From contig NZ_RBCJ01000003.1 of the NCBI RefSeq assembly GCF_003626755.1, positions 501,859 through 565,858 of the forward strand: a DNA stretch of 64,000 nucleotides, read 5' to 3'. The translations under genes and the position numbers were made by a program. Of this stretch, positions 1 through 64,000 are shown piece by piece (the stretch's first letter is position 1; each line of letters begins with the position of its first letter). The notes under the pieces were generated by a model. The model was not told where the DNA came from. It worked only from the letters and a program-made list of their open reading frames with translations, and made no database searches. This DNA is from Ulvibacterium marinum. Its GTDB lineage: Bacteria > Bacteroidota > Bacteroidia > Flavobacteriales > Flavobacteriaceae.

Positions 1-186
1 GAAAACAAAAAATCTTTGTTTGTGTTGGGCCATTCAAATAATAGCGTATATTTGTCTTCGCGTAATTTGAAGGGTTCAGAGGTTTTAACTAGCTCAGAAT
101 TAAGTACTTACAAAATATTAAACGCCAATAATATTGTGTTGTTGGAAGGTGCTTTGGAAGGGCTTGAGACCAACCTAAATAAATAA
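1..186 (+). CDS. rplD: 50S ribosomal protein L4, C-terminal part (5' end outside window)
   Basis: The reading frame is open from base 1 and ends with TAA at 184-186, giving 61 residues. The segment ending in a hydrophobic strand and the ALEGLE helix fits the C-terminus of L4 (uL4), and L4 is what normally precedes L23 in the S10 operon. L4 binds 23S rRNA and lines the exit tunnel; that tunnel loop lies in the missing part. Eight bases separate its stop from the rplW start, so it is cotranscribed. The identity rests partly on gene order. Confidence 0.9.
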   Translation, partial: ENKKSLFVLGHSNNSVYLSSRNLKGSEVLTSSELSTYKILNANNIVLLEGALEGLETNLNK

Positions 187-193
187 GAAAGCC

Positions 194-484
194 ATGAGTG
201 TGTTGATAAAACCTATAATAACCGAAAAGATGACAGCTGATAGCGAGTTGTACAACCGTTATGGTTTCTTTGTAGATCCCAAAGCGAACAAGTTGCAGAT
301 CAAAGATGCTGTTGAGGCCACTTATGGAGTTTCGGTTAAAAAGGTTCGGACCATGAACTATGGCCCGACCAGAAAATCCAGATACACCAAGACAGGAGTA
401 CAGCATGGTAAAACAAATGCCTTAAAAAAGGCAATTGTAGATGTAGCGGATGGAGATATCATCGATTTTTACAGTAATCTATAA
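194..484 (+). CDS. rplW: 50S ribosomal protein L23
   Basis: 96 residues, the usual length for bacterial L23 (uL23). The N-terminal LIKPIITEK is the family signature, followed by the NKLQIKDAVEATYGV helix and the KKVRTMN strand. L23 sits at the exit of the peptide tunnel and forms the docking site for trigger factor and SRP. It lies between L4 and L2 as in the standard S10 operon, with 9 bp to rplB. Confidence 0.97.
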   Translation: MSVLIKPIITEKMTADSELYNRYGFFVDPKANKLQIKDAVEATYGVSVKKVRTMNYGPTRKSRYTKTGVQHGKTNALKKAIVDVADGDIIDFYSNL

Positions 485-493
485 AGACACGGA

Positions 494-1318
494 ATGTCAG
501 TTAGAAAATTAAAACCGATAACTCCCGGACAGCGTTTTAGAGTAGTAAACGGATTTGACGCGCTTACTGCTGATAAGCCGGAGAAAAGCTTGCTTGCTCC
601 GTTAAAAAAGTCGGGAGGTAGAAACAGTCAAGGAAAAATGACCATACGCCATAGAGGTGGTGGCCACAAAAGAAGGTACAGGATTATTGATTTTAAAAGG
701 GACAAACAAGATGTTGCCGCTACGGTCAAATCTATCCAATATGACCCCAATAGGACTGCCTTTATAGCACTTTTGGAGTATTCTGATGGTGAAAAACGCC
801 ATGTAATTGCGCAAAATGGTCTTCAAGTCGACCAGAAAATTTCATCTGGGAAAGGTGTAGCACCGGAAATCGGTAATGCATTACCCTTGAGCGAAATTCC
901 ATTAGGGACAATTATTTCATGTATTGAGTTGCGACCTGGACAAGGAGCAGTAATGGCAAGAAGTGCCGGTACTTTTGCCCAATTAATGGCAAGGGAAGGC
1001 AAGTATGCGACCGTTAAACTACCCTCAGGAGAAACCAGATTAATACTTTCTGGCTGTTTGGCCACCATTGGTGCAGTGTCCAATTCGGATCATCAGTTAA
1101 TTGTATCCGGTAAGGCGGGTAGAAGTAGATGGCTTGGCAGAAGACCTAGAACGCGTCCTGTTGCCATGAACCCTGTAGATCACCCAATGGGTGGTGGTGA
1201 AGGAAGAGCATCCGGAGGCCATCCTAGATCCAAGAATGGAATCCCGGCCAAAGGATATAGGACTCGTTCCAAGACCAAGGATACCAACAGATACATAATA
1301 GAACGTAGAAAGAAGTAA
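494..1318 (+). CDS. rplB: 50S ribosomal protein L2
   Basis: 274 residues, full length for uL2. The conserved [14 protein letters not shown] motif is near residues 56-69, and the C-terminal [14 protein letters not shown] loop near 224-237 contains the conserved histidine next to the peptidyl transferase centre. L2 is a primary 23S rRNA binder needed for subunit joining. It continues the S10 operon, and rpsS follows after 18 bp. Confidence 0.98.
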
Positions 1319-1336
1319 AATTAGAAAGAAGAATAA

Positions 1337-1615
1337 ATGGCACGCTCATTAAAGAAAGGACCTTACGTTCATTATAGTTTAGAGAAAAAGATTCAGCAGA
1401 ATGCAGCTTCTGGAAAGAAAAGCGTCATTAAGACGTGGTCCAGGGCCTCTATGATAACGCCTGATTTTGTTGGTCTGACCATTGCGGTTCATAACGGACG
1501 ACAGTTCGTACCTGTGTATATTACCGAAAATATGGTGGGCCACAAGCTGGGAGAATTTTCACCTACTCGATCTTTTAGGGGTCATGCAGGTGCAAAGAAC
1601 AAAGGTAAAAAGTAA
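1337..1615 (+). CDS. rpsS: 30S ribosomal protein S19
   Basis: 92 residues, typical for uS19. [18 protein letters not shown] at the N-terminus and [18 protein letters not shown] in the middle are the family signatures, and the [14 protein letters not shown] segment is the S19 C-terminal block. S19 binds 16S rRNA in the 30S head together with S13. The next gene (rplV) starts 3 bases after the stop, indicating tight operon packing. Confidence 0.98.
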
Positions 1616-1618
1616 GCT

Positions 1619-2026
1619 ATGGGAGTTCGAAAAAGACAGATGGCCGAAAGACTAAAGGCTGAAAAGAAACAGATGGCATTTGCAAAGCTCAATAATTGTC
1701 CCACCTCACCACGCAAAATGCGCTTAGTGGCGGATTTGATTCGGGGCGAAGGTGTTGAAAAGGCATTGGCAATCCTAAGGTTTAATCCTAAGGAAGCTTC
1801 GCGCAGGTTGGAGAAGTTGTTACTTTCGGCATTGGCCAATTGGGAGGCTAAGAACGAAGAGGCCAACGTTGAGGATGCCGAGCTTTTTATTAAGGAAATA
1901 CGAGTAGATAGTGCAGGTATGCTAAAACGATTACGGCCTGCCCCTCAAGGAAGGGCACACAGAATAAGAAAGCGTTCCAACCATGTAACATTGGTTTTGG
2001 AATCTAACAATAATATGGAAAGTTAG
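1619..2026 (+). CDS. rplV: 50S ribosomal protein L22
   Basis: 135 residues, longer than the roughly 110 of E. coli L22 because of an N-terminal extension of about 20 charged residues rich in Lys and Arg. The core begins near [23 protein letters not shown], and the tunnel-lining beta hairpin carries [23 protein letters not shown]22 contacts all domains of 23S rRNA and its hairpin lines the exit tunnel. The rpsC ATG follows one base after its stop. Confidence 0.96.
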
Positions 2027-2027
2027 G

Positions 2028-2744
2028 ATGGGACAAAAAACAAATCCGATAGGGAATCGTCTAGGAATCATCAGGGGATGGGAATCCAACTGGTATGGAG
2101 GAAGCGATTATGGTGAAAAATTGGCCGAGGACGAAAAAATACGGAAGTATATCCATGTACGTCTTTCCAAGGCGAGCGTATCCCGGGTAATTATTGAACG
2201 TACGCTAAAATTGATTACAGTCACCATCACTACGGCCAGACCGGGTATCATAATTGGTAAGGGCGGACAAGAAGTAGATAAATTGAAGGAGGAGCTTAAG
2301 AAGATTACCAATAAAGAGGTCCAGATCAATATCTATGAAATTAAAAGGCCGGAGTTGGACGCCAATTTGGTAGCCGCCAGTATCGCCCGTCAAATAGAAA
2401 GTAGAATATCTTTCAGACGTGCTATAAAAATGGCTATCGCCGCAGCGATACGTATGAATGCAGAAGGGATAAAAGTACAAATATCAGGACGTTTAAACGG
2501 GGCGGAAATGGCTCGATCCGAGTCTTACAAGGAAGGCAGGATTCCATTATCGACCTTTAGGGCAGATATTGATTATGCCATGCAGGAAGCCCATACCACC
2601 TATGGAAGATTGGGTATTAAAGTATGGATCATGAAGGGCGAGGTATACGGTAAGCGGGAGCTTTCCCCATTGGTCGGCATGTCCAAGGGCCAAGGAAAAG
2701 GGGGCAAACAAGATGGAGGAAGGAAACCACGCCGTAGAAAGTAA
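2028..2744 (+). CDS. rpsC: 30S ribosomal protein S3
   Basis: 238 residues. The start [14 protein letters not shown] is the S3 signature. A type II KH domain with [14 protein letters not shown] lies near residues 79-92, followed by the S3 C-terminal domain. The C-terminus is a short basic tail ([15 protein letters not shown]). S3 lines the mRNA entry channel and contributes to the ribosomal helicase activity. It is part of the S10 operon, ahead of rplP. Confidence 0.98.
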
Positions 2745-2763
2745 TTTTTTAAAGAAGTAGAAA

Positions 2764-3189
2764 ATGTTACAACCAAAGAGAACCAAGTACCGCAAAATGC
2801 AGAAAGGCCGTATGAAAGGCAATGCCGGAAGAGGGCATCAACTTTCAAATGGTATGTTCGGTATAAAGACCTTGGATTCAAAGTTTATAACATCAAGACA
2901 AATCGAGGCGGCCCGTATTGCGGCTACCCGATATATGAAAAGGGAAGGACAACTGTGGATAAAGATTTTCCCGGACAAGCCTATCACCAAAAAACCCTTG
3001 GAAGTACGTATGGGTAAAGGTAAGGGAGCCCCGGAATATTTTGTAGCCATTGTTAAGCCTGGAAGGATTCTTTTTGAGGTTGCAGGTGTACCTATGGATA
3101 TTGCCAAGGAAGCATTACGTTTGGCGGCACAGAAATTGCCGGTCAGAACAAAATTTGTTGTTGCACGGGATTATGAGCATAAGGATTAA
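2764..3189 (+). CDS. rplP: 50S ribosomal protein L16
   Basis: 141 residues, family length. [19 protein letters not shown] at the start and the [19 protein letters not shown] helix identify uL16; [23 protein letters not shown] is the conserved core strand. L16 sits near the A site and helps position tRNA. It follows rpsC by 19 bp and precedes rpmC, the standard S10 order. Confidence 0.98.
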
Positions 3190-3201
3190 TCGTAAGGTGA
3201 T

Positions 3202-3393
3202 ATGAAAAAACAAGAGATAAAACAAATGTCGGTAGAAGAGCTTACGGAAAAACTTGCCGAATTTAAAAAGCAACATGCCGACTTGAAAATGGCCCATTTT
3301 GTGACACCATTGGAAAATCCACTTCAGATAAGGAAGGTCAGGAGAACTGTAGCAAGATTGGCAACGGAATTAACTAATAGGGAAAACCAATAA
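3202..3393 (+). CDS. rpmC: 50S ribosomal protein L29
   Basis: 63 residues forming the usual two-helix hairpin of uL29. The first helix ([25 protein letters not shown]) and the second ([21 protein letters not shown]) are clear. L29 lies beside L23 at the tunnel exit. The gene is packed 12 bp after rplP. Confidence 0.96.
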
Positions 3394-3406
3394 TTGGTTC
3401 TGCTTT

Positions 3407-3664
3407 ATGGAAAAAAGAAACTTAAGAAAAGAAAGAATAGGGGTCGTGACAAGTGACAGAATGGAGAAATCCATTGTGGTAGCGGAAGTCAAAAGGGTTA
3501 AGCATCCCATGTATGGTAAGTTCGTTTTAAAAACGAAAAAATATGTTGCGCACGACGAGAAGAACGATTGCAATATAGGAGATACCGTAAAGATAATGGA
3601 GACCCGTCCTTTGAGTAAGACCAAATGTTGGAGGTTAGTAGAAATTTTGGAAAGAGCTAAATAA
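3407..3664 (+). CDS. rpsQ: 30S ribosomal protein S17
   Basis: 85 residues, an OB-fold protein. [24 protein letters not shown] and [19 protein letters not shown] match the uS17 core, and [23 protein letters not shown] is the C-terminal signature. It is a primary 16S rRNA binder. The rplN start follows 2 bases after its stop. Confidence 0.98.
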
Positions 3665-3666
3665 TT

Positions 3667-4035
3667 ATGTTACAGCAAGAATCTAGGCTAAAGGTAGCGG
3701 ACAACACGGGGGCAAAGGAAGTTTTGACCATTAGGGTACTCGGTGGAACAAAAAGAAGATATGCTTCCATTGGGGACAAAATAGTGGTTACCGTTAAGGA
3801 AGCGACGCCCAATGGGGGAATAAAGAAGGGAGCTGTTTCTACTGCCGTTGTGGTAAGGACCAAAAAAGAAGTGAGAAGACCGGATGGCTCTTACATACGC
3901 TTTGATGACAATGCCTGTGTATTGTTGAATCCAACGGGAGAAATGAGAGGAACCCGGGTGTTTGGACCAGTGGCCAGGGAGCTTCGGGAAAAACAATTCA
4001 TGAAAATTGTATCCTTGGCGCCTGAGGTACTATAA
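3667..4035 (+). CDS. rplN: 50S ribosomal protein L14
   Basis: 122 residues, exact family length. [18 protein letters not shown] is the uL14 signature, and the C-terminus [24 protein letters not shown] is near invariant. L14 forms an intersubunit bridge with 16S rRNA and lies next to L19. It is the usual first gene of the spc part of the superoperon; no separate promoter is visible before it. Confidence 0.98.
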
Positions 4036-4048
4036 TATTGTATTGGAG

Positions 4049-4363
4049 ATGAGAAAGTTAAAAATAAGGACAGGAGATACCGTACGGATCGTTGCCGGTG
4101 ACCACAAAGGAACCGAAGGTAAGATTTTAAGTGTGGATATTAAGAAGAACAAAGCAATCGTGGAAGGTGCCAATATGGTTTCCAAACATGAAAAGCCTAG
4201 TGCCAAAAATCCGCAGGGAGGTATTGTCAAAAAGGAAGCGCCTATTCATATTTCCAATCTGTCATTGATCGATGCAAAGTCGGGAGAAACGACTAGAGTC
4301 GGATTTGAGATTAGGGATGGAAAGAAAGTACGGGTTTCCAAAAAATCGAATGAAGTAATTTAG
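4049..4363 (+). CDS. rplX: 50S ribosomal protein L24
   Basis: 104 residues from the ATG at 4049. A longer frame opens at 4007, but it overlaps the end of rplN and its extra residues ([14 protein letters not shown]) are just the other-frame reading of L14. [24 protein letters not shown] is the KOW motif that begins L24. L24 initiates 50S assembly. The next gene starts 2 bases after the stop. Confidence 0.96.
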
Positions 4364-4365
4364 TT

Positions 4366-4917
4366 ATGGCTTACGTAGCAAGGTTAAAGAAAGAATACAA
4401 CGAGCGAATCATCGATGCTTTGAAGCGGGAATTCGGTTATAAGAATGTGATGGAAGTTCCGAAGTTGAAGAAGATCGTGGTCAGTAGAGGAGTCGGTGCC
4501 GCCGTTGCGGATAAAAAGTTGATCGACCATGCCGTTGAAGAACTTGGTATCATTACCGGCCAAAAAGCAGTTGCCACAATATCCAAAAAAGACGTAGCTG
4601 CCTTTAAGTTGCGAAAAGGAATGCCAATCGGTGCCAAGGTTACACTTCGTGGTGAGCGTATGTATGAATTTTTGGATAGACTCGTTACTACTGCTTTGCC
4701 CAGGGTAAGGGACTTTCAAGGTATTAGGGCCACCGGTTTCGATGGGCGCGGCAATTATAACTTGGGTGTTACGGAACAAATTATTTTTCCGGAAATCAAC
4801 ATTGATAAGATTAATAGGATCAATGGGATGGATATCACTTTTGTTACTTCTGCAGATACAGATAAGGAAGCAAAATCATTGTTAACGGAATTGGGATTAC
4901 CCTTTAAAAAGAACTAG
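4366..4917 (+). CDS. rplE: 50S ribosomal protein L5
   Basis: 183 residues. [21 protein letters not shown] near residues 24-44 and [26 protein letters not shown] near 82-107 are the uL5 signatures; [21 protein letters not shown] is the C-terminal block. L5 binds 5S rRNA and contacts the P-site tRNA. rpsN begins one base after its stop. Confidence 0.98.
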
Positions 4918-4918
4918 T

Positions 4919-5188
4919 ATGGCTAAAGAATCAATGAAGGCCCGTGAAAGGAAAAGGGCAAGAACGGTAGCTAAATATGCTGAAAAGCGTAAAGCTTTAA
5001 AAGAAGCTGGAGATTATGAGGCTTTGCAGAAGTTACCGAGAAACGCCTCCCCGGTGCGTATGCACAATCGTTGTAAGTTAACGGGAAGACCCAAAGGGTA
5101 TATGCGTACTTTTGGGATTTCCAGGGTAATGTTCAGGGAGATGGCCAACAAAGGATTGATTCCAGGGGTTAAAAAAGCCAGTTGGTAG
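4919..5188 (+). CDS. rpsN: 30S ribosomal protein S14 (zinc-independent form)
   Basis: 89 residues, the long S14 type. [24 protein letters not shown] and the [20 protein letters not shown] block identify uS14. Only one Cys is left where zinc-binding S14 proteins have CxxC pairs, so this is the C-minus form. S14 acts in late assembly of the 30S head. It lies between rplE and rpsH as usual. Confidence 0.97.
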
Positions 5189-5232
5189 ATTAATTGTATA
5201 ATTCTGAATACAGATATTCTTAATAAAGAGAA

Positions 5233-5631
5233 ATGGTTACAGATACTATAGCAGATTATTTAACAAGGGTTAGGAACGCCAGTAGAGCAGGACACCGCGT
5301 AGTTGAAATACCCGCATCCAACCTTAAAAAGGAAATAACCAAGATACTCTTTGACCAAGGGTATATTTTAAGTTATAAGTTTGAGGACAATGAAGTACAA
5401 GGCACAATTAAGATAGCCCTCAAATATGATAAGGTGACCAAGGAACCGGTCATCAAGAAAATTCAACGCGTAAGTAAACCTGGATTAAGGAAATATGCGG
5501 GTTCTGAAGATTTACCTCGTGTCCTTAATGGTTTGGGAATTGCCATAGTATCAACCTCACATGGGGTAATGACAAGTAAGCAGGCCAAAAATGACAACGT
5601 TGGGGGAGAAGTTTTGTGCTACGTATATTAA
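5233..5631 (+). CDS. rpsH: 30S ribosomal protein S8
   Basis: 132 residues, standard length. DTIADYLTRVRNASRAGH at the N-terminus and KPGLRKYAGSEDLPRVLNGLGIAIVSTSHGVMTSKQAK at the C-terminus are uS8 signatures, ending in GGEVLCYVY. S8 binds the central domain of 16S rRNA. In E. coli it also represses the spc operon; whether that holds here cannot be told from the sequence. Confidence 0.98.
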   Translation: MVTDTIADYLTRVRNASRAGHRVVEIPASNLKKEITKILFDQGYILSYKFEDNEVQGTIKIALKYDKVTKEPVIKKIQRVSKPGLRKYAGSEDLPRVLNGLGIAIVSTSHGVMTSKQAKNDNVGGEVLCYVY

Positions 5632-5654
5632 TAGTATAGAAAAGAAGTATAAAG

Positions 5655-6197
5655 ATGTCTAGAATAGGTAATAACCCGGTAGCGATTCCTGAAGGAGTGA
5701 CCGTAGAGGTAAGCGACAATGTGGTTACGGTAAAGGGTAAACTTGGAGAGTTGACACAGGAGTATTCCGGAGTATCCATAAAGATTGAAGACGGCCAGGT
5801 ATTGGTTGCCAGACCTTCGGACTCCAAGGAACACAAAGCCAAACATGGTTTGTATAGAGCTCTTGTCAGAAATATGGTGGATGGTGTTTCTAAAGGATGG
5901 ACCAAGGAATTGGAGCTGGTAGGCGTAGGATATAGGGCATCCAATCAAGGACAGAAGTTAGACCTTGCCTTGGGATTCTCCCATAATATCGTTATGAACC
6001 TAGCGCCTGAGGTTAAAGTAGAGACCACATCCGAAAAAGGAAAGAATCCGATTATAAAATTAACGTCCCATGATAAGCAATTGGTGGGACAGATAGCGGC
6101 CAAAATCCGATCTTTCCGTAAGCCGGAACCTTACAAAGGGAAAGGTATCAAATTTGTTGGTGAGCAATTAAGAAGAAAAGCAGGTAAATCAGCTTAA
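5655..6197 (+). CDS. rplF: 50S ribosomal protein L6
   Basis: 180 residues with the duplicated L6 fold. [15 protein letters not shown] starts the protein; [27 protein letters not shown] and the C-terminal [19 protein letters not shown] with a basic tail are signatures. L6 lies at the factor-binding stalk base. It is followed by rplR after 11 bp. Confidence 0.98.
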
Positions 6198-6208
6198 TAA
6201 TACAAGTA

Positions 6209-6565
6209 ATGGCATTATCAAAGATTGAAAGAAAATATAGGATAAGAAAGAGAATACGCAAAGTATCCTCTGGAACTGCCGAAAGACCCCGGTTATCCGT
6301 CTTTAGAAGTAATAGCGAAATTTACGTTCAAGTCATAGACGATAGGAAAGGTGAAACCTTAGCTGCAGCTTCTTCCAGAGATAAGGATTTGGCCAAGGCA
6401 AAAGGAACCAAAAAGGAAGTAGCCACATTGGTGGGTAAGGCCATTGCCGAAAAATGTTCTAAAGCAGGTATAGAAAAAGTTGCCTTCGATAGGGGTGGAA
6501 ACCTTTATCATGGAAGGGTAAAAGCTTTGGCCGAAGGAGCCAGGGAAGCAGGACTAAAATTTTAA
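6209..6565 (+). CDS. rplR: 50S ribosomal protein L18
   Basis: 118 residues. [38 protein letters not shown] and the C-terminal [26 protein letters not shown] identify uL18. L18 binds 5S rRNA with L5 and carries it into the central protuberance. It is 7 bp upstream of rpsE. Confidence 0.98.
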
Positions 6566-6572
6566 ATTAGGT

Positions 6573-7097
6573 ATGTACCAGAAATACAAAAACGTTGAGA
6601 CCGTTAAGCCTGGAGGCTTAGAATTGAAGGATAGATTGGTGGGCGTCCAAAGGGTAACCAAGGTAACCAAGGGTGGAAGGGCCTTTGGCTTTTCCGCAAT
6701 AGTTGTTGTTGGTGATGAAAATGGTGTTGTGGGACATGGTTTGGGTAAATCCAAGGAAGTGGCAACGGCCATTGCCAAAGCCATTGAAGATGCCAAGAAG
6801 AACCTGATTCGTATTCCTTTGAATAAAGGTACACTTCCGCATGAGCAAAAAGGAAAATATGGCGGTGCGCGAGTTTATATACAGCCGGCATCCCATGGTA
6901 CCGGGGTAATTGCAGGTGGAGCCGTAAGGGCGGTGTTGGAATCCGTAGGTGTACAGGACGTATTGTCAAAATCCCAAGGATCGTCCAATCCGCATAACGT
7001 TGTAAAGGCAACTTTTGATGCGTTGCTACAACTTAGGGACGCCAGGACAGTTGCAAGGCAAAGAGGTATTTCCTTGGAAAAAGTGTTTAAAGGATAA
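6573..7097 (+). CDS. rpsE: 30S ribosomal protein S5
   Basis: 174 residues. The double-stranded RNA-binding domain with [29 protein letters not shown] is near residues 30-58. The C-terminal domain carries [39 protein letters not shown]5 affects decoding fidelity and the mRNA entry channel. It is in the spc section between rplR and rpmD. Confidence 0.98.
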
Positions 7098-7109
7098 CAG
7101 GTAAGGATA

Positions 7110-7289
7110 ATGGCAAAGATTAAAGTAAAACAGGTTAGGAGTAGCATTAAGCGACCACAAAATCAAAAAAGGACTTTAAAGGCGCTTGGTCTGCGAAAAA
7201 TAGGGCAGGTAGTGGAGCATGAGGACACACCTAATATCCTGGGCATGATAAACAAAGTAAAACATTTGGTTTCCACCGAAGGAGCTTAA
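7110..7289 (+). CDS. rpmD: 50S ribosomal protein L30
   Basis: A 59-residue protein read directly from the bases: it starts MAKIKVKQVRSSIKRPQNQK and continues TLKALGLRKIGQVVEHEDTP, the uL30 signature. The gene sits 12 bp after rpsE and 11 bp before rplO, the expected place for rpmD. L30 is a small late-assembly protein of the 50S subunit. Confidence 0.95.
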   Translation: MAKIKVKQVRSSIKRPQNQKRTLKALGLRKIGQVVEHEDTPNILGMINKVKHLVSTEGA

Positions 7290-7300
7290 CATAAAAGATC

Positions 7301-7753
7301 ATGAATTTAAGTAATCTAAAACCAGCCAAAGGTGCTGTCCATAAAGAAGGGAAAAGAGTAGGAAGGGGCCAAGGCTCCGGAAAAGGAGGTACAGCTACCA
7401 GAGGTCACAAAGGTGCAAAATCAAGGTCTGGATACTCCAAGAAAATAGGTTTTGAAGGAGGACAAATGCCGTTGCAAAGACGTGTTCCCAAGTTTGGTTT
7501 TACCAATATCAATAGGAAGGAATATAAGGGTATAAACCTGGATACTTTGCAGGAATTGGTCGATAAAAAAATAATAAAGGATACGGTAACTATTGATGCA
7601 TTGATTGAAAATAGATTGGCCCGTAAAAATGATTTGGTCAAAATCCTTGGGGGCGGTGAGTTAAAAGCCTCCCTCAAAGTTTCCGTTCATAAATTTACTG
7701 CTAGTGCCAAGGCGGCGATAGAGGCTGCAGGTGGAGAGGCAATAAGTTTATAA
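7301..7753 (+). CDS. rplO: 50S ribosomal protein L15
   Basis: 150 residues. The glycine-rich basic N-terminus (KRVGRGQGSGKGGTATRGHKG) that threads into 23S rRNA is plain, followed by GFEGGQMPLQRRVPKFGF and a C-terminal globular domain with VSVHKFTASAKAAIEAAGG. L15 acts in late 50S assembly. The secY start follows 11 bp after the stop, as in most bacteria. Confidence 0.98.
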   Translation: MNLSNLKPAKGAVHKEGKRVGRGQGSGKGGTATRGHKGAKSRSGYSKKIGFEGGQMPLQRRVPKFGFTNINRKEYKGINLDTLQELVDKKIIKDTVTIDALIENRLARKNDLVKILGGGELKASLKVSVHKFTASAKAAIEAAGGEAISL

Positions 7754-7764
7754 GGAAGAATATT

Positions 7765-9108
7765 ATGAAGAAATTTTTTGAAACCATATCCAATATTTGG
7801 AAAATAGAAGAGCTAAGGAATCGTATCTTAATTACCTTGGGTCTTCTTTTGGTGTACCGTTTTGGTTGCCAAATTGTTCTTCCAGGTATTGATTCATCAC
7901 AACTTGCCGAATTGGCTTCCAGTACGGATCAAGGTATTTTCGGTTTGTTGAACGCCTTTACAGGAGGGGCATTTGCTAATGCATCGATTTTTGCATTGGG
8001 GATTATGCCCTACATTTCGGCATCTATTGTGGTTCAATTAATGGGAATAGCCATACCCTATCTTCAGAAACTGGATAAGGAGGGCGAAAGTGGTAGGAAG
8101 ACCAAAAACCAGATTACAAGATGGTTGACCATCGGAATCTGTATTGTGCAGGCACCGGCATATTTGTATGGCTTGGAAGCTTTTGGGGTTAGGGACAGTG
8201 CATTCCTTTTGGGAAAAGGCCTAAACTTCATGATTCCCGCTGTAATTATTTTGGTAACAGGATGCGTCTTTGCGATGTGGTTGGGTGAAAAAATTACGGA
8301 CAAGGGTATTGGAAATGGAATTTCCTTGTTGATAATGATCGGGATTATTGCAACCATGCCCCAATCATTTGTACAGGAGTTTTTCTCTAGGACTACGAAT
8401 AACACTGGAGGCTTAATGTTCATTTTGATCGAGGTTATCCTATGGTTTCTGGTTATTCTGGCCAGTGTACTCTTGGTAATGGCCACAAGGCGTATTCCGG
8501 TTCAGTATGCGAGAAGATCCGCATCAGGAGGATATGAAAAGAATGTAATGGGTTCAAGACAATATATCCCATTAAAACTAAATGCATCCGGGGTTATGCC
8601 CATTATTTTTGCCCAAGCAATAATGTTCGCCCCGGGATTGTTGGGGAAAACATTCAACGAGACAGCCTTTGGACAGTGGATGGAGGTACAGTTCAGCGAC
8701 ATATTTGGTTTGGCATATAATATTTTATTCGGGGTACTTATCGTAATATTCACGTTTTTCTATACGGCTATTACCGTACCTACCAATAAAATGGCGGATG
8801 ATCTTAAAAGAAGTGGAGGGTTCATTCCCGGGATACGACCTGGCAAGGAAACGGCCGATTTTTTAGATAAAATCATGTCCTTGATAACACTCCCGGGCTC
8901 AATATTCCTGGCCTTGCTTGCGGTTCTACCTGCAGTTGTGGTAAAACTTATGGATGTGCAGGCGGGATGGGCATTGTTCTATGGCGGCACCTCCTTGTTA
9001 ATTATGGTAGGAGTAGCCATTGATACGGTTCAACAAGTAAATGCTTATTTGCTGAACAGACATTATGATGGATTAATGAAAACTGGAAAAAATAGAAAAG
9101 TAGCATAG
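7765..9108 (+). CDS. secY: Protein translocase subunit SecY
   Basis: 447 residues with about ten membrane segments. NRILITLGLLLVYRFGCQIVLPGID is TM1 plus the plug region, GIMPYISASIVVQLM is the TM2 signature, and the C-terminal cytosolic loop carries GFIPGIRPGKETADFLDKI. SecY forms the protein-conducting channel of the inner membrane with SecE and SecG, driven by SecA or the ribosome. It sits at the end of the spc block right after rplO, followed by infA after 3 bases. Confidence 0.98.
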   Translation: MKKFFETISNIWKIEELRNRILITLGLLLVYRFGCQIVLPGIDSSQLAELASSTDQGIFGLLNAFTGGAFANASIFALGIMPYISASIVVQLMGIAIPYLQKLDKEGESGRKTKNQITRWLTIGICIVQAPAYLYGLEAFGVRDSAFLLGKGLNFMIPAVIILVTGCVFAMWLGEKITDKGIGNGISLLIMIGIIATMPQSFVQEFFSRTTNNTGGLMFILIEVILWFLVILASVLLVMATRRIPVQYARRSASGGYEKNVMGSRQYIPLKLNASGVMPIIFAQAIMFAPGLLGKTFNETAFGQWMEVQFSDIFGLAYNILFGVLIVIFTFFYTAITVPTNKMADDLKRSGGFIPGIRPGKETADFLDKIMSLITLPGSIFLALLAVLPAVVVKLMDVQAGWALFYGGTSLLIMVGVAIDTVQQVNAYLLNRHYDGLMKTGKNRKVA

Positions 9109-9111
9109 TTT

Positions 9112-9327
9112 ATGGCCAAGCAAGCACCTATAGAACAAGATGGTAGCATTATAGAGGCATTGTCCAATGCAATGTTTCGGGTAGAATTGGAAAATGGTCA
9201 TGTAGTTACCGCCCATATCTCCGGAAAAATGCGCATGCATTATATAAAACTACTTCCAGGGGATAAGGTGAAGTTGGAGATGAGTCCTTATGACCTTACC
9301 AAAGCTAGAATTACATATAGATATTAA
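9112..9327 (+). CDS. infA: Translation initiation factor IF-1
   Basis: 71 residues, an S1-type OB fold. [62 protein letters not shown] is close to the bacterial IF-1 consensus throughout. IF-1 occupies the A site of the 30S subunit during initiation. The position between secY and rpmJ is standard. Confidence 0.98.
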
Positions 9328-9336
9328 GAAGGAGAC

Positions 9337-9453
9337 ATGAAAGTAAGAGCATCGATAAAAAAAAGGAGTGCCGAGTGCAAAATCGTTCGGAGAAAGGGAC
9401 GATTGTACGTGATCAACAAAAAGAATCCTAGATTTAAACAAAGACAAGGATAG
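9337..9453 (+). CDS. rpmJ: 50S ribosomal protein L36 (zinc-independent form)
   Basis: 38 residues read directly from the bases: [20 protein letters not shown], then [18 protein letters not shown]. The length and basic pattern are those of bL36. Of the four zinc ligands of the C-plus form (three Cys, one His) only Cys14 remains; the others are replaced by Ser, Asn and Phe, so no zinc ribbon can form. It lies 9 bp after infA and 2 bp before rpsM. Confidence 0.96.
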
Positions 9454-9455
9454 TT

Positions 9456-9830
9456 ATGGCAAGAATTGCAGGTATAGATATACCAAAACAAAAAAGAGGT
9501 GTAATAGCCCTGACCTATATTTTTGGTATTGGAAAAAGTAGGGCCAAGGAAATTTTGGAAAAGGCCCAAGTAAGCGAGGATACCAAAGTATCTGACTGGA
9601 ACGATGACGAAATTGGTCGTATTCGGGAAGCCGTTTCATCCTATACCATAGAAGGTGAACTACGTTCAGAGACCCAATTGAACATTAAACGTTTAATGGA
9701 TATTGGATGCTATAGAGGCATTCGCCATAGATCAGGATTACCTTTAAGAGGGCAAAGGACAAAGAACAATTCCAGGACCCGTAAAGGAAAAAGAAAAACT
9801 GTTGCCAACAAGAAGAAGGCAACGAAATAA
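9456..9830 (+). CDS. rpsM: 30S ribosomal protein S13
   Basis: 124 residues. [34 protein letters not shown] and the C-terminal [32 protein letters not shown] are uS13 signatures. S13 contacts P-site tRNA and bridges to the 50S subunit. It begins the alpha block (S13, S11, S4, RpoA, L17). Confidence 0.98.
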
Positions 9831-9877
9831 CAAATTGGTATATAGTATAACAGCTTAATACTAAACACGAAAAGAAA

Positions 9878-10270
9878 ATGGCAAAGGCAAGTACAAAGGC
9901 GGCAAAAAAACGCAAGGTTATCGTGGACTCGGTAGGAGAGGCCCATATCACTGCCTCTTTTAACAATATCATAATTTCGTTGACCAATAAGAAGGGCGAT
10001 GTAATCTCATGGTCCTCAGCAGGCAAGTTGGGCTTTAGGGGTTCCAAGAAAAATACACCATATGCTGCACAGGTAGCCGCAGAGGATTGTGCAAAGATTG
10101 CCCATGAGGCTGGCCTTAGAAAGGTTAAGGTTTATGTAAAAGGCCCGGGCAATGGTAGGGAATCGGCAATACGAACTATTCATAATTCCGGTATTGAGGT
10201 AACTGAAATTATTGATGTTACCCCTATGCCCCACAACGGATGTAGACCTCCCAAAAGAAGAAGAGTTTAA
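9878..10270 (+). CDS. rpsK: 30S ribosomal protein S11
   Basis: 130 residues. [44 protein letters not shown] near residues 22-65 and the C-terminal [18 protein letters not shown] identify uS11. S11 forms part of the 30S platform and the mRNA exit cleft. It lies 47 bp after rpsM, and 87 bp separate it from rpsD. Confidence 0.98.
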
Positions 10271-10357
10271 ACAACACATAAATATTTCATAGGAGTGTAC
10301 CTAATGATTATCGAAGGATAAGCCTTAATTCATAATCGCACTTCAAACTATAGGAAA

Positions 10358-10963
10358 ATGGCAAGATACACAGGACCAAAAAGTAAAATCGCCCGAAAGT
10401 TCGGAGAAGCGATTTTTGGAGACGATAAGTCTTTTGAGAAAAAAAATTACCCTCCGGGACAACATGGACAAAACAGACGTCGCGGAAAAAAATCGGAATA
10501 TGCCATCCAGCTAATGGAGAAGCAAAAAGCCAAGTATACCTATGGTATTTTGGAAAAACAGTTTCGCAACCTTTTTGCCAAGGCAAAACGTAAGGAAGGT
10601 GTTACCGGTGAAGTACTATTGCAATTGTGCGAGTCCCGTTTGGATAATGTGGTATACAGAATGGGTATTTCCACATCTAGAAGAGGGGCAAGGCAATTGG
10701 TTTCCCACAGGCACATAACCGTAAACGGAGAATTGGTAAATATACCGTCTTACTCTTTACGACCTGGAGATGTTGTTGGTGTAAGGGAAAAATCCAAGTC
10801 CCTGCAAGCTATACAAGATGCATTGGCTGCCAATAGCAGTGTATATGAATGGATTACATGGAATACTGAGAAGAAGGAAGGTACTTTTGTTTCTACCCCT
10901 GAACGTTTGCAGATTCCTGAGAATATCAAGGAACAATTAATAGTCGAGTTATACTCAAAATAA
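10358..10963 (+). CDS. rpsD: 30S ribosomal protein S4
   Basis: 201 residues. [21 protein letters not shown] and [22 protein letters not shown] begin uS4, and the S4 RNA-binding domain [33 protein letters not shown] is near residues 91-123. The N-terminus lacks the CxxC zinc ligands seen in some bacteria. S4 nucleates 30S assembly and in E. coli regulates the alpha operon; regulation here is not evident from the sequence. Confidence 0.98.
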
Positions 10964-10981
10964 ATCAACACTGATCCAATT

Positions 10982-11974
10982 ATGGCATTATTTAATTTTC
11001 AGAAACCCGATAAAGTAATAATGATCGATTCCTCAGACTTCGAGGGCAAATTCGAATTTCGCCCCTTGGAGCCTGGTTATGGATTAACTGTTGGGAACGC
11101 ATTAAGAAGGGTATTGCTTTCTTCCTTGGAAGGACACGCCATCACATCGGTAAGGATCGATAAGGTAGAACATGAATTTTCCGTAATTCCGGGTGTTGTA
11201 GAGGATGTTACGGAGATTATACTGAACCTAAAACAGGTTCGGTTTAAAAAGCAAATAGAGGATTCCGAAGCGGAAACCGTTTCTATATCCGTAAGTGGTA
11301 AAGAGCAAATGACCGCAGGAGATTTCCAAAAGTTTATCTCGGGATATCAAGTGCTGAATCCGGATTTGGTTATTTGCAATATGGATGCCAAAGTAAGCAT
11401 CAATATGGAAATCACCATTGATAAAGGAAGGGGCTATGTACCAGCCGAGGAAAATAAAAAGTCAGGGACACCCCTAGGAACCATTGCGGTAGATTCTATC
11501 TTCACCCCAATAAAGAATGTAAAATACAGCATCGAGAATTTTCGTGTGGAGCAGAAGACCGATTATGAAAAATTGGTGTTCGAGATCGAAACGGATGGTT
11601 CCATTCACCCAAAGGATGCTTTGACCGAGGGAGCCAAGGTCCTTATACATCACTTTATGTTGTTCTCCGATGAGCGTATTACTTTGGAGGCGGATGAAAT
11701 TGCACAAACGGAAACCTATGATGAGGAATCCTTGCATATGAGGCAATTGCTTAAGACAAAATTGGTAGATATGGATCTCTCCGTACGTGCCTTGAACTGT
11801 TTGAAAGCTGCCGAGGTGGATACACTTGGGGATTTGGTATCCTTTAACAAGAATGACTTGATGAAATTTAGGAATTTTGGTAAAAAGTCCCTCACCGAAT
11901 TGGAGGAATTGGTTATCAACAAAGGTCTAAGTTTTGGAATGGACCTCTCTAAATATAAGTTGGATAAAGATTAA
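10982..11974 (+). CDS. rpoA: DNA-directed RNA polymerase subunit alpha
   Basis: 330 residues. The N-terminal dimerisation domain carries [34 protein letters not shown] near residues 27-60. The C-terminal domain ends with the two helix-hairpin-helix motifs, [19 protein letters not shown] and [17 protein letters not shown]. Alpha assembles the polymerase core and contacts upstream DNA and activators. It sits between rpsD and rplQ as in most bacteria. Confidence 0.98.
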
Positions 11975-12031
11975 TAATTTGCTTCTGTTGGAAGGGAGGG
12001 TCCCGGATAAGGAAGAAAATAGAAAACTACA

Positions 12032-12571
12032 ATGAGACACGGTAAAAAGTTCAATCATTTAGGACGAAAAGCTGCCCATAGAAAAGCCATGCTGGCAAAT
12101 ATGGCTTGTTCCCTAATTGAACACAAAAGAATAAATACCACGGTGGCCAAGGCCAAGGCCTTAAAGCAGTTTATAGAACCATTGATTACCAAATCCAAGG
12201 CGGAGAACAATCAAACGGCGGAAAAAGGCACGCACAATAGGCGTGTTGCCTTTAAGAACCTTAGAGATAAATATGCGGTTACTGAGCTTTTTGATTCAGT
12301 CTCGGAAAAAGTTGGCGATAGGCCAGGGGGCTATACAAGAATTATAAAGCTGGGCAACCGTCTGGGAGATAATGCGGATATGGCCATGATAGAGTTGGTA
12401 GACTTTAACGAACTTTATAATGCTGGTAAACCGAAGAAGAAATCCACGCGTAGGAGCAGAAGGGGTAAAGGAAGTAAATCCGAAGCACCACCTGTGGCCG
12501 TGGCGGAAAACGCAGTAGAATCAAAAGAAGCAGCGGACATTGAAGCTAAAGCGGATGATTCTGAAGAATAA
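12032..12571 (+). CDS. rplQ: 50S ribosomal protein L17 with acidic C-terminal tail
   Basis: 179 residues, longer than the roughly 120-130 of most bL17. The core spans [20 protein letters not shown] to [20 protein letters not shown] near residue 130. After it comes a basic stretch ([18 protein letters not shown]) and then an Ala/Glu-rich acidic tail of about 35 residues without obvious fold. L17 lies near the tunnel exit. It is the last gene of the superoperon, and a hairpin terminator follows 26 bp later. Confidence 0.96.
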
Positions 12572-12597
12572 AATGTTAGTATATTTTAATATTTACG

Positions 12598-12629
12598 AAA
12601 GGATAGACTTTATAGTTTATCCTTTTTTT
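12598..12629 (+). terminator. Rho-independent terminator after rplQ
   Basis: AAAGGATA pairs with TATCCTTT around a centre that is itself partly symmetric (ACTTTATAGT), followed by a run of seven T. It lies 27 bases after the rplQ stop and before carA, so it probably ends the ribosomal superoperon. Confidence 0.8.
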
Positions 12630-12664
12630 ATGTTTATTTGTGAAACAAAAATAGAGCAGCACTT

Positions 12665-13786
12665 ATGAAGTACACATCCAAAAAAAAGGCATTATTGATA
12701 TTGGCAGATGGAACAATTTTCCATGGAAAGGCAGTTGGTGATAAAGAAGGTACGGCATTTGGTGAAGTATGCTTCAATACGGGTATGACGGGATATCAAG
12801 AAATATTTACGGACCCTTCCTATTTTGGACAGCTCATGGTCATGACCAACGCCCATATCGGAAATTATGGGGCGCATAATGAAGAAGTGGAGTCCGATAC
12901 AGTAAAGATAGCCGGGCTTATCTGTAAAAATTTTAGTTATGAATATTCCCGACCTGATGCGGATATGGGCTTGAAGGAGTTTTTGGACAAGAGTAACTTA
13001 TTTGCAATCTCGGATGTGGATACCAGGGCATTGGTCAGCTATATAAGGGACAATGGTGCTATGAATGCCGTGATTTCTACGGATGTAGAAAATTTGGAAG
13101 CTCTCAAAAGTAAATTGGCAGAAGTACCCAGTATGGAAGGTTTGGAACTGGCCTCCAGAGTTTCGGCAAAGGAAGCCTACTATTACGGGGATGAGAATGC
13201 CAGCTATAGGATATCCGCATTGGACATTGGCATAAAGAAGAACATTCTTAGGAATTTGGCAAAACGGGATGCCTACATAAAGGTGTTTCCCTATAACACC
13301 TCATTTGAGGAGATGGCTGCATGGAATCCGGATGCCTATTTCATATCCAATGGACCCGGGGATCCCGAACCTTTAACGGAGGCTATTGCAACGGCAAAGG
13401 AAATTATTAAAACAGACAAACCACTTTTCGGTATATGTTTAGGTCATCAGGTCATTGCCCTTGCCAATGGAGTATCTACCTATAAAATGCATAATGGGCA
13501 TAGGGGAATCAATCATCCCATTCTAAACTTGATTACCGGAAAGGGAGAGATAACCTCTCAAAACCATGGGTTTGCCATCAACAGGGAAGAGACCGAAAAA
13601 AACCCAAATTTGGAAATTACCCATGTACATCTCAATGATCAAACCGTAGCAGGAATACGAATGAAGAACAAGGATGTATTCTCGGTACAATACCATCCGG
13701 AAGCAAGTCCGGGACCTCATGATGCGGACTATCTTTTTGATGATTTTTTTGAGATAATCAAGAAGACGTCACAGCAAACGGTTTAG
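12665..13786 (+). CDS. carA: Carbamoyl-phosphate synthase small (glutaminase) chain
   Basis: 373 residues. It hydrolyses glutamine and passes ammonia to CarB to make carbamoyl phosphate for arginine and pyrimidine synthesis. The N-terminal CPSase domain (LILADGTIFHG, FNTGMTGYQEIFTDPSY) occupies about residues 1-150. The class I glutamine amidotransferase domain has the nucleophile Cys258 in FGICLGHQ, with His344 and Glu346 in YHPEASPGPHD. carB is not adjacent. It stands alone after the ribosomal terminator and 113 bp before eno. Confidence 0.97.
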   Translation: MKYTSKKKALLILADGTIFHGKAVGDKEGTAFGEVCFNTGMTGYQEIFTDPSYFGQLMVMTNAHIGNYGAHNEEVESDTVKIAGLICKNFSYEYSRPDADMGLKEFLDKSNLFAISDVDTRALVSYIRDNGAMNAVISTDVENLEALKSKLAEVPSMEGLELASRVSAKEAYYYGDENASYRISALDIGIKKNILRNLAKRDAYIKVFPYNTSFEEMAAWNPDAYFISNGPGDPEPLTEAIATAKEIIKTDKPLFGICLGHQVIALANGVSTYKMHNGHRGINHPILNLITGKGEITSQNHGFAINREETEKNPNLEITHVHLNDQTVAGIRMKNKDVFSVQYHPEASPGPHDADYLFDDFFEIIKKTSQQTV

Positions 13787-13830
13787 ATTAAATAATCGTT
13801 ATTTCATAGAGAATATTGTAGCTCAAAGCC

Positions 13831-13860
13831 TTAGGATAAGGGCACCGTTTCGTATCTTTG
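13831..13860 (+). promoter_or_regulatory. Candidate promoter of eno
   Basis: TATCTTTG at 13853-13860 fits the flavobacterial -7 motif TAnnTTTG, with TTA at 13831-13833 (one base from the -33 TTG) 19 bp upstream. The eno start is 39 bp downstream of the -7 box. Confidence 0.6.
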
Positions 13861-13881
13861 CATTTTCAAAATCAATCCTAA

Positions 13882-15189
<1,308 letters not shown>

Positions 15190-15211
15190 ATTACCTTTTG
15201 TTAACCTATAG

Positions 15212-15244
15212 GAAGCCTTCCTAAAAAAGGAAGGCTTTTTCTTT
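15212..15244 (+). terminator. Rho-independent terminator after eno
   Basis: GAAGCCTTCCT and AGGAAGGCTTT form an uninterrupted stem around a short A-rich loop, followed by TTTTTC. It lies about 22 bases after the eno stop. Confidence 0.88.
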
Positions 15245-15314
15245 GTAGTTTATGACCAATCTCATTACATATTTAATGCGCATTGCGTATATTTTGGCCT
15301 TCTAATTTTTACGA

Positions 15315-16853
15315 ATGAACAACTTCCTTTTTGTTGCCGCCGAGAATGATGCCATAGCCAATTGTAAGGCTGGCGGTATGGGCGACGTTGTTAGGGATGT
15401 CCCCAGGCAGATTTCCGAAAGAGGGGATAAGGTACATGTTATAGTCCCTTCCTATTCCAGACTTCACAGAGATGGAGGAACTCTAAAAACGCGGCTTACC
15501 TTTCATCTAAGGGGAACTACCTATTCTGCGGAGTTGTATGAGGTGATTCCAAAAAAAGAATATAACAATATCCACCATTATGTTATCCATCACCCTGAAA
15601 TAGAGGCAGGGGATATTGCCCATATCTATCATAACAATCCCGTTGAGCCATTTTATACGGATTTCATTAAGTACGTTATATTTTGTACTGCAGTGGCCGA
15701 AGCTATTAAGGAAGATGCTTTTGGTAGTTTGGATATTGTTCATATGCATGACTGGCATTCCAGCCTCATGGTATTCTTAAAGACATACCACCCGGCATAT
15801 GAGTCCCTAAAAAGAATACGATTTGTATATACCATCCACAATTTGGCAATACAAGGCATACGGCCATTCGGGGATAATTATTCTTCTTTACAAAATTGGT
15901 TCCCTGATATTTCTTTGGATTACGATAATTTGATGGATTATAGATACCGGGATTGTGTTAACCTTATGGCTTTGGGCATTCGGCTTTCCGATGCTGTACA
16001 TACAGTATCTCCGTCCTATAAGGAAGATGTACTTTTACCCAGTTCCCCTCCTGAGTTTATAGGTGGGGAAGGTTTGGAAAAAGATTTAGGGCAGGCGGAA
16101 AATCAAGGTAGGCTTTATGGGATTTTAAATGGGTCCAATTACAAAAATATCCGTACCGCCAAGAAAGGGAACATCTATCGTAATACGGTCAAGGCACTTT
16201 TTAGATGGTTGCAACAAGAGTCCAAAAAATACAAGGCGGATTTCCTGGCACATACCGGGGAAAAGGTTATGGAATTGGTAGATAATAGACCTAAGTTCAT
16301 CATTTCCAGCGTGGCCCGTTTAACCGAACAAAAGTTCTATTTCTTTAAGCGTTCTCCTGAAGTCTTTATTGAAATCCTGAAGAAGTTGCAAAAGGTTGAT
16401 GGTATCTTTATGCTCTTGGGAACAGGAGCACCGGAGTACGAGGAACTCTTTAGGGGATTGAGTTACGAGCATGAGAATTTCATTTTTACCAATGGTCAAT
16501 CAGAGGATTTGATTGATTCCATCTATCTGGAAACGGACCTCTATTTTATGCCAAGCCTTTTTGAGCCTTGCGGCATTAGTCAAATGTTGTCCATGCGTAA
16601 TGGAAATCCCTGTCTAGTACATGCAACAGGAGGCCTAAAGGACACAGTGGAACATATGAAGACCGGATTTAGTTTTGGTGGGGACTCCTACGATGAGAAA
16701 ATCAACAATATGCTACTGAGTTTTGATGAGGCTTTGGATGTCTTTCAGAATGATAAACCCAAATGGAAAAAGATACAATCCGCGGCAAAAAAAATGAGAT
16801 TTACCTGGGAGAAATCCGTGGATGAATATTATAAGGTGCTCTATTTACTTTAA
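15315..16853 (+). CDS. Family-5 glycosyltransferase (glycogen/starch synthase-like)
   Basis: 512 residues. The N-terminus LFVAAENDAIANCKAGGMGDVVRDVPRQISERGDKVHVIVPSYSRL contains the KxGG nucleotide-sugar motif of GT5 glycogen and starch synthases. MHDWHSSLMVFL and YTIHNLAIQGI are also family motifs. The C-terminal GT-B half includes FIISSVARLTEQKFYFF and the conserved MPSLFEPCGISQMLSM. The usual hinge sequence GILNGID reads GILNGSNY here, and the segment after it is short and diverged. It may therefore be glycogen synthase or a related alpha-glucan transferase. No other glycogen gene is adjacent. Confidence 0.8.
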   Translation: MNNFLFVAAENDAIANCKAGGMGDVVRDVPRQISERGDKVHVIVPSYSRLHRDGGTLKTRLTFHLRGTTYSAELYEVIPKKEYNNIHHYVIHHPEIEAGDIAHIYHNNPVEPFYTDFIKYVIFCTAVAEAIKEDAFGSLDIVHMHDWHSSLMVFLKTYHPAYESLKRIRFVYTIHNLAIQGIRPFGDNYSSLQNWFPDISLDYDNLMDYRYRDCVNLMALGIRLSDAVHTVSPSYKEDVLLPSSPPEFIGGEGLEKDLGQAENQGRLYGILNGSNYKNIRTAKKGNIYRNTVKALFRWLQQESKKYKADFLAHTGEKVMELVDNRPKFIISSVARLTEQKFYFFKRSPEVFIEILKKLQKVDGIFMLLGTGAPEYEELFRGLSYEHENFIFTNGQSEDLIDSIYLETDLYFMPSLFEPCGISQMLSMRNGNPCLVHATGGLKDTVEHMKTGFSFGGDSYDEKINNMLLSFDEALDVFQNDKPKWKKIQSAAKKMRFTWEKSVDEYYKVLYLL

Positions 16854-16920
16854 GCTTTTTCAGAGGTTTTTAATTCGGTCTATAGGCTATGTTAATAATC
16901 TCCTAAACAAGAAACCTTAA

Positions 16921-16951
16921 TTGTTAACATTCTCTCTTTTTCTTAACTTTA
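16921..16951 (+). promoter_or_regulatory. Candidate promoter of gltA
   Basis: TTG at 16921-16923, a 20-bp spacer and TAACTTTA at 16944-16951 match the flavobacterial TTG-N19-21-TAnnTTTG promoter apart from the last base. The gltA start is 33 bp downstream. Confidence 0.5.
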
Positions 16952-16984
16952 CTGTTCTTTCTAAATAATATCTAAATCATCCAA

Positions 16985-18271
16985 ATGTCAGACAAAGCTA
17001 CGCTGGAATATAATGGTAAAAAATATGAATTTCCTGTAACCGAGGGTGCCGAAAACGAACTCGCCATGGACATAAAAACGTTACGGTCCGTTACCGGGGG
17101 AATGATTACCCTAGATCCGGGATACAAAAACACTGGATCTTGCGAAAGTGCCATTACTTTTCTGGATGGTGAAAAAGGCATTTTAAGGTATAGGGGCTAT
17201 TCCATAGAAGAGCTTGCCGAGAAGGCCGATTTTCTTGAAGTTGCCTATCTATTGATTTTTGGGGAGTTGCCCAATAAGGAGCAGCTTTCCAAATTTCATA
17301 ATGATATTCGGGAAGAGTCACATGTGGATGAGGAGATGAAGAAGATTTTGGATGGTTTTCCTAAATCCGCCCACCCTATGGGCGTACTTTCTTCGCTCAC
17401 CAGTGCTTTAGTAGCTTTTAATCCTTCTTCTGTGGATGTTTCTTCCGAATCGGAAATGTATAAATCCATTGTAAGGATCCTGGCAAAGTTTCCTGTACTT
17501 GTGGCTTGGGCCATGCGTAAGAAAAAAGGATTGCCCTTGGATTATGGAGATGATACTCTGGGCTATGTCGAGAACATCCATAAAATGATGTTCAAACGGC
17601 CCAATAAAGAATATAACAAGAACAAAATCGCAATCGATGCGCTGGACAAGTTGTTAATATTACATGCAGATCATGAACAGAACTGTTCTACTTCTACTGT
17701 ACGAATTGTAGGTTCTTCACATGCCGGGTTGTTTGCATCACTATCCGCGGGGATTTCCGCGCTTTGGGGGCCACTACATGGAGGTGCCAACCAAGCAGTT
17801 CTAGAAATGCTGGAAGCCATTGAGGCGGATGGTGGCGATACTAAAAAATATATGGCCAAGGCCAAGGACAAAAGTGACCCGTTTCGATTAATGGGTTTTG
17901 GGCATAGAGTATATAAGAATTTTGACCCTAGGGCCAAGATTATCAAGAAATCTGCAGATGAAGTTTTGGGAGATCTAGGTATCGAAGATCCCATTTTGGA
18001 AATCGCTAAAGGACTGGAGAAGGAAGCCTTGGAAGATCAATACTTTGTGGACAGAAAATTATATCCCAATGTGGATTTTTATTCGGGTATTATCTATCGT
18101 GCCCTAGGCATTCCTACCGAGATGTTTACCGTAATGTTCGCTTTGGGCAGATTGCCCGGTTGGATTGCCCAATGGAGGGAAATGCGTTTAAATGGAGAGC
18201 CCATTGGTCGTCCCAGACAAGTCTATATAGGTGAAAATCATAGACCTTTTGTTGCTGTGGATTTGAGATAA
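16985..18271 (+). CDS. gltA: Citrate synthase
   Basis: 428 residues, the hexameric type II length. It condenses acetyl-CoA with oxaloacetate in the TCA cycle. An N-terminal beta region of about 45 residues precedes ILRYRGYSIEELAE. The catalytic LHADHEQNCSTSTVRIVGS (His near residue 228), SALWGPLHGGANQAVLEML and LMGFGHRVYKNFDPRA blocks are all present, and the catalytic Asp lies near NVDFYSG. A terminator follows. The next gene on the same strand has its own candidate promoter. Confidence 0.97.
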   Translation: MSDKATLEYNGKKYEFPVTEGAENELAMDIKTLRSVTGGMITLDPGYKNTGSCESAITFLDGEKGILRYRGYSIEELAEKADFLEVAYLLIFGELPNKEQLSKFHNDIREESHVDEEMKKILDGFPKSAHPMGVLSSLTSALVAFNPSSVDVSSESEMYKSIVRILAKFPVLVAWAMRKKKGLPLDYGDDTLGYVENIHKMMFKRPNKEYNKNKIAIDALDKLLILHADHEQNCSTSTVRIVGSSHAGLFASLSAGISALWGPLHGGANQAVLEMLEAIEADGGDTKKYMAKAKDKSDPFRLMGFGHRVYKNFDPRAKIIKKSADEVLGDLGIEDPILEIAKGLEKEALEDQYFVDRKLYPNVDFYSGIIYRALGIPTEMFTVMFALGRLPGWIAQWREMRLNGEPIGRPRQVYIGENHRPFVAVDLR

Positions 18272-18300
18272 TATCGATTAGATCGTTTTGTAAAGAATAG

Positions 18301-18330
18301 CCCTTATCCAATTTTGGATGAGGGTTTTTT
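18301..18330 (+). terminator. Rho-independent terminator after gltA
   Basis: CCCTTATCCA and TGGATGAGGG pair with one mismatch around a short AATTT-type loop, followed by six T. It lies 30 bases after the gltA stop. Confidence 0.82.
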
Positions 18331-18331
18331 G

Positions 18332-18364
18332 TTGGTTCCCGCTATCTGGGAATTCCTATATTTG
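18332..18364 (+). promoter_or_regulatory. Candidate promoter of the DDAH-like gene
   Basis: TATATTTG at 18357-18364 matches the -7 consensus TAnnTTTG exactly. TTG at 18332-18334 lies 22 bp upstream. The start codon is only 14 bp after the -7 box, so the leader would be very short. Confidence 0.6.
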
Positions 18365-18378
18365 CCAAAAAATTTATA

Positions 18379-19293
18379 ATGCTCCATCTTAATGTAAACG
18401 ATGAAACCTCCCGATTGAGGGCGGTGCTTTTGGGAACGGCAAGGAACAATGGGCCCATACCCAAACCCGAGAACGCCTACGATCCAAAATCCCTTCAGCA
18501 TATATTGGCAGGTACCTACCCTAAGGAAGCGGATATGATAAATGAAATGGAGGCATTGGCAAACATTTTTAGGGCTTACAATGTTGAGGTATTTAGGCCG
18601 GAAGTACTGGAGGACTGTAATCAGATTTTCTCCCGGGATATTGCCTTTGTTATAGAGGATAAATTGATAAAGGCCAATATACTTCCGGATAGGGAAGAAG
18701 AGTTTGATGCTATTTTACATGTGCTGGAATACATCCATCCGGATAATATCCTGTATCCACCTGAGGAGGTTCATATTGAGGGTGGTGATGTTATGCCCTG
18801 GAACAATTATATTTTCATTGGTACCTATACGGGTCATGACTATCCGGATTATATTACCGCGAGAACCAATTGGGAAGGAGTGGAGTATATTAAACGGATG
18901 TTTCCCCATAAAGAGGTAAAGTCCTTTGAGCTTCGGAAATCAATCGCTAATCCAAAGGAGAATGCACTTCATTTGGACTGTTGTTTCCAACCCGTAGGAA
19001 AGGATAAGGCCATTCTTCATAAAAATGGATTTTTGGTGGAAGACGAATATCAATGGTTGGTAGACTATTTTGAAAAAGAAAATATTTTTGAGATTACCGC
19101 TGACGAAATGTATCGTATGTTTAGCAATGTATTTTCCATTTCGCCCGATGTTGTGGTTTCCGAACGTAATTTTACCCGACTCAATAATTGGTTACGGGAC
19201 CGAGGGTTAACCGTTGAAGAAGTACCCTACGCGGAAATTTCCAAGCAAGGTGGGTTATTGCGCTGTAGCACAATGCCTCTGATCAGGGATTAA
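18379..19293 (+). CDS. Dimethylargininase-like amidinohydrolase (guanidino-group modifying family)
   Basis: 304 residues of the alpha/beta-propeller amidinotransferase/DDAH superfamily. Expected catalytic elements are visible: an acidic pair in SRDIAF and EGGDVMPW, a His in ENALHLDCCFQPV, and the nucleophile Cys296 in GGLLRCSTMPLIRD near the end. Members cleave arginine-type guanidines to citrulline plus an amine or ammonia, or transfer the amidino group; the substrate cannot be read from the sequence. It follows gltA, and a second superfamily member (CtlX type) lies about 8 kb away on the same strand. Confidence 0.8.
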   Translation: MLHLNVNDETSRLRAVLLGTARNNGPIPKPENAYDPKSLQHILAGTYPKEADMINEMEALANIFRAYNVEVFRPEVLEDCNQIFSRDIAFVIEDKLIKANILPDREEEFDAILHVLEYIHPDNILYPPEEVHIEGGDVMPWNNYIFIGTYTGHDYPDYITARTNWEGVEYIKRMFPHKEVKSFELRKSIANPKENALHLDCCFQPVGKDKAILHKNGFLVEDEYQWLVDYFEKENIFEITADEMYRMFSNVFSISPDVVVSERNFTRLNNWLRDRGLTVEEVPYAEISKQGGLLRCSTMPLIRD

Positions 19294-19300
19294 CTTCCTT

Positions 19301-20437
19301 TTACATAAACAGTGCCATTAAGATATCCATTTGAAGGTTTTCTGCTTTTTTACGGATAGGTGATTCCATCATGGTGTTGAAATTGGTGGCAATGAAGACA
19401 ACGGACTCTAACTCCGGTAGGTAGATTAGGACGCATCCCGCTCCGACTCCACCTCCGGAGTGACCAATGCCACACGTGGTTCCCAAGTCGTAGTACGTTA
19501 AACCCAGACCATATTTGCGTTCTCCTTCTTCGCTTAAGACCCATTCTTGCATGATTTCCAGAGTTTTTGGGGTAAGTAATTTCCCGGAAATTAGACCTCT
19601 TAAAAAAAGAATGGCGTCTTCACTGGAAGCCACCAGACCATCATCACCTTTCATAGAGGATACATTGGCCCTTTGTAACTTCGAAATGTTCGTCGGTATA
19701 CCTTCCAGTAGTACATCCCAATAGGCATCTACCAAATGTAAATTCAAATCGATATTGTCTTTTGACAGTATATGAGTGGATTTCAGATTAAGCTTTTCAA
19801 ACAATTCCTTTTCCATGTAAGCCACGTGATCCCCTGTTATTTTATCCGCAATTAATGACAGGAGACCAAAATTGGTATTGCGATAGGCGTACTTGCTACC
19901 GGGCTCAAAATCCAAAGATTTTCCACTTATATAGGAGAGCATTTCGGAGACGTTAAGCACGGTTAAGGGATCTTGGATAATTCGAGATACCAATAAGGGA
20001 TCGGTACTATACTCCGGAAGTCCGGAGGTATGGTTCAAAAGCATTTTTATAGTGATTTTGTCCACACCCTTTATCGGTTTTAACCAAGGATAATCAAGGT
20101 ACTGAACAATGGGATCTTGCAATTTCAATTTTCCCTTTTCATACAATTGAAGGATAACGACCGCCATATAGGTCTTGCTTATACTTTGTAGGTAATGTAA
20201 ATGTTCCGTGGTAAGTGGAGTTTGGTTTTCGAGATTTGCCAGGCCTTCTGCATGGGACCATAATCCTATTTGTTCATTGTAAACAGCCAATGATAGGCCG
20301 GGAATACCAAGATCTACGTATTTTTTGAGTACGCTCTTTACCGCTTCCTGTTTTTCCCGGGGAAACCCACTTTCTTGTGCAGTAAGGGATAGTGTAACTA
20401 CCAACAGTAATCCCATAATTTTAACCCTTCTGTTCAT
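19301..20437 (-). CDS. Secreted serine hydrolase, class C beta-lactamase family
   Basis: 378 residues from the ATG at 20437, chosen because MNRRVKIMGLLLVVTLSLTAQ is a good signal peptide; the frame opens 16 codons earlier. The SxxK nucleophile motif is SISK at residues 85-88, the YxN motif lies in KYAYRNTNFG, and the HSGGGVG segment takes the place of the third KTG/HSG motif. Such enzymes are periplasmic peptidases or esterases (PF00144 type); resistance is not implied. Upstream on the same strand, 112 bp away, is a LytTR regulator that may share its transcript. The 3' end faces the DDAH-like gene with only 7 bp between stops. Confidence 0.85.
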   Translation of the reverse strand: MNRRVKIMGLLLVVTLSLTAQESGFPREKQEAVKSVLKKYVDLGIPGLSLAVYNEQIGLWSHAEGLANLENQTPLTTEHLHYLQSISKTYMAVVILQLYEKGKLKLQDPIVQYLDYPWLKPIKGVDKITIKMLLNHTSGLPEYSTDPLLVSRIIQDPLTVLNVSEMLSYISGKSLDFEPGSKYAYRNTNFGLLSLIADKITGDHVAYMEKELFEKLNLKSTHILSKDNIDLNLHLVDAYWDVLLEGIPTNISKLQRANVSSMKGDDGLVASSEDAILFLRGLISGKLLTPKTLEIMQEWVLSEEGERKYGLGLTYYDLGTTCGIGHSGGGVGAGCVLIYLPELESVVFIATNFNTMMESPIRKKAENLQMDILMALFM

Positions 20438-20549
20438 GACTTGAAATTTTGACAAATATCCGGGCATAGCTAAGCACAATCCCAATGATTTTGAAACGAA
20501 TAGGATGAACTGTAGTATTTTTAGGGCTGGGATGTAGAACAGGGATGGT

Positions 20550-21380
20550 TTAAGAACGAGGAGCCGTAATACTGAACCATTTTTTAAAGTCCGGTGCAGT
20601 AATTCTACTTACAATTGAAGTCTCCATGGATAGCCCAGAATCAAATTCAACCAACAATTTGCCATTTACCTCTTTACGATATCCTTTAATTTGCTCTCTA
20701 TGCACAATATATTTTCGATTTAATCGAAAGAAAATCTCTCCGGGCAACTCAGGCAAAATCTTGTTCAGGGAATCGTCCAAAACAAATTGTTCCCCGGTCT
20801 TGGTTCTAAGAAAGGTGGCCTTATCCTCTACATAAAATACCGCTATTTGTTCAAAGGCTATTTGCTTTATGCTATTCCCTAGAACTACTGAAAAACCTTT
20901 TGAGCGTAGTTTTTTGTCCTTTTCGCGCAATGATTGGGCGATTCTCCATTGATCGTAGAGGTAAAATCCAACATAAATACCATTGATGACCAATATCCAA
21001 ATAAAGAAGATAAACAAATTATACGTGTAAAAACCGGTTGGTAAGGGTCCTTCACCAAAAAGGGCATTTATAGTTTCAGTTGCCAAGATGATAAAACCTT
21101 GGGCTACTAGATTCGTAATCAATAATTGCAATACCAACCGTTTGACCAGAGCCTTTTCGTAGGGCATTGTCCTATCCATCCAAAGAATGGTACGTCTTAT
21201 CAACCACCAGGCGATGTAACCCGTTACAGTATCGATGGAGTACGTAGTATAGGTATACCAATCCCATCTGATCGTAGCATAAGTAAGATGATAGTTGATG
21301 GTATTGATAATGGGTATCAATATCAAAAACAACGGAACATCATTGTATTTGCCTAGATATTTTGAGGACATCCCATACAC
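20550..21380 (-). CDS. Membrane-anchored LytTR-family transcriptional regulator
   Basis: 276 residues. About four hydrophobic segments fill residues 15-145 (for example VPLFLILIPIINTINYHL and NLFIFFIWILVINGIYVGFYLY). A short coiled linker and a LytTR DNA-binding domain at about 170-270 follow, with IAVFYVEDKATFLRT, FFRLNRKYIVHREQI and a final ITAPDFKKWF. There is no kinase or receiver domain, so the membrane part probably senses a signal itself. An alternative start is the ATG at 21371. A promoter with ideal spacing lies just upstream. The likely target is the serine hydrolase downstream, by proximity only. Confidence 0.82.
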   Translation of the reverse strand: MYGMSSKYLGKYNDVPLFLILIPIINTINYHLTYATIRWDWYTYTTYSIDTVTGYIAWWLIRRTILWMDRTMPYEKALVKRLVLQLLITNLVAQGFIILATETINALFGEGPLPTGFYTYNLFIFFIWILVINGIYVGFYLYDQWRIAQSLREKDKKLRSKGFSVVLGNSIKQIAFEQIAVFYVEDKATFLRTKTGEQFVLDDSLNKILPELPGEIFFRLNRKYIVHREQIKGYRKEVNGKLLVEFDSGLSMETSIVSRITAPDFKKWFSITAPRS

Positions 21381-21390
21381 TATTTAAGTT

Positions 21391-21421
21391 TAAAGATAAC
21401 GACCTATTTTCTTTGTTACAA
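21391..21421 (-). promoter_or_regulatory. Candidate promoter of the LytTR gene
   Basis: On the minus strand TTG (21421-21419), a 20-bp spacer and TATCTTTA (21398-21391) match the flavobacterial promoter with one mismatch. The first start codon is 10 bp downstream of the -7 box. Confidence 0.6.
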
Positions 21422-21535
21422 AGTAAGGTCACGGGCTGATACAATGAATAATTTGTCGGGTGGGTGATAGACTATCTATGGGCCTGGGCGGAGTAGTCAT
21501 TTCTTGACATATAGAAAACTTTAACACCTGTTTTT

Positions 21536-21566
21536 TTGGTTTACTAGACGAGTGGTCATATTTTTG
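21536..21566 (+). promoter_or_regulatory. Promoter of the TetR gene with operator in its spacer
   Basis: TTG at 21536-21538, a 20-bp spacer and TATTTTTG at 21559-21566 match the flavobacterial consensus exactly. The 14-bp element TAGACGAGTGGTCA (21545-21558) fills the spacer up to the -7 box, an arrangement expected for autorepression. Confidence 0.7.
21545..21558 (+). promoter_or_regulatory. Candidate TetR operator, copy 1
   Basis: TAGACGAGTGGTCA, one of three related elements around the TetR gene, with consensus TAG-R-Y-GA-S-Y-GGTCA. It is partly palindromic (GAC..GTC) and lies between the -33 and -7 boxes. Confidence 0.6.
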
Positions 21567-21580
21567 TCCGGAGTTTGAAA

Positions 21581-22180
21581 ATGATGCATAAAACTTTGAA
21601 ACATGAAATAAAGGCAGACTATCTCTTGGAAAGGGGAATGGAATTGCTTTGGTCCAAAGGATACAATGCTACAAGTGTAAATGATATTGTAGTGGCGGCC
21701 AATGTCCCCAAAGGGTCTTTTTATTTCTATTTTGACAGTAAGGAGGATTTTGCCATTAAGGCTATCGATAAGTATTTTCAAGCCCAATTTGCCCCTGCAC
21801 AGGAAATTTTATTGGACAAAACAGTTTCTCCGAAAGAACGTCTTCTGAATTTTCATGAATTCCGATGCAATGTGCTAAAGAATGAAATGGAATGTAAAAT
21901 GGGATGTTTGGCTTGTAATTTGGGCAACGAAATGGCCGAGCATAACGAAAACATTAGAAAAGCCATCCTTCAAAGGGAAACTCTAGTACAAGCCCAAATC
22001 ACGGCTGTTGTGAAGGAGGCGCAGGAATTAGGGGAAATTGATTCCACTTTGAACGCAGCGGATATAGTCGCTTTTTTTGAAGATGCCGGCAAAGGGGCGA
22101 TGACCACTATGAAGGAAATGAAAAGTGCCTACCCCATTGATAATTTTATGAATATGGTAAGAGCCATTTTGCTTAAATAA
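21581..22180 (+). CDS. TetR/AcrR-family transcriptional repressor
   Basis: 199 residues from the ATG at 21581; a TTG two codons earlier and an ATG one codon later are alternatives. The HTH domain is LLWSKGYNATSVNDIVVAANVPKGSFYFYFDSKEDF near residues 22-58, the standard TetR_N pattern. The ligand domain contains three Cys in CKMGCLAC. It is followed on the same strand by the MMPL pump cassette. Copies of a candidate operator in its own promoter and on both sides of the 185-bp gap before the pump gene point to control of both. Confidence 0.9.
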   Translation: MMHKTLKHEIKADYLLERGMELLWSKGYNATSVNDIVVAANVPKGSFYFYFDSKEDFAIKAIDKYFQAQFAPAQEILLDKTVSPKERLLNFHEFRCNVLKNEMECKMGCLACNLGNEMAEHNENIRKAILQRETLVQAQITAVVKEAQELGEIDSTLNAADIVAFFEDAGKGAMTTMKEMKSAYPIDNFMNMVRAILLK

Positions 22181-22197
22181 TTTTTTTTGAAAGATAC

Positions 22198-22211
22198 TAG
22201 ATGACCGGTCA
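22198..22211 (+). promoter_or_regulatory. Candidate TetR operator, copy 2
   Basis: TAGATGACCGGTCA lies 18 bp after the TetR stop and contains the perfect 10-bp palindrome TGACCGGTCA. It is the best-conserved of the three related elements. Confidence 0.6.
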
Positions 22212-22332
22212 ATTATAAAATATTCAAACAAGAACAGATTTTATTTTAAAATTGTCCAGATCAGCAGAATTTAATCGTCTTAGTACTATAATATAGAATG
22301 CAATTTTTATTAAAACCCGTTCGCAACATTAA

Positions 22333-22346
22333 TAGGCGACTGGTCA
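22333..22346 (+). promoter_or_regulatory. Candidate TetR operator, copy 3
   Basis: TAGGCGACTGGTCA lies 20 bp upstream of the MMPL pump start codon and shares GA-C/G-N-GGTCA with copies 1 and 2. Its place suits repression of the pump operon. No clear TAnnTTTG box is seen in the gap. Confidence 0.58.
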
Positions 22347-22365
22347 ACTACTAAACCTAAACATT

Positions 22366-24750
22366 ATGAATGCACTTAAAAAAGCGGGAAATTCCGTAAA
22401 CACTTTTGCCAAAAAATGGGCGGAATTTGTCATTAAGTTCAAATGGCCCGTATTCCTGCTTACTATCTTATTGGCCCTTGGTCTGGCCTCCCAGGGAAAA
22501 ATGGAATTTGATGGAGACTATCACGTCTTCTTCAGCGAATCCAATCCGGAGTTGGAAGCCTTTGATGCCCTTCAGGAGAAATACACCAAAGACGACAATA
22601 TTGTGATTGTTTTGGCTCCTGATAATGGCGAGGTTTTTACCAGGGAAAATCTTGTTGCTATTGAAGAACTAACGGCAAGCGCTTGGAATACCCCTTACTC
22701 TTCAAGGGTAGATGCCGTAACCAATTTCCAGCATACCAGTGCCGACGGAGATGATTTGTATGTGGATGATTTATCATACGAATCGGCTACCAAAACAGAT
22801 GCTGAGATTAAGGAAATCAAGGCAAAGGCCTTGAAAGAACCCTTGCTTTTGCACAGAATCATCAATGAAAAAGGGAGTGTTACCGCAATCAATGTTACGG
22901 TACGATTACCTGGGGTAGACAGTGCTGCTGAGATTCCCGAGGTTACCGTGGCTACTCGAAAAATGGTGGACGAATTCAAGGAGAAACATCCTCAATTTAA
23001 AGTGTACACTACAGGTTTGGTTCCACTGAACACGGCGTTTTTTGAAGCTTCGCAAAGCGATTTGGCACTTATCGGAATTATGCTACTCATTGTTGTAGTC
23101 GTTACATTTTTACTTACTCGAAACTTTTTTGCCACCCTTTCCACACTTGTAGTGGTCCTGTTCTCTATTATGAGTGCTGTTGGTTTCATTGGCCTTACTG
23201 GAATAAAGCTTACCCCTCCCTCAGCGGTATTTCCAACAATGATACTCACCCTTGCTGTGGCCGATAGTATCCATATCCTTGTTACCATGTTGCAAAAGGT
23301 TCGTAAGGACGGGATGGGTAAAAAAGAAGCTCTGGTAGAAAGTATGCGTCTTAATTTTATGCCTGTCTTTATTACAAGCCTCACGACCGTTATCGGATTT
23401 TTGACTATGAATTTTGGTGATGTACCCCCTTTCTGGCACTTAGGGAACATTACGGCGTTCGGTATGGCCATGGCATTTCTTTATTCCACCACCACTTTGC
23501 CAGCACTTATGGCCATCTTTCCCCTTTGGAGGAAAAAAGTGGCAAGCAAAAAAGAGGAAAAGATAGGTATGTATACCAAATTAGGTCTTTTTGTGACCAG
23601 GCAACCGGCTCGTTTAGCAGTAATTTCCCTTGTCGTTATCGCCGGCCTTACTTATTTGGCGACATTAAATGTATTTAATGACGAATTTGTAGAATACTTT
23701 GATGATTCGGTACAGTTTAGAAGGGATAGTGATTTTATAAACGATAATCTTACCGGTTTTTACAATGTGGAATTCTCAGTGGGAAGTGGCGAAAGTGGCG
23801 GAATCAACAATCCGGAATATCTCCAAAAACTAAATGCTTTTGAGGATTGGCTAAATGACCAATCCGAGGTGGTCCACGTGAATGCCTTTAGTGAAGTGGC
23901 CCGAAGGGTAAATCGTTCAATGCACGGGGACGACCAAACCTATTATCGGGTACCGGACAATCGGCAAGAAGCGGCACAATTTCTCCTGTTATATGAGTTG
24001 TCATTGCCTTTTGGTCTGGATTTGAACAACCAGATAAATGTGGATAAATCAGAAACACGGGTAACGGCTACTTTAAAGAATATTTCCAGCGCTGAGATGA
24101 TTGCCTTCTCGGCCCGGGCAGAGGAGTGGTTGAGAAACAATACGAAGGAGCCCATGCATTCCATTGGCGTTAGTCCTACCATGATGTTCTCCAAATTGGG
24201 GTTTAGGCAGGCAGACAGTATGTTCAATGGAAATATTATCGCCCTGATCCTCATTTCATTAGTATTGATGTTGGCCCTGCGCAACTTTAAACTTGGCCTT
24301 TTAAGTATTATTCCCAATGTAACCCCGGTCTTGGTAGGTTTTGGAATTTGGGCGCTTTATAAAGGGCAAATCAACACAGGGATGGTCATTGTATTTGGAA
24401 TGACCTTGGGCATCATCGTAGATGATACCGTGCACTTCATGAGCAAGTTTCTAAGGGCACGTAGGGAATTGGGATATGATGCCAAACAAGCGGTAATCTA
24501 TGCCTTTGAGACCGTGGGCCGTGCTTTGGTCACCACTACCGTGGTATTGTTGTCCGGGTTTGCGGTACTTTCAACATCTTCCTTTGCCCTGAACAGTTAC
24601 ATGGCCCGAATTACGGTCATCATTATTACCGCCGCATTGATTATTGATTTTCTCTTGCTTCCCGCTCTTTTGATTTTGTCTAGCAGAAAAGATGAAGCGG
24701 TTGAAGCTATACCAAATCAATTGAAGCCAGAATTAAAACTTAACAAATAG
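22366..24750 (+). CDS. MMPL/RND-family inner-membrane exporter
   Basis: 794 residues with the duplicated RND plan: TM1 near residue 28 (WPVFLLTILLALGLA), a periplasmic domain, a TM bundle at about 225-395, a second periplasmic domain, and a second bundle at about 615-780. ADSIHILVTMLQKVRKDGMGKKEALVESMRLNFMPVFITSLTTVIGF and VDDTVHFMSKFLRARRELGYDAKQAV are the matching TM4-type repeats with acidic residues. Such pumps move lipids or hydrophobic compounds. The LolA-like protein and the barrel downstream suggest export of a lipid or hopanoid-like cargo across the envelope. This is inferred from context. Confidence 0.9.
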   Translation: MNALKKAGNSVNTFAKKWAEFVIKFKWPVFLLTILLALGLASQGKMEFDGDYHVFFSESNPELEAFDALQEKYTKDDNIVIVLAPDNGEVFTRENLVAIEELTASAWNTPYSSRVDAVTNFQHTSADGDDLYVDDLSYESATKTDAEIKEIKAKALKEPLLLHRIINEKGSVTAINVTVRLPGVDSAAEIPEVTVATRKMVDEFKEKHPQFKVYTTGLVPLNTAFFEASQSDLALIGIMLLIVVVVTFLLTRNFFATLSTLVVVLFSIMSAVGFIGLTGIKLTPPSAVFPTMILTLAVADSIHILVTMLQKVRKDGMGKKEALVESMRLNFMPVFITSLTTVIGFLTMNFGDVPPFWHLGNITAFGMAMAFLYSTTTLPALMAIFPLWRKKVASKKEEKIGMYTKLGLFVTRQPARLAVISLVVIAGLTYLATLNVFNDEFVEYFDDSVQFRRDSDFINDNLTGFYNVEFSVGSGESGGINNPEYLQKLNAFEDWLNDQSEVVHVNAFSEVARRVNRSMHGDDQTYYRVPDNRQEAAQFLLLYELSLPFGLDLNNQINVDKSETRVTATLKNISSAEMIAFSARAEEWLRNNTKEPMHSIGVSPTMMFSKLGFRQADSMFNGNIIALILISLVLMLALRNFKLGLLSIIPNVTPVLVGFGIWALYKGQINTGMVIVFGMTLGIIVDDTVHFMSKFLRARRELGYDAKQAVIYAFETVGRALVTTTVVLLSGFAVLSTSSFALNSYMARITVIIITAALIIDFLLLPALLILSSRKDEAVEAIPNQLKPELKLNK

Positions 24751-24779
24751 TACTCACTTTAAACATAAATCATACAAAA

Positions 24780-25553
24780 ATGAAAAAATCGATTTTAACC
24801 TTAGCTGCATTTTCCGTAATAAGTTTGGCCTTTGCCCAAACACCTGAAGAACGTGGATTGGAAATAGCCAAAGCTGCAGAACTTGCCGATGAGGGATTTG
24901 GAAGTTCTTCTGTGGAGCTTAAAATGGTCTTGAAAAACAAAAATGGACAGACCAGTGAGCGGACCATGACCACCCGAACTTTGGAATTAACAGAAGATGG
25001 CGACAAGTCGCTTATCGCATTTGGCAGCCCAAAGGATGTTAAGGGAACCGCTACCTTGACCTATACCCATAAAGTGGGTTCCGATGATCAATGGCTGTAT
25101 TTGCCTTCCATCAAAAGGGTAAAGCGAATTTCATCCAATAACAAATCCGGTCCTTTTGTGGGAAGTGAATTTGCCTACGAGGACCTTTCCTCCCAGGAAG
25201 TAGAGAAATACACCTATAAGTTTTTGGAGGCAAAAGGGAATTTACTATTGGTGGAACAGGATCCCGTAGACCCCAAATCTGGCTATACACGTCGTATAGT
25301 TACCTATAATAAGGACAAAGGATATCGCATTGAAAAAGTGGAATTTTATGATAGGAAAAATGCCCTATTAAAGACCCTGACCTATAGTGACTATAAATTG
25401 TACAAAAACAAGTTTTGGCGTGCGGCTACCTTTAATATGGTAAATCATCAAAGTAACAAGGAAACCTTGTTGCAGTTTAGTGATTATGATTTTGGGGTCG
25501 CTCTTTCTGAAGACGACTTTTCCCAAGTAGCTTTGCAACGGGCAGGAAGATAA
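24780..25553 (+). CDS. Outer-membrane lipoprotein-sorting (LolA-like) periplasmic protein
   Basis: 257 residues. MKKSILTLAAFSVISLAFAQ is a signal peptide. The mature part resembles the LolA-like family that accompanies MMPL pumps, with SSVELKMVLKNKNGQTSERTM, DQWLYLPSIKRVKRISSNNKSGPFVGSEFAYEDLS and QFSDYDFGVALSEDDFS as recognisable blocks. The fold is a half-barrel that carries lipids. It lies 29 bp after the pump gene and 107 bp before the barrel gene, so the three form one operon. Confidence 0.85.
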   Translation: MKKSILTLAAFSVISLAFAQTPEERGLEIAKAAELADEGFGSSSVELKMVLKNKNGQTSERTMTTRTLELTEDGDKSLIAFGSPKDVKGTATLTYTHKVGSDDQWLYLPSIKRVKRISSNNKSGPFVGSEFAYEDLSSQEVEKYTYKFLEAKGNLLLVEQDPVDPKSGYTRRIVTYNKDKGYRIEKVEFYDRKNALLKTLTYSDYKLYKNKFWRAATFNMVNHQSNKETLLQFSDYDFGVALSEDDFSQVALQRAGR

Positions 25554-25660
25554 ATTTAGCAAGGCAGGTCGAAATGATGTTGGTCGATACCTTTATCGGT
25601 TCCACCGGAAATACTAATGGTATCATGATTTTGGGCCTGCCTTTACTTCAATATGTACAG

Positions 25661-26869
25661 ATGAAAAACAGGAAGGTATTGGGCATTCTTTGCCTTATAG
25701 GATTTACATATGGATTTGCTCAAAATGATGATGCCAAAAAAAAAGTGGAACATGACCTTGAGTTGGAAATAGAAGCCGAGTATCGGTATTTTTTTGACCC
25801 TGGCCAGTTTGATGGGCAAGAAGCGCACTATCCTTCTCTGGCCTTCCGACCGGAGTATTCCGCCTCCTGGAACAAAGGCTATGAAAGTATCAATGCAAAA
25901 GGTTTCTTTAGACTTGATCGAGATGACGAGCGTACGCATTGGGACATCCGTGAACTCTACTACCAAAAGGCAAAAGGGAGTTGGGAATTGAGCGTAGGAT
26001 TGAAAAAGGTGTATTGGGGTGTTATAGAGAGCAATCATCTGGTGGACGTCATCAATCAGACCGATGCCGTGGAGACCTTTGATGGAGAGGAAAAATTAGG
26101 ACAACCTATGGTGCAGTTCAGTTGGATTACAAATTCATGGGGAACATTCGATTTCTTTTATCTGCCCTACCACCGTAAGCGCACATTTCCCGGGGTAGCG
26201 GGTAGGTTGCGCTTTGGAACGGTCATCAATCAAGATGATTTGGGTTACGAAAGTGGCGCCGAGGAATGGCGGCAGGATTTTGCGTTTAGATGGAAACATT
26301 ATTTCGGGATTTTTGACGTTGGACTTTCGCATTTCTATGGTAATGGCAGGGAACCACTTTTTTTGTTCGAACCATCAGGTGCTATCAATTCCTTTTATCC
26401 CGTAATCCATCAGAGCGGATTGGAGCTTCAGGCTACGCATGATGCTTTTCTGTGGAAATTGGAATCTATTTACAGACATGCCGAAGCCCAGGATTTTTTT
26501 GCACTGGCAGCAGGACTGGAATATACGTTTAGCAATATAGATGGGAATGGTTTAGATATAGGCATACTGGGAGAGTACTTGTACGATGAAAGGGACGAAC
26601 TGGCCTTGACCGCCCTTCAGAACGATGTATTCTTTGGTAGCCGAATCGCGTTCAATGACAACGCGGATACTTCCATTTTAATAGGAGGTATTACTGATTT
26701 GGAATCCAGTAGTAAAATTTTTAGTCTGGAGGCTTCCCGACGTTTTGGAAGCACTTGGACTGTGGAAGCAGAGGCCCGGATTTTTAATGCCATCGATGAA
26801 AATGAGCTGATTCTTTCGAACTTTCGAGACGATAGTTTTCTGCGGATAGCCATTTCCAAATACTTCTAA
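25661..26869 (+). CDS. Outer-membrane beta-barrel protein of the MMPL cassette
   Basis: 402 residues from the ATG at 25661, chosen for the signal peptide MKNRKVLGILCLIGFTYGFAQ; the frame opens earlier at 25574. The remainder alternates amphipathic strands (FRLDRDDERTHWDIRELYYQK, WELSVGLKKVYWGV, FDVGLSHFYGNG) and ends in an aromatic residue (RIAISKYF), the usual barrel C-terminus. It may be the outer-membrane partner of the pump. The specific family was not recognised. Its stop lies 13 bp from the stop of a convergent gene. Confidence 0.75.
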   Translation: MKNRKVLGILCLIGFTYGFAQNDDAKKKVEHDLELEIEAEYRYFFDPGQFDGQEAHYPSLAFRPEYSASWNKGYESINAKGFFRLDRDDERTHWDIRELYYQKAKGSWELSVGLKKVYWGVIESNHLVDVINQTDAVETFDGEEKLGQPMVQFSWITNSWGTFDFFYLPYHRKRTFPGVAGRLRFGTVINQDDLGYESGAEEWRQDFAFRWKHYFGIFDVGLSHFYGNGREPLFLFEPSGAINSFYPVIHQSGLELQATHDAFLWKLESIYRHAEAQDFFALAAGLEYTFSNIDGNGLDIGILGEYLYDERDELALTALQNDVFFGSRIAFNDNADTSILIGGITDLESSSKIFSLEASRRFGSTWTVEAEARIFNAIDENELILSNFRDDSFLRIAISKYF

Positions 26870-26882
26870 AAATGCCTGTTAT

Positions 26883-27278
26883 CTAACCCATGCACAAGGC
26901 CTTCAAAATATCGACGGCCTTATTTCCTTCTGCATGGGGAACAAAAAGATGATCGTGGTAGTAGCCGGCAACCACATTGCAACTAATATTGTGCTCGGCC
27001 AGGGCCGTGGCCACTTTAGCCGTAAGTCCCTTGGCTTCTAAAGCGGAATGTACGTTGAGGGTTATCCAAGCGGCAACAAATTCATAAGTTAGCCCATAGG
27101 CTTCGGCCTGGGTACGCTCCAGGATAACCGTAATACCTTCTTGTTCTTTGAATTCGCATAAAATATTGGCTCGGTCTATAGTATCGGTCGTACTTACGGT
27201 TGAAAACACATACTCCCCAGGGTTAAGTCTGGGATCCATTTCATTGATCAGTTTTTTTAGACGGGTTTCTCCGGACAT
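26883..27278 (-). CDS. ACT-domain protein of unknown ligand
   Basis: 131 residues, full length for the two-ACT-domain proteins of the COG3602 type. MDPRLNPGEYVFSTV is the family opening, ITVILERTQAEAYGLTYEFVAAWITLNVHSALEAKGLTAKVATALAEHNISCNVVAGYYHDHLFVP contains the second ACT module. These domains bind amino acids; an enzymatic partner is not evident. It stands alone on the minus strand, divergent from the CtlX-type gene 154 bp away. Confidence 0.85.
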   Translation of the reverse strand: MSGETRLKKLINEMDPRLNPGEYVFSTVSTTDTIDRANILCEFKEQEGITVILERTQAEAYGLTYEFVAAWITLNVHSALEAKGLTAKVATALAEHNISCNVVAGYYHDHLFVPHAEGNKAVDILKALCMG

Positions 27279-27432
27279 GGCATTGATTTACTAATGAAAA
27301 AAGTCTTTAATCCTTGCAGGCAAAGGTTGTCTTTTTTTGTTTAAATAGGATGAAAGACCCTGAGAAAAATCATAATTTAGCCCCTTGGGTCTACATAATC
27401 TCAATATCGCTCAGGTATTCCATTTATACACT

Positions 27433-28365
27433 ATGACACAGGTTACAAATACTATCTTGATGATTCGGCCGGTTGCCTTCCGTATGAACGAACAAACCGC
27501 TGTGAATAATTATTTTATGGAGCATTTGGAGCTTAACGACCAAACCATCAATTCTCGGGCACAAAAGGAATTTGACAATTTTGTAACTATTCTGCGCAGT
27601 AAAGGTGTGAATGTTATAGTAGTTGATGACAAAAAAGAAACGGACACTCCGGACTCCATTTTTCCCAATAACTGGGTGTCTTTTCATGCCAACGGTACCG
27701 TTGCAATTTATCCCATGTTTGCCAAAAACCGAAGAAGGGAACGGCGCGAGGATATTTTTGACATTCTTGAGGCCAACGGTTTTAGAATTAACAATATCTT
27801 GGATTATACTTCCGCAGAGGAGGAGGGAATATTCTTGGAAGGTACGGGAAGCATTCTAAAGGATAGGGTCCACCAAAAAGCATATTGCGCTTTATCCGAG
27901 CGAGCGCATGAGGAATTGTTTATAGAATTCTGTGAGGATTTTGATTGTTTTCCTGTCATTTTTACGGCCAACCAAACGGTACGGGGAGAACGCCTCCCTA
28001 TTTACCATACCAATGTAATGATGGCCATGGCAGAGAATTTTGCAGTGATTTGTCTAGATGCCATCGATGACAAAGCAGAACGTAAGGACGTTGTTGAGCA
28101 TCTAAAAAAGGACGGTAAGGAAATTATTCCTATCACGGAACTACAGATGCACCATTTTGCAGGTAATATGCTGCAAGTAATCGGCGCAAATGACCAACGC
28201 TTTATGGTAATGAGCTCAGCGGCTTTTAAAAGTCTAAAACCTAATCAAATCAAGGCTATCCAAACACATTGTGACATTATTCACAGTCCGTTGGATACCA
28301 TCGAAACATGTGGAGGCGGAAGTGCCCGCTGTATGATGGCTGAGGTGTTTTTGCCAAAGGCTTAG
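27433..28365 (+). CDS. ctlX: CtlX-type citrulline-utilisation hydrolase (amidinotransferase superfamily)
   Basis: 310 residues from the ATG at 27433; a longer frame from 27385 has no family support. TNTILMIRPVAFRMNEQTAVNNYF is the typical N-terminus. The guanidine-modifying fold elements are DSIFPNNWVSFH, EGTGSILKD, the catalytic His in YHTNVMMAM, and the Cys in ETCGGGSARCMMAEVFLP near the end. The family is related to arginine deiminase and dimethylargininase. It and the DDAH-like gene at 18379 probably act on related compounds. Confidence 0.83.
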   Translation: MTQVTNTILMIRPVAFRMNEQTAVNNYFMEHLELNDQTINSRAQKEFDNFVTILRSKGVNVIVVDDKKETDTPDSIFPNNWVSFHANGTVAIYPMFAKNRRRERREDIFDILEANGFRINNILDYTSAEEEGIFLEGTGSILKDRVHQKAYCALSERAHEELFIEFCEDFDCFPVIFTANQTVRGERLPIYHTNVMMAMAENFAVICLDAIDDKAERKDVVEHLKKDGKEIIPITELQMHHFAGNMLQVIGANDQRFMVMSSAAFKSLKPNQIKAIQTHCDIIHSPLDTIETCGGGSARCMMAEVFLPKA

Positions 28366-28477
28366 TCTTGTTCGGGGGTGGTAAAATATTACTTGAGGTA
28401 GTGTCGTGAGATTCTACTGTAACCAATTGAATTCCTTCAAAATAGCTAACAATTGCCGAGCTAAGGTGATGTATATA

Positions 28478-28999
28478 CTATTCCTTTTCTACTGTATAAT
28501 ATAATTGCACCAATCCGGTGGAAAAAGTCTTCGTGTCCGTTAGTCTCAGCTTTTTTCTCCTTTCAATAGCGGAGAACAAAGGTTTTCCCTTTCCAAGTAG
28601 TAAGGGATGTACAGAAATCATCAGTTCATCCACAAGGTTTAGATTTAGCATCGTCGTAGTTAGGTTTGCTCCACCAAAAAGCCAAATATCCTTCCCTGGG
28701 GCGTTGATTAGGTCCCGTACTTCATTTTCAATATTTCCACTTATAATTCTTGAATGGGCATCTATATTCTTCAGTGTTTTGGAAAACACCACTTTCTTCT
28801 TGTCAGAAAACGCATTGGGCATTTCCTGGACCAATTGCTCATAACTTTTTCGTCCAAAAAAAATGGTATCGATCCGGTTCAAAAAAGCCGTCATCGAATA
28901 ATCCTGATCTGTTAAACACCAATCAATCTCACCGTTCTCCCCTTCAATGAAAGAATCGAGGCTTGTACATAAATTCAATATTATTTTTCTTTTGCTCAT
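28478..28999 (-). CDS. Dihydrofolate reductase-family (RibD C-terminal domain) protein
   Basis: 173 residues. KRKIILNLCTSLDSFIEGENGEIDW is the opening of the RibD_C/YyaP-YwjB group, FFGRKSYEQL and DIWLFGGANLTTTMLNLNLVDELMISVHPLLLGKGKPLF are NADPH-fold motifs. Most such proteins have no proven substrate and are unlikely to be the housekeeping dihydrofolate reductase. It is isolated, convergent with the CtlX-type gene. Confidence 0.85.
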   Translation of the reverse strand: MSKRKIILNLCTSLDSFIEGENGEIDWCLTDQDYSMTAFLNRIDTIFFGRKSYEQLVQEMPNAFSDKKKVVFSKTLKNIDAHSRIISGNIENEVRDLINAPGKDIWLFGGANLTTTMLNLNLVDELMISVHPLLLGKGKPLFSAIERRKKLRLTDTKTFSTGLVQLYYTVEKE

Positions 29000-29224
29000 T
29001 TGATCTTTGTGAAACGCAATATAGTTAGTTCTAAATCTGTTTATTATGCTGTTGAAGGATTAGCCAACCTATCCCATGGAAACTATCAACGGACGGTAAA
29101 GTTAGTTTATCGCGGTGAATGATTTTATTTTGATTCCTAATTTATTGAACGATGAATTTAATGAGACGGGAATGATAGGCTATTCTTAGTAATACCATTC
29201 CAACTGCTGTCAACAAGACATGGT

Positions 29225-30472
29225 CTATTGAAAAAACAAAGAAAACGTGTGTATTCGCCCTTGGCGATTATAATCCAAACGAAACCCGTAAAGTTCGCAT
29301 ATTCTTTGATTTATGGCCAAACCCAGACCCAGGGATTCCTTTGATGCATTTCCCTTTTGAAAACGATTGAACAATTGCGCGGTTTCTATCAGCGATTCGT
29401 CCCCAGTATTGATGATCTCAAATTTCTCCTCGCTCAGAAACATTTCTATAGAGCCCCCTTCATGATTGTGTTGTACGGCATTTTTAATCAGGTTGGTGAA
29501 GAGGATGTCCGCTAAAACAAGATCACATTTAATCTTAACAGGATTCAAATTGGTTTTTACCTTTAGTTTTTTAAAGGTAATCATTTCTATCATGTTGTTC
29601 ATGATGTTCTCTATAAGGAGGCGAACATCAACACTGTCCAACCGCTTAAATTCCTGATTCTCTATTCTGGAAATCAAGGTCAGGGACTTTTCAATTTTTG
29701 ATAGTTTATTGGTTTCCTGATAAACGGCCTGTACCCATTGCAATTCTTTTGAATCAAGGTTTTGGCTTTCCAGGAGCAATACAATTTTGTTACGGATAAT
29801 GGCCAAAGGGGTCTGTATCTCGTGCGAAATGTTCTGGTTAAATTCCTTTAGATTTTGAAAATCTTTTTTCACTTGGTCTATCAATGATGTGACCACCTTG
29901 TTGAGCTCTTCAAATTCCAAAATATTGGAAGGTTCCAAATGAATAGATTGTTTTTGGGCAACATCGTAATTGTTAAGGGTCGTAAGGTTTTTAAAAAATG
30001 GACTCCACGCCCACCGGTATATTTTTTGGTTGATGAAAAACAATCCCGTTACCAAAACCAATAAGACCAATGTTGTGGTTACAAAAAGCAATAGGATCAA
30101 TTCATTGATTTCCAAAAGAACATGTTTCAACGAAATCCGCACATTTTGTGAATGGACTTGTGCGATGAACTCATAGGTGCGATAAGGGATGCGTTTATCG
30201 GCATAGGCCTCGTAGAACAAGGTATCCTTAAACTTGGGGGAAAATGCGATGTCCTCACTAACGGGTGTAGTCTCGAACAAATAGTTGGAAGCGGGAAATG
30301 TACCTTCTTCGACGAGGTGAAAGTTGATCCGTTCACTTTCATGAAGTAATATTTCCTCCACTTCGCTATTGACAATGTATTGGATGAGATAATAATCTAC
30401 CGTAACCATAATCGGAAAAAGGAAAGCCAGAAATATGAGGTAATATGTATTGGTCTTCCTAACTAAGTTCAT
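29225..30472 (-). CDS. Two-component sensor histidine kinase
   Basis: 415 residues. TM segments at about 11-33 and 125-147 bracket a periplasmic sensor of about 90 residues. The HisKA box NISHEIQTPLAIIRNKI holds the phospho-acceptor His217. The ATPase domain shows an N box (LFTNLIKNAVQHN) and a G2 box (SLGLGLAINQRI). No HAMP domain was recognised. It overlaps the response-regulator gene by four bases (ATGA), so the pair is translationally coupled. The signal is unknown. Confidence 0.93.
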   Translation of the reverse strand: MNLVRKTNTYYLIFLAFLFPIMVTVDYYLIQYIVNSEVEEILLHESERINFHLVEEGTFPASNYLFETTPVSEDIAFSPKFKDTLFYEAYADKRIPYRTYEFIAQVHSQNVRISLKHVLLEINELILLLFVTTTLVLLVLVTGLFFINQKIYRWAWSPFFKNLTTLNNYDVAQKQSIHLEPSNILEFEELNKVVTSLIDQVKKDFQNLKEFNQNISHEIQTPLAIIRNKIVLLLESQNLDSKELQWVQAVYQETNKLSKIEKSLTLISRIENQEFKRLDSVDVRLLIENIMNNMIEMITFKKLKVKTNLNPVKIKCDLVLADILFTNLIKNAVQHNHEGGSIEMFLSEEKFEIINTGDESLIETAQLFNRFQKGNASKESLGLGLAINQRICELYGFRLDYNRQGRIHTFSLFFQ

Positions 30473-31149
30473 TCGCGGTCGGTGAATTTATATCCTACAC
30501 TATAGATGGACTTAATATAGTCCCTCCCTCCCGATCCTGCAATTTTTTTCCTCAAATTGGCCAAATGGGTATAGATGAAATTAAAGGAATCGGCCATTTC
30601 AATATGGTCGCCCCAAAGGTGTTCCGCTATCGCCTCCTTGGTCAAAAGTCTATGCCGGTTCACCACAAAAAAGTGGAAAATGTCAAACTCTTTTTTGGTA
30701 AGGTTCAAAAGGTGATTGTTTACAAAGACTTCATGGCTGTCCGGCTTTATCTTGATTTCGTTAAAAAAGATTTCCCTACTTCCATTGTAAACTTTCCTTC
30801 GGTACAATGCTTTGATCCGGGCGTTCAGCTCGGCCAAGTAAAAAGGTTTGGTCAAATAATCGTCCGCGCCTATTTCCAATCCGTGTATTCTATCACCGAC
30901 CGCGTTCCTGGCAGAAATAATGATGATGCCCGCATCAATGTTTTCTTTCTTTACCTCCTTAATAATATCAAGCCCATTGCCATCAGGTAACCCAATATCG
31001 ACTATCAAAATGTCATACGGAAAATAACCTACCTTGCTATACGCCGATTTATAAGTATGGGCAATTTCACAAATGTTCCCCTCCACTTCCAAAAAGTTTT
31101 TGATGTCCTTCAGAAGTTCAATATTGTCCTCGATAACCAATATCTTCAT
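30469..31149 (-). CDS. OmpR-family response regulator
   Basis: 226 residues. The receiver domain has the acidic pair near residues 7-8, Asp51 in LIVDIGLPDG, and a Lys in DDYLTKPF. The C-terminal winged helix (residues about 130-225) includes LNLTKKEFDIFHFF and YIKSIYSVGYKF. It is the partner of the overlapping kinase. It lies 126 bp downstream of the V-ATPase K gene on the same strand with no clear terminator between, so read-through is possible. Confidence 0.95.
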   Translation of the reverse strand: MKILVIEDNIELLKDIKNFLEVEGNICEIAHTYKSAYSKVGYFPYDILIVDIGLPDGNGLDIIKEVKKENIDAGIIIISARNAVGDRIHGLEIGADDYLTKPFYLAELNARIKALYRRKVYNGSREIFFNEIKIKPDSHEVFVNNHLLNLTKKEFDIFHFFVVNRHRLLTKEAIAEHLWGDHIEMADSFNFIYTHLANLRKKIAGSGGRDYIKSIYSVGYKFTDRE

Positions 31150-31275
31150 AGTGGAAGGCTTTGGGTGAATATATCCTAAGGCATAAATCTAGTGGGTATG
31201 GGTTAGATAAAACATGACATTATACCATATGGGTACTAAAAAAAATCTAAAAGTTAAAATATGTATCGACTTGGA

Positions 31276-31743
31276 TTAGGTGGTAGGCAACCCGGTCATG
31301 GTAAAGATCATGACGAAAAGGGCTACCGTTTCCACAATACCGATAATCATGATGTATTTTGCCGTATCATTGGCACCCGATGCAATAGCATCACAGGCCC
31401 GTGCCCCTGTCTTTCCCTGAAATATGGCCGAACCGGCCATGGCCGCCCCTGCAACCAGACCGATAATGATTTGCCAGAGGTAGGAGTCAGGTGCCAGGTC
31501 GGCATCGGCGATGGCGTTTTTGAGAATCATGCCATAGATAACCTGGGAAAGTGGGGCACCTACAAAAATGAGCAGGGCAGTAGCCGCCTTTTGTCCACTG
31601 GTTATCATTTTCTTCCAGGCCCCGATAGCGGCCATACCTGCTATTCCGGTTCCTATTGCAGACCCTATAGCGGCAATGCCCAAGGACATTCCCATATCGC
31701 CCAATCCTGTTACCGTCGTTGTTAAAATTGCCATATCTACCAT
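31276..31743 (-). CDS. ntpK: V/A-type ATP synthase subunit K (rotor ring)
   Basis: 155 residues with four membrane helices as two hairpins, the size of V-type K (proteolipid). The first hairpin ends with FVGAPLSQVIYGM and the second contains FQGKTGA and the carboxylate in GIVETVALFV. Ser66, Gln67, Gln109 and Glu138 line up with the residues that coordinate Na+ in Enterococcus NtpK (Thr64, Gln65, Gln110, Glu139). The ring probably binds Na+, although Gln is also found in some H+ rings. It is the last gene of the operon. AtpK is an equivalent name. Confidence 0.9.
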   Translation of the reverse strand: MVDMAILTTTVTGLGDMGMSLGIAAIGSAIGTGIAGMAAIGAWKKMITSGQKAATALLIFVGAPLSQVIYGMILKNAIADADLAPDSYLWQIIIGLVAGAAMAGSAIFQGKTGARACDAIASGANDTAKYIMIIGIVETVALFVMIFTMTGLPTT

Positions 31744-31774
31744 GATTTTATAGTTTAATAATTTTATGATTTTT

Positions 31775-33622
31775 TTATAATGTTGGGGCCGGTTCCATCT
31801 TTTCTGGTTCTACTACGCTTTTTTGGGAAACCAGTGTAAACGGTTTATAGGCTTCGCCGGAGAACTGTACACCAAGATGCCCTGCAAACTCCAGCATATT
31901 CAGGCGTATCCCATGTACCATAACCGCCATGAGGGCGAGGGCAATATTGAGTCCATGCCCCAAGAGCAATGCAATGGCCGCCATTAACAAATCCAAAAGC
32001 CCCATATCGGTAATCCCTTCGGGCAACACCATATTGTTGAAACTCGCCGCAACGGCTGTCGTTGCCATACCTACCGCAAAAAGTCGTACGTAGGAAACAA
32101 TGTCGGAGAATCCACTAATTAAGCTTAACGGCAAATTGGCCAATGAAACCAGCATGCTTTTCAAAAAGTTCTTGCTTTCGACCGAGAAAAGAGCAACCAA
32201 GGCTACTCCCGCTATAAATAGCCAAGGCCCCCATATGGGCATAGTCTTGCCCAGTACCAATTGCTCGGTCAAGAAGAACAACCCCCACACCAAAAAGATC
32301 CAACCTATTTCACTAAGGGCCCGTATGGAGTTGATAAACTGGGCAACGCGAATTCCATGGGCCACGGTTAGGTGAATGGCCCCTATCAGGAACGAGAGAT
32401 GCATCATAAAGGAAACATTATCGAACCCGAAGCTGGCAATTTCCTCAACGATCAAGTTCTTGAAAAAGGGAAGGGCGGCTATCTCCTCGGCACCAAAATA
32501 GGTGCCACTAAGTATTCCCCAAACAATGGTCGTGCCACTGAGAACATAGACCAAGATCTGCATCTGGGGCGTTAGTTTTTTACGAAGGAATAAGGTAACC
32601 AATAGAAAGATCAAGCCGTATCCTGCATCACCGACAAGCATGGCAAAAAATAGGGCAAAGGCCACCAAAAAATAAATGGAGACGTCGACTTCCTTGTATC
32701 CGGGTACGATATCTATAAATTTCATTACCGGGTTGATAATACTGATCCACTTGGGATTTTTGATGAAGACCGGTACCTCTTCCGGTTTTTCAGGCTCGGT
32801 GATGTGGTAACCCCAATGGTTCTCTTCCGCTTTTGCAACGAAATCATCTACGGAATCGCAAGGTATATATCCTTTAAGGTATTTCAACTTGCCATCAATG
32901 TCGCCCATACCTCCCAAGGTCTGTTGCATACCTAATCGGTCTTTCAACAATATGCGGTATTCCTCCAGCCAGTGCAGATGTTCGGTTTGATCATCCAAAA
33001 AACGTTCTACTTCGGTCAATTGCCGTTTTTTCCTTTTAATCTGTCGTTGTATGGACCCCAGAGATAATTTCGGGGGGACTACCTCTTTTTGATTTAATTT
33101 TTCATGTTCGTTTTGAGTAACCAATGCCGTCGGTATCTTCCCGTTCTGTTCAGGGAAAGTTACGACGGTATGGTCTTCCTTCACTTTGGGTATCATTGAT
33201 TTGCCCAAAAGATAGAGCCGAATGTAAATCCCTTTTTTCCTAAGGATCTCAAAGTCCTTTACGTTTACCTTTTCGCCCCAGGTTTTGTACCAATCCAACT
33301 GTAGGTAGAGCTCATCAAGTCGGTCTTTACATCTTCGCTTAATTTCTTCTGTCATCAATACGCGCTCTACAAGCTGTTTGGGATCCTTGGCTGGATATTT
33401 TACCCGGGTGATGGTATCTTTTTTCTTTTTTGAATGTTCCTTAAGGGAGGAAATTGCATTTTCAGTTTTATTGAGCGAAACCAATCGCCTTTCGGCAATT
33501 CCATTGGGCGATCGGTCAATTTCCTTGATGTCCATCACTCCGAGATTTCCGAGCACACGAATGGTTTCGTCCACGGAACGTGCGGTGGTAAAGAGCAGTA
33601 TTTCCTTCATCCGAACGATCAT
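31775..33622 (-). CDS. ntpI: V/A-type ATP synthase subunit I (stator membrane subunit)
   Basis: 615 residues. The N-terminal half is soluble with coiled-coil regions (LNKTENAISSLKEHSKKKKD, QIKRKKRQLTEVERFLDD). The C-terminal half from about residue 310 has some seven or eight membrane helices. SYVRLFAVGMATTAVAASF near residue 520 contains the Arg that faces the rotor carboxylate in this family. It carries the ion half-channels and anchors the peripheral stalk. Its start overlaps the D gene by four bases. Confidence 0.92.
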   Translation of the reverse strand: MIVRMKEILLFTTARSVDETIRVLGNLGVMDIKEIDRSPNGIAERRLVSLNKTENAISSLKEHSKKKKDTITRVKYPAKDPKQLVERVLMTEEIKRRCKDRLDELYLQLDWYKTWGEKVNVKDFEILRKKGIYIRLYLLGKSMIPKVKEDHTVVTFPEQNGKIPTALVTQNEHEKLNQKEVVPPKLSLGSIQRQIKRKKRQLTEVERFLDDQTEHLHWLEEYRILLKDRLGMQQTLGGMGDIDGKLKYLKGYIPCDSVDDFVAKAEENHWGYHITEPEKPEEVPVFIKNPKWISIINPVMKFIDIVPGYKEVDVSIYFLVAFALFFAMLVGDAGYGLIFLLVTLFLRKKLTPQMQILVYVLSGTTIVWGILSGTYFGAEEIAALPFFKNLIVEEIASFGFDNVSFMMHLSFLIGAIHLTVAHGIRVAQFINSIRALSEIGWIFLVWGLFFLTEQLVLGKTMPIWGPWLFIAGVALVALFSVESKNFLKSMLVSLANLPLSLISGFSDIVSYVRLFAVGMATTAVAASFNNMVLPEGITDMGLLDLLMAAIALLLGHGLNIALALMAVMVHGIRLNMLEFAGHLGVQFSGEAYKPFTLVSQKSVVEPEKMEPAPTL

Positions 33623-34230
33623 GCCATGGCCTTTTTTTCCTGTTTCTTCTTTTTTACCAGTTTGGCACAGCCTATGGCCAGTCGCTCTACATCGCCCAGA
33701 TAGATTTCAATTTTTCGAATATTCTCTTGGGTTTCCGGTATAAACACTTCCTTTAATGCATTTTTCATCCGGCGGGCCTCGGCAAGTTCTTCCTTGAGCA
33801 ATTCCAAATTTCGTTCTTCGATTTCCACCAAGGTCCTGTTGGTCTTTTGCTCCCGTATCGCCTCTAGGGCGGCATCGATCCAAAGTGGCGTATTGAAAAG
33901 ATCTACCTCCACTTCCTTAAACGCGATGTCCTTAAACGTCTCTATGGTTACTCCAGCGATTTCCCGTTTTTCGGTGACAACTTCATTGACTTTTACCAAT
34001 TCGGACAGGTCAATGGTCTCCTCGGCCATCACGGCCACCCATTTTTTTGTTTCCGCATCAGTCGTCTCAATGGTCCGTTTCAGCCGAATAATATTATTTT
34101 CCGTAGTCTGTACTACCTCCTTCAACTGCTGTTCCTTCATCTCAAAGACGGGTAGGGCCGTGTTGTATTCCCTCAGCTCTATTTTCAAGGCGGCCAGGGT
34201 GTTTTTGTTCATTAAGATCTTATCCGCCAT
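33619..34230 (-). CDS. ntpD: V/A-type ATP synthase subunit D (central stalk)
   Basis: 203 residues, mostly helical, matching the D-subunit coiled coil. LMNKNTLAALKIELREYNTALPVFEMKEQQLKEVV is the first long helix and the C-terminal ALKEVFIPETQENIRKIEIYLGDVERLAIGCAKLVKKKK is the second, the region with the F-V-I-P motif typical of D. D is the rotating shaft inside the A3B3 head. It starts 2 bases after the DUF2764 stop. Confidence 0.9.
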   Translation of the reverse strand: MADKILMNKNTLAALKIELREYNTALPVFEMKEQQLKEVVQTTENNIIRLKRTIETTDAETKKWVAVMAEETIDLSELVKVNEVVTEKREIAGVTIETFKDIAFKEVEVDLFNTPLWIDAALEAIREQKTNRTLVEIEERNLELLKEELAEARRMKNALKEVFIPETQENIRKIEIYLGDVERLAIGCAKLVKKKKQEKKAMA

Positions 34231-34232
34231 GT

Positions 34233-34802
34233 TCAGTCCTTCTTTGTAATGTGTAAGAAATTGTCGAACCCTACTTTTTGATCAAAACTCCACCATCGCA
34301 ATAAGAGCAGCAGCTTCAGTTTATAGATGATCAAGGCCCCAAAATCGGTATAATGTCCAATGGAAAGCCCGTCAAGTTTGTCCCATTGCATCTTTAAAAT
34401 TTGAATTTCCTCTTCCAGCGGAGTACCCAGTGTTAAGGGTAGCGGTTGCTTTTTGGCCATGGTGGCATCCACCCTTTTTTTTCGGGAGACGCGAAGTTGT
34501 TCGATATCACTTTTAAGCCTATGGACATAAGTGGAAAAAGCCGATAGAATTTTGTTTTTACTGCGTTGGAAAATTTCCTTATGGATATCCTCCAATGTAA
34601 TTTGTTGTAACGTACGGGATGCCCTTGAGGTTAAATAGTTACCGGCCTCTTCGTCCAAAATAGCAATGATGCTTTTTTCCTCCCCTGAAGGCCCTGCATA
34701 TTTTCTTAGGATGGAAAACACCCTAAGGCGTTCCTCATCGGAGTCTTGAAAATACAGATGCGGGAAGCTGCTCATTACATATTCCAGGTTTCCGGTAATC
34801 AT
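34233..34802 (-). CDS. DUF2764-type V-ATPase-associated protein (probable C-like subunit)
   Basis: 189 residues starting MITGNLEYVMSSFPHLYF, the opening of the DUF2764 family encoded inside V-ATPase operons of Bacteroidota and Chlamydiae. The rest is helical and charged, and no catalytic motif is seen. Since no C gene (the socket between the stalk and the membrane ring) exists in the operon, it may fill that role. This is an inference from position. It overlaps the E gene by four bases. Confidence 0.8.
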   Translation of the reverse strand: MITGNLEYVMSSFPHLYFQDSDEERLRVFSILRKYAGPSGEEKSIIAILDEEAGNYLTSRASRTLQQITLEDIHKEIFQRSKNKILSAFSTYVHRLKSDIEQLRVSRKKRVDATMAKKQPLPLTLGTPLEEEIQILKMQWDKLDGLSIGHYTDFGALIIYKLKLLLLLRWWSFDQKVGFDNFLHITKKD

Positions 34803-35398
34803 ACCTCCGATTCATTTTTAAGGATTTGAACCCATTTTGGACTAAGATGAACGTTTAAAAGTTCGGCGACTTCCTCGGACGAAATATGGTAACTCCATCC
34901 TTGATCCGTTTTGGTTATAGAGAACCCATTGAGAATAGTGGCATCCTTGCTGATAGAAGCCAGTGTATCCGACGTCTGCAAACGTTTCTGGATTCGGTCT
35001 ACCAGCTTTGCCTCGGCATTCTCCGGAAGCTTTAGGGTAACTCCACTACCTACGTTTTCGATGACTTTTAGGACGGCTTCCTCCAAAAGATCCGGAGTAA
35101 GGGCAGTTTCTATTTCCCTTTCCAGTACAGCCCCAAGAAGTTTCAACAAATCGTTGCGTACCGAAACGGTAAGATCCCTTGCCGCTTGCTTAAGGGCACC
35201 TTCCCCTTTGTTGAGCGTGGCTTGGGCCTCTTTCTTGGCGTCTTCCAGAAGTTCTTCTTTTTTGGCTTCCGCATCCTTTATGATTTTTTGGGCCTGTGCG
35301 CGTGCCTTCTCCACGATATCCATCGCTTCGTTGTCCGCTGCCTTGATAGCTTCCGATTTTAGGGTGGCAATCAGTTTATCCAAGGTTTTCTCACTCAT
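34799..35398 (-). CDS. ntpE: V/A-type ATP synthase subunit E (peripheral stalk)
   Basis: 199 residues. The N-terminal 100 residues form one long Ala/Lys/Glu-rich helix (EKARAQAQKIIKDAEAKKEELLEDAKKEAQ) typical of the peripheral stalk, followed by a globular C-terminal domain. No G/H gene is present, so the helix partner of E is not identified. It overlaps the B gene by eight bases. Confidence 0.88.
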   Translation of the reverse strand: MSEKTLDKLIATLKSEAIKAADNEAMDIVEKARAQAQKIIKDAEAKKEELLEDAKKEAQATLNKGEGALKQAARDLTVSVRNDLLKLLGAVLEREIETALTPDLLEEAVLKVIENVGSGVTLKLPENAEAKLVDRIQKRLQTSDTLASISKDATILNGFSITKTDQGWSYHISSEEVAELLNVHLSPKWVQILKNESEV

Positions 35399-36722
35399 GG
35401 GTCATCTCTTTTAATATTTTGAACTTCCCTTTTTCCGGCCAATACGCCTCGATCAGCTTGGAGGATAGCCCTACCTCTTCCTTTTTGAAATGTTGGGCAA
35501 GGGTATCCCAACACAGGTCTAGGGCATCTTCCAGTTCCAAGTAGCGGAAGGGATCCATCAATTCGGTTTGGAAGGTCTTTCGGTAATCCAACAACCGCAA
35601 CGAATAGTCATCCTTCACCGAACCGAATTTCTGGGCCTTTACCCGTTCTTCGGCTTCTGAAAGCAACCGCGCCATAGCATTCATGATACTTCTATGATCC
35701 GGACGGGTCCGGTCGTTTACTTGTTGCTTCAAACGGCTCAATGATCCGAACAGTTCCAGATATCCGTCCTTCATATAGAATTGTCCTTCGGTAATATATC
35801 CGGTGTTGTCCGGTACGGGATGGGTAACATCGTCCATTGTGGTTACCCCGAGGATGGTCAAACTTCCTGCACCCTCAATATCAGCCGCTTTTTCGTAACG
35901 ACTGGCCAACTGGGAATACAGGTCGCCCGGGTAACCTTGATTGGCCGGAATCTGATCCTGGGCATTGGCTACTTGCCGCAAATAATCGGACCATTGGGTC
36001 ATATCCGATAGCAGTACAAAAACATTTTTACCCTGTAACGCAAATTGCTCGGCTACGGCCAGGGCCAAATCGGGTACCATAAGGCCTTCTACTATAGAAT
36101 CCCTATGCGTATGGACAAACATGATGGTCTTGTTCTTACTTCCGGCCTCTTCAATACGCTGTCTGAAGTAATGGAACTCATCATATTTGAGTCCCACCCC
36201 ACCGATTATGATTACATCCGCATCGGTCTGGGTAGCGATATTGGCCAATAGGCGGTTGTAGGGTTCGCCTGCCTTGGCAAAAATGGGTATCTTTTGGGAA
36301 CGTACCAAGGTGTTGAATACATCGATCATGGGTACCCCTGTACGAATCATATCCTTGGGGATGAGCCTTTTTACTGGATTAATGGAGGGTCCCGCCACCC
36401 GAATCATATCGGACAGTAGTTCAGGACCTCCGTCTATGGGTTGGCCATTGCCCGAATAGACACGCCCCAACATATCATCGGAAAATCCTACTTGGACCGG
36501 TTTTCCCAGGAAACGGATCTTACAATCGGTAGAGACCCCGAATCCACCTCCGAACAGTTGAAGGGTCACCTGATCGCCATCCAATGCAATGACCTGAGCA
36601 AATGCCTTTTGTCCGTTGGGATAGATTACCTCTGCCAATTCCTTATTGTGTACACCCTTGGCCTTAATGCCCAGAATGGCGCGCCCAATACTGTCTATAT
36701 TCTCATACGTTTTCTGCAACAT
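35391..36722 (-). CDS. ntpB: V/A-type ATP synthase subunit B (non-catalytic)
   Basis: 443 residues. GFSDDMLGRVYSGNGQPIDGGPEL, RTGVPMIDVFNTLVRSQKIPIFAKAGEPYN and DMTQWSDYLRQVANAQDQIPANQGYPGDLYSQLASRYEKA are B-subunit signatures. The place of the P-loop is FAKAGEPYNRL, without GKT, as expected of the non-catalytic subunit. It overlaps the A gene by 20 bases. Confidence 0.96.
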   Translation of the reverse strand: MLQKTYENIDSIGRAILGIKAKGVHNKELAEVIYPNGQKAFAQVIALDGDQVTLQLFGGGFGVSTDCKIRFLGKPVQVGFSDDMLGRVYSGNGQPIDGGPELLSDMIRVAGPSINPVKRLIPKDMIRTGVPMIDVFNTLVRSQKIPIFAKAGEPYNRLLANIATQTDADVIIIGGVGLKYDEFHYFRQRIEEAGSKNKTIMFVHTHRDSIVEGLMVPDLALAVAEQFALQGKNVFVLLSDMTQWSDYLRQVANAQDQIPANQGYPGDLYSQLASRYEKAADIEGAGSLTILGVTTMDDVTHPVPDNTGYITEGQFYMKDGYLELFGSLSRLKQQVNDRTRPDHRSIMNAMARLLSEAEERVKAQKFGSVKDDYSLRLLDYRKTFQTELMDPFRYLELEDALDLCWDTLAQHFKKEEVGLSSKLIEAYWPEKGKFKILKEMTHE

Positions 36723-38451
36723 GTTCCCTTTGTTTGACCAAATTCACTAGTTTCATTTTTTGTTTTTCGAAGCCCTCCTCATCGGGTTTCATATAGTTCC
36801 AGTCAAGAAAAGCTAGTCGGATGAAATTAAAATGCGACCGTATCCCTTCCTTACCTTTAATACCTACCGTTGCGTCTATGATTTCCTTCACCATATCGAA
36901 CATGGCCCGCAACCGATCGGGAGTGGTTACCCCATCCACCTCATGAAAACTGTTCTGTTGCAGGAAGACGGCATCGAGCAATTCGGCCTTTTGGTGACGG
37001 ATATAGGCTTCGTCCGTGATACCCTTTTCGCCCATCAGGATAATATTGGAAGCTATGGTCTTACCATCCCGTAACAGCTCCAATAAAAAGTTCACCTCTT
37101 CCCGATTCAGCAACGAGGGATATTTGGAATTACTATCAATACGGTCTATGGCGGGATATTTCCGTGCATCGGACAATGCCCGGGATAACCCCCAAAAAGC
37201 CCCCGTACTCAACAAAGTGGCCTGCGTTACCGGTTCATCGAAGTTCCCGCCCGCTGGAGAAACTGTTCCGATAATACTTAAGGATCCGGTTTTTCCATCG
37301 GGTAGCAATTCAATTCCCGCGCGATCGTAGAAAGCGGAGATCAATGTGGAAATATACATGGGGAAGGCTTCGGGACCTGGAATTTCCTCTTTTCGTCCCG
37401 AGGTCTCACGGAGTGCTTGTGCCCATCGGGAAGTAGAATCAGCTAGGATAAGCACATTGAGCCCTTGTTTGCGGTAGTATTCCCCCACGGTTGTGGCCAT
37501 GTAGACAGATGCTTCCCTGGCGGCCACGGGCATGGATGAGGTATTCCCCACAATATAGGTACGGTCCATCAAGGACTTTCCCGTTCGTGGATCGATCAGT
37601 TCAGGGAAGTCTTTAAAGACCTCCACAGCTTCCCCGGCGCGTTCGCCGCAAGCTGCGATGATAACCACATCGGCCTGTGAATGCCGGGCCAAACTATGTT
37701 GCAATACCGTCTTGCCTGCTCCAAAAGGTCCTGGATTGCATGCCGTACCGCCATAGGCAATGGGAAAAAGGGCATCTAGAATCCGGATTCCCGTGGGCAT
37801 TGGATCTATGGGGACGGAACGCTCATTAAAGGGCATAGGTTTTTTTACGGGCCACTCGAATACCATTTTTAGTTCCACGCTTTTGCCCACGGCGTCCTTT
37901 ATAACGGCTATGGGCTCATCTACGGTATACTCTCCCTCGGGAGCTATTTGCTCGATCGTGTGATCCCCCTGTATGGAAAAGGGGACAAAAATCTTGTGTT
38001 CGAACAGTTTTTCAGGAACGGAACCCAGTACGGTACCGCCCGTTACCAAATCCCCTTTTTGCACTGAAGGGGTAAAGTGCCATTTAACCGTGATATCCAA
38101 GGGCTCTACTACGAGCCCCCGCTCCAAAAACCATTCTTTCTTGGCCAATTCGTACAAGGGGTTTTGCAGACCATCCGTTACGGAACCTAAAATGCCGGGC
38201 CCCAGTTTTACGGCCAGGGGAAGACCAGAAAATTCCACAAGGTTGCCTACTTTCATCCAGCCGGTATCTTCAAAGACCTGTAGATATACTATATCATTGG
38301 GTTTCACATCAATGACCTCCGATTTGAGCCGTTTGCCGTCCTCAATGATAATATAGGCTACCTCACCGTTCATGACAGATCCCTCCGTAGTTAGGGCCCC
38401 AACAAGGGATTCGTTGACGCTGACTACTTTTCCTTTTGCTTTTTGCATCAT
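36703..38451 (-). CDS. ntpA: V/A-type ATP synthase subunit A (catalytic)
   Basis: 582 residues, normal for A. The P-loop is GPFGAGKT at residues 241-248; CGERAGEAVEVFKDFPEL and ADSTSRWAQALRETSGRKEEIPGPEAFPMYISTLISAFYDRAG are catalytic-site blocks. The non-homologous insert of A subunits precedes the P-loop at about 115-200. It is the first ATPase gene, 13 bp after the UspA/TPR gene. Confidence 0.97.
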   Translation of the reverse strand: MMQKAKGKVVSVNESLVGALTTEGSVMNGEVAYIIIEDGKRLKSEVIDVKPNDIVYLQVFEDTGWMKVGNLVEFSGLPLAVKLGPGILGSVTDGLQNPLYELAKKEWFLERGLVVEPLDITVKWHFTPSVQKGDLVTGGTVLGSVPEKLFEHKIFVPFSIQGDHTIEQIAPEGEYTVDEPIAVIKDAVGKSVELKMVFEWPVKKPMPFNERSVPIDPMPTGIRILDALFPIAYGGTACNPGPFGAGKTVLQHSLARHSQADVVIIAACGERAGEAVEVFKDFPELIDPRTGKSLMDRTYIVGNTSSMPVAAREASVYMATTVGEYYRKQGLNVLILADSTSRWAQALRETSGRKEEIPGPEAFPMYISTLISAFYDRAGIELLPDGKTGSLSIIGTVSPAGGNFDEPVTQATLLSTGAFWGLSRALSDARKYPAIDRIDSNSKYPSLLNREEVNFLLELLRDGKTIASNIILMGEKGITDEAYIRHQKAELLDAVFLQQNSFHEVDGVTTPDRLRAMFDMVKEIIDATVGIKGKEGIRSHFNFIRLAFLDWNYMKPDEEGFEKQKMKLVNLVKQREHVAENV

Positions 38452-38464
38452 GTATGGATATTTT

Positions 38465-39607
38465 TTAGCTACCGCGAAGTTTTCGGACTTCTTCCTCTAT
38501 TTTTTGATACCAGATCTTGTCCATAATTTCCTTGGCATTTCTTCTGTACATCCTGGCCTTCTCCGGTCGGTCCAGTTTTTCATAAACCTTCGCAAGCCCT
38601 TTATATGCTGGTACGTGCATATCATTAATGCTTAAACAGGCCTTAAACTGACCAATGGCTTCTTCATGGAAACCATCCTCCATCAACTGCAGGCCGGTAC
38701 TGTGAAGTTTTTCGATGTCCTTGATATGCGTTTCCAGTTGTAGGGAGATGACATCCTCGGATTTTAGGGTGAGGAAGGAACAGGGCACTTCCCTTACCAC
38801 CTTTTCGGTAACGCTGCCCATGATCATTCGGTTAAGCCCCGTCCTTCCTGCAGTACCCATGATGAGCAGATCGATCATTTTTTTGGAAATGGCACTCAAT
38901 ATCTCCTTGGCGGGATTACCTTTAGGGGTTTCTTTTGTCCAATTAAGATTTGTTAGGTCGAACCCGTTTAAAAAGGAATCGAATTCCTCCTGATGTAGGG
39001 TATATCTAAGCTCATTTTCCTGTTCCTTGTCCTTTTCCGATGTAAACCAGATGGAGCCTTGCAATTCGCATACCGCGAGAATGGTGAGTTCCGACTTGAA
39101 CCTACGGGCCATGGTAATGGCGTTTTTAAGAGCCCTTTTGGAAGATTCGGAAAAATCAACGGGACAAAGTATATGACGTACATTGAGCAGGATTCCTTCC
39201 TTGATGACGAAAACGGGTTTTTCGCTTTTTTGGATAATACGCTCCGTAGTGGTACCCAATTGAAAGGTATCCCCCTTTTTGCTTTCACCGGAACCCGTAA
39301 GAATTACATTGGCGTTTATATCCACCGCGGCCCTTACGATAGCCTCGTGGGGAGAACCAAACGCCAGTAAGGGGTTATCCAAGTCCACCCCCTCATTCTC
39401 AATACGTTGTGCCGTTTCTTCCAATTTTGTCATGGCTGTTTCATTTAGCAAGGCCTTGACCTTCTTATTTATGATATCATCCGGCAGTACATGAATGGGA
39501 ACAATTTTCGATTCGAATATTTTTGCAAGTTCAATTGCGCTATGCACCAAATTTTGGGAGGATTTACTAAAATCCTGCGCCAATAAAATCTTTTCCAAAA
39601 GCTTCAT
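38465..39607 (-). CDS. Tandem universal stress protein with C-terminal TPR
   Basis: 380 residues. Two UspA domains lie at about 1-140 (KILLAQDFSKSSQNLVHSAIELAKIF to EKPVFVIKEG) and 144-275 (HILCPVDFSESSKRALKNAITMARRF to VPCSFLTLKSE). The second has the ATP-binding pattern GTAGRTGLNRMIMGSVTEKVV; the first reads GSGESKKGDTFQLGTTTERII. Residues about 300-370 form a TPR-like pair (EEAIGQFKACLSINDMHVPAYKGLAKVYEKLDRPEKARMYRRNA). It is the first gene of the V-ATPase operon (13 bp to ntpA), so it may sense adenylate charge. That role is inferred. Confidence 0.9.
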   Translation of the reverse strand: MKLLEKILLAQDFSKSSQNLVHSAIELAKIFESKIVPIHVLPDDIINKKVKALLNETAMTKLEETAQRIENEGVDLDNPLLAFGSPHEAIVRAAVDINANVILTGSGESKKGDTFQLGTTTERIIQKSEKPVFVIKEGILLNVRHILCPVDFSESSKRALKNAITMARRFKSELTILAVCELQGSIWFTSEKDKEQENELRYTLHQEEFDSFLNGFDLTNLNWTKETPKGNPAKEILSAISKKMIDLLIMGTAGRTGLNRMIMGSVTEKVVREVPCSFLTLKSEDVISLQLETHIKDIEKLHSTGLQLMEDGFHEEAIGQFKACLSINDMHVPAYKGLAKVYEKLDRPEKARMYRRNAKEIMDKIWYQKIEEEVRKLRGS

Positions 39608-40041
39608 AAAACAACATTTTAATGTGCAGGTTCTCGCTGATTACGGACCAGAATTATGACTTAGAATTGATGGTTGCAAATCCGATTTTGGAACCATCCC
39701 CTGAAATTTGTATAAAGCTAGTATGCAATTCTTCAGGGAAACTTAAGAAATGGGCCGAAGGAAGAGGTTCAAGTAGAAAAAATATGGACAAGATCTAAAG
39801 GGTAGTTTGTACAACGGGCGGGCGGGATTATTGGTATATCCGGCCCCATATAGTTTAGGAGTATTTGAAACAAATATTTATAGGCTGGGTCCCTTTCTAA
39901 AGTTTTGCTTTAGATTCTGTTATTAAATTTAAAGATACAAACAAAAATAAGGCTGCGAATAGTGTTTAAGAATGATGTTGTTTTAGAAACTCTAAGATAG
40001 TCTTATCCTAAAATAGTTCAGCAATTAAAATAGCTTGAAAA
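39608..40041. promoter_or_regulatory. Divergent control region between V-ATPase and SDH operons
   Basis: 434 bp without a gene, separating two divergent UspA-led operons. It holds the 15-bp palindrome TATTTGAAACAAATA at 39862-39876, and a weak plus-strand box TAAATTTA at 39924-39931 with TTG only 16 bp upstream. A small inverted repeat (ACATTTTAATGT) lies next to the minus-strand start at about 39614-39625. No strong promoter was found on the minus strand. Confidence 0.5.
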
Positions 40042-40836
40042 ATGAATAAGATTCTTGTCCCCGTCGATTTTTCGAATACCTCATCCAATGCCCTGTCCTA
40101 TGCCACGGAATTGTTTAGGGGATCCGCCACAGAAATTACCGTTTTACATGTATACGGTACAAAGTCTACCGCACTTCTAATGAAGAACATTAATAGTGTG
40201 CTGGAGAAGGATGCCAAGCGCAGAATGGATGAACTGTTGGAAAACGTTCAAAAAAAGCATCCCGATTTAACGCTAAAGACCAAAATCATTAAGAATTATG
40301 CCGTTTCTGCCATAGCATCACTAGGGGATAGTGGTCATTATGATTATATTGTGATGGGTACCAAAGGGGCGAGCGGACTCAAGGAGGTTTTTTTGGGAAG
40401 TGTTGCGGGCGGTGTCATTTCCAAGACCTCGGCCCCCGTAATAGTAGTTCCGGCCGGGTATAGTTTCCGTTCACTTGAGGAAATTGTCTTTGCGGTCAGT
40501 GATGATCCTTTTTCCGATGCTAATCTATTGGAACCTTTGCGAAAGATCGCCACCATGCATCAAAGCAAGGTAAAAGTGCTACATATCGCGGATAAGAAAA
40601 CACCTCAAATTGAAAAGGCCTTGACCGCTATCGAAGACTTGAATCCATCCGTAGACTATGCATTTGGTACAGGTGATACCAATAAGGACTTGAACGATTA
40701 CATGATGAAGGATTTTGCCGGTTTGCTTTGCCTTATCCGAACAAAGAAAGGCTTCATGCATCGACTTCTCAACGAAAGTGTTACCTTAAAGCAGACTTTT
40801 AACAGTCCGGTACCGTTGCTTATCCTACATGATTAG
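40042..40836 (+). CDS. Universal stress protein (two-domain), first gene of the SDH operon
   Basis: 264 residues. The first UspA domain (KILVPVDFSNTSSNALSYATELF) ends with VMGTKGASGLKEVFLGSVAGGVISKTSAPVIVVP, which carries the G-2x-G-9x-G(S/T) ATP-binding pattern. The second (residues about 150-264) is degenerate and lacks that pattern. The SdhC-type gene starts 7 bp after its stop, so the two are cotranscribed. A link between stress or energy sensing and respiration is suggested by this order, not proved. Confidence 0.9.
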   Translation: MNKILVPVDFSNTSSNALSYATELFRGSATEITVLHVYGTKSTALLMKNINSVLEKDAKRRMDELLENVQKKHPDLTLKTKIIKNYAVSAIASLGDSGHYDYIVMGTKGASGLKEVFLGSVAGGVISKTSAPVIVVPAGYSFRSLEEIVFAVSDDPFSDANLLEPLRKIATMHQSKVKVLHIADKKTPQIEKALTAIEDLNPSVDYAFGTGDTNKDLNDYMMKDFAGLLCLIRTKKGFMHRLLNESVTLKQTFNSPVPLLILHD

Positions 40837-40843
40837 ATCTTAG

Positions 40844-41497
40844 ATGTTCCTTAGAAAAACCATAATTGCCCTTACGGGCCTGTTCTTATGTATCTTTTTG
40901 ATTGTACACCTCTCCGCAAACAGCATTTTGGTGCTTCCCGAAGAAATGGCAAGAGGCCTGTACAACTCGTATTCGACCACCTTAAGGGAAAGCCCGCTGA
41001 TTAAGATTGTGGCCTACGTACTATACTTGTCTATTGTGCTGCATGTTATCTATGCCCTATTGATTGTTTTGAACAACCGAAAGGCAAAATCAAAGCGCTA
41101 CTTGCTAAACCGTAATAGGGAGAATAGCAGTTGGACCTCCCAGAACATGGGACTTTTGGGCATCATGATACTGTTGTTCATCGTGGTACATCTCGCCAAC
41201 TTTTGGGCCCGTATCAAGCTGGGCCTAGGTGAAAACGTAGCTCTGGATGCCAATGGCCACGTAGATGTTTATGAGGTAACCTACAGTCTTTTTCGAAATA
41301 TCTATTACGTAGTATTCTATACAATTTTGATGATTCCCCTTGGGTTACATCTCAACCACGGATTGAAAAGTGCTTTTAAGACCTTGGGTTTTTACCATAA
41401 AAAGGGACTTCGAGTATTGGCGAAGATTTCATTGGTCTATGCTGCCGTCATGGCCGTGGGGTTTGGTTTGATTCCCTTCATTGTATTCTTAAAATAA
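40844..41497 (+). CDS. sdhC: Succinate dehydrogenase/fumarate reductase cytochrome b subunit
   Basis: 217 residues with five membrane helices, the fused two-haem type of Bacteroidota, Wolinella and Bacillus (class B). His in [22 protein letters not shown] and LHLNHG are placed to bind two haems b. It anchors the A and B subunits and exchanges electrons with menaquinone. It lies between the UspA gene and sdhA, 8 bp from the latter. Confidence 0.94.
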
Positions 41498-41505
41498 ATT
41501 TTCAG

Positions 41506-43413
41506 ATGCTGAATTCAAAAATTCCTGAAGGACCCTTGGAGAACAAATGGAGCAGCTATCAGACCAAATCCCAGCTGATTAATCCGGCCAACAAGAAAAA
41601 ACTGAATGTCATCGTGGTCGGTTCCGGGTTGGCAGGAGCCGGTGCCGCGGCCACTTTAGCGGAATTGGGCTATGACGTTACATGTTTTTGCTATCAGGAT
41701 TCGGCACGTAGGGCCCATTCCGTGGCGGCTCAAGGCGGTATTAATGCCGCAAAAAACTATCAGCACGATGGTGATAGTGTTTGGCGAATGTTCCATGATA
41801 CATTAAAGGGAGGCGATTTTAGGTCACGGGAGGCCAATGTATACCGCTTGGCGGAATTGTCGGCCCCGCTTATTGACCATTATGTACAACAAGGGGTACC
41901 TTTTGCCCGTGAATATGGCGGGGTACTTGCCAATCGCAGTTTTGGTGGTGTTCAGGTGCAGCGTACCTTTTATGCCCGTGGACAAACGGGGCAGCAATTG
42001 CTTTTGGCCGCCTATTCACAATTGTATAAAATGAAACGTGCTCAAAAAGTGGCTATGTTTCCCCGCCATGAGATGTTGGATTTGGTGGTAATCGATGGAA
42101 AGGCAAAGGGCATCATAGCAAGGGATTTGATCACTGGTCAATTGAAACGCTTTGCCGCAGATTCAGTTGTGTTGGCTACAGGGGGCTACTCCAGGGTCTT
42201 TCGGCTCTCTACCTTGGCTATTGGCTGCAATGGCTCGGCGATATGGAAAGCCCATAAGCGAGGGGCTTATTTTGCCGCACCCAGTTTTACGCAGGTGCAC
42301 CCTACTGCGTTGCCCCAGACCAGCGAGGCACAGTCCAAGCTTACCCTAATGTCCGAATCCCTACGAAATGATGGGCGTATTTGGGTTCCCAAAAAGAAAG
42401 ATGATGACCGAAGAGCCAATGCCATTCCTGAAGAAGAAAGGGACTATTACCTGGAACGGCGGTATCCGAGCTTTGGAAACCTTGCGCCGAGGGACATTGC
42501 CTCAAGGGCAGCAAAGGAGCGTATCGATGCCGGTTATGGTGTAGGGCCTTTCAAAAATGCGGTTTATCTGGATTTTAAACATGCGGTTGAACGTTTCGGG
42601 ATTCAAACTATCCAGGATAGGTATGGTAATCTTTTTAAAATGTACAAGAAGATTACCGGAGTGGATGCCTATCAAGAACCTATGCAGATTTCACCTGCGG
42701 CCCACTTCTCCATGGGCGGACTATGGGTGGATTATGAATTGATGACCACCATCCCCGGGCTCTATGCCATTGGCGAATGTAACTTTTCAGATCATGGAGC
42801 CAACCGTCTGGGGGCCAATTCGTTATTACAGGCCAGTATTGACGGATATTTTGTACTGCCGAACACCATCAACAATTATTTGGCCGATGAGTTGAAGGAA
42901 GACCATCCTACTACAGATCATCCAGAATTTGACAAGGCACAGAAAGAAGTAGAACAACAAATCACAAAGCTTTTGACTGTAAGAGGCGACAAAACCGTGG
43001 ATCACTTCCATAGAGAATTGGGCAAGGTTATGTGGCAGGAATGTGCCATGAGCAGAAATAAGGAGGGGCTTGGGAATGCTATCTCAAAGATCAAGGAAAT
43101 TAGAGATGCCTTTTGGAACGAAGTCAATGTTACCGGGGGACAACAGGAAATGAATACTGAGTTGGAAAAAGCATTGCGTTTGGCCGATTTTTTGGAGTTG
43201 GGGCTCCTTATGTGCACCGATGCCTTTCAGCGGGAAGAGTCCTGCGGTGCCCATTTCAGGGAAGAATATCAGACCGATGAAGGTGAGGCTATGCGTAACG
43301 ATAAGACGCATGCGTATGTATCGGCCTGGGCCTATGACAACGGAAATTTTCAGTTGCATAAGGAACCCTTGGTATTTGAAAACGTGCAACCGACCGTGCG
43401 AAGCTATAAATAA
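41506..43413 (+). CDS. sdhA: Succinate dehydrogenase/fumarate reductase flavoprotein subunit
   Basis: 635 residues. The FAD-binding [10 protein letters not shown] is at residues 39-48, the covalent-FAD His71 lies in [15 protein letters not shown], and substrate-site motifs include [20 protein letters not shown] and [26 protein letters not shown]. It oxidises succinate, or in reverse reduces fumarate. Operon order C-A-B is as in class B complexes. Direction of use cannot be told from sequence. Confidence 0.96.
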
Positions 43414-43460
43414 AGCATTGAAGAACATCAGAAAACTAAGCACTACAACGGAATACTACG

Positions 43461-44207
43461 ATGAAGATAGTTTTTAAAATCTGGAGGCAGGTAAATTCTA
43501 AGAGCCAAGGGGGTTTTGAGACGTATGAGGTAGACGGATTAACGGAGGATATGTCTTTTTTGGAAGCTTTGGATTATCTCAACGAACGTTTGGTACAGCG
43601 CAATGAGAAGGTCATTGCCTACGAGTATGATTGTCGTGAAGGTATCTGCGGACAATGCGGGGTGTTCATCAACGGAAGGGCCCATGGTCCGCATGATAAT
43701 ATCACCACTTGCCAGCTACATATGCGAAGTTTTAAGGATGGGGAGACCGTAGTCGTGGAACCTTGGAGGGCAGCGGCATTTCCGGTTATAAAAGACCTGG
43801 TGGTCGACCGTTCCGCTTTTGACAGAATTATTGAGCAGGGAGGATATATTAGCGCGAGAACGGGAACCGCTGCAGAGGCAAATGCTATCCTTGTGGGGAA
43901 AGAAGTAGTGGATAGAGCTATGGACGCGGCGGCCTGTATTGGTTGTGGGGCTTGCGTCGCTACCTGTAAAAATGCCTCGGCCGCACTCTTTACAGCGGCA
44001 AAAATCAATCATTTGAACAGCTTGCCACAGGGGAAGCCAGAAGCTTCCAATCGGGTTTTGGAAATGACCCGTCAGATGGAACTCGAGGGTTTTGGGAGCT
44101 GTACCTTTACCGGTGCTTGTGAGGTGGAATGTCCAGAGGAGATTCCCATGATCAATATTGCCGAGATGAACGCAAGAAGGGTGAAGGCGAAATGGTTGGG
44201 TAAATGA
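43461..44207 (+). CDS. sdhB: Succinate dehydrogenase/fumarate reductase iron-sulfur subunit
   Basis: 248 residues. The [2Fe-2S] ligands are Cys58, Cys63, Cys66 and Cys84 (CREGICGQCGVFINGRAH). The C-terminal domain has CIGCGACVATCK (Cys159, 162, 165, 169) and CTFTGACEVECPEEIPM for the [4Fe-4S] and [3Fe-4S] clusters. It passes electrons from FAD to the quinone site. It starts 47 bp after sdhA and ends the operon. Confidence 0.96.
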   Translation: MKIVFKIWRQVNSKSQGGFETYEVDGLTEDMSFLEALDYLNERLVQRNEKVIAYEYDCREGICGQCGVFINGRAHGPHDNITTCQLHMRSFKDGETVVVEPWRAAAFPVIKDLVVDRSAFDRIIEQGGYISARTGTAAEANAILVGKEVVDRAMDAAACIGCGACVATCKNASAALFTAAKINHLNSLPQGKPEASNRVLEMTRQMELEGFGSCTFTGACEVECPEEIPMINIAEMNARRVKAKWLGK

Positions 44208-44263
44208 AAACCTAGAGATACACTGCTTCTTGATGCTTTTTTAATTATGTTGGTTTGGTACTA

Positions 44264-44355
44264 AAACATAGGGTTTTTTGAGGTGTTATTGATTCCACCG
44301 AAGTTGAGGTGAAGTCGAAAATTCCATTTTCAAACCTACAAGCCACCCTATGTTT
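44264..44355. repeat. 92-bp element bounded by an 11-bp inverted repeat
   Basis: AAACATAGGGT at 44264-44274 is exactly reverse-complemented at 44345-44355, with 70 bp between. The element fills most of the intergenic space between two convergent genes. It could be a small non-autonomous transposable element or a long bidirectional terminator hairpin. Duplicated target bases were not evident. Confidence 0.5.
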
Positions 44356-44366
44356 CAGTTTTACTC

Positions 44367-45239
44367 TTAACGGGGATGTTTCACTAATTTATGCGTAGGT
44401 TCCCATATAAGCCGGACAAAGGAACTAAACCTTTCGTTTTCCCTACTTACGGGTACTCCGGCCACTATTCCAATCAAAAGATTATCGGCTATACCAACTC
44501 GCATTTGTGGGCGAATGGTCATATCAAAGTCCTTCTTGTCCATAATTTTATTGAATTCAACGCCAATAAAGTTCCTTGTACCGCTTATCATATAATGAAA
44601 ATTGGTATTGATGTGATAATCTGCTTTAAAGTCACTGGTTTTGAAATTCTGTTCTATCATGGGGCCTGTATAGATCAATGAGTGAAAATTGTTTCCCCAA
44701 CGTTTGGCAACGACCAAGAACGGGTTATACACATTCCCTTTTATAAGAGGCTTCCCAAAGTTTTCAAAATCGGATAACTCAAATTCATTGATGTAGCCAA
44801 TAGCCATGGACGTTGCCATGGATTCGTTTACAAAGAAAGACCATTGGGCCGCCAGTTTTATACTGTTCAATTGATTTGAAGGAACGGAATCCTTGGCTAC
44901 ACCGTTCAAGGGCGAATAAAAAGTGAATGGCAATTCCACTTCCAAACCTAAGCGATCCATTGGTGCCCATTCATACTCAATTAAGGCCTCATAAGAATCA
45001 AACCTTAAGTTATCCGTTAACCCAAAACCCAAGTTCCATTCCCTTTCACCTTTTCTGGCTCCAAGATCTCTTATAAGGTCTATGTACAATGGTTCTGCAT
45101 GTAATACCTTGCCAGGTTCCTTGTAATCTTCTACTTCTTGAATATAAAGGCTGTCCTTTTTTACTTCTTCAGTTTGTGCCAAAGTATATATTGATGATGC
45201 CAATAGGAAAATTGGCACCACTATGTTTTTAATATTCAT
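44367..45239 (-). CDS. Conserved Bacteroidota outer-membrane-type protein, function unknown
   Basis: 290 residues from the ATG at 45239, chosen for the signal peptide MNIKNIVVPIFLLASSIYTLAQ; the frame opens 12 codons earlier. The block HAEPLYIDLIRDLGARKGE after the signal is a strong conserved signature. The rest alternates strands (WNLGFGLTDNLRFDSYEALIEYEWAP, FVRLIWEP) as in a beta-barrel. No enzymatic motif is visible. The small gene 82 bp upstream on the same strand probably belongs to the same transcript. I did not assign a function. Confidence 0.7.
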   Translation of the reverse strand: MNIKNIVVPIFLLASSIYTLAQTEEVKKDSLYIQEVEDYKEPGKVLHAEPLYIDLIRDLGARKGEREWNLGFGLTDNLRFDSYEALIEYEWAPMDRLGLEVELPFTFYSPLNGVAKDSVPSNQLNSIKLAAQWSFFVNESMATSMAIGYINEFELSDFENFGKPLIKGNVYNPFLVVAKRWGNNFHSLIYTGPMIEQNFKTSDFKADYHINTNFHYMISGTRNFIGVEFNKIMDKKDFDMTIRPQMRVGIADNLLIGIVAGVPVSRENERFSSFVRLIWEPTHKLVKHPR

Positions 45240-45321
45240 ATTGATTTGTTTTTTGTGAATAAGAAGTTTATCCAATCTTTAGTTATTAAAAATTGGATGA
45301 TTGTGAATACCTAAAAACAAA

Positions 45322-45702
45322 TCAAATTTTGGGTGGGGGAGTGTGAAGTTGGCAATATCCGTTTGTTAAAAAAGCCCTATGATCGGGGTATGCCCGACTT
45401 ATTGTTTCAAAAGGATTTTTTGAACCGGTTTGTTCGACCGAGAGCAGAACGATCAAATCGATTTTATTCTTTTTGTCATGGTCTTCGCTATCAGGATCAT
45501 CGTATTCGGCGAAGGCATCCTCGAATCCCAATATTTTTTCTACAATAATTTCGATTAGACTCTCTTGGTCGTTAATGGTAAGATCTTCCGCAATGTGCTC
45601 TGGATTGGCATCCGCAGTGTCTACACTGATATTGAGGAGATACAGACCCATAAATCCCCAAAGAATTCGAATGAACCCACTATTTCTAATACGCCGAAAC
45701 AC
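45322..45702 (-). CDS. Small conserved protein of unknown function, partner of the barrel gene
   Basis: 126 residues. The N-terminus FRRIRNSGFIRILWGFMGLYLLNISVDTADANP contains one hydrophobic segment that may be a signal or anchor. An acidic stretch (FAEYDDPDSEDHDKKNKID) follows, and the C-terminus is short with HTPPPKI. A single TAAATTTA box is near its start on the minus strand. It lies ahead of the barrel gene as if in one operon. No known domain recognised. Confidence 0.65.
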   Translation of the reverse strand: MFRRIRNSGFIRILWGFMGLYLLNISVDTADANPEHIAEDLTINDQESLIEIIVEKILGFEDAFAEYDDPDSEDHDKKNKIDLIVLLSVEQTGSKNPFETISRAYPDHRAFLTNGYCQLHTPPPKI

Positions 45703-45827
45703 AACGTAAATTTAGGGTTCTTTTCTCATATAATTATTAACGGATTGGTATATCCGCAAACTTTGCCCCCTGGTTTCCCATCTTTTGCAAATACAGGGAA
45801 AAGTACTTTATATAAAAGTGGACATAA

Positions 45828-46113
45828 TTAATCGACAACCGAATCTATCCATTCGTTCGCTTTTGAAACCCTTGCCAGAGCCATCACGGAACCGTATTTG
45901 ATTCTACGGTTCAATGCCCCGGAAACTATACCAACCAAAATGTGTTTGCCATGGTGGTACATAAACACTCCGCCACCGCTATCCCCTTTGGAACCTCCAA
46001 TTTCTAATTCCAAAGGAATCGGTGAACCAAAATGGTTGAGTTCCCGATTTTCCGGATAATCAAAATCGCACACCGTAACGCTGTTGGTAAATTCCCTGTT
46101 CTCAAAAATGTTC
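45828..46113 (-). pseudogene. Trypsin-like serine protease, C-terminal remnant cut by an IS element
   Basis: The minus-strand frame holds GSKGDSGGGVFMYHHGKHILVGIVSGA, with the GDSGG nucleophile motif of chymotrypsin-fold proteases, and ends ARVSKANEWIDSVVD. The parts carrying the His and Asp of the triad are missing. At 46113 the frame runs into the terminal repeat of the IS1182-type element. On the far side of the element the same frame reaches a stop after about 20 codons and shows no protease sequence, so the 5' part appears lost as well. Confidence 0.75.
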
Positions 46114-47781
46114 GTGGCTGTTGCACAACTCTGATATTCATCAATTCTTGCTTTCATAAGCGTCGGGAAATCGGTAACTTATGGTATGCAAGGCAGAAAA
46201 AGCTACACCGAAAAACTGTTCCTCAGCTTCAGGCTGTCGGACCGTGTTCCCGAGGACAACCTTTACAGAAGGCTCCGCGAGACGCTCGACCTGAGTTTTC
46301 TTTACAGGGACACGAAGGAACTCTATGGCAGTACGGGCAACCCGTCCATTGACCCCGTTGTCTTCTTCAAGCTGTTGATCGCGGGATACCTCGAGAACAT
46401 CACCTCCGACCGAAAACTGGCGGAACACTGTAGCATGCGGATGGACGTGCTCTACTTTCTGGGCTATGACCTGGACGAGGAGCTGCCATGGCACTCGACC
46501 ATCAGTAGGACGAGGCAACTTTATCCGGCATCCCTTTTCGAGAAGTTGTTCAACAAGGTATTCGCCCTGTGCGTCGACAGCGGGATGGTTTCCGGCCACA
46601 CCCAGGCGGTGGATTCGGCCCCGATAAAGGCCAACGCATCCATGGAAAGCGTAGTGCCGAAAATGCCCGCAGCCCCCATGGGGGACCACTTGAAAAAAGT
46701 GTCGGAAGAGAACGGGGGAACACAGCAAAGGCAAGCGAAGACCATGTCCCCCGCACATATCACCGCTCCCGAGCACCATCTCAGGCGCGTGGAAAAGCAC
46801 CACCAAAACCTTCGGGACAGTCCGGTGCAACTGGTCGGCGCCCGCCATAAAAAGGCACGCCTGCTGAGCAACAAGACGCACTACAACCCCCATGACCCGG
46901 ATGCCCGCATATCGGTAAAACCGGGCAAGGCCAGAAAGCTCAACTACCGTTGCAGCATGGCGGTGGATACCGCGGAAGGGGTCATTTCACATATCCAGGC
47001 GGACTTTGCCGACGGCAGGGACAGCCAGTACCTGACCGATATCAGCCTGCGGATCTAGAACCGTTTAAGGAAGAACGAGCTGATAATGACGGATTTCCTC
47101 GCGGACGCAGGTTATTCCAATGGCGCCAACTACGATTTTCTCGAACAAAGGAAGGCTACCGGATGGATACCCGTTTTCGGGAAATACAAACCCAAGATAG
47201 ACGGTTTTCCCTACAACAGGGAAAAGGACGAATACAATTGCCCGATGAACAGGCCAATACCTTTCAAGGGATTCCGTACCAACCGGGACGGTAGCGTACT
47301 GAAATGCTATTGGGCGGCACCGAAAGACTGCAAGGCCTGCCCCATGAAATCCCAATGTGTGCCGAATACAAAATGTAAAAAAATCACCAGAACGATCTAT
47401 GATGAACAATACTTGAGGGCATACGCCCGACAGCACAGTGAAAGGGGCAAACGAATGAAAAAGCTGAGACAAAGTACGGTGGAGCCCGTATTCGGTAGTT
47501 TGACCCAGTTCTACGGCCTGAGAAAAATAGGCGTATTGGGCAAGGCCGGTGCGCACAAGGTCATGCTCATGGCGGCAATCGCCTTCAACCTGAAAAAGTA
47601 CCTCAAGAAAGGGGGAAGGAAGCCCTCCCTTGGCATTATAAGGACCATTATAAATACCTTACAAGGCAACCTGACCATTTTTCTCCTGCAAACCCAACCG
47701 AGACCGGCTCTCACTAAGGTTCCGTAAAAACAGCCGACTAGGGTCGATATCATACGTACAGAGCACTTCTGCAACGGCCAC
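46114..47781 (+). mobile_element. IS1182-family insertion sequence
   Basis: The element of about 1.67 kb is bounded by imperfect terminal inverted repeats: GTGGCTGTTGCACAAC at 46114-46129 and, reverse-complemented, GTGGCCGTTGCAGAAG at the right end (47766-47781). GTTC directly repeated at 46110-46113 and 47782-47785 may be the target duplication. The base composition is visibly richer in G and C than the neighbourhood. It carries one transposase gene with an in-frame stop. Confidence 0.75.
46186..47727 (+). pseudogene. IS1182-type transposase interrupted by an in-frame TAG
   Basis: The frame runs from ATG at 46186 to TAG at 47056-47058, then continues in the same frame to the stop at 47725-47727, which would be 513 residues. 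The N-terminal DUF772-type domain is NPSIDPVVFFKLLIAGYLENITSDRKLAEHCSMR. DDE elements are VDSAPIKANAS, LADAGYSNG after the stop, and STVEPVFGSL with the likely Glu. One C-to-T change (CAG to TAG) would explain the break. A start at 47086 would give only the C-terminal 213 residues. Without readthrough it cannot move alone. Confidence 0.85.
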
Positions 47782-47850
47782 GTTCGTTTTAAAGGAACGT
47801 ATTAAGCAGTAGACACAATTGTAGCAGTACTCATTTAAAATACCTAAAAC

Positions 47851-50538
47851 TCATTCAATTCTTAAACTTTCCACGGTATTGCTTCTTGCAGCTTTTAAAA
47901 TATGGTAACTCATGGTAATGCTGGCGATTATAAGAGTTAAGATTACAGGAGTGAACAATAGCCAAAAAGAAATGTCAATTCGGAACGCATAATTGGACAG
48001 CCATTCCCGAAGAATAATCCAAATAATGGGAATCCCTATGAAAGAACCTAGCGCTATCGGCTTAATAAAATCTTTTGAAAACAGCATTACAATAGACGGG
48101 GTAGAAGCTCCGAGCACCTTTCTTACTGCAATTTCCCCAATGCGATTCAGCGTAGTTATAAAAGATAGATTAAATAGTCCCAAGCAGGTAATAAATAGGG
48201 CCAGGACGCTAAAAAGCAAGAAAACTGTTCCGAAGGATCTGTCCGCTCTATATTGTTGGTCGAAATAATCATCAAGAAAGAAAAATTCAAACGGATTTCC
48301 AGGAAACATGGCCTCGTACTCCTTTTGAAGTGTATCGATAGTACCCGACAGATTCTTTGAACTTATTCTAAAGGAAATATACTTCCTGTTTCTCTCGGAA
48401 TTTAAGAAGAAGGCAGCTGGCTCAACAGCATTTTTAAGGGAAACCTGATGATAATTGTTTACAACGCCGATTATTTTAGCCGTACCCCTATTTGAAGAAA
48501 TCAATTGGCCGATCGCATCTTTCGGCTTCACAAAACCAAGGGATTTTACAAATTCCTCGTTTACAATAATGGCGCTTTCATCCGTTTGAAAATCTTTCGA
48601 GAAATTTCTCCCACTAATCAGATCCAGGCCAAATATCGGTAAGAAGTCATAATCTACCCAAGCACTAGCATATTTTTTGTGCTGTTCCCTGCTGGCGCCA
48701 GATGGGGCCATCATGGAGGTGGCATTGAACGGTCTACCAGGAATCTCGGAGGAGGCGGTCATTTCAATATAATCGGGATGTTTGAGAGTCTCTTCCCTAA
48801 AGGATTCCAGAACGGAAGCATAGTTGTCCTTTGTTATTTTAGGTGCGTTTATAACTATGGTCTGATCTATTTCTATTCCCAGATCCTGATTCTGCATGAA
48901 ATCGACCTGTTTGAAAACGGTAAATGTGCCTGCCAATAAAACAATCGAAATTGCATATTGAAATACCGTCATTCCCTTTACCAAAGAAATACCCTTAAAT
49001 TTTTGCCCCACTTTCCCTTTTAAGGCAACCAATGGTTCAAAGGAAGACATAACAAAAGCAGGATAAAGACCGGACAGAATAGCACCGAATACGATAAACA
49101 GAACCAATGGAAGCAGGAACATATGATTGCTAAAAAAAACAGGTTCCATGGCCAACCCTGTCAATTCCTTGAACTTTGGAAATAGGATAAGGATTAAAAC
49201 GACCGAAAGCAAGGAGGCCATAAAATTGAGTACCAATGCTTCCGTGATAAATTGCTTGGCGAGCTGTCCCTTGGTAGCCCCGATTACCTTTCTTACACCC
49301 ACCTCCTTTGCTCTCTTGGTAGCCCTTACAGCAGAGAGATTTATGTAATTTATCCATGCGATAGACAATACAAGAAACCCTATAATCATTAGAAAGGTGA
49401 CCATTTTTGAATTGCCGTTGGCCTTGATTTCAAACTCCAAATTGGAATGTAAATGAATTCTCTTCAATGGTTGTAGGACGAACTGATCGGTAATTTCGGT
49501 TCCGGTTATATGCGGAACCTGATGTTTACCCAGAAAATCGTGAAACTTTCTTTCCAGCGAAGCTGGATTTACGCCATTTGCCAGTAGTACGTAGGTATAC
49601 GCCACGTCTCCGCCACCACCCGACCACATTTTGTTGTTTCTATTTTGGTATTCGGATAAACTTTTTATGGGGAAGAGAATATCAAACTTCATATGGGAAT
49701 TTGATGGGATATTCTTAAGAAGCCCCGTTACTGTAAAGGACTCATTGCCATCCACGGTGATTATCTTGCCTATGGGATTTTCCGTTCCAAAGTATTTGAT
49801 GGCAATACTTTCCGTAAGAACTACCGAACTCATATCTCTTAGAGCTTGCGCAGGATCTCCTTTAATCAAGGGGAATGTGAACATGGAGAGAAAGTTATCA
49901 TCTACATAATAAACATTCTCTTCTTTAAAGGTATTGGCTATTCCGTTATCATTGGCATAGGTCACTACAAGGTTTCGTCCAAACAATCCGTTCATTCTGG
50001 TGAAATCCAAAACTTCGGGAAATTCCTCTTTAAGACTAGGGCCTGCATCACGATACGTGATAGCCCTGTTATATGTGGAAATTCCATTGGAGAAATGATC
50101 GTTCCTGATTCTATAAATTTGACTCCCTTTTTCGTGGAATTCATCATAGCTAAGTTCAAACCACGCATAGTTGAGGATTAAAAGAAAAGCGGTCATGCCA
50201 AGGACCAATCCAAAAATATTGATGCTGGCAAACGCCTTATTTTTTACCAAATTCCGAAAGGTGGTCTTGAGATAATATCTAAAAAAACTTAGCATAATGG
50301 GAAGGTTTGGGATGTTACTTGATTTTTTAAGAGATGATGGTTTGCAAAATAGGAGCACTTCTTTAATAAACATAAGCCGAGCCTTTCGATGACCATATTT
50401 TTTGACCCTTATTGAGAATGCCTCATAAAGGTCTCCCTGGATTTCGTTCAAGAGATTTGGTGAGCAATACCATTCGAGGAACCTATCGGCCCATTTAGGA
50501 GGATCCAAATTCTGTTTGTTCGGCTTTTTATTATCCAT
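47851..50538 (-). CDS. FtsX/MacB-like ABC-transporter permease with N-terminal prefix domain
   Basis: 895 residues. A soluble prefix of about 80 residues (FLEWYCSPNLLNEIQGDLYEAF) is followed by TM1 near 105, a periplasmic MacB_PCD domain, three TM helices at about 380-500, a second periplasmic domain, and three final helices with the FtsX motif IAVRKVLGAS and the closing ESLRIE. The first FtsX repeat has AKEVGVRKVIGATKGQLAKQF. No ATPase subunit gene is adjacent. It overlaps the PadR gene by eight bases, so the two are coupled, and this pairing is common in Bacteroidota. The right end of the IS lies 70 bp past its stop. Confidence 0.92.
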   Translation of the reverse strand: MDNKKPNKQNLDPPKWADRFLEWYCSPNLLNEIQGDLYEAFSIRVKKYGHRKARLMFIKEVLLFCKPSSLKKSSNIPNLPIMLSFFRYYLKTTFRNLVKNKAFASINIFGLVLGMTAFLLILNYAWFELSYDEFHEKGSQIYRIRNDHFSNGISTYNRAITYRDAGPSLKEEFPEVLDFTRMNGLFGRNLVVTYANDNGIANTFKEENVYYVDDNFLSMFTFPLIKGDPAQALRDMSSVVLTESIAIKYFGTENPIGKIITVDGNESFTVTGLLKNIPSNSHMKFDILFPIKSLSEYQNRNNKMWSGGGGDVAYTYVLLANGVNPASLERKFHDFLGKHQVPHITGTEITDQFVLQPLKRIHLHSNLEFEIKANGNSKMVTFLMIIGFLVLSIAWINYINLSAVRATKRAKEVGVRKVIGATKGQLAKQFITEALVLNFMASLLSVVLILILFPKFKELTGLAMEPVFFSNHMFLLPLVLFIVFGAILSGLYPAFVMSSFEPLVALKGKVGQKFKGISLVKGMTVFQYAISIVLLAGTFTVFKQVDFMQNQDLGIEIDQTIVINAPKITKDNYASVLESFREETLKHPDYIEMTASSEIPGRPFNATSMMAPSGASREQHKKYASAWVDYDFLPIFGLDLISGRNFSKDFQTDESAIIVNEEFVKSLGFVKPKDAIGQLISSNRGTAKIIGVVNNYHQVSLKNAVEPAAFFLNSERNRKYISFRISSKNLSGTIDTLQKEYEAMFPGNPFEFFFLDDYFDQQYRADRSFGTVFLLFSVLALFITCLGLFNLSFITTLNRIGEIAVRKVLGASTPSIVMLFSKDFIKPIALGSFIGIPIIWIILREWLSNYAFRIDISFWLLFTPVILTLIIASITMSYHILKAARSNTVESLRIE

Positions 50539-50857
50539 TTTGAACGTTCAGTTTTGGAATCAACGACCAAAAATATATTCGGTTTTTCCGAATTTCGGCA
50601 ATTACATTATAACCGCGTGAGGTAGCTTCAAATATTCTTTTACGCCGCCCTCCTCGCTCGGGAGTAGCTCCTCCCATTTGGGATCTGACCAGACCTTTTT
50701 GTTGCAACCTTTTTAAAACAGTGTGGACGGCGGGTATAGAAATAGTCTTACCTATATGTCTTTCATAAGCTTCGGCTATGGATACCCCGTAGGTCTCCTT
50801 TTCGATCATTACGATTAATAGAATATTTTCTTCCAAATGGCCTAAACTCTGTATCAT
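50531..50857 (-). CDS. PadR-family transcriptional regulator
   Basis: 108 residues from the ATG at 50857; the ATG at 50869 is an alternative and the frame opens at 50962, but the family begins near MIQSLGHLEENILLIVMIEKETYG. The winged helix spans YGVSIAEAYERHIGKTISIPAVHTVLKRLQQKGLV, with the wing GGRRKRIFEATSRGYNVI. It controls the overlapping permease gene, by analogy with other PadR-permease pairs. Two nearly identical 21-bp repeats lie over its start and upstream. Confidence 0.88.
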   Translation of the reverse strand: MIQSLGHLEENILLIVMIEKETYGVSIAEAYERHIGKTISIPAVHTVLKRLQQKGLVRSQMGGATPERGGRRKRIFEATSRGYNVIAEIRKNRIYFWSLIPKLNVQNG

Positions 50858-50862
50858 TTCAT

Positions 50863-50927
50863 ATATCATTAATTTTTGTATAACAAATATATAGGTTTTT
50901 CGATAAATATCATTAATATTTGTATAA
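50863..50927. promoter_or_regulatory. PadR promoter with two tandem 21-bp repeats (probable operators)
   Basis: The stretches 50863-50883 and 50907-50927 are direct repeats of 21 bp with one mismatch (both begin ATATCATTAAT and end TTTGTATAA), 44 bp apart. Between them, on the minus strand, TATATTTG (50891-50884) fits the -7 box. The first repeat covers the possible start codon at 50869. This suggests autorepression. Confidence 0.6.
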
Positions 50928-51143
50928 AATGATTTGACAGCTTTTTGTATGTAGCTAACCAAGACGTATTGCCATACAATCTTTATTCGGTTCTTTTAAT
51001 CTGCCGATTAAAAGTTCGGGGCGAAAAAAGGAGCAAAGGCTCCTATTAAATGTTGATTTTTAAATCTCTTGAAATACTATGAACGCAATGATTTCATATT
51101 CTGTCATTACTGGTCGAAGAAAAAAGCAATTATGAAGATAAAA

Positions 51144-51491
51144 CTAATCTTCAATAGGTATTGTATTGCTGACCTTATAAAATTGGTTCGGGAAGAAATT
51201 CGCGGTACACAATGTTATTCCTTCCATGGATAGTTCCATGTCAAAAATAATTCTAAGCCCTTCTTGTTTAAGACTATCCGGTAGGGTAGCGGTTATAATG
51301 AAATTCGGAGATTCTAAATTATCAACATCAATCCGAACAGCAAGACCATTGTTTTCCGTATTGCATGACGCCCCACCCAAAACAGTTCCTTCTTGATTTT
51401 CAATGATATTGTTTTCATCATCATCAGAGCAATTTGCCAAAAAAGGACAAATAAGAAGAAAAGCCAGTTTTAATATTAGTCCGTTTTTCAT
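51144..51491 (-). CDS. Small predicted lipoprotein, function unknown
   Basis: 115 residues. MKNGLILKLAFLLICPFLANC is a lipoprotein signal with Cys21 in LANC as the likely modified residue, followed by an Asp-rich tether (SDDDEN). The mature part has alternating strands and no recognised motif. It stands alone; the flanking gaps of 286 and 294 bp show no clear gene. Confidence 0.65.
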   Translation of the reverse strand: MKNGLILKLAFLLICPFLANCSDDDENNIIENQEGTVLGGASCNTENNGLAVRIDVDNLESPNFIITATLPDSLKQEGLRIIFDMELSMEGITLCTANFFPNQFYKVSNTIPIED

Positions 51492-51785
51492 TGAAAAAAG
51501 TTAATCCCTAAAAAAGGGAATAGTTTTAATAATAAGATTGCGATTTCTTAAAATAGTTGCGTCATGGGAATTAGTAAAAAAAGTCCAGCTTCATTTGCCT
51601 ACATGGTAATTATATAGCCTTTTCAAAGAACGGTTTAATGGAACAAGGTGAACAACAGACCGCAGATCCTCCAATATGTTTGTTTTTGGATATATGAGGG
51701 CAATTCAGCAGTTAACGGTTCGTGTAAACGAGGTAGATGTATTTAACGACTAAGACTATTTTGGCATCGTTAGCACATATTTTTA

Positions 51786-52940
51786 TTATTTTAACCACCT
51801 ATTAACTAAGGATGATATTGAATCAATATTTTCGAGTGGCCGCACATTTTTTCTGCCGTACTCTTCATAGATGGTATCATCTTCCAAAGAGGTATTCCGT
51901 CCCCTGACCTGGTCCCAGAGTTTGACTCTATTCTTATAAATTTGGATAAAGGATGAATCTATCAGGCCATCCACTCCCGTAATCAGTTCAAAGTCTTCGG
52001 GGCTTTTGTAATAAGCAAATCCTGTAAAAATATCTTGATACTTATCATCATGTTCCGTGAACGTCCACATGTCGAAATGGTCTTCTCCAAAAGGTGAGTT
52101 TTCAAAGTCAAACCCTGAATCTTCAATGTTTACCACTTTAAATGCCGCGTCCCACTTACCATCTTGCATAATCACTGAATTTATAAGGACGTTCGCAGTT
52201 GTATTTGGATACTTTTCAAATAGAAATGCCCCAACATTATAAATCATTTCTCCATTTGGCTCCTGAAAATTCTTGTTGTAAGCATGGCGATAATTCATTA
52301 TGACAAGCCCTTTTTTTCTTTTCTCATCGGAGTTTTTGATCTGTTCAAACGTATCGATGATGTACTCGGCCATCAATTTGTCCCTATGATCAATATCACC
52401 GTTCCAGAAATCTTCTAATTGGCTTACATTTATGGAATCCTGTTGTATGGCAACATCTGTTGCATAAATATTTATTTTTTCGTCCTCTGATAAAGACTGA
52501 TTTATAGTGTAGATTTGTTTGTTCTGATAATAGAAATTGTAATAATCCCAAAGGGGAAAATAATCGGATTTTCTTTGAAGTGCTATTAATTTTTCTTCTA
52601 CCTTATTTTCAGGCAAGTTTTCTGAATGAACAAAATCGTTAAGTTCAGGATTAAGAGTTCTCATGCCCGTTTCAAAGAAAATATTTCCAACATCCTTGAT
52701 AAATCTAGCGTCCGAGATTACATCTGTTATAAGTTCGTACTGTGTGTTTTCCTGGTGATATCTTTCGCAGAGAATCACCAAGTCATTTTTTTTAAATAAA
52801 TCCAGAATATAGTCCTTTGCCGGCCTATCTTTATTTTTTAAAAAATCAACATATTTGTTGATTTCTATATCATGCTTCGGTGCTTGATTACAACTTGTAA
52901 CTGTGATAACGCCTAATATTAACAAGTAAACTTTTTTCAT
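51786..52940 (-). CDS. Predicted lipoprotein with a possible EreA/ChaN-like fold
   Basis: 384 residues. MKKVYLLILGVITVTSC is a lipoprotein signal, Cys17 in VTSC. LVILCERYHQENTQYELITDVI near residues 54-75 resembles the Glu/His strand-helix segment of the erythromycin-esterase and ChaN/Tiki-type superfamily. IFFETGMRTLNPELNDFV and VIMNYRHAYNKNFQ may supply further acidic and His residues. This link is weak and the function is unknown. It is a lone gene with its own promoter-like region. Confidence 0.6.
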   Translation of the reverse strand: MKKVYLLILGVITVTSCNQAPKHDIEINKYVDFLKNKDRPAKDYILDLFKKNDLVILCERYHQENTQYELITDVISDARFIKDVGNIFFETGMRTLNPELNDFVHSENLPENKVEEKLIALQRKSDYFPLWDYYNFYYQNKQIYTINQSLSEDEKINIYATDVAIQQDSINVSQLEDFWNGDIDHRDKLMAEYIIDTFEQIKNSDEKRKKGLVIMNYRHAYNKNFQEPNGEMIYNVGAFLFEKYPNTTANVLINSVIMQDGKWDAAFKVVNIEDSGFDFENSPFGEDHFDMWTFTEHDDKYQDIFTGFAYYKSPEDFELITGVDGLIDSSFIQIYKNRVKLWDQVRGRNTSLEDDTIYEEYGRKNVRPLENIDSISSLVNRWLK

Positions 52941-53355
52941 GGTTTTTACTTTTTTGGAGATACTATTACAATGAGTGCTAACATAAAGATGTGATTCTAT
53001 ACTTATTGTGACAACAATTCCGATTAAGCATGTTTTGCTTAATTCAAATCACATGGGTATAAAAGGTATATTTACTTTATCCGCAATGTAGCAATGGCGA
53101 TAAAATTTATTTATGATAATGATCAGCCCTTTAAAAATGATCCGTTAAAAGGAAGAATCGGAGAAGAAAGCCAATGTCCCTTAAGATGTTCGTTTTATGG
53201 ACTAGGACCGGGTCGGCATTTTTTATGGGAGCCATTGTTCTGTAACGTTTTAATTCTTGGCTTTCCTTCAGATCATTTCCTGATAGTATCAAAATTTAAA
53301 TTGGATTACTGATATCTAAAACTGAATAACAAAATAACCTTAATCTGAAAAAACT
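52941..53355. promoter_or_regulatory. Divergent intergenic region with a promoter and a perfect hairpin
   Basis: 415 bp between divergent genes. On the minus strand TTG (53014-53012), a 20-bp spacer and CATCTTTA (52991-52984) form a promoter for the lipoprotein gene. The sequence ATTAAGCA-TGTTT-TGCTTAAT at 53023-53043 is a perfect 8-bp stem with a 5-base loop, just upstream of that promoter. Outer repeats ATGTGATT (52989) and AATCACAT (53047) are also present. A 72-codon plus-strand frame at 53094-53312 is considered non-coding. Confidence 0.5.
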
Positions 53356-54159
53356 ATGAAGCAAATGAAATTACAAATGTCAATCGTTTTAGTATGTATT
53401 CTCGCTTATGTGCCTGTGCATGCTCAAACCAAAGTTGAGAACAAAAAAATTGTAAAAGTACTTTCGTTCAATATCCTTGGAGGAAGAACCACAAAGGGTG
53501 ATTTTAATTTAGATGTATTGGCAAAACTTATAAACGATGCGGATCCAGATTTTGTGGCCATGCAAGAAGTAGACTATAAAGTAAACAGATCCAAGAAATA
53601 CGATCTGGCCACTGAATTGGGCTGGAGGACCAAGATGGCTCCCTTATTCGCAAGGGCAATGTATTATGATGGCGGGGAGTATGGTGAAGGGATATTGTCC
53701 AAACTTTCATTTCTGAGCACCAGAAATGTGGCCCTACCATACATTTCGGGGCAGGAACCAAGGGCTGCCATTGAAATAGTGGCCGAATTACCTTCAAAAG
53801 ATACTATTGCCTTTGTGGGTACCCATTTTGCCCATGAAGGTAATGCCGGAAGGGAATTGCAGGCCAAAAAGATAAACGAGGTATTTTCCAAGAATAAGTA
53901 CCCTACCATTTTGGCGGGAGACCTCAATGCGACCCCTGGCAGTGGGCCCATTTCCATCCTTGAGGAAGTTTGGGAAGCTACCTATGATAAGGAAAACCCA
54001 GAACCTACCCATCCTTCGGATGGCCCAAGAGTAAAAATCGACTACATAATGTTTTATCCAAAGGACCGCTGGAAGATAATAAAGCGTGAGGTCATTAAAG
54101 ATACTATCGCCTCGGACCATTGTGCTTATCTGGTCACTCTTGAATTATTGAGTGAATGA
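53356..54159 (+). CDS. Secreted endonuclease/exonuclease/phosphatase-family hydrolase
   Basis: 267 residues. MKQMKLQMSIVLVCILAYVPVHAQ is a signal peptide. Metal-dependent phosphoesterase motifs of the EEP fold are in order: LSFNILGG (Asn39), FVAMQEVD (Glu71), GTHFAHEG, AGDLNATPGSGP, KIDYIMF and ASDHCAYLV. The substrate (nucleic acid, inositol phosphate or phospholipid head group) is unknown. It faces the next gene's 3' end. Confidence 0.88.
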   Translation: MKQMKLQMSIVLVCILAYVPVHAQTKVENKKIVKVLSFNILGGRTTKGDFNLDVLAKLINDADPDFVAMQEVDYKVNRSKKYDLATELGWRTKMAPLFARAMYYDGGEYGEGILSKLSFLSTRNVALPYISGQEPRAAIEIVAELPSKDTIAFVGTHFAHEGNAGRELQAKKINEVFSKNKYPTILAGDLNATPGSGPISILEEVWEATYDKENPEPTHPSDGPRVKIDYIMFYPKDRWKIIKREVIKDTIASDHCAYLVTLELLSE

Positions 54160-54292
54160 CTAATGGACAAAGGATACAATAAGAACTGTAGATTTAGTTC
54201 CATCAGCCATATATTCAACTAGAATCGAGCTTTTCGATTTAAGGAAAAACGATGCTTTTATGAAAACTTCGTTCAAATGGATTTCGGGTGAT

Positions 54293-54320
54293 GTCCCATA
54301 AAATGTTCTTTTTACGGGAC
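54293..54320. terminator. Hairpin between convergent genes
   Basis: GTCCCATAAAA pairs with TTTTACGGGAC with one mismatch around a short loop. It sits in the gap between the convergent EEP hydrolase and esterase genes. It has no strong T run, so it is a moderate call. Confidence 0.4.
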
Positions 54321-54350
54321 TTTAACTATAAGTCAGGGAATCCGGAATTG

Positions 54351-56096
54351 TTAAGGTCGGTTCCTTTTTTGTATGAAGCCGTGTGAGACCAAAAACTTTT
54401 CACTCATTGTATCTATGATCTCTGCCGATTCCGAATCCAAAAAATGCCCTACACCCTCAAAAGAACGATATTCAAATTCATTGTCCAGTTCCTTCATTTT
54501 CCCGACGAACGCCTCGAATCGTTCATGTGGAACGACCCAGTCATTCGTCCCATGGAACAATAGCGATGGAACCATCGGACTTTTTAGATTATGAAAAGGT
54601 GAGAAATCCTTGGGATCGTCCTCTGGTGAATTGGGAAATCCGGAACCGGTGGGCATATAGCTGGCGGAGGTCAATATCAGAGCATTGGGCCTAGAGCTTA
54701 TTGAACCAAAGTTTTCGTCCCCATTGCCGATGTCCTTCAAAATTGCGGTACAGGCCGCTAAGTGCCCCCCAGCGGAATAGCCCGCGGCAACGATCTTTAA
54801 AGGGTCTATCCCCAATTCGGATGCGTTGGCCCTTGCCCAGCGGACAGCCGCTTGGGCATCCCTTACCCCATCGGAAATATATGCATTGCTTACGTAGTTC
54901 AAACTGTACTCGAAAGAAATGGCCACCATACCCTTTTTTGCATATTTCTTGGAGTCCCCATGTGCCCATTCTGGCTTGCCGAACCGCCATCCGCCACCGT
55001 GAAAAAAAAGGTATGCGGAACGCTTGTCATCTTTTTTAAAACCGTCCGGGTAGAATATATGGGCCTCAAGGTCCCTGCCCTGGACCGTTCTATAGACCTG
55101 TATATCGTCGGGCCTTTCCCTTTCCTTGATACTTGCCTCATAAAGCTGGAGTATTTCCTCCTTGAAAAGATCATTGGTACAATCGTTCCCGAACCGTCCT
55201 ACCATCTTTTCTACGTGCTTACTGCTCAAGGTATTTATAGAGGTCCTAAGATGCTCGGCAAGAAAGTGGTCCTTTATACCCCGATGCGCATCCAGTTCGG
55301 AAATGGCGCTGTAACGCGGGTCTCCCATAATATTGATGTGTAGGCCCCAGAAATCCTCATATCTGTAATTTCCGGATGCCATAATATTGAGGTATTCACT
55401 GGAAAAATCCAAAAAGGTGTCCAATGATAGCAATCTTGGCTCCCCGAAAGTATTGTCAACGATCCTTTGGTAGTAATCCGCAGGGACCTCTGCTTTTTCA
55501 CCGGTAAATCTGTGATAGAGCAACGGATAGGTAAGCTCCTTCCTTTTAAAAAAGAACTCGATATCGGCCCTTACTTTTTGTAGGAACCATTCGTTCAGGT
55601 CGTGTTCTTTTTTTGAGAGGGAATTCAGGTCTTCCATATGTACCTGCTTCAAGGAATCCAATATTTGTCGAAAAAGGGGAAGTTTTCTTGAATAGATACC
55701 CTCCTCGTTCTTGTCCAGGTATTCCTCCGTTTCAAGCCTAAGTTCTGATTGACTTCTTAAAAACGTGTTCAAGGCCGCACTGCCTCCCGAGAAGTTTATT
55801 TCTTGATCTGAATCTGCGATACCGATTTCAATATGTAGGCTGTCCGAAGGGCTTATAAAAAGATCCATTTCATCATCCCCATACGAAAGGCCATAAAACT
55901 TGGGCGAGGTCGTTTCAAGTGCGAACCGGAATGCACCATCAGGACCTATTGGGACCGATGTATCATCCAGATGGATTTCGTCCGACAGGATGGGATCTAC
56001 CTTTCCGGTTACCGTTGTTTGCTTTGATATGGTTTGCCCGATACTACCAAGGGGCACCAAGGCGAAAAACAGGAATTGTATTGCCTTGATCTTCAT
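54351..56096 (-). CDS. Secreted alpha/beta-hydrolase (esterase) fused to an N-terminal DUF4369-like domain
   Basis: 581 residues from the ATG at 56096 (MKIKAIQFLFFALVPLGSIG, signal peptide). The frame opens 12 codons earlier. About residues 25-280 resemble the N-terminal domain found in front of thioredoxin-like proteins of Bacteroidota (VTGKVDPILSDEIHLDD, SPSDSLHIEI). The C-terminal part is an alpha/beta-hydrolase with the oxyanion motif FHGGGWRFG, nucleophile GYSAGGH, the Asp in LFHGTNDWVVP and the His in GVGHFLD. The order is unusual, as that domain normally precedes a thioredoxin fold. It shares a promoter element with the following serine hydrolase. Confidence 0.82.
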   Translation of the reverse strand: MKIKAIQFLFFALVPLGSIGQTISKQTTVTGKVDPILSDEIHLDDTSVPIGPDGAFRFALETTSPKFYGLSYGDDEMDLFISPSDSLHIEIGIADSDQEINFSGGSAALNTFLRSQSELRLETEEYLDKNEEGIYSRKLPLFRQILDSLKQVHMEDLNSLSKKEHDLNEWFLQKVRADIEFFFKRKELTYPLLYHRFTGEKAEVPADYYQRIVDNTFGEPRLLSLDTFLDFSSEYLNIMASGNYRYEDFWGLHINIMGDPRYSAISELDAHRGIKDHFLAEHLRTSINTLSSKHVEKMVGRFGNDCTNDLFKEEILQLYEASIKERERPDDIQVYRTVQGRDLEAHIFYPDGFKKDDKRSAYLFFHGGGWRFGKPEWAHGDSKKYAKKGMVAISFEYSLNYVSNAYISDGVRDAQAAVRWARANASELGIDPLKIVAAGYSAGGHLAACTAILKDIGNGDENFGSISSRPNALILTSASYMPTGSGFPNSPEDDPKDFSPFHNLKSPMVPSLLFHGTNDWVVPHERFEAFVGKMKELDNEFEYRSFEGVGHFLDSESAEIIDTMSEKFLVSHGFIQKRNRP

Positions 56097-56139
56097 TGAA
56101 ACTGTTTTAGAGGTTCGGACAAGTCCTTCCATTATAGTA

Positions 56140-56172
56140 TAAAGATGTAGCGATTCGTAAACTGTTACAGTT
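56140..56172 (-). promoter_or_regulatory. Promoter element of the esterase gene (shared with neighbour)
   Basis: On the minus strand AACTGTAACAGTTTA runs into an N10 stretch and CATCTTTA (56147-56140). The -7 box is CATCTTTA, with CTG 20 bp upstream. The same arrangement occurs before the serine hydrolase at 57282-57314. Confidence 0.5.
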
Positions 56173-56203
56173 CAAGGATTGTAAATGGAAGTCCACTAGG
56201 CCT

Positions 56204-57265
56204 CTATTCCATGATCATTGACCGGATTTTGCGGAAAAGCTCCCAGAGTTCGGTGGTTCCCATAGCGTTGGAGAGAATAATGATCGATATCTCCTCTGCG
56301 GGAAATCTAAAAAGCAGGGTCTCCGTTCCCCATATGTTCCCGGGCCTGGATACCCCCTTGCGTTTTGATATCCTTGGGGCATCATCCGAAAAGGACCATA
56401 CCCCGCTGGCATAGTGTTCAAAATCCGTCGTTTCCTTATCCGTTTTTAAAAGTGTATCCAGCGTTTTCTTATAGATTATCTCATATCCAAAAAGTGCATC
56501 CGAGAATTTCAACAGATCTAGCGCATTGGAGTACATGCCGCCGGATGCATGATAGTTCTCGACGAAATAAGGGATATCCCTTTCCAGTACCCCGGTCTGT
56601 TCGTTCCGCCAGTAACATTGTGCAAGACCTTCCACTATACCATAATCGAACAGTCCTGTACCTTCCATATGCAAGGGAATTAACAATTCCGTTTCCAATA
56701 TCTTTTTGAACGTTTGTCCGTGTACCCTTTCCAAGATCTTTCCGAGAATTACATAATCTGCATTGTTATAGGTGAATTTTTTCCCCGGCTCCGATACCAA
56801 GGGGCCGGAGCAATATTGCGCCAGTATTTCATCGCTGGACAACCTCTTTTCGTAGACCGTGTCGCCGTTGCTTTCTATATTCCGTATCCCGGAAGTGGAA
56901 GTCAGTAAATGGTGGATTGTCACAACATTACGACCTTCCCCGGTATATTCCGGCAGATATGTGCCGATCGTTTTGTCCAGCCTCATTTTCCCGTCCTCTA
57001 TGGATTTATAGACCAACACAGAGGTGAACAGTTTCGTGATCGAAGCGATGCGATATTTGGTTTCCGGACGGTTGGGAACATTGAATTCCATATTGGCATG
57101 GCCATAACCCTTGAAATGAAGTATACTGTCCTTCCTTTGCACCAGTATTGTCCCATTGAAACCGTATTCATCGGTGTAGCCTGTCAAAACATTGTCGAGA
57201 CCCGGCTCCTGGGCAAAGGTAAATGTGGGGCACAGTATTCCTAGGGTAAGCAATAACAGTTTCAT
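56204..57265 (-). CDS. Secreted serine hydrolase, class C beta-lactamase family
   Basis: 353 residues with the signal peptide MKLLLLTLGILCPTFTFAQ. The SxxK motif is SITK at residues 75-78, and the YxN motif is YNN at 166-168. The third motif is replaced by a GVSRPGNIWG region, so it may be diverged in activity. The protein resembles secreted serine peptidases of the PF00144 group. It lies before the esterase gene on the same strand and has its own promoter element. Confidence 0.87.
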   Translation of the reverse strand: MKLLLLTLGILCPTFTFAQEPGLDNVLTGYTDEYGFNGTILVQRKDSILHFKGYGHANMEFNVPNRPETKYRIASITKLFTSVLVYKSIEDGKMRLDKTIGTYLPEYTGEGRNVVTIHHLLTSTSGIRNIESNGDTVYEKRLSSDEILAQYCSGPLVSEPGKKFTYNNADYVILGKILERVHGQTFKKILETELLIPLHMEGTGLFDYGIVEGLAQCYWRNEQTGVLERDIPYFVENYHASGGMYSNALDLLKFSDALFGYEIIYKKTLDTLLKTDKETTDFEHYASGVWSFSDDAPRISKRKGVSRPGNIWGTETLLFRFPAEEISIIILSNAMGTTELWELFRKIRSMIME

Positions 57266-57281
57266 CCTTCCAGCTTTGACT

Positions 57282-57314
57282 TAAAGATGACCGTCCCCAT
57301 AAAATGTTACAGTT
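57282..57314 (-). promoter_or_regulatory. Promoter element of the serine hydrolase gene
   Basis: On the minus strand AACTGTAACATTTTA, ten unrelated bases and CATCTTTA (57289-57282), with 20 bp between the CTG and the -7 box, the same layout as at 56140-56172. The start codon at 57265 is 17 bp downstream. Confidence 0.5.
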
Positions 57315-57441
57315 ACAATATTCATTGAGGATACAATAATAAGGTCGATAAAGTTTCAAAAAATAGTCAATTAATGGCGCTAGGAAAGAAAAAAGGAAAG
57401 CCCCAAAAAGTTGTTTCAATTGCCCTACCATCAATACTGCT

Positions 57442-57473
57442 AAAACAGGGGAAGCTATAGTTCCCCTGTTTTC
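57442..57473 (-). terminator. Hairpin terminator after the SnoaL-like gene
   Basis: AACAGGGGAA and TTCCCCTGTT form a perfect 10-bp stem around a 7-base loop. On the minus strand it is followed by TTTT. It lies right after the stop of the SnoaL-like gene and isolates it from the serine hydrolase. Confidence 0.8.
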
Positions 57474-57481
57474 TTTTCGAA

Positions 57482-57880
57482 CTAAGAGAATACCGGGGAC
57501 ATGTCCATATAAAGCCTTACCGATCGAACCTTACCGACACCGTTAAGATCTGTGAAAGCTACCGCCTTTACGGTCGCATCTTTACCATCATGTCGTTTGT
57601 AATGGTTCAAAGCCTCAAGTACATAGCTCTTGTCCGTGCCATAGATATTGGTCAAATCATGTTCTATCGATGCAAAACTTTGCCAGTAGTCTCCAAGACC
57701 CTTAAGTATTGTTTCTTTGCCCTTACCGAAAAGGTCGTTGTTGAACCATACTTCAACATCATTGGCCAAAAAGGTTCCATAAGTATCAACATCCTTTTTG
57801 TCCATTGCCTCTAGATAGGCCAGGTATTTTCCATAACTACTTGCTGAAAGTTGTTTTACCCTTAAGTTTTTAGTTTTCAT
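57482..57880 (-). CDS. SnoaL/NTF2-like protein
   Basis: 132 residues. YLAYLEAMDKKDVDTYGTFLANDVEVWFNNDLFGKGKETILKGLGDYWQSF followed by C-terminal strands is the cone-shaped NTF2-like pattern. These proteins serve as enzymes (isomerases, cyclases) or carriers; no catalytic residues could be identified. The AraC gene next to it upstream on the same strand (about 100 bp away) may control it. Confidence 0.75.
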   Translation of the reverse strand: MKTKNLRVKQLSASSYGKYLAYLEAMDKKDVDTYGTFLANDVEVWFNNDLFGKGKETILKGLGDYWQSFASIEHDLTNIYGTDKSYVLEALNHYKRHDGKDATVKAVAFTDLNGVGKVRSVRLYMDMSPVFS

Positions 57881-57983
57881 GATATCTATTTTTAAGATTA
57901 ATAAATTTTACTATACAAATATCCGTGAAGCAGTAAGGCACCGGTTAGTCATTATTGCGGTAAGAATAGTACTTTTTACGGGC

Positions 57984-58850
57984 TTATCCCTTCAAGCGGT
58001 AATTGGAAGGGGTCAGGCCGGTTTTTCCCTTGAAGAATTTGGTGAAATAGGAAGCGTCTTTGTAGCCCAACAAGTATAAGATTTCTTTTACATCCATCGA
58101 TGTTTGTTTGAGCAGGCTTTGGGTCTCGAAGATTACCATTTCCTCAATGGCCTGTTTGACGGTTTTGCCGATAGTGCCTTTGAGCACGTCGGACAAGTGT
58201 TTCGAGCTAAGGTTGAGTTTTTCGGCATAGAAGTCCACGTTTTTTTGGTGTCGATAGTTATTCAGGAGCAGCTCGTTGAAATCTCGTGCTATTTCATCAT
58301 TTCTTGACATTGGAACCTTTGTATGCCTGTCATCATAAATGCCATCGATAAATTCAAGTATGGAGAAAAGCAACCCGCTAGCGATGGACCGATCGCTCAT
58401 GAACTCCTTTAGCTGCTCAAGAAGCAAATTCAATTTACCGTATTCCTCATCCGACAAATCGATAACATGATTCGCGCCGACTTTAAAAAAATCATAGTCC
58501 AATAAGAAATTGTCATAAAAGGGCCTGCCAAATAAACTTTCTTTAAAGAAAACCGTCGTATTGGCCATATCCCAACTGTTAGAGCTCCAATTGCGCACTA
58601 TGCCAGGCCCAACCATCGTTAATGAGCCCTTCTTTAAGTGATATTCGTTAATACCGACATGGAGCCGGCATTCACTTTGGTGAAGAAGTCCGAAAGAATA
58701 GAAATTACTGCGATAAGGGTGGTCTATACCTTCGCCTGAGGCGAACTCCTTTTCGGTCGCGATGAATATTGGTACATCAACTTCCTTGGATTGCAGAACT
58801 CTCTTTAAATATTCTTGGTAATTATAGTTATGTAGAGTTTCAGATTTCAT
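57984..58850 (-). CDS. AraC-family transcriptional regulator
   Basis: 288 residues. The N-terminal ligand domain is a cupin-like region (residues about 45-150: HPYRSNFYSFGLLHQSECRLHVGINEYHLKKGSLTMVGPG). The C-terminal HTH pair is FYAEKLNLSSKHLSDVLKGTIGKTVKQAIEEMVIFETQSLLKQTSMDVKEILYLLGYKDASYFTKFFKGKTGLTPSNYR, the HTH_18 pattern. It is divergent from the beta-propeller gene and is a candidate regulator of it. Confidence 0.9.
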   Translation of the reverse strand: MKSETLHNYNYQEYLKRVLQSKEVDVPIFIATEKEFASGEGIDHPYRSNFYSFGLLHQSECRLHVGINEYHLKKGSLTMVGPGIVRNWSSNSWDMANTTVFFKESLFGRPFYDNFLLDYDFFKVGANHVIDLSDEEYGKLNLLLEQLKEFMSDRSIASGLLFSILEFIDGIYDDRHTKVPMSRNDEIARDFNELLLNNYRHQKNVDFYAEKLNLSSKHLSDVLKGTIGKTVKQAIEEMVIFETQSLLKQTSMDVKEILYLLGYKDASYFTKFFKGKTGLTPSNYRLKG

Positions 58851-59049
58851 TGAACAGCCTGGTATGACAGTAAAGATAGCAATGTATTTCTGACCATAAA
58901 TTTGAATAGTTCAATGAAATGGCCACTTAGTAGAGAATTTATTCTAAATTAATCTTTTGGCCTTCCTGAACCTTTTTTTGGACTTGTCAGACCAGAAAAA
59001 ACTTTCTTGTCCAAGTATTTTTGATGATATATCCATTAAATGTCATAAA

Positions 59050-60360
59050 ATGATTAGAATACTTGTATTTGTTATTTTGCTAAGTCAGGTTTCTTTTGCC
59101 CAAAATAGGATGGCGCCATTGAATTTTGAAGGTAAGGCCTTGGTCTCGGTCTCCGATGCCGATATGGTCTCTTCTGCTTATGTAGATGGTAAATTGGGAG
59201 AAAAGGAGGGTCGAGATGCCATAAGCCTCATTCCATTGACCGGAAATTATAAAGATTGGAAGGCCTATGAGACCTTTGCCTCCAATTCGGTGGCCGGTCC
59301 GCCTTGCTCGGTGGCTGTTTCCCCGGAGGGAAAGTATGCATTTGTTGTGGAAACCTTTACTCCACCATCTGAGGGGGGTACCACCTTTAACGATTTAAGC
59401 ATTGGAAGATTATTGTCCGTATTTGATATTGGTAATCCCAGAAATCCCAAATTGTTGGAGACAAAAGATATAGGTGAACGTCCTGTAGGGGTCTCGGTCA
59501 GTCCAAATGGGGATTGGTTGGCCATTGGCTATTACAGCAACGGTAACAAAAACTTGGGCCTTATCCCTTTCAAAAACAGCAGACTTGGTGAGGTATACAC
59601 CTTTACCATACCCAATGTGGATCCAGAAACGGCTGCCAACGAAATCGATTGGCACCCTTCAGGCCAATACCTTGCCGCTGTCATGCAAAACTCCAATCAA
59701 ATTGCTTTTATGAAGGTAGACCTTTCCAAAGGAAAGCCAATCGTCGAGGGTTACGGTAACGTGGTCGGCACAGGTAAATATCCCATGAAAGGGGATTTTA
59801 CCCCGAATGGAAACCATTACATCACCACCTGCCTGTACTGGGGGCCCGATGTGGACGGTACTTGGATAGAAGCACCAAGGGGACAGTTGAACAGCATTCG
59901 TTTTGACAGCAGCCCGGATGATGGAAAAATACTGCATTCCAATATCTCGACTGCAGAAGCCGGGATCAGTCCCGAAGGTTTTTCAATAAGTAATGACGGA
60001 ACATTGTTGGTGACCACCAACTTGGAACGAAGCTACCTGCCCTATGAAAGCAAAAGTGCGGAACCCCGTATCACCTGGTACAGTTCACTATCCCTGCTTT
60101 CGATTGACAAAAAGACCGGAAAACTCGGTCATATCGGCGATTACTATTTTCAGGGGGTACTGCCCGAGGCAGCCGTTTTTGATGCCTCTGACAATTATCT
60201 GGCCGTTGCCGTATTCGATAGCTTTGATGATAGCCGAAAGGGTAGTAGAATCGATTTTTGGCGTGTGGTCAAACAAGCCGGGGAGACTCCTTTTTTGGTA
60301 AATACCAACCATAACGTTCCGGTTGCAAGAGGGGTACACTCCATGGTGCTCATAAAATAA
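59050..60360 (+). CDS. Secreted beta-propeller (lactonase-like) protein
   Basis: 436 residues from the ATG at 59050, chosen for the signal peptide MIRILVFVILLSQVSFAQ; the frame opens 31 codons earlier without support. Repeated strands such as GPPCSVAVSPEGKYAFVVETF, RPVGVSVSPNGDWLAIGYYSNG, NEIDWHPSGQYLAAVMQNSNQIAF, MKGDFTPNGNHYITTCLYWGPD and LPEAAVFDASDNYLAVAVFDS suggest a seven-bladed propeller of the lactonase/YncE type. No catalytic assignment is possible. It lies 34 bp before an AraC gene. Confidence 0.78.
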   Translation: MIRILVFVILLSQVSFAQNRMAPLNFEGKALVSVSDADMVSSAYVDGKLGEKEGRDAISLIPLTGNYKDWKAYETFASNSVAGPPCSVAVSPEGKYAFVVETFTPPSEGGTTFNDLSIGRLLSVFDIGNPRNPKLLETKDIGERPVGVSVSPNGDWLAIGYYSNGNKNLGLIPFKNSRLGEVYTFTIPNVDPETAANEIDWHPSGQYLAAVMQNSNQIAFMKVDLSKGKPIVEGYGNVVGTGKYPMKGDFTPNGNHYITTCLYWGPDVDGTWIEAPRGQLNSIRFDSSPDDGKILHSNISTAEAGISPEGFSISNDGTLLVTTNLERSYLPYESKSAEPRITWYSSLSLLSIDKKTGKLGHIGDYYFQGVLPEAAVFDASDNYLAVAVFDSFDDSRKGSRIDFWRVVKQAGETPFLVNTNHNVPVARGVHSMVLIK

Positions 60361-60394
60361 TTGATTAATGTATTTTTAGTCTAAATTTTATAGT

Positions 60395-61258
60395 ATGGAA
60401 GCTTTGGATACTTTCATTATGCCCCAACAGTTCAAACATCATCTTGAGCGCCATGAGATAGTCGAGCTCGATGATGTGACCATACTTGAGAGTTGTCATG
60501 ACGATCAACATGAGGTAAAGGGAGTGGGCTATACCACCCAGCACGAAATACTTCATGTAATCCATGGAAGGTGCAAGCTGACTATCGACGGGAGAAACAT
60601 TGAACTTTTTGACGGGCAATCCATCCTAATGCCCAAGCATACCATTTTGAAGTATCAAAAAATGGGAGCCCCTTACCAAAGTATCCTGTTTTTCCTTAAG
60701 GACGAATTTATTATGGAGTTTCTGCAAGACCATAGTTTTAAGGAACCCTGGCAGAAACTTACGACCCCGTATGCTATTTTTCGGGCTGATCCACTTCTCG
60801 ATGCGGCCTTCCAGTCCATGAGGCCCTACATCCGAAATGCTGCCCAAACGAGCAAAGAACTTTTCAGGATAAAGACATTTGAGATACTTTTGAATCTTTC
60901 TTATCGTACTAAGGGTTTGCCCGAATTTCTATCGAATATGGTCATGTCTTCCAAAATTGACCTTAGGCTTTTTATGGAAAACATGTATATAAAAAAAATG
61001 AACCTCAAAGAACTGGCCGAAATATCCGGACGTAGCCTTTCTGCCTTTAAAAGGGAGTTCGAGGAGCTTTTTGGTACGAGCCCATTCAGATGGATAAAGG
61101 AAAAACGGTTGCAAACGGCCAGAGAGCTAATCGTACATTCCGGCAAAAGACCTACGGAAATCTATTTAGATGTCGGATTTGAAGATTACTCCCATTTCAG
61201 TAAATCCTATAAGTCTCACTTTGGCTATCTTCCCTCACATACCTTGAGAACATCCTAG
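60395..61258 (+). CDS. AraC-family transcriptional regulator
   Basis: 287 residues. The N-terminal sensor has a cupin-like strand set (QHEILHVIHGRCKLTIDGRNIELFDGQSILMPKH). The C-terminal HTH domain is MNLKELAEISGRSLSAFKREFEELFGTSPFRWIKEKRLQTARELIVHSGKRPTEIYLDVGFEDYSHFSKSYKSHFGYLP. It is 34 bp after the propeller gene on the same strand, so cotranscription is likely. A TTG-N18-TAAATTTT pair at 60361-60389 could start a nearly leaderless transcript; this is weak. Confidence 0.9.
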   Translation: MEALDTFIMPQQFKHHLERHEIVELDDVTILESCHDDQHEVKGVGYTTQHEILHVIHGRCKLTIDGRNIELFDGQSILMPKHTILKYQKMGAPYQSILFFLKDEFIMEFLQDHSFKEPWQKLTTPYAIFRADPLLDAAFQSMRPYIRNAAQTSKELFRIKTFEILLNLSYRTKGLPEFLSNMVMSSKIDLRLFMENMYIKKMNLKELAEISGRSLSAFKREFEELFGTSPFRWIKEKRLQTARELIVHSGKRPTEIYLDVGFEDYSHFSKSYKSHFGYLPSHTLRTS

Positions 61259-61365
61259 AAGTTTGATTATAGGTTGGTTTTATGGGAGCTAATAAAGACT
61301 TAAGAGGAAACGTCTAGTTTATAAGAAATGACCTAACAATAGGAAATTCACAAGAAGAGCCATTT

Positions 61366-61737
61366 TTATTTTCTCAATAATTCTTTCCGATATTTTATCA
61401 TTCCAACAATCAGGTCTTTTGGTAGGGGCTTGTCCAATGGGAATTGAACCGACCCCTTTCCTCTTTTATAGGCACTCAATTCGGTATCGAACTTTTCCAT
61501 AGTCGTTGGATGTGGATAAAGCCCAACGTGCTTTTTATATCCCGCTATCATAATCTGCTGTTCCCTTTTGCCACCTTCCACTAGAGCAAAGGCCGGAATA
61601 TTATAGTTGAACATTTCCGTTGAATCCGGGGCCGCCTTTAAAATACAATCCCGTAGTTGTCTAAGAGCTGCCTGTGTTTTTTCCGGTTGGGTAGCCAAAT
61701 AGTCCAAAAATGATTGAGGTATCTTCGAATCAGTCAT
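61366..61737 (-). CDS. DUF1801-type small protein
   Basis: 123 residues. IPQSFLDYLATQPEKTQAALRQLRDCILKAAPDSTEMFNYNIPAFALVEGGKREQQIMIAGYKKHVGLYPHP is the DUF1801 pattern, also found in proteins annotated as iron chaperones of the YdhG type. The function is not established. It is 100 bp after the SRPBCC gene on the same strand, in the usual ArsR/SRPBCC/DUF1801 neighbourhood. Confidence 0.82.
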   Translation of the reverse strand: MTDSKIPQSFLDYLATQPEKTQAALRQLRDCILKAAPDSTEMFNYNIPAFALVEGGKREQQIMIAGYKKHVGLYPHPTTMEKFDTELSAYKRGKGSVQFPLDKPLPKDLIVGMIKYRKELLRK

Positions 61738-61837
61738 TTTTCTGTGCTGCCTTTATTGTTGTTAAGAATTATTTGCCATTGTTGTGCATACAAATCAATA
61801 GGGTTCCAGTCTTTCCTCTAAATATTAATTGATTGTA

Positions 61838-62335
61838 TTAAACATTCAGTTTTTCAAGTGTGCTATCAAGATTTTCAAACGCCATGGAAAGTCCTTCCTT
61901 CATTCCCATTTGAATGACCTGTTGTAAGTGCTCCTCAGAGGCATATTCTGAAATTATGGTCACAAAGGTTTCTTTGTTTGTATCCTTGAACCGGTTATTG
62001 AATTTTGACACGGGCATTTCAGGGTTGATATTTCCCTTTTCGTCACAGAAAGAATCATCTCCTGAGAATTGTTTATGGGTATTGATTGACCTATAGTCCG
62101 TACGGGCCAGATGTTTTTCTCCTTCAGGCCCGACCATGGCATAAAGGCGATAACCTCCCTCGGAGAAATCCATATGGGACGTTTCGGATTTCCATGGCTT
62201 CGGAGCCCACCATTGATCCAATAACTTCGCTTCCGTCCATGCTCTCCAGACAAGTTCAATGGGTGCGTTGAACGTTCGCTCTACTTTGAGTATGTTTCCA
62301 TTTGCTGTAAAAATTGTGCTGTTCATCTTATTCAT
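61838..62335 (-). CDS. SRPBCC-domain (AHSA1-like) protein
   Basis: 165 residues. VERTFNAPIELVWRAWTEAKLLDQWWAPKPWKSETSHMDFSEGGYRLYAMVGPEGE is the opening of the AHSA1/activator-of-Hsp90-like group with the Bet v 1 fold. Such proteins carry hydrophobic ligands or activate partners; most are uncharacterised. It overlaps the ArsR gene by eight bases, so it is translationally coupled to it. Confidence 0.88.
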   Translation of the reverse strand: MNKMNSTIFTANGNILKVERTFNAPIELVWRAWTEAKLLDQWWAPKPWKSETSHMDFSEGGYRLYAMVGPEGEKHLARTDYRSINTHKQFSGDDSFCDEKGNINPEMPVSKFNNRFKDTNKETFVTIISEYASEEHLQQVIQMGMKEGLSMAFENLDSTLEKLNV

Positions 62336-62648
62336 TTTTTAGTTTATCCAGTAAATTATCAAGACCTTCGAATCTGTCTTCCCACATTTTTCTGAAGGGT
62401 GCAAGCCACTTATCGACCTCTTTCATTTTCTCGACCCTGATCTTGTAGTGTATTTCCCGTCCCATACGATTGGATTCAATGAGTTCGGACTCCTGTAATA
62501 TTTTGATATGTTTCGAGATTGTCGGCCTGGCACTATCGAATTTGGATGCAATATCCCCAGCGGTCATGTTCTGGCTGATCAAGAGGGCGAGTATCGCCCG
62601 TCTTGTAGGATCGGCAATGGCCTGGTAAACATCTCGTCTGGCTTTCAT
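62328..62648 (-). CDS. ArsR-family winged-helix regulator
   Basis: 106 residues. The winged HTH is YQAIADPTRRAILALLISQNMTAGDIASKFDSARPTISKHIKILQESELIESNRMGREIHYKI near residues 9-70. The metal-binding Cys residues of ArsR/SmtB are absent, as in the subgroup paired with SRPBCC proteins. It overlaps the SRPBCC gene and has a consensus promoter flanked by two copies of an 18-bp repeat that probably serve as its own operators. Confidence 0.9.
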   Translation of the reverse strand: MKARRDVYQAIADPTRRAILALLISQNMTAGDIASKFDSARPTISKHIKILQESELIESNRMGREIHYKIRVEKMKEVDKWLAPFRKMWEDRFEGLDNLLDKLKNE

Positions 62649-62649
62649 T

Positions 62650-62697
62650 ATGAAGTCGTTTGGCTACAAATTTAAATGAAGTCAAGTAGCTACGCAA
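62650..62697 (-). promoter_or_regulatory. ArsR promoter flanked by two 18-bp direct repeats
   Basis: On the minus strand TTG (62697-62695), a 20-bp spacer and TAAATTTG (62674-62667) match the flavobacterial promoter exactly. ATGAAGTCGTTTGGCTAC at 62650-62667 and ATGAAGTCAAGTAGCTAC at 62676-62693 agree at 14 of 18 positions, 26 bp apart, one over the probable transcription start and one in the -33/-7 spacer. Confidence 0.75.
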
Positions 62698-62873
62698 ATT
62701 GTATGATGTTAAATTTTACGTGACAGAAGAGTTCCGTTATATGGCAAGTTAATGAGACAGATTGGTGAGGAGAGGTAGATTCCCTAAAATTGTTCGTTTA
62801 ATGGAATTTTATCGATATTTCAAAAAAGGAATGTATTCAAAGGATGTTTCAAAGCAACCAGGCCAACTTTAAC

Positions 62874-64000
62874 TTAAGGTTCAATAGGATTCTCGCCATA
62901 CTCCGGCATCCAAATCAGGAGTTTGTGTAATGGGTCGAGTTCAATACCTTCAGGGGCCTTGTTCAATTTGAACTCAAATGTCTGTGCCTTTTTTGTTAAC
63001 CTTACGGTATGGATTCCGATTTCTTGATCATTGGCAATGAAACGAATGTCCAAATCAAGATGGTATGGTTTGCCCGTTTGAGTCTGTACAATGGACACCA
63101 CTACAGTTTCATCATCTGCGATTCTGAAGTCATGGCTTAGTATTGGAGCTCCGGTTTGGTCCAACCATTGACCAAAGAATTGCTCTAGGTCATGTTCCGG
63201 CACAGTTTCAATGAAAGTGTCCCTAAAAGCCTGAAGGGTCAATATTTTATCTCGATGTTCATCGAATATCGAGGCCATGGTTCCATAAAATGCCCTGTTT
63301 CCAATTTTATAGCGGAGCATATGGAAAAACCATTGGCCCTTGCTCCATACGAGATCCTTTGCGTTCTCATCATGGTTAGATGGTATTTCACTAATCGCCA
63401 TATCCTTATTTTCCCTCCATAATTTAAAATAGCCGTTAGCGGTATGCAGGTTGTTTACACCGTGCCCACCGAATCGTCTAAGATGTGATGCGGCTTCCTT
63501 ATCAAGGATCGTTTCCATGAACGTGCAAGCTTCGGCATGGACTATTCCTTCGTTCAATAAAAGGAATCCATCCCCCGCGGTCGTGACCATATTCCCCCAC
63601 CATAAGTGACCTATTTCGTGTGCGAATACCGCTATTTGGTTCTCAGCAAAAGTTCTGGGCCTGGCCCAGAACATTCCTTGTTGGGAAGATCCGCCCCATG
63701 TTGATGTCCCTAAAGTGTTAGGAACTTCAACGATGGAATACCCTTCTCTTTCAATGCTGCCCCATTTTCTTTCAAGCTCCGAAAATATTTCACTGGCGGT
63801 TTCCAATAACTCTTCTGGGTCTGAACCTTCTTGGGCGACCTTAAAGATCGATATCCCTTTTCGGGTAGTTATATCATAAGGGCCTGCCACGAATGACCGG
63901 GCCAATGGGATAGAGGTCTGAAAAACCTCTATCCTTATGTTGCCCGACTCATGGGTTTCGGTAAGTTCTCCTTCCGTCATGGCATGCCATTCCCTTGGCA
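62874..64000 (-). CDS. M1-family metallopeptidase-like protein, C-terminal part (5' end outside window)
   Basis: The frame is still open at the right edge of the window, so the N-terminus lies beyond it; at least 375 residues are inside. HEIGHLWWGN followed 18 residues after the second His by the Glu of LLNEG gives the HEXXH-x18-E zinc site of M1 aminopeptidases. The tail (LIRFIAND-type strands and a final MPEYGENPIEP) is short for a full ERAP-type C-terminal domain. The activity and the signal peptide cannot be assessed. Confidence 0.85.
   Translation of the reverse strand, partial: PREWHAMTEGELTETHESGNIRIEVFQTSIPLARSFVAGPYDITTRKGISIFKVAQEGSDPEELLETASEIFSELERKWGSIEREGYSIVEVPNTLGTSTWGGSSQQGMFWARPRTFAENQIAVFAHEIGHLWWGNMVTTAGDGFLLLNEGIVHAEACTFMETILDKEAASHLRRFGGHGVNNLHTANGYFKLWRENKDMAISEIPSNHDENAKDLVWSKGQWFFHMLRYKIGNRAFYGTMASIFDEHRDKILTLQAFRDTFIETVPEHDLEQFFGQWLDQTGAPILSHDFRIADDETVVVSIVQTQTGKPYHLDLDIRFIANDQEIGIHTVRLTKKAQTFEFKLNKAPEGIELDPLHKLLIWMPEYGENPIEP

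Follow-up and report, generated by a model that had tools for sequence, protein, structure and literature searches.

The available portion of PMC10790697 describes a V-type operon of Bacteroides fragilis in which an accessory V-type ATPase with sodium-ligand residues stands beside an F-type enzyme, accompanied by few extra subunits and a Na+-NQR background; its second gene is called DUF2764. Universal stress proteins (Usp) are linked to membrane transport systems, with a proposed role as regulators, in TeaD-TeaABC of Halomonas elongata and UspC-KdpD of E. coli (excerpts of PMC5549992). The structure of TeaD is 3hgm. For complex II, the closest counterparts are the b558-type SdhCAB/FrdCAB enzymes of Bacteroidota (TIGR02046). 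Promoters of the PhoB/OmpR type carry direct repeats spaced by 11 bp just before the -10/-7 element. The locus described here lies in a window of 64,000 nucleotides of Ulvibacterium marinum, the whole stretch of DNA that was analysed, and resembles each of these systems in part. Its ATPase shares the accessory status, the sodium-ligand residues, the small number of extra subunits and the setting of the B. fragilis operon. Its complex II has the subunit set and family of the b558-type enzymes, but is an additional isoform and is tied to an ATPase island. TeaD and UspC go with different transporters; here, tandem Usp proteins lead two operons. Its promoter repeats are likewise 11-bp-spaced and stand just before a -10/-7 element; in contrast to PhoB/OmpR-type promoters, CTWAAG half-sites are mirrored on two divergent promoters, and the genome holds a single target region at up to two mismatches.

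The locus consists of two operons diverging from one 434-bp intergenic region, in the order Usp(380 aa)-ntpABE-x-DIK on the minus strand and Usp(264 aa)-sdhCAB on the plus strand. An initial annotation had proposed this layout with a Usp gene at the head of both operons, and it is confirmed: all genes are in place and in the right families, the 380-aa Usp ends 13 bp before ntpA, and the 264-aa Usp ends 7 bp before sdhC. The wider interpretation holds in part, as the neighbourhood is kept across genera and mirrored sites occur at both promoters, but it left out the most likely regulator, a two-component system. The minus-strand unit extends past position 31276, across a 126-bp gap behind ntpK, into a response regulator followed by a histidine kinase; a terminator scan called no terminator-like site on the minus strand of this gap. 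A scan for sigma-70-type promoters gave 27, about as many as shuffled sequence would yield (28.5 expected). In the open-licence literature, searched by titles and abstract openings, we found no description of a Usp-led ATPase/SDH unit. The features are as follows.

29225..30472, minus strand: histidine kinase (HK; HisKA and HATPase_c only)
30469..31149, minus strand: OmpR-family response regulator (RR; Response_reg and Trans_reg_C), predicted regulator of both operons
31276..31743, minus strand: ntpK, duplicated rotor subunit (NCBIfam PRK06649, over cut-off)
31775..33622, minus strand: ntpI, membrane subunit I/a (NCBIfam V-type subunit I model, E 5e-119, below cut-off)
33619..34230, minus strand: ntpD, central stalk subunit D (Pfam ATP-synt_D, over cut-off; below the NCBIfam equivalog cut-off)
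34233..34802, minus strand: 189-aa protein, all-helical, encoded between ntpE and ntpD
34799..35398, minus strand: ntpE, stator subunit E (NCBIfam PRK01558, E 2e-30, below cut-off)
35391..36722, minus strand: ntpB, V/A-type ATPase subunit B (NCBIfam PRK02118, over cut-off)
36703..38451, minus strand: ntpA, V/A-type ATPase catalytic subunit A (Pfam; NCBIfam PRK04192, over cut-off)
38465..39607, minus strand: UspTPR (name given here), tandem Usp of 380 aa, first gene of the ATPase operon (Pfam Usp, two stretches)
39714..39747, minus strand: predicted operator/promoter of the ATPase operon, CTTAAG-N5-CTGAAG and, 10 bp on, TAGCTTT (one mismatch to the pattern)
39897..39930, plus strand: predicted operator/promoter of the SDH operon, CTAAAG-N5-CTTTAG and, 10 bp on, TAAATTT (one mismatch to the pattern)
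40042..40836, plus strand: Usp264 (name given here), tandem Usp of 264 aa, first gene of the SDH operon (Pfam Usp)
40844..41497, plus strand: sdhC, cytochrome b558-type membrane anchor (TIGR02046, over cut-off)
41506..43413, plus strand: sdhA of a second SDH/fumarate reductase isoform (Pfam)
43461..44207, plus strand: sdhB, iron-sulfur subunit (Pfam Fer2_3, Fer4)

Subunits A, B, D, E, I and K are all encoded in one operon according to Pfam and NCBIfam, and no operon protein matches the F and G subunit models of these collections. The 189-aa protein has no Pfam or NCBIfam match, and no PDB structure matches its fold at E 0.001; it shows a weak profile match (probability 65%) to a protein of about 275 aa in other Bacteroidota V-type operons. 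These operons, from six genomes that do not include B. fragilis, encode A subunits 45-47% identical to that of the window; three of them (L069, L070, L073) have the order ntpE, 274-280-aa protein, ntpA, and no Usp, RR/HK or SDH gene is labelled in the six loci, some of which lie on short contigs. The ntpK residues S66, Q67, Q109, E138 and Y70 are invariant in 28/28 sequences. They were mapped by motif onto the E. hirae K subunit, for which the accessible text of PMC2359735 gives Thr64, Gln65, Gln110, Glu139 and Tyr68 as sodium ligands; E. hirae NtpK itself was not reached from ntpK by sequence or profile searches of the PDB. Judged by these residues, this second rotary ATPase most likely moves sodium ions. 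The same genome also encodes an F-type ATP synthase and NqrF/Na+-NQR.

The complex II of the island comprises an SdhC anchor, an FAD subunit and an FeS subunit of the b558 family. A housekeeping SdhA is present in the genome as well, 65% and 56% identical to the island SdhA over two matched parts, and the island isoform forms a separate clade in the tree (support 100/100). As both have housekeeping counterparts in the genome, the two complexes are accessory. Unlinked sister SdhA copies in two genomes (G002, G020) stand behind genes for DcuA_DcuB, Lyase_1 and asparaginase (Pfam on G002), and in L097 a Lyase_1 gene lies behind sdhAB. The low-oxygen or low-energy use suggested initially is plausible, because sister SDH copies sit in this Dcu/lyase/asparaginase cluster; by such genomic context, the direction of the island complex II is most likely that of a menaquinol:fumarate reductase, working when oxygen or energy is short.

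ATP-binding Usp domains carry the motif G-2x-G-9x-G-S/T, and one domain of each leading Usp protein satisfies it. In UspTPR, domain 2 is intact as G-2x-G-9x-G-S in 33/33 sequences, and the second glycine of domain 1 is replaced, by Glu in 30/33. In Usp264, the motif of domain 1 is invariant in 32/32 sequences and the second Usp domain is degenerate. Both proteins probably bind ATP, and adenylate sensing is plausible. The nearest solved folds of UspTPR are tandem Usp proteins. Its predicted structure (pLDDT 81.5) adds a C-terminal helical extension at residues ~286-378, whose modelled helices can be read as TPR-like, with no Pfam TPR match.

We compared gene order at 34 loci whose A subunit is closely related (77-96% identity). 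The arrangement recurs in other genera, so it is neither confined to this strain nor likely to be a matter of chance. A Usp homolog directly precedes ntpA in 32/34 loci, and Usp264 diverges from the ATPase operon in 31/34. The genes sdhCAB follow Usp264 in 13/34 loci, whereas SDH genes lie beyond ntpK instead in seven and are absent from the fetched flanks in 13/34, some of them on short contigs; two loci (L075, L090) retain SDH remnants. The initial annotation had tied the Usp proteins to both complexes; the tie to the ATPase stands, but sdhC lies right behind Usp264 in only those 13 loci, and a fixed Usp-SDH unit is rejected because Usp264 keeps its place by the ATPase even in loci whose SDH genes are lost or lie elsewhere. 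The Usp proteins are not obligatory either, since L105, a locus from Saprospiraceae, places sdhC-sdhA divergently to ntpA but has no Usp; L104 likewise has the ATPase without Usp. The ATPase and the second SDH are separable, as G021 keeps the former with the latter not seen, and G020 has the SDH isoform with no match to V-type A/B, although the same search found these in the other four genomes. The close A subunit is rare and patchy, occurring in 2/395 genomes of the phylum (U. marinum included), and the locus is also carried by named isolates such as Croceitalea dokdonensis and Flagellimonas meridianipacifica.

The RR and HK have the make-up of an OmpR-family two-component system, with a receiver and winged helix in the former and HisKA and HATPase_c in the latter, and occur together in 15/27 loci reading past ntpK. 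The composite site is CTWAAG-N5-CTWAAG exactly 10 bp before TAnnTTT. At least four of the five fixed letters of TAnnTTT stand at exactly +10 in 40/40 sites from 20 regions, compared with 0-3/40 at eight other offsets. The longer pattern was used because the short core is uninformative on its own: in relaxed form it gave 34 matches in the U. marinum genome and 63 in the reversed control. At up to two mismatches, the composite site occurs twice in this genome, both times in the island control region (reversed-pattern control, 0), and the two best sites lie in the divergent region in 16/16 genomes searched. The 57 matches in these 16 genomes comprise 32 in divergent regions and 25 elsewhere. With 14 in the control, the regulator may have further targets. 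Two of the 25, both in G784, are near a paralogous RR-HK (L193) whose own gene is immediately preceded by triple CTWAAG repeats at 11-bp spacing; its RR scores 251 bits, versus 409 for the island's own RR. Another (G785, L194) has no recognisably relevant gene adjoining. CTWAAG repeats are absent from the fetched stretches of ~52% RRs (L191, L192). The two-component system behind ntpK is most likely the regulator of both operons, presumably by binding these sites. Because the sites on the two promoters are mirrored and near-identical, both operons are predicted to rise together.

The site pair is present in 15/15 loci with RR/HK, plus the window, and in 0/12 of those reading past ntpK without RR/HK; in 11 of these 12, a genome-wide search at 1e-40 recovered no RR. 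We ran a forward test on the seven loci not reading past ntpK. Three with the pair (L076, L106, L108) have an RR of 84-85% in the genome, and for two without it (L096, L100) none was found. L080 carries the pair, but its genome, a MAG, yielded no RR; the contig there breaks off within the gene for the 189-aa protein. The pair is absent from L099, whose genome holds a 52% RR, and from L105, whose genome holds two, of 52% and 47%. In total, RR and pair are both present in 18 loci plus the window and both absent in 14; of the remaining loci, one has the pair with no RR found and one is ambiguous. This co-occurrence is suggestive and not statistical proof, because the tree supports just two independent changes of RR state (three counting all branches; sign test p 0.5).

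The observed gene content, conservation, isoform status, paired sites, site geometry and co-occurrence with the regulator are best read as an accessory island for energy stress in marine Flavobacteriaceae, in which the two-component system probably activates both operons through the paired operators. A mere chance neighbourhood, in which an accessory ATPase came to lie next to SDH and Usp genes in the absence of functional coupling, would agree with the rarity of the close A subunit and the SDH remnants, and is very unlikely given the recurrence in several genera, the conserved twin operators, and the two distinct positions that SDH genes take by the ATPase (after Usp264 or, in seven loci, beyond ntpK). 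The island might also encode an ordinary aerobic SDH isoform and an ATP synthase, linked by joint transfer or growth co-expression and not by stress. The family models used cannot separate SDH from fumarate reductase in the b558 family, and the best PDB sequence match, 9lay, carries the name 'succinate dehydrogenase or fumarate reductase'; however, a housekeeping SDH and an F-type ATP synthase are already in the genome, and the Dcu/lyase/asparaginase setting of the sister SdhA and the Lyase_1 gene of L097 likewise speak against this reading, which we regard as unlikely.

Possible, if doubtful, is a more direct role for the Usp proteins as the key regulators, gating ATPase and SDH in their ATP-bound form, with the two-component system secondary. 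The invariant ATP motifs argue for this, as do the precedents of TeaD and UspC-KdpD in the available text of PMC5549992, and loci of Winogradskyella and Confluentibacter in which RR/HK and operators are missing still keep the Usp pair. However, L104 and L105 have no Usp, and UspTPR homologs in two genomes (G037, G042) lie in fetched stretches with no labelled ATPase gene, near a membrane pyrophosphatase or beside ferritin-like and GreA genes.

Under the favoured reading of a two-component energy-stress island, we postulate that a dedicated RR-HK would act on the two divergent promoters by activation rather than repression. The second rotary ATPase and the second complex II, together with Na+-NQR, would maintain redox balance and the sodium gradient, and the leading Usp proteins may tune or scaffold the neighbouring complex or the kinase. 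Tentatively, the locus could be a self-contained low-energy module, with one two-component switch for both complexes and ATP-binding Usp proteins as local adenylate sensors or scaffolds; we would not expect this fuller version to hold, but if true, it would join transcriptional and allosteric control within a single locus. As a whole, an ATPase, a complex II, two Usp proteins, a linked regulator and a precisely predicted operator at one locus make the energy-stress module directly testable.

The control region consists of 434 bp between two divergent operons, each headed by a Usp gene, and the gene layout of the window, which spans G000:C8:501859-565858, confirms the interval that the initial annotation had placed there. 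The genes are arranged as follows.

39607 to 31276, minus strand: V/A-type ATPase operon, UspTPR-ntpA-ntpB-ntpE-gene for a 189-aa protein-ntpD-ntpI-ntpK
31149 to 29225, minus strand: response regulator (RR), then histidine kinase (HK)
40042-44207, plus strand: SDH/fumarate reductase operon, Usp264-sdhC-sdhA-sdhB

The 189-aa protein (34233-34802) is all-helical and conserved; it returned neither a family nor a fold match and is possibly a reduced version of a protein of ~275 aa from other Bacteroidota operons. Further along the plus strand, two adjoining ORFs (46186-47727) resemble a single transposase broken into two parts, and a short protease-like ORF (45828-46157) lies beside them; none of these split ORFs is called at the equivalent place in G002 (L064). 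The sodium ligands of Enterococcus hirae NtpK, as given in PMC2359735, have their counterparts in the window K subunit at S66, Q67, Q109, E138 and the tyrosine Y70, a correspondence set by motif. All five are unchanged in 28/28 K sequences; PDB searches with the window K subunit did not reach NtpK.

Scanning genome contigs with an A-subunit alignment yielded 35 loci. A close A subunit (77-96% identity) is encoded in 34 of them (L075-L108); L109 was excluded because its ATPase match is only weak. The arrangement thus extends beyond one strain. All 34 loci belong to Bacteroidota, mostly Flavobacteriaceae, with L099 (Cyclobacteriaceae), L100 (Cytophagales) and L105 (Saprospiraceae) lying outside that family by title; three come from already sampled genomes (L075 from G002, L079 from G359, L085 from G021). 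Within an even sample of 395 phylum genomes, own genome counted, the close A subunit occurs in two at 1e-60, and a 45-47% type in six others. Full-length UspTPR is found at 1e-50 in 5/395 order genomes, likewise an even sample with the own genome counted; in the UspTPR stretches of three of these (G037, G042, G253) no ATPase genes are labelled. In G037, the stretch L066:1376-7090 holds a free-standing homolog (51%) and, at a distance of ~2 kb from it, the gene of a membrane pyrophosphatase.

The proposed neighbourhood of UspA with ntpA and sdhC across Bacteroidota holds well on the ATPase side and less often on the other. UspTPR lies immediately 5' of ntpA on the same strand in 32/34 loci, with a gap of at most 35 bp in 26 of these 32, and Usp264 is divergent from the ATPase operon in 31/34 (in L107 with a short ORF called between). 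sdhC directly follows Usp264 in 13/34 loci, at a spacing of 0-7 bp in seven and 64-223 bp in six. SDH genes lie within the fetched flanks of 21/34 loci, several of the other 13 being on short contigs. In seven loci (L091-L095, L097, L098), sdhB and sdhA of the second isoform are placed convergently past ntpK, and the fetched stretches contain no sdhC match; the housekeeping anchor is possibly used, or the form is soluble. Remnants occur as a 36-codon sdhC behind Usp264 in L075 and a 36-codon sdhB in L090. L105 has sdhC-sdhA divergent from ntpA without Usp, and L104 lacks both Usp and SDH. As a whole, the locus is a real, conserved island. The Usp genes are common, not obligatory, partners, since they are kept without RR/HK and SDH and are missing from L104 and L105.

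The ATP motif is retained in domain 2 of UspTPR (33/33 sequences) and domain 1 of Usp264 (32/32), and part of it is lost in the other domain of each. The UspTPR model (pLDDT 81.5) terminates in a helical extension and is weak at 254-266, which spans part of the domain-2 ATP motif, and at 283-291. It resembles tandem Usp structures including the ATP complex 3ab8, with TeaD (3hgm) further down the list. Judged from sequence, a role as adenylate sensors is plausible.

Alignment of 19/32 intergenic regions reveals two mirrored conserved blocks. In each, a pair of CTWAAG half-sites has 11-bp spacing, and a TAnnTTT box lies exactly 10 bp past the second half-site. In the window they correspond to two predicted sites.

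39714-39747, minus strand: ATPase-side site, one mismatch to the pattern
39897-39930, plus strand: SDH-side site, one mismatch to the pattern

At least four of the five TAnnTTT letters are found at +10 in 40/40 sites from 20 regions, compared with 0-3/40 at eight other offsets. TAnnTTTG is the Bacteroidota -7 element, and direct-repeat spacing before a promoter element is a PhoB-like geometry. In the window's own genome (G000), the composite pattern at up to two mismatches occurs twice, both times in the 434-bp region, and its reversed control not at all. The two best sites fall in the divergent region in 16/16 genomes; as these contain 25 extra matches elsewhere versus 14 for the control, a few further targets are possible.

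RR/HK is present in 15 of the 34 loci, absent from 12 that read past ntpK, and beyond reach in seven truncated ones; inserted genes have moved it away in L084 and L107. The site pair accompanies RR/HK in 15/15 loci and the window, and occurs in 0/12 loci without it. At 1e-40, no RR was found in the genomes of 11 of these 12, and that of L105 holds two at 52% and 47%. Among truncated loci, the pair occurs in L076, L106 and L108, whose genomes encode an 84-85% RR; L096 and L100 show neither the pair nor, at 1e-40, an RR in the genome; L080 has the pair, yet no RR was found in its genome at that threshold. L099 is without the pair, the sole RR of its genome being at 52%. On the ntpA tree, RR and pair agree in 31 scored rows (17 both, 14 neither). 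Three changes suffice per trait, leaving two supported independent pairs (three over all branches), and therefore no significance can be claimed for the co-occurrence. A paralogous RR-HK in Flavivirga rizhaonensis (G784, L193) has triple CTWAAG repeats at 11-bp spacing 5' of its own gene. These repeats offer an independent hint that the island's RR family reads sequences of this kind; none occur in L191 and L192, the two ~52% RR stretches fetched. The paralog and the HK of the island are ~9 kb apart, and triple repeats flank the paralog on both sides (L193:10407-10434 and 12649-12676). The mechanism with the best support is joint control of both operons by the linked two-component system.

Both complexes are accessory in G000, since it also encodes an F-type beta subunit passing the atpD cut-off and a housekeeping SdhA (65% and 56% identical to the window SdhA over two matched parts); NqrF is likewise above cut-off. 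An SdhA tree of 33 rows separates the window and housekeeping types with support 100/100. The two complexes are also separable, as G021 keeps the ATPase with the housekeeping SdhA alone, no second SdhA being seen, and G020 has the SDH isoform without a V-type A/B match, the same search finding A/B in G000, G002, G021 and G359. In G002 and G020 the isoform (85% identical) sits at another site. Its G002 copy is preceded by DcuA_DcuB, Lyase_1 and asparaginase genes (Pfam), of which we read the Lyase_1 member (aspartase/fumarase superfamily) as aspartase; matching N-termini indicate the same order in G020, and in L097 sdhAB is followed by a Lyase_1 gene. Such surroundings favour fumarate reduction by the isoform.

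Other metabolic genes neighbour the island. Beyond sdhB or Usp264, loci of Croceivirga, Croceitalea and Flagellimonas repeatedly carry a Na+/Pi cotransporter family gene (Pfam; L077, L079, L082) and genes for carbonic anhydrase, of the LCIB type in L078 and L082 and of the Pro_CA type in L102. A Pyruvate phosphate dikinase gene (Pfam; L093:4347-7076, Winogradskyella) is convergent to Usp264, and 909-aa ORFs in L094, L095, L097, L098 and L103 are assigned as dikinase by length and place. In L077, a phosphoenolpyruvate carboxylase gene (19223-21961) lies 27 bp past the HK; ORFs of 831-913 aa likewise follow the HK in L078, L082, L083 and L102, the Pfam basis being for L077 alone. Phosphoenolpyruvate carboxylase near the HK would supply oxaloacetate to a reductive succinate branch.
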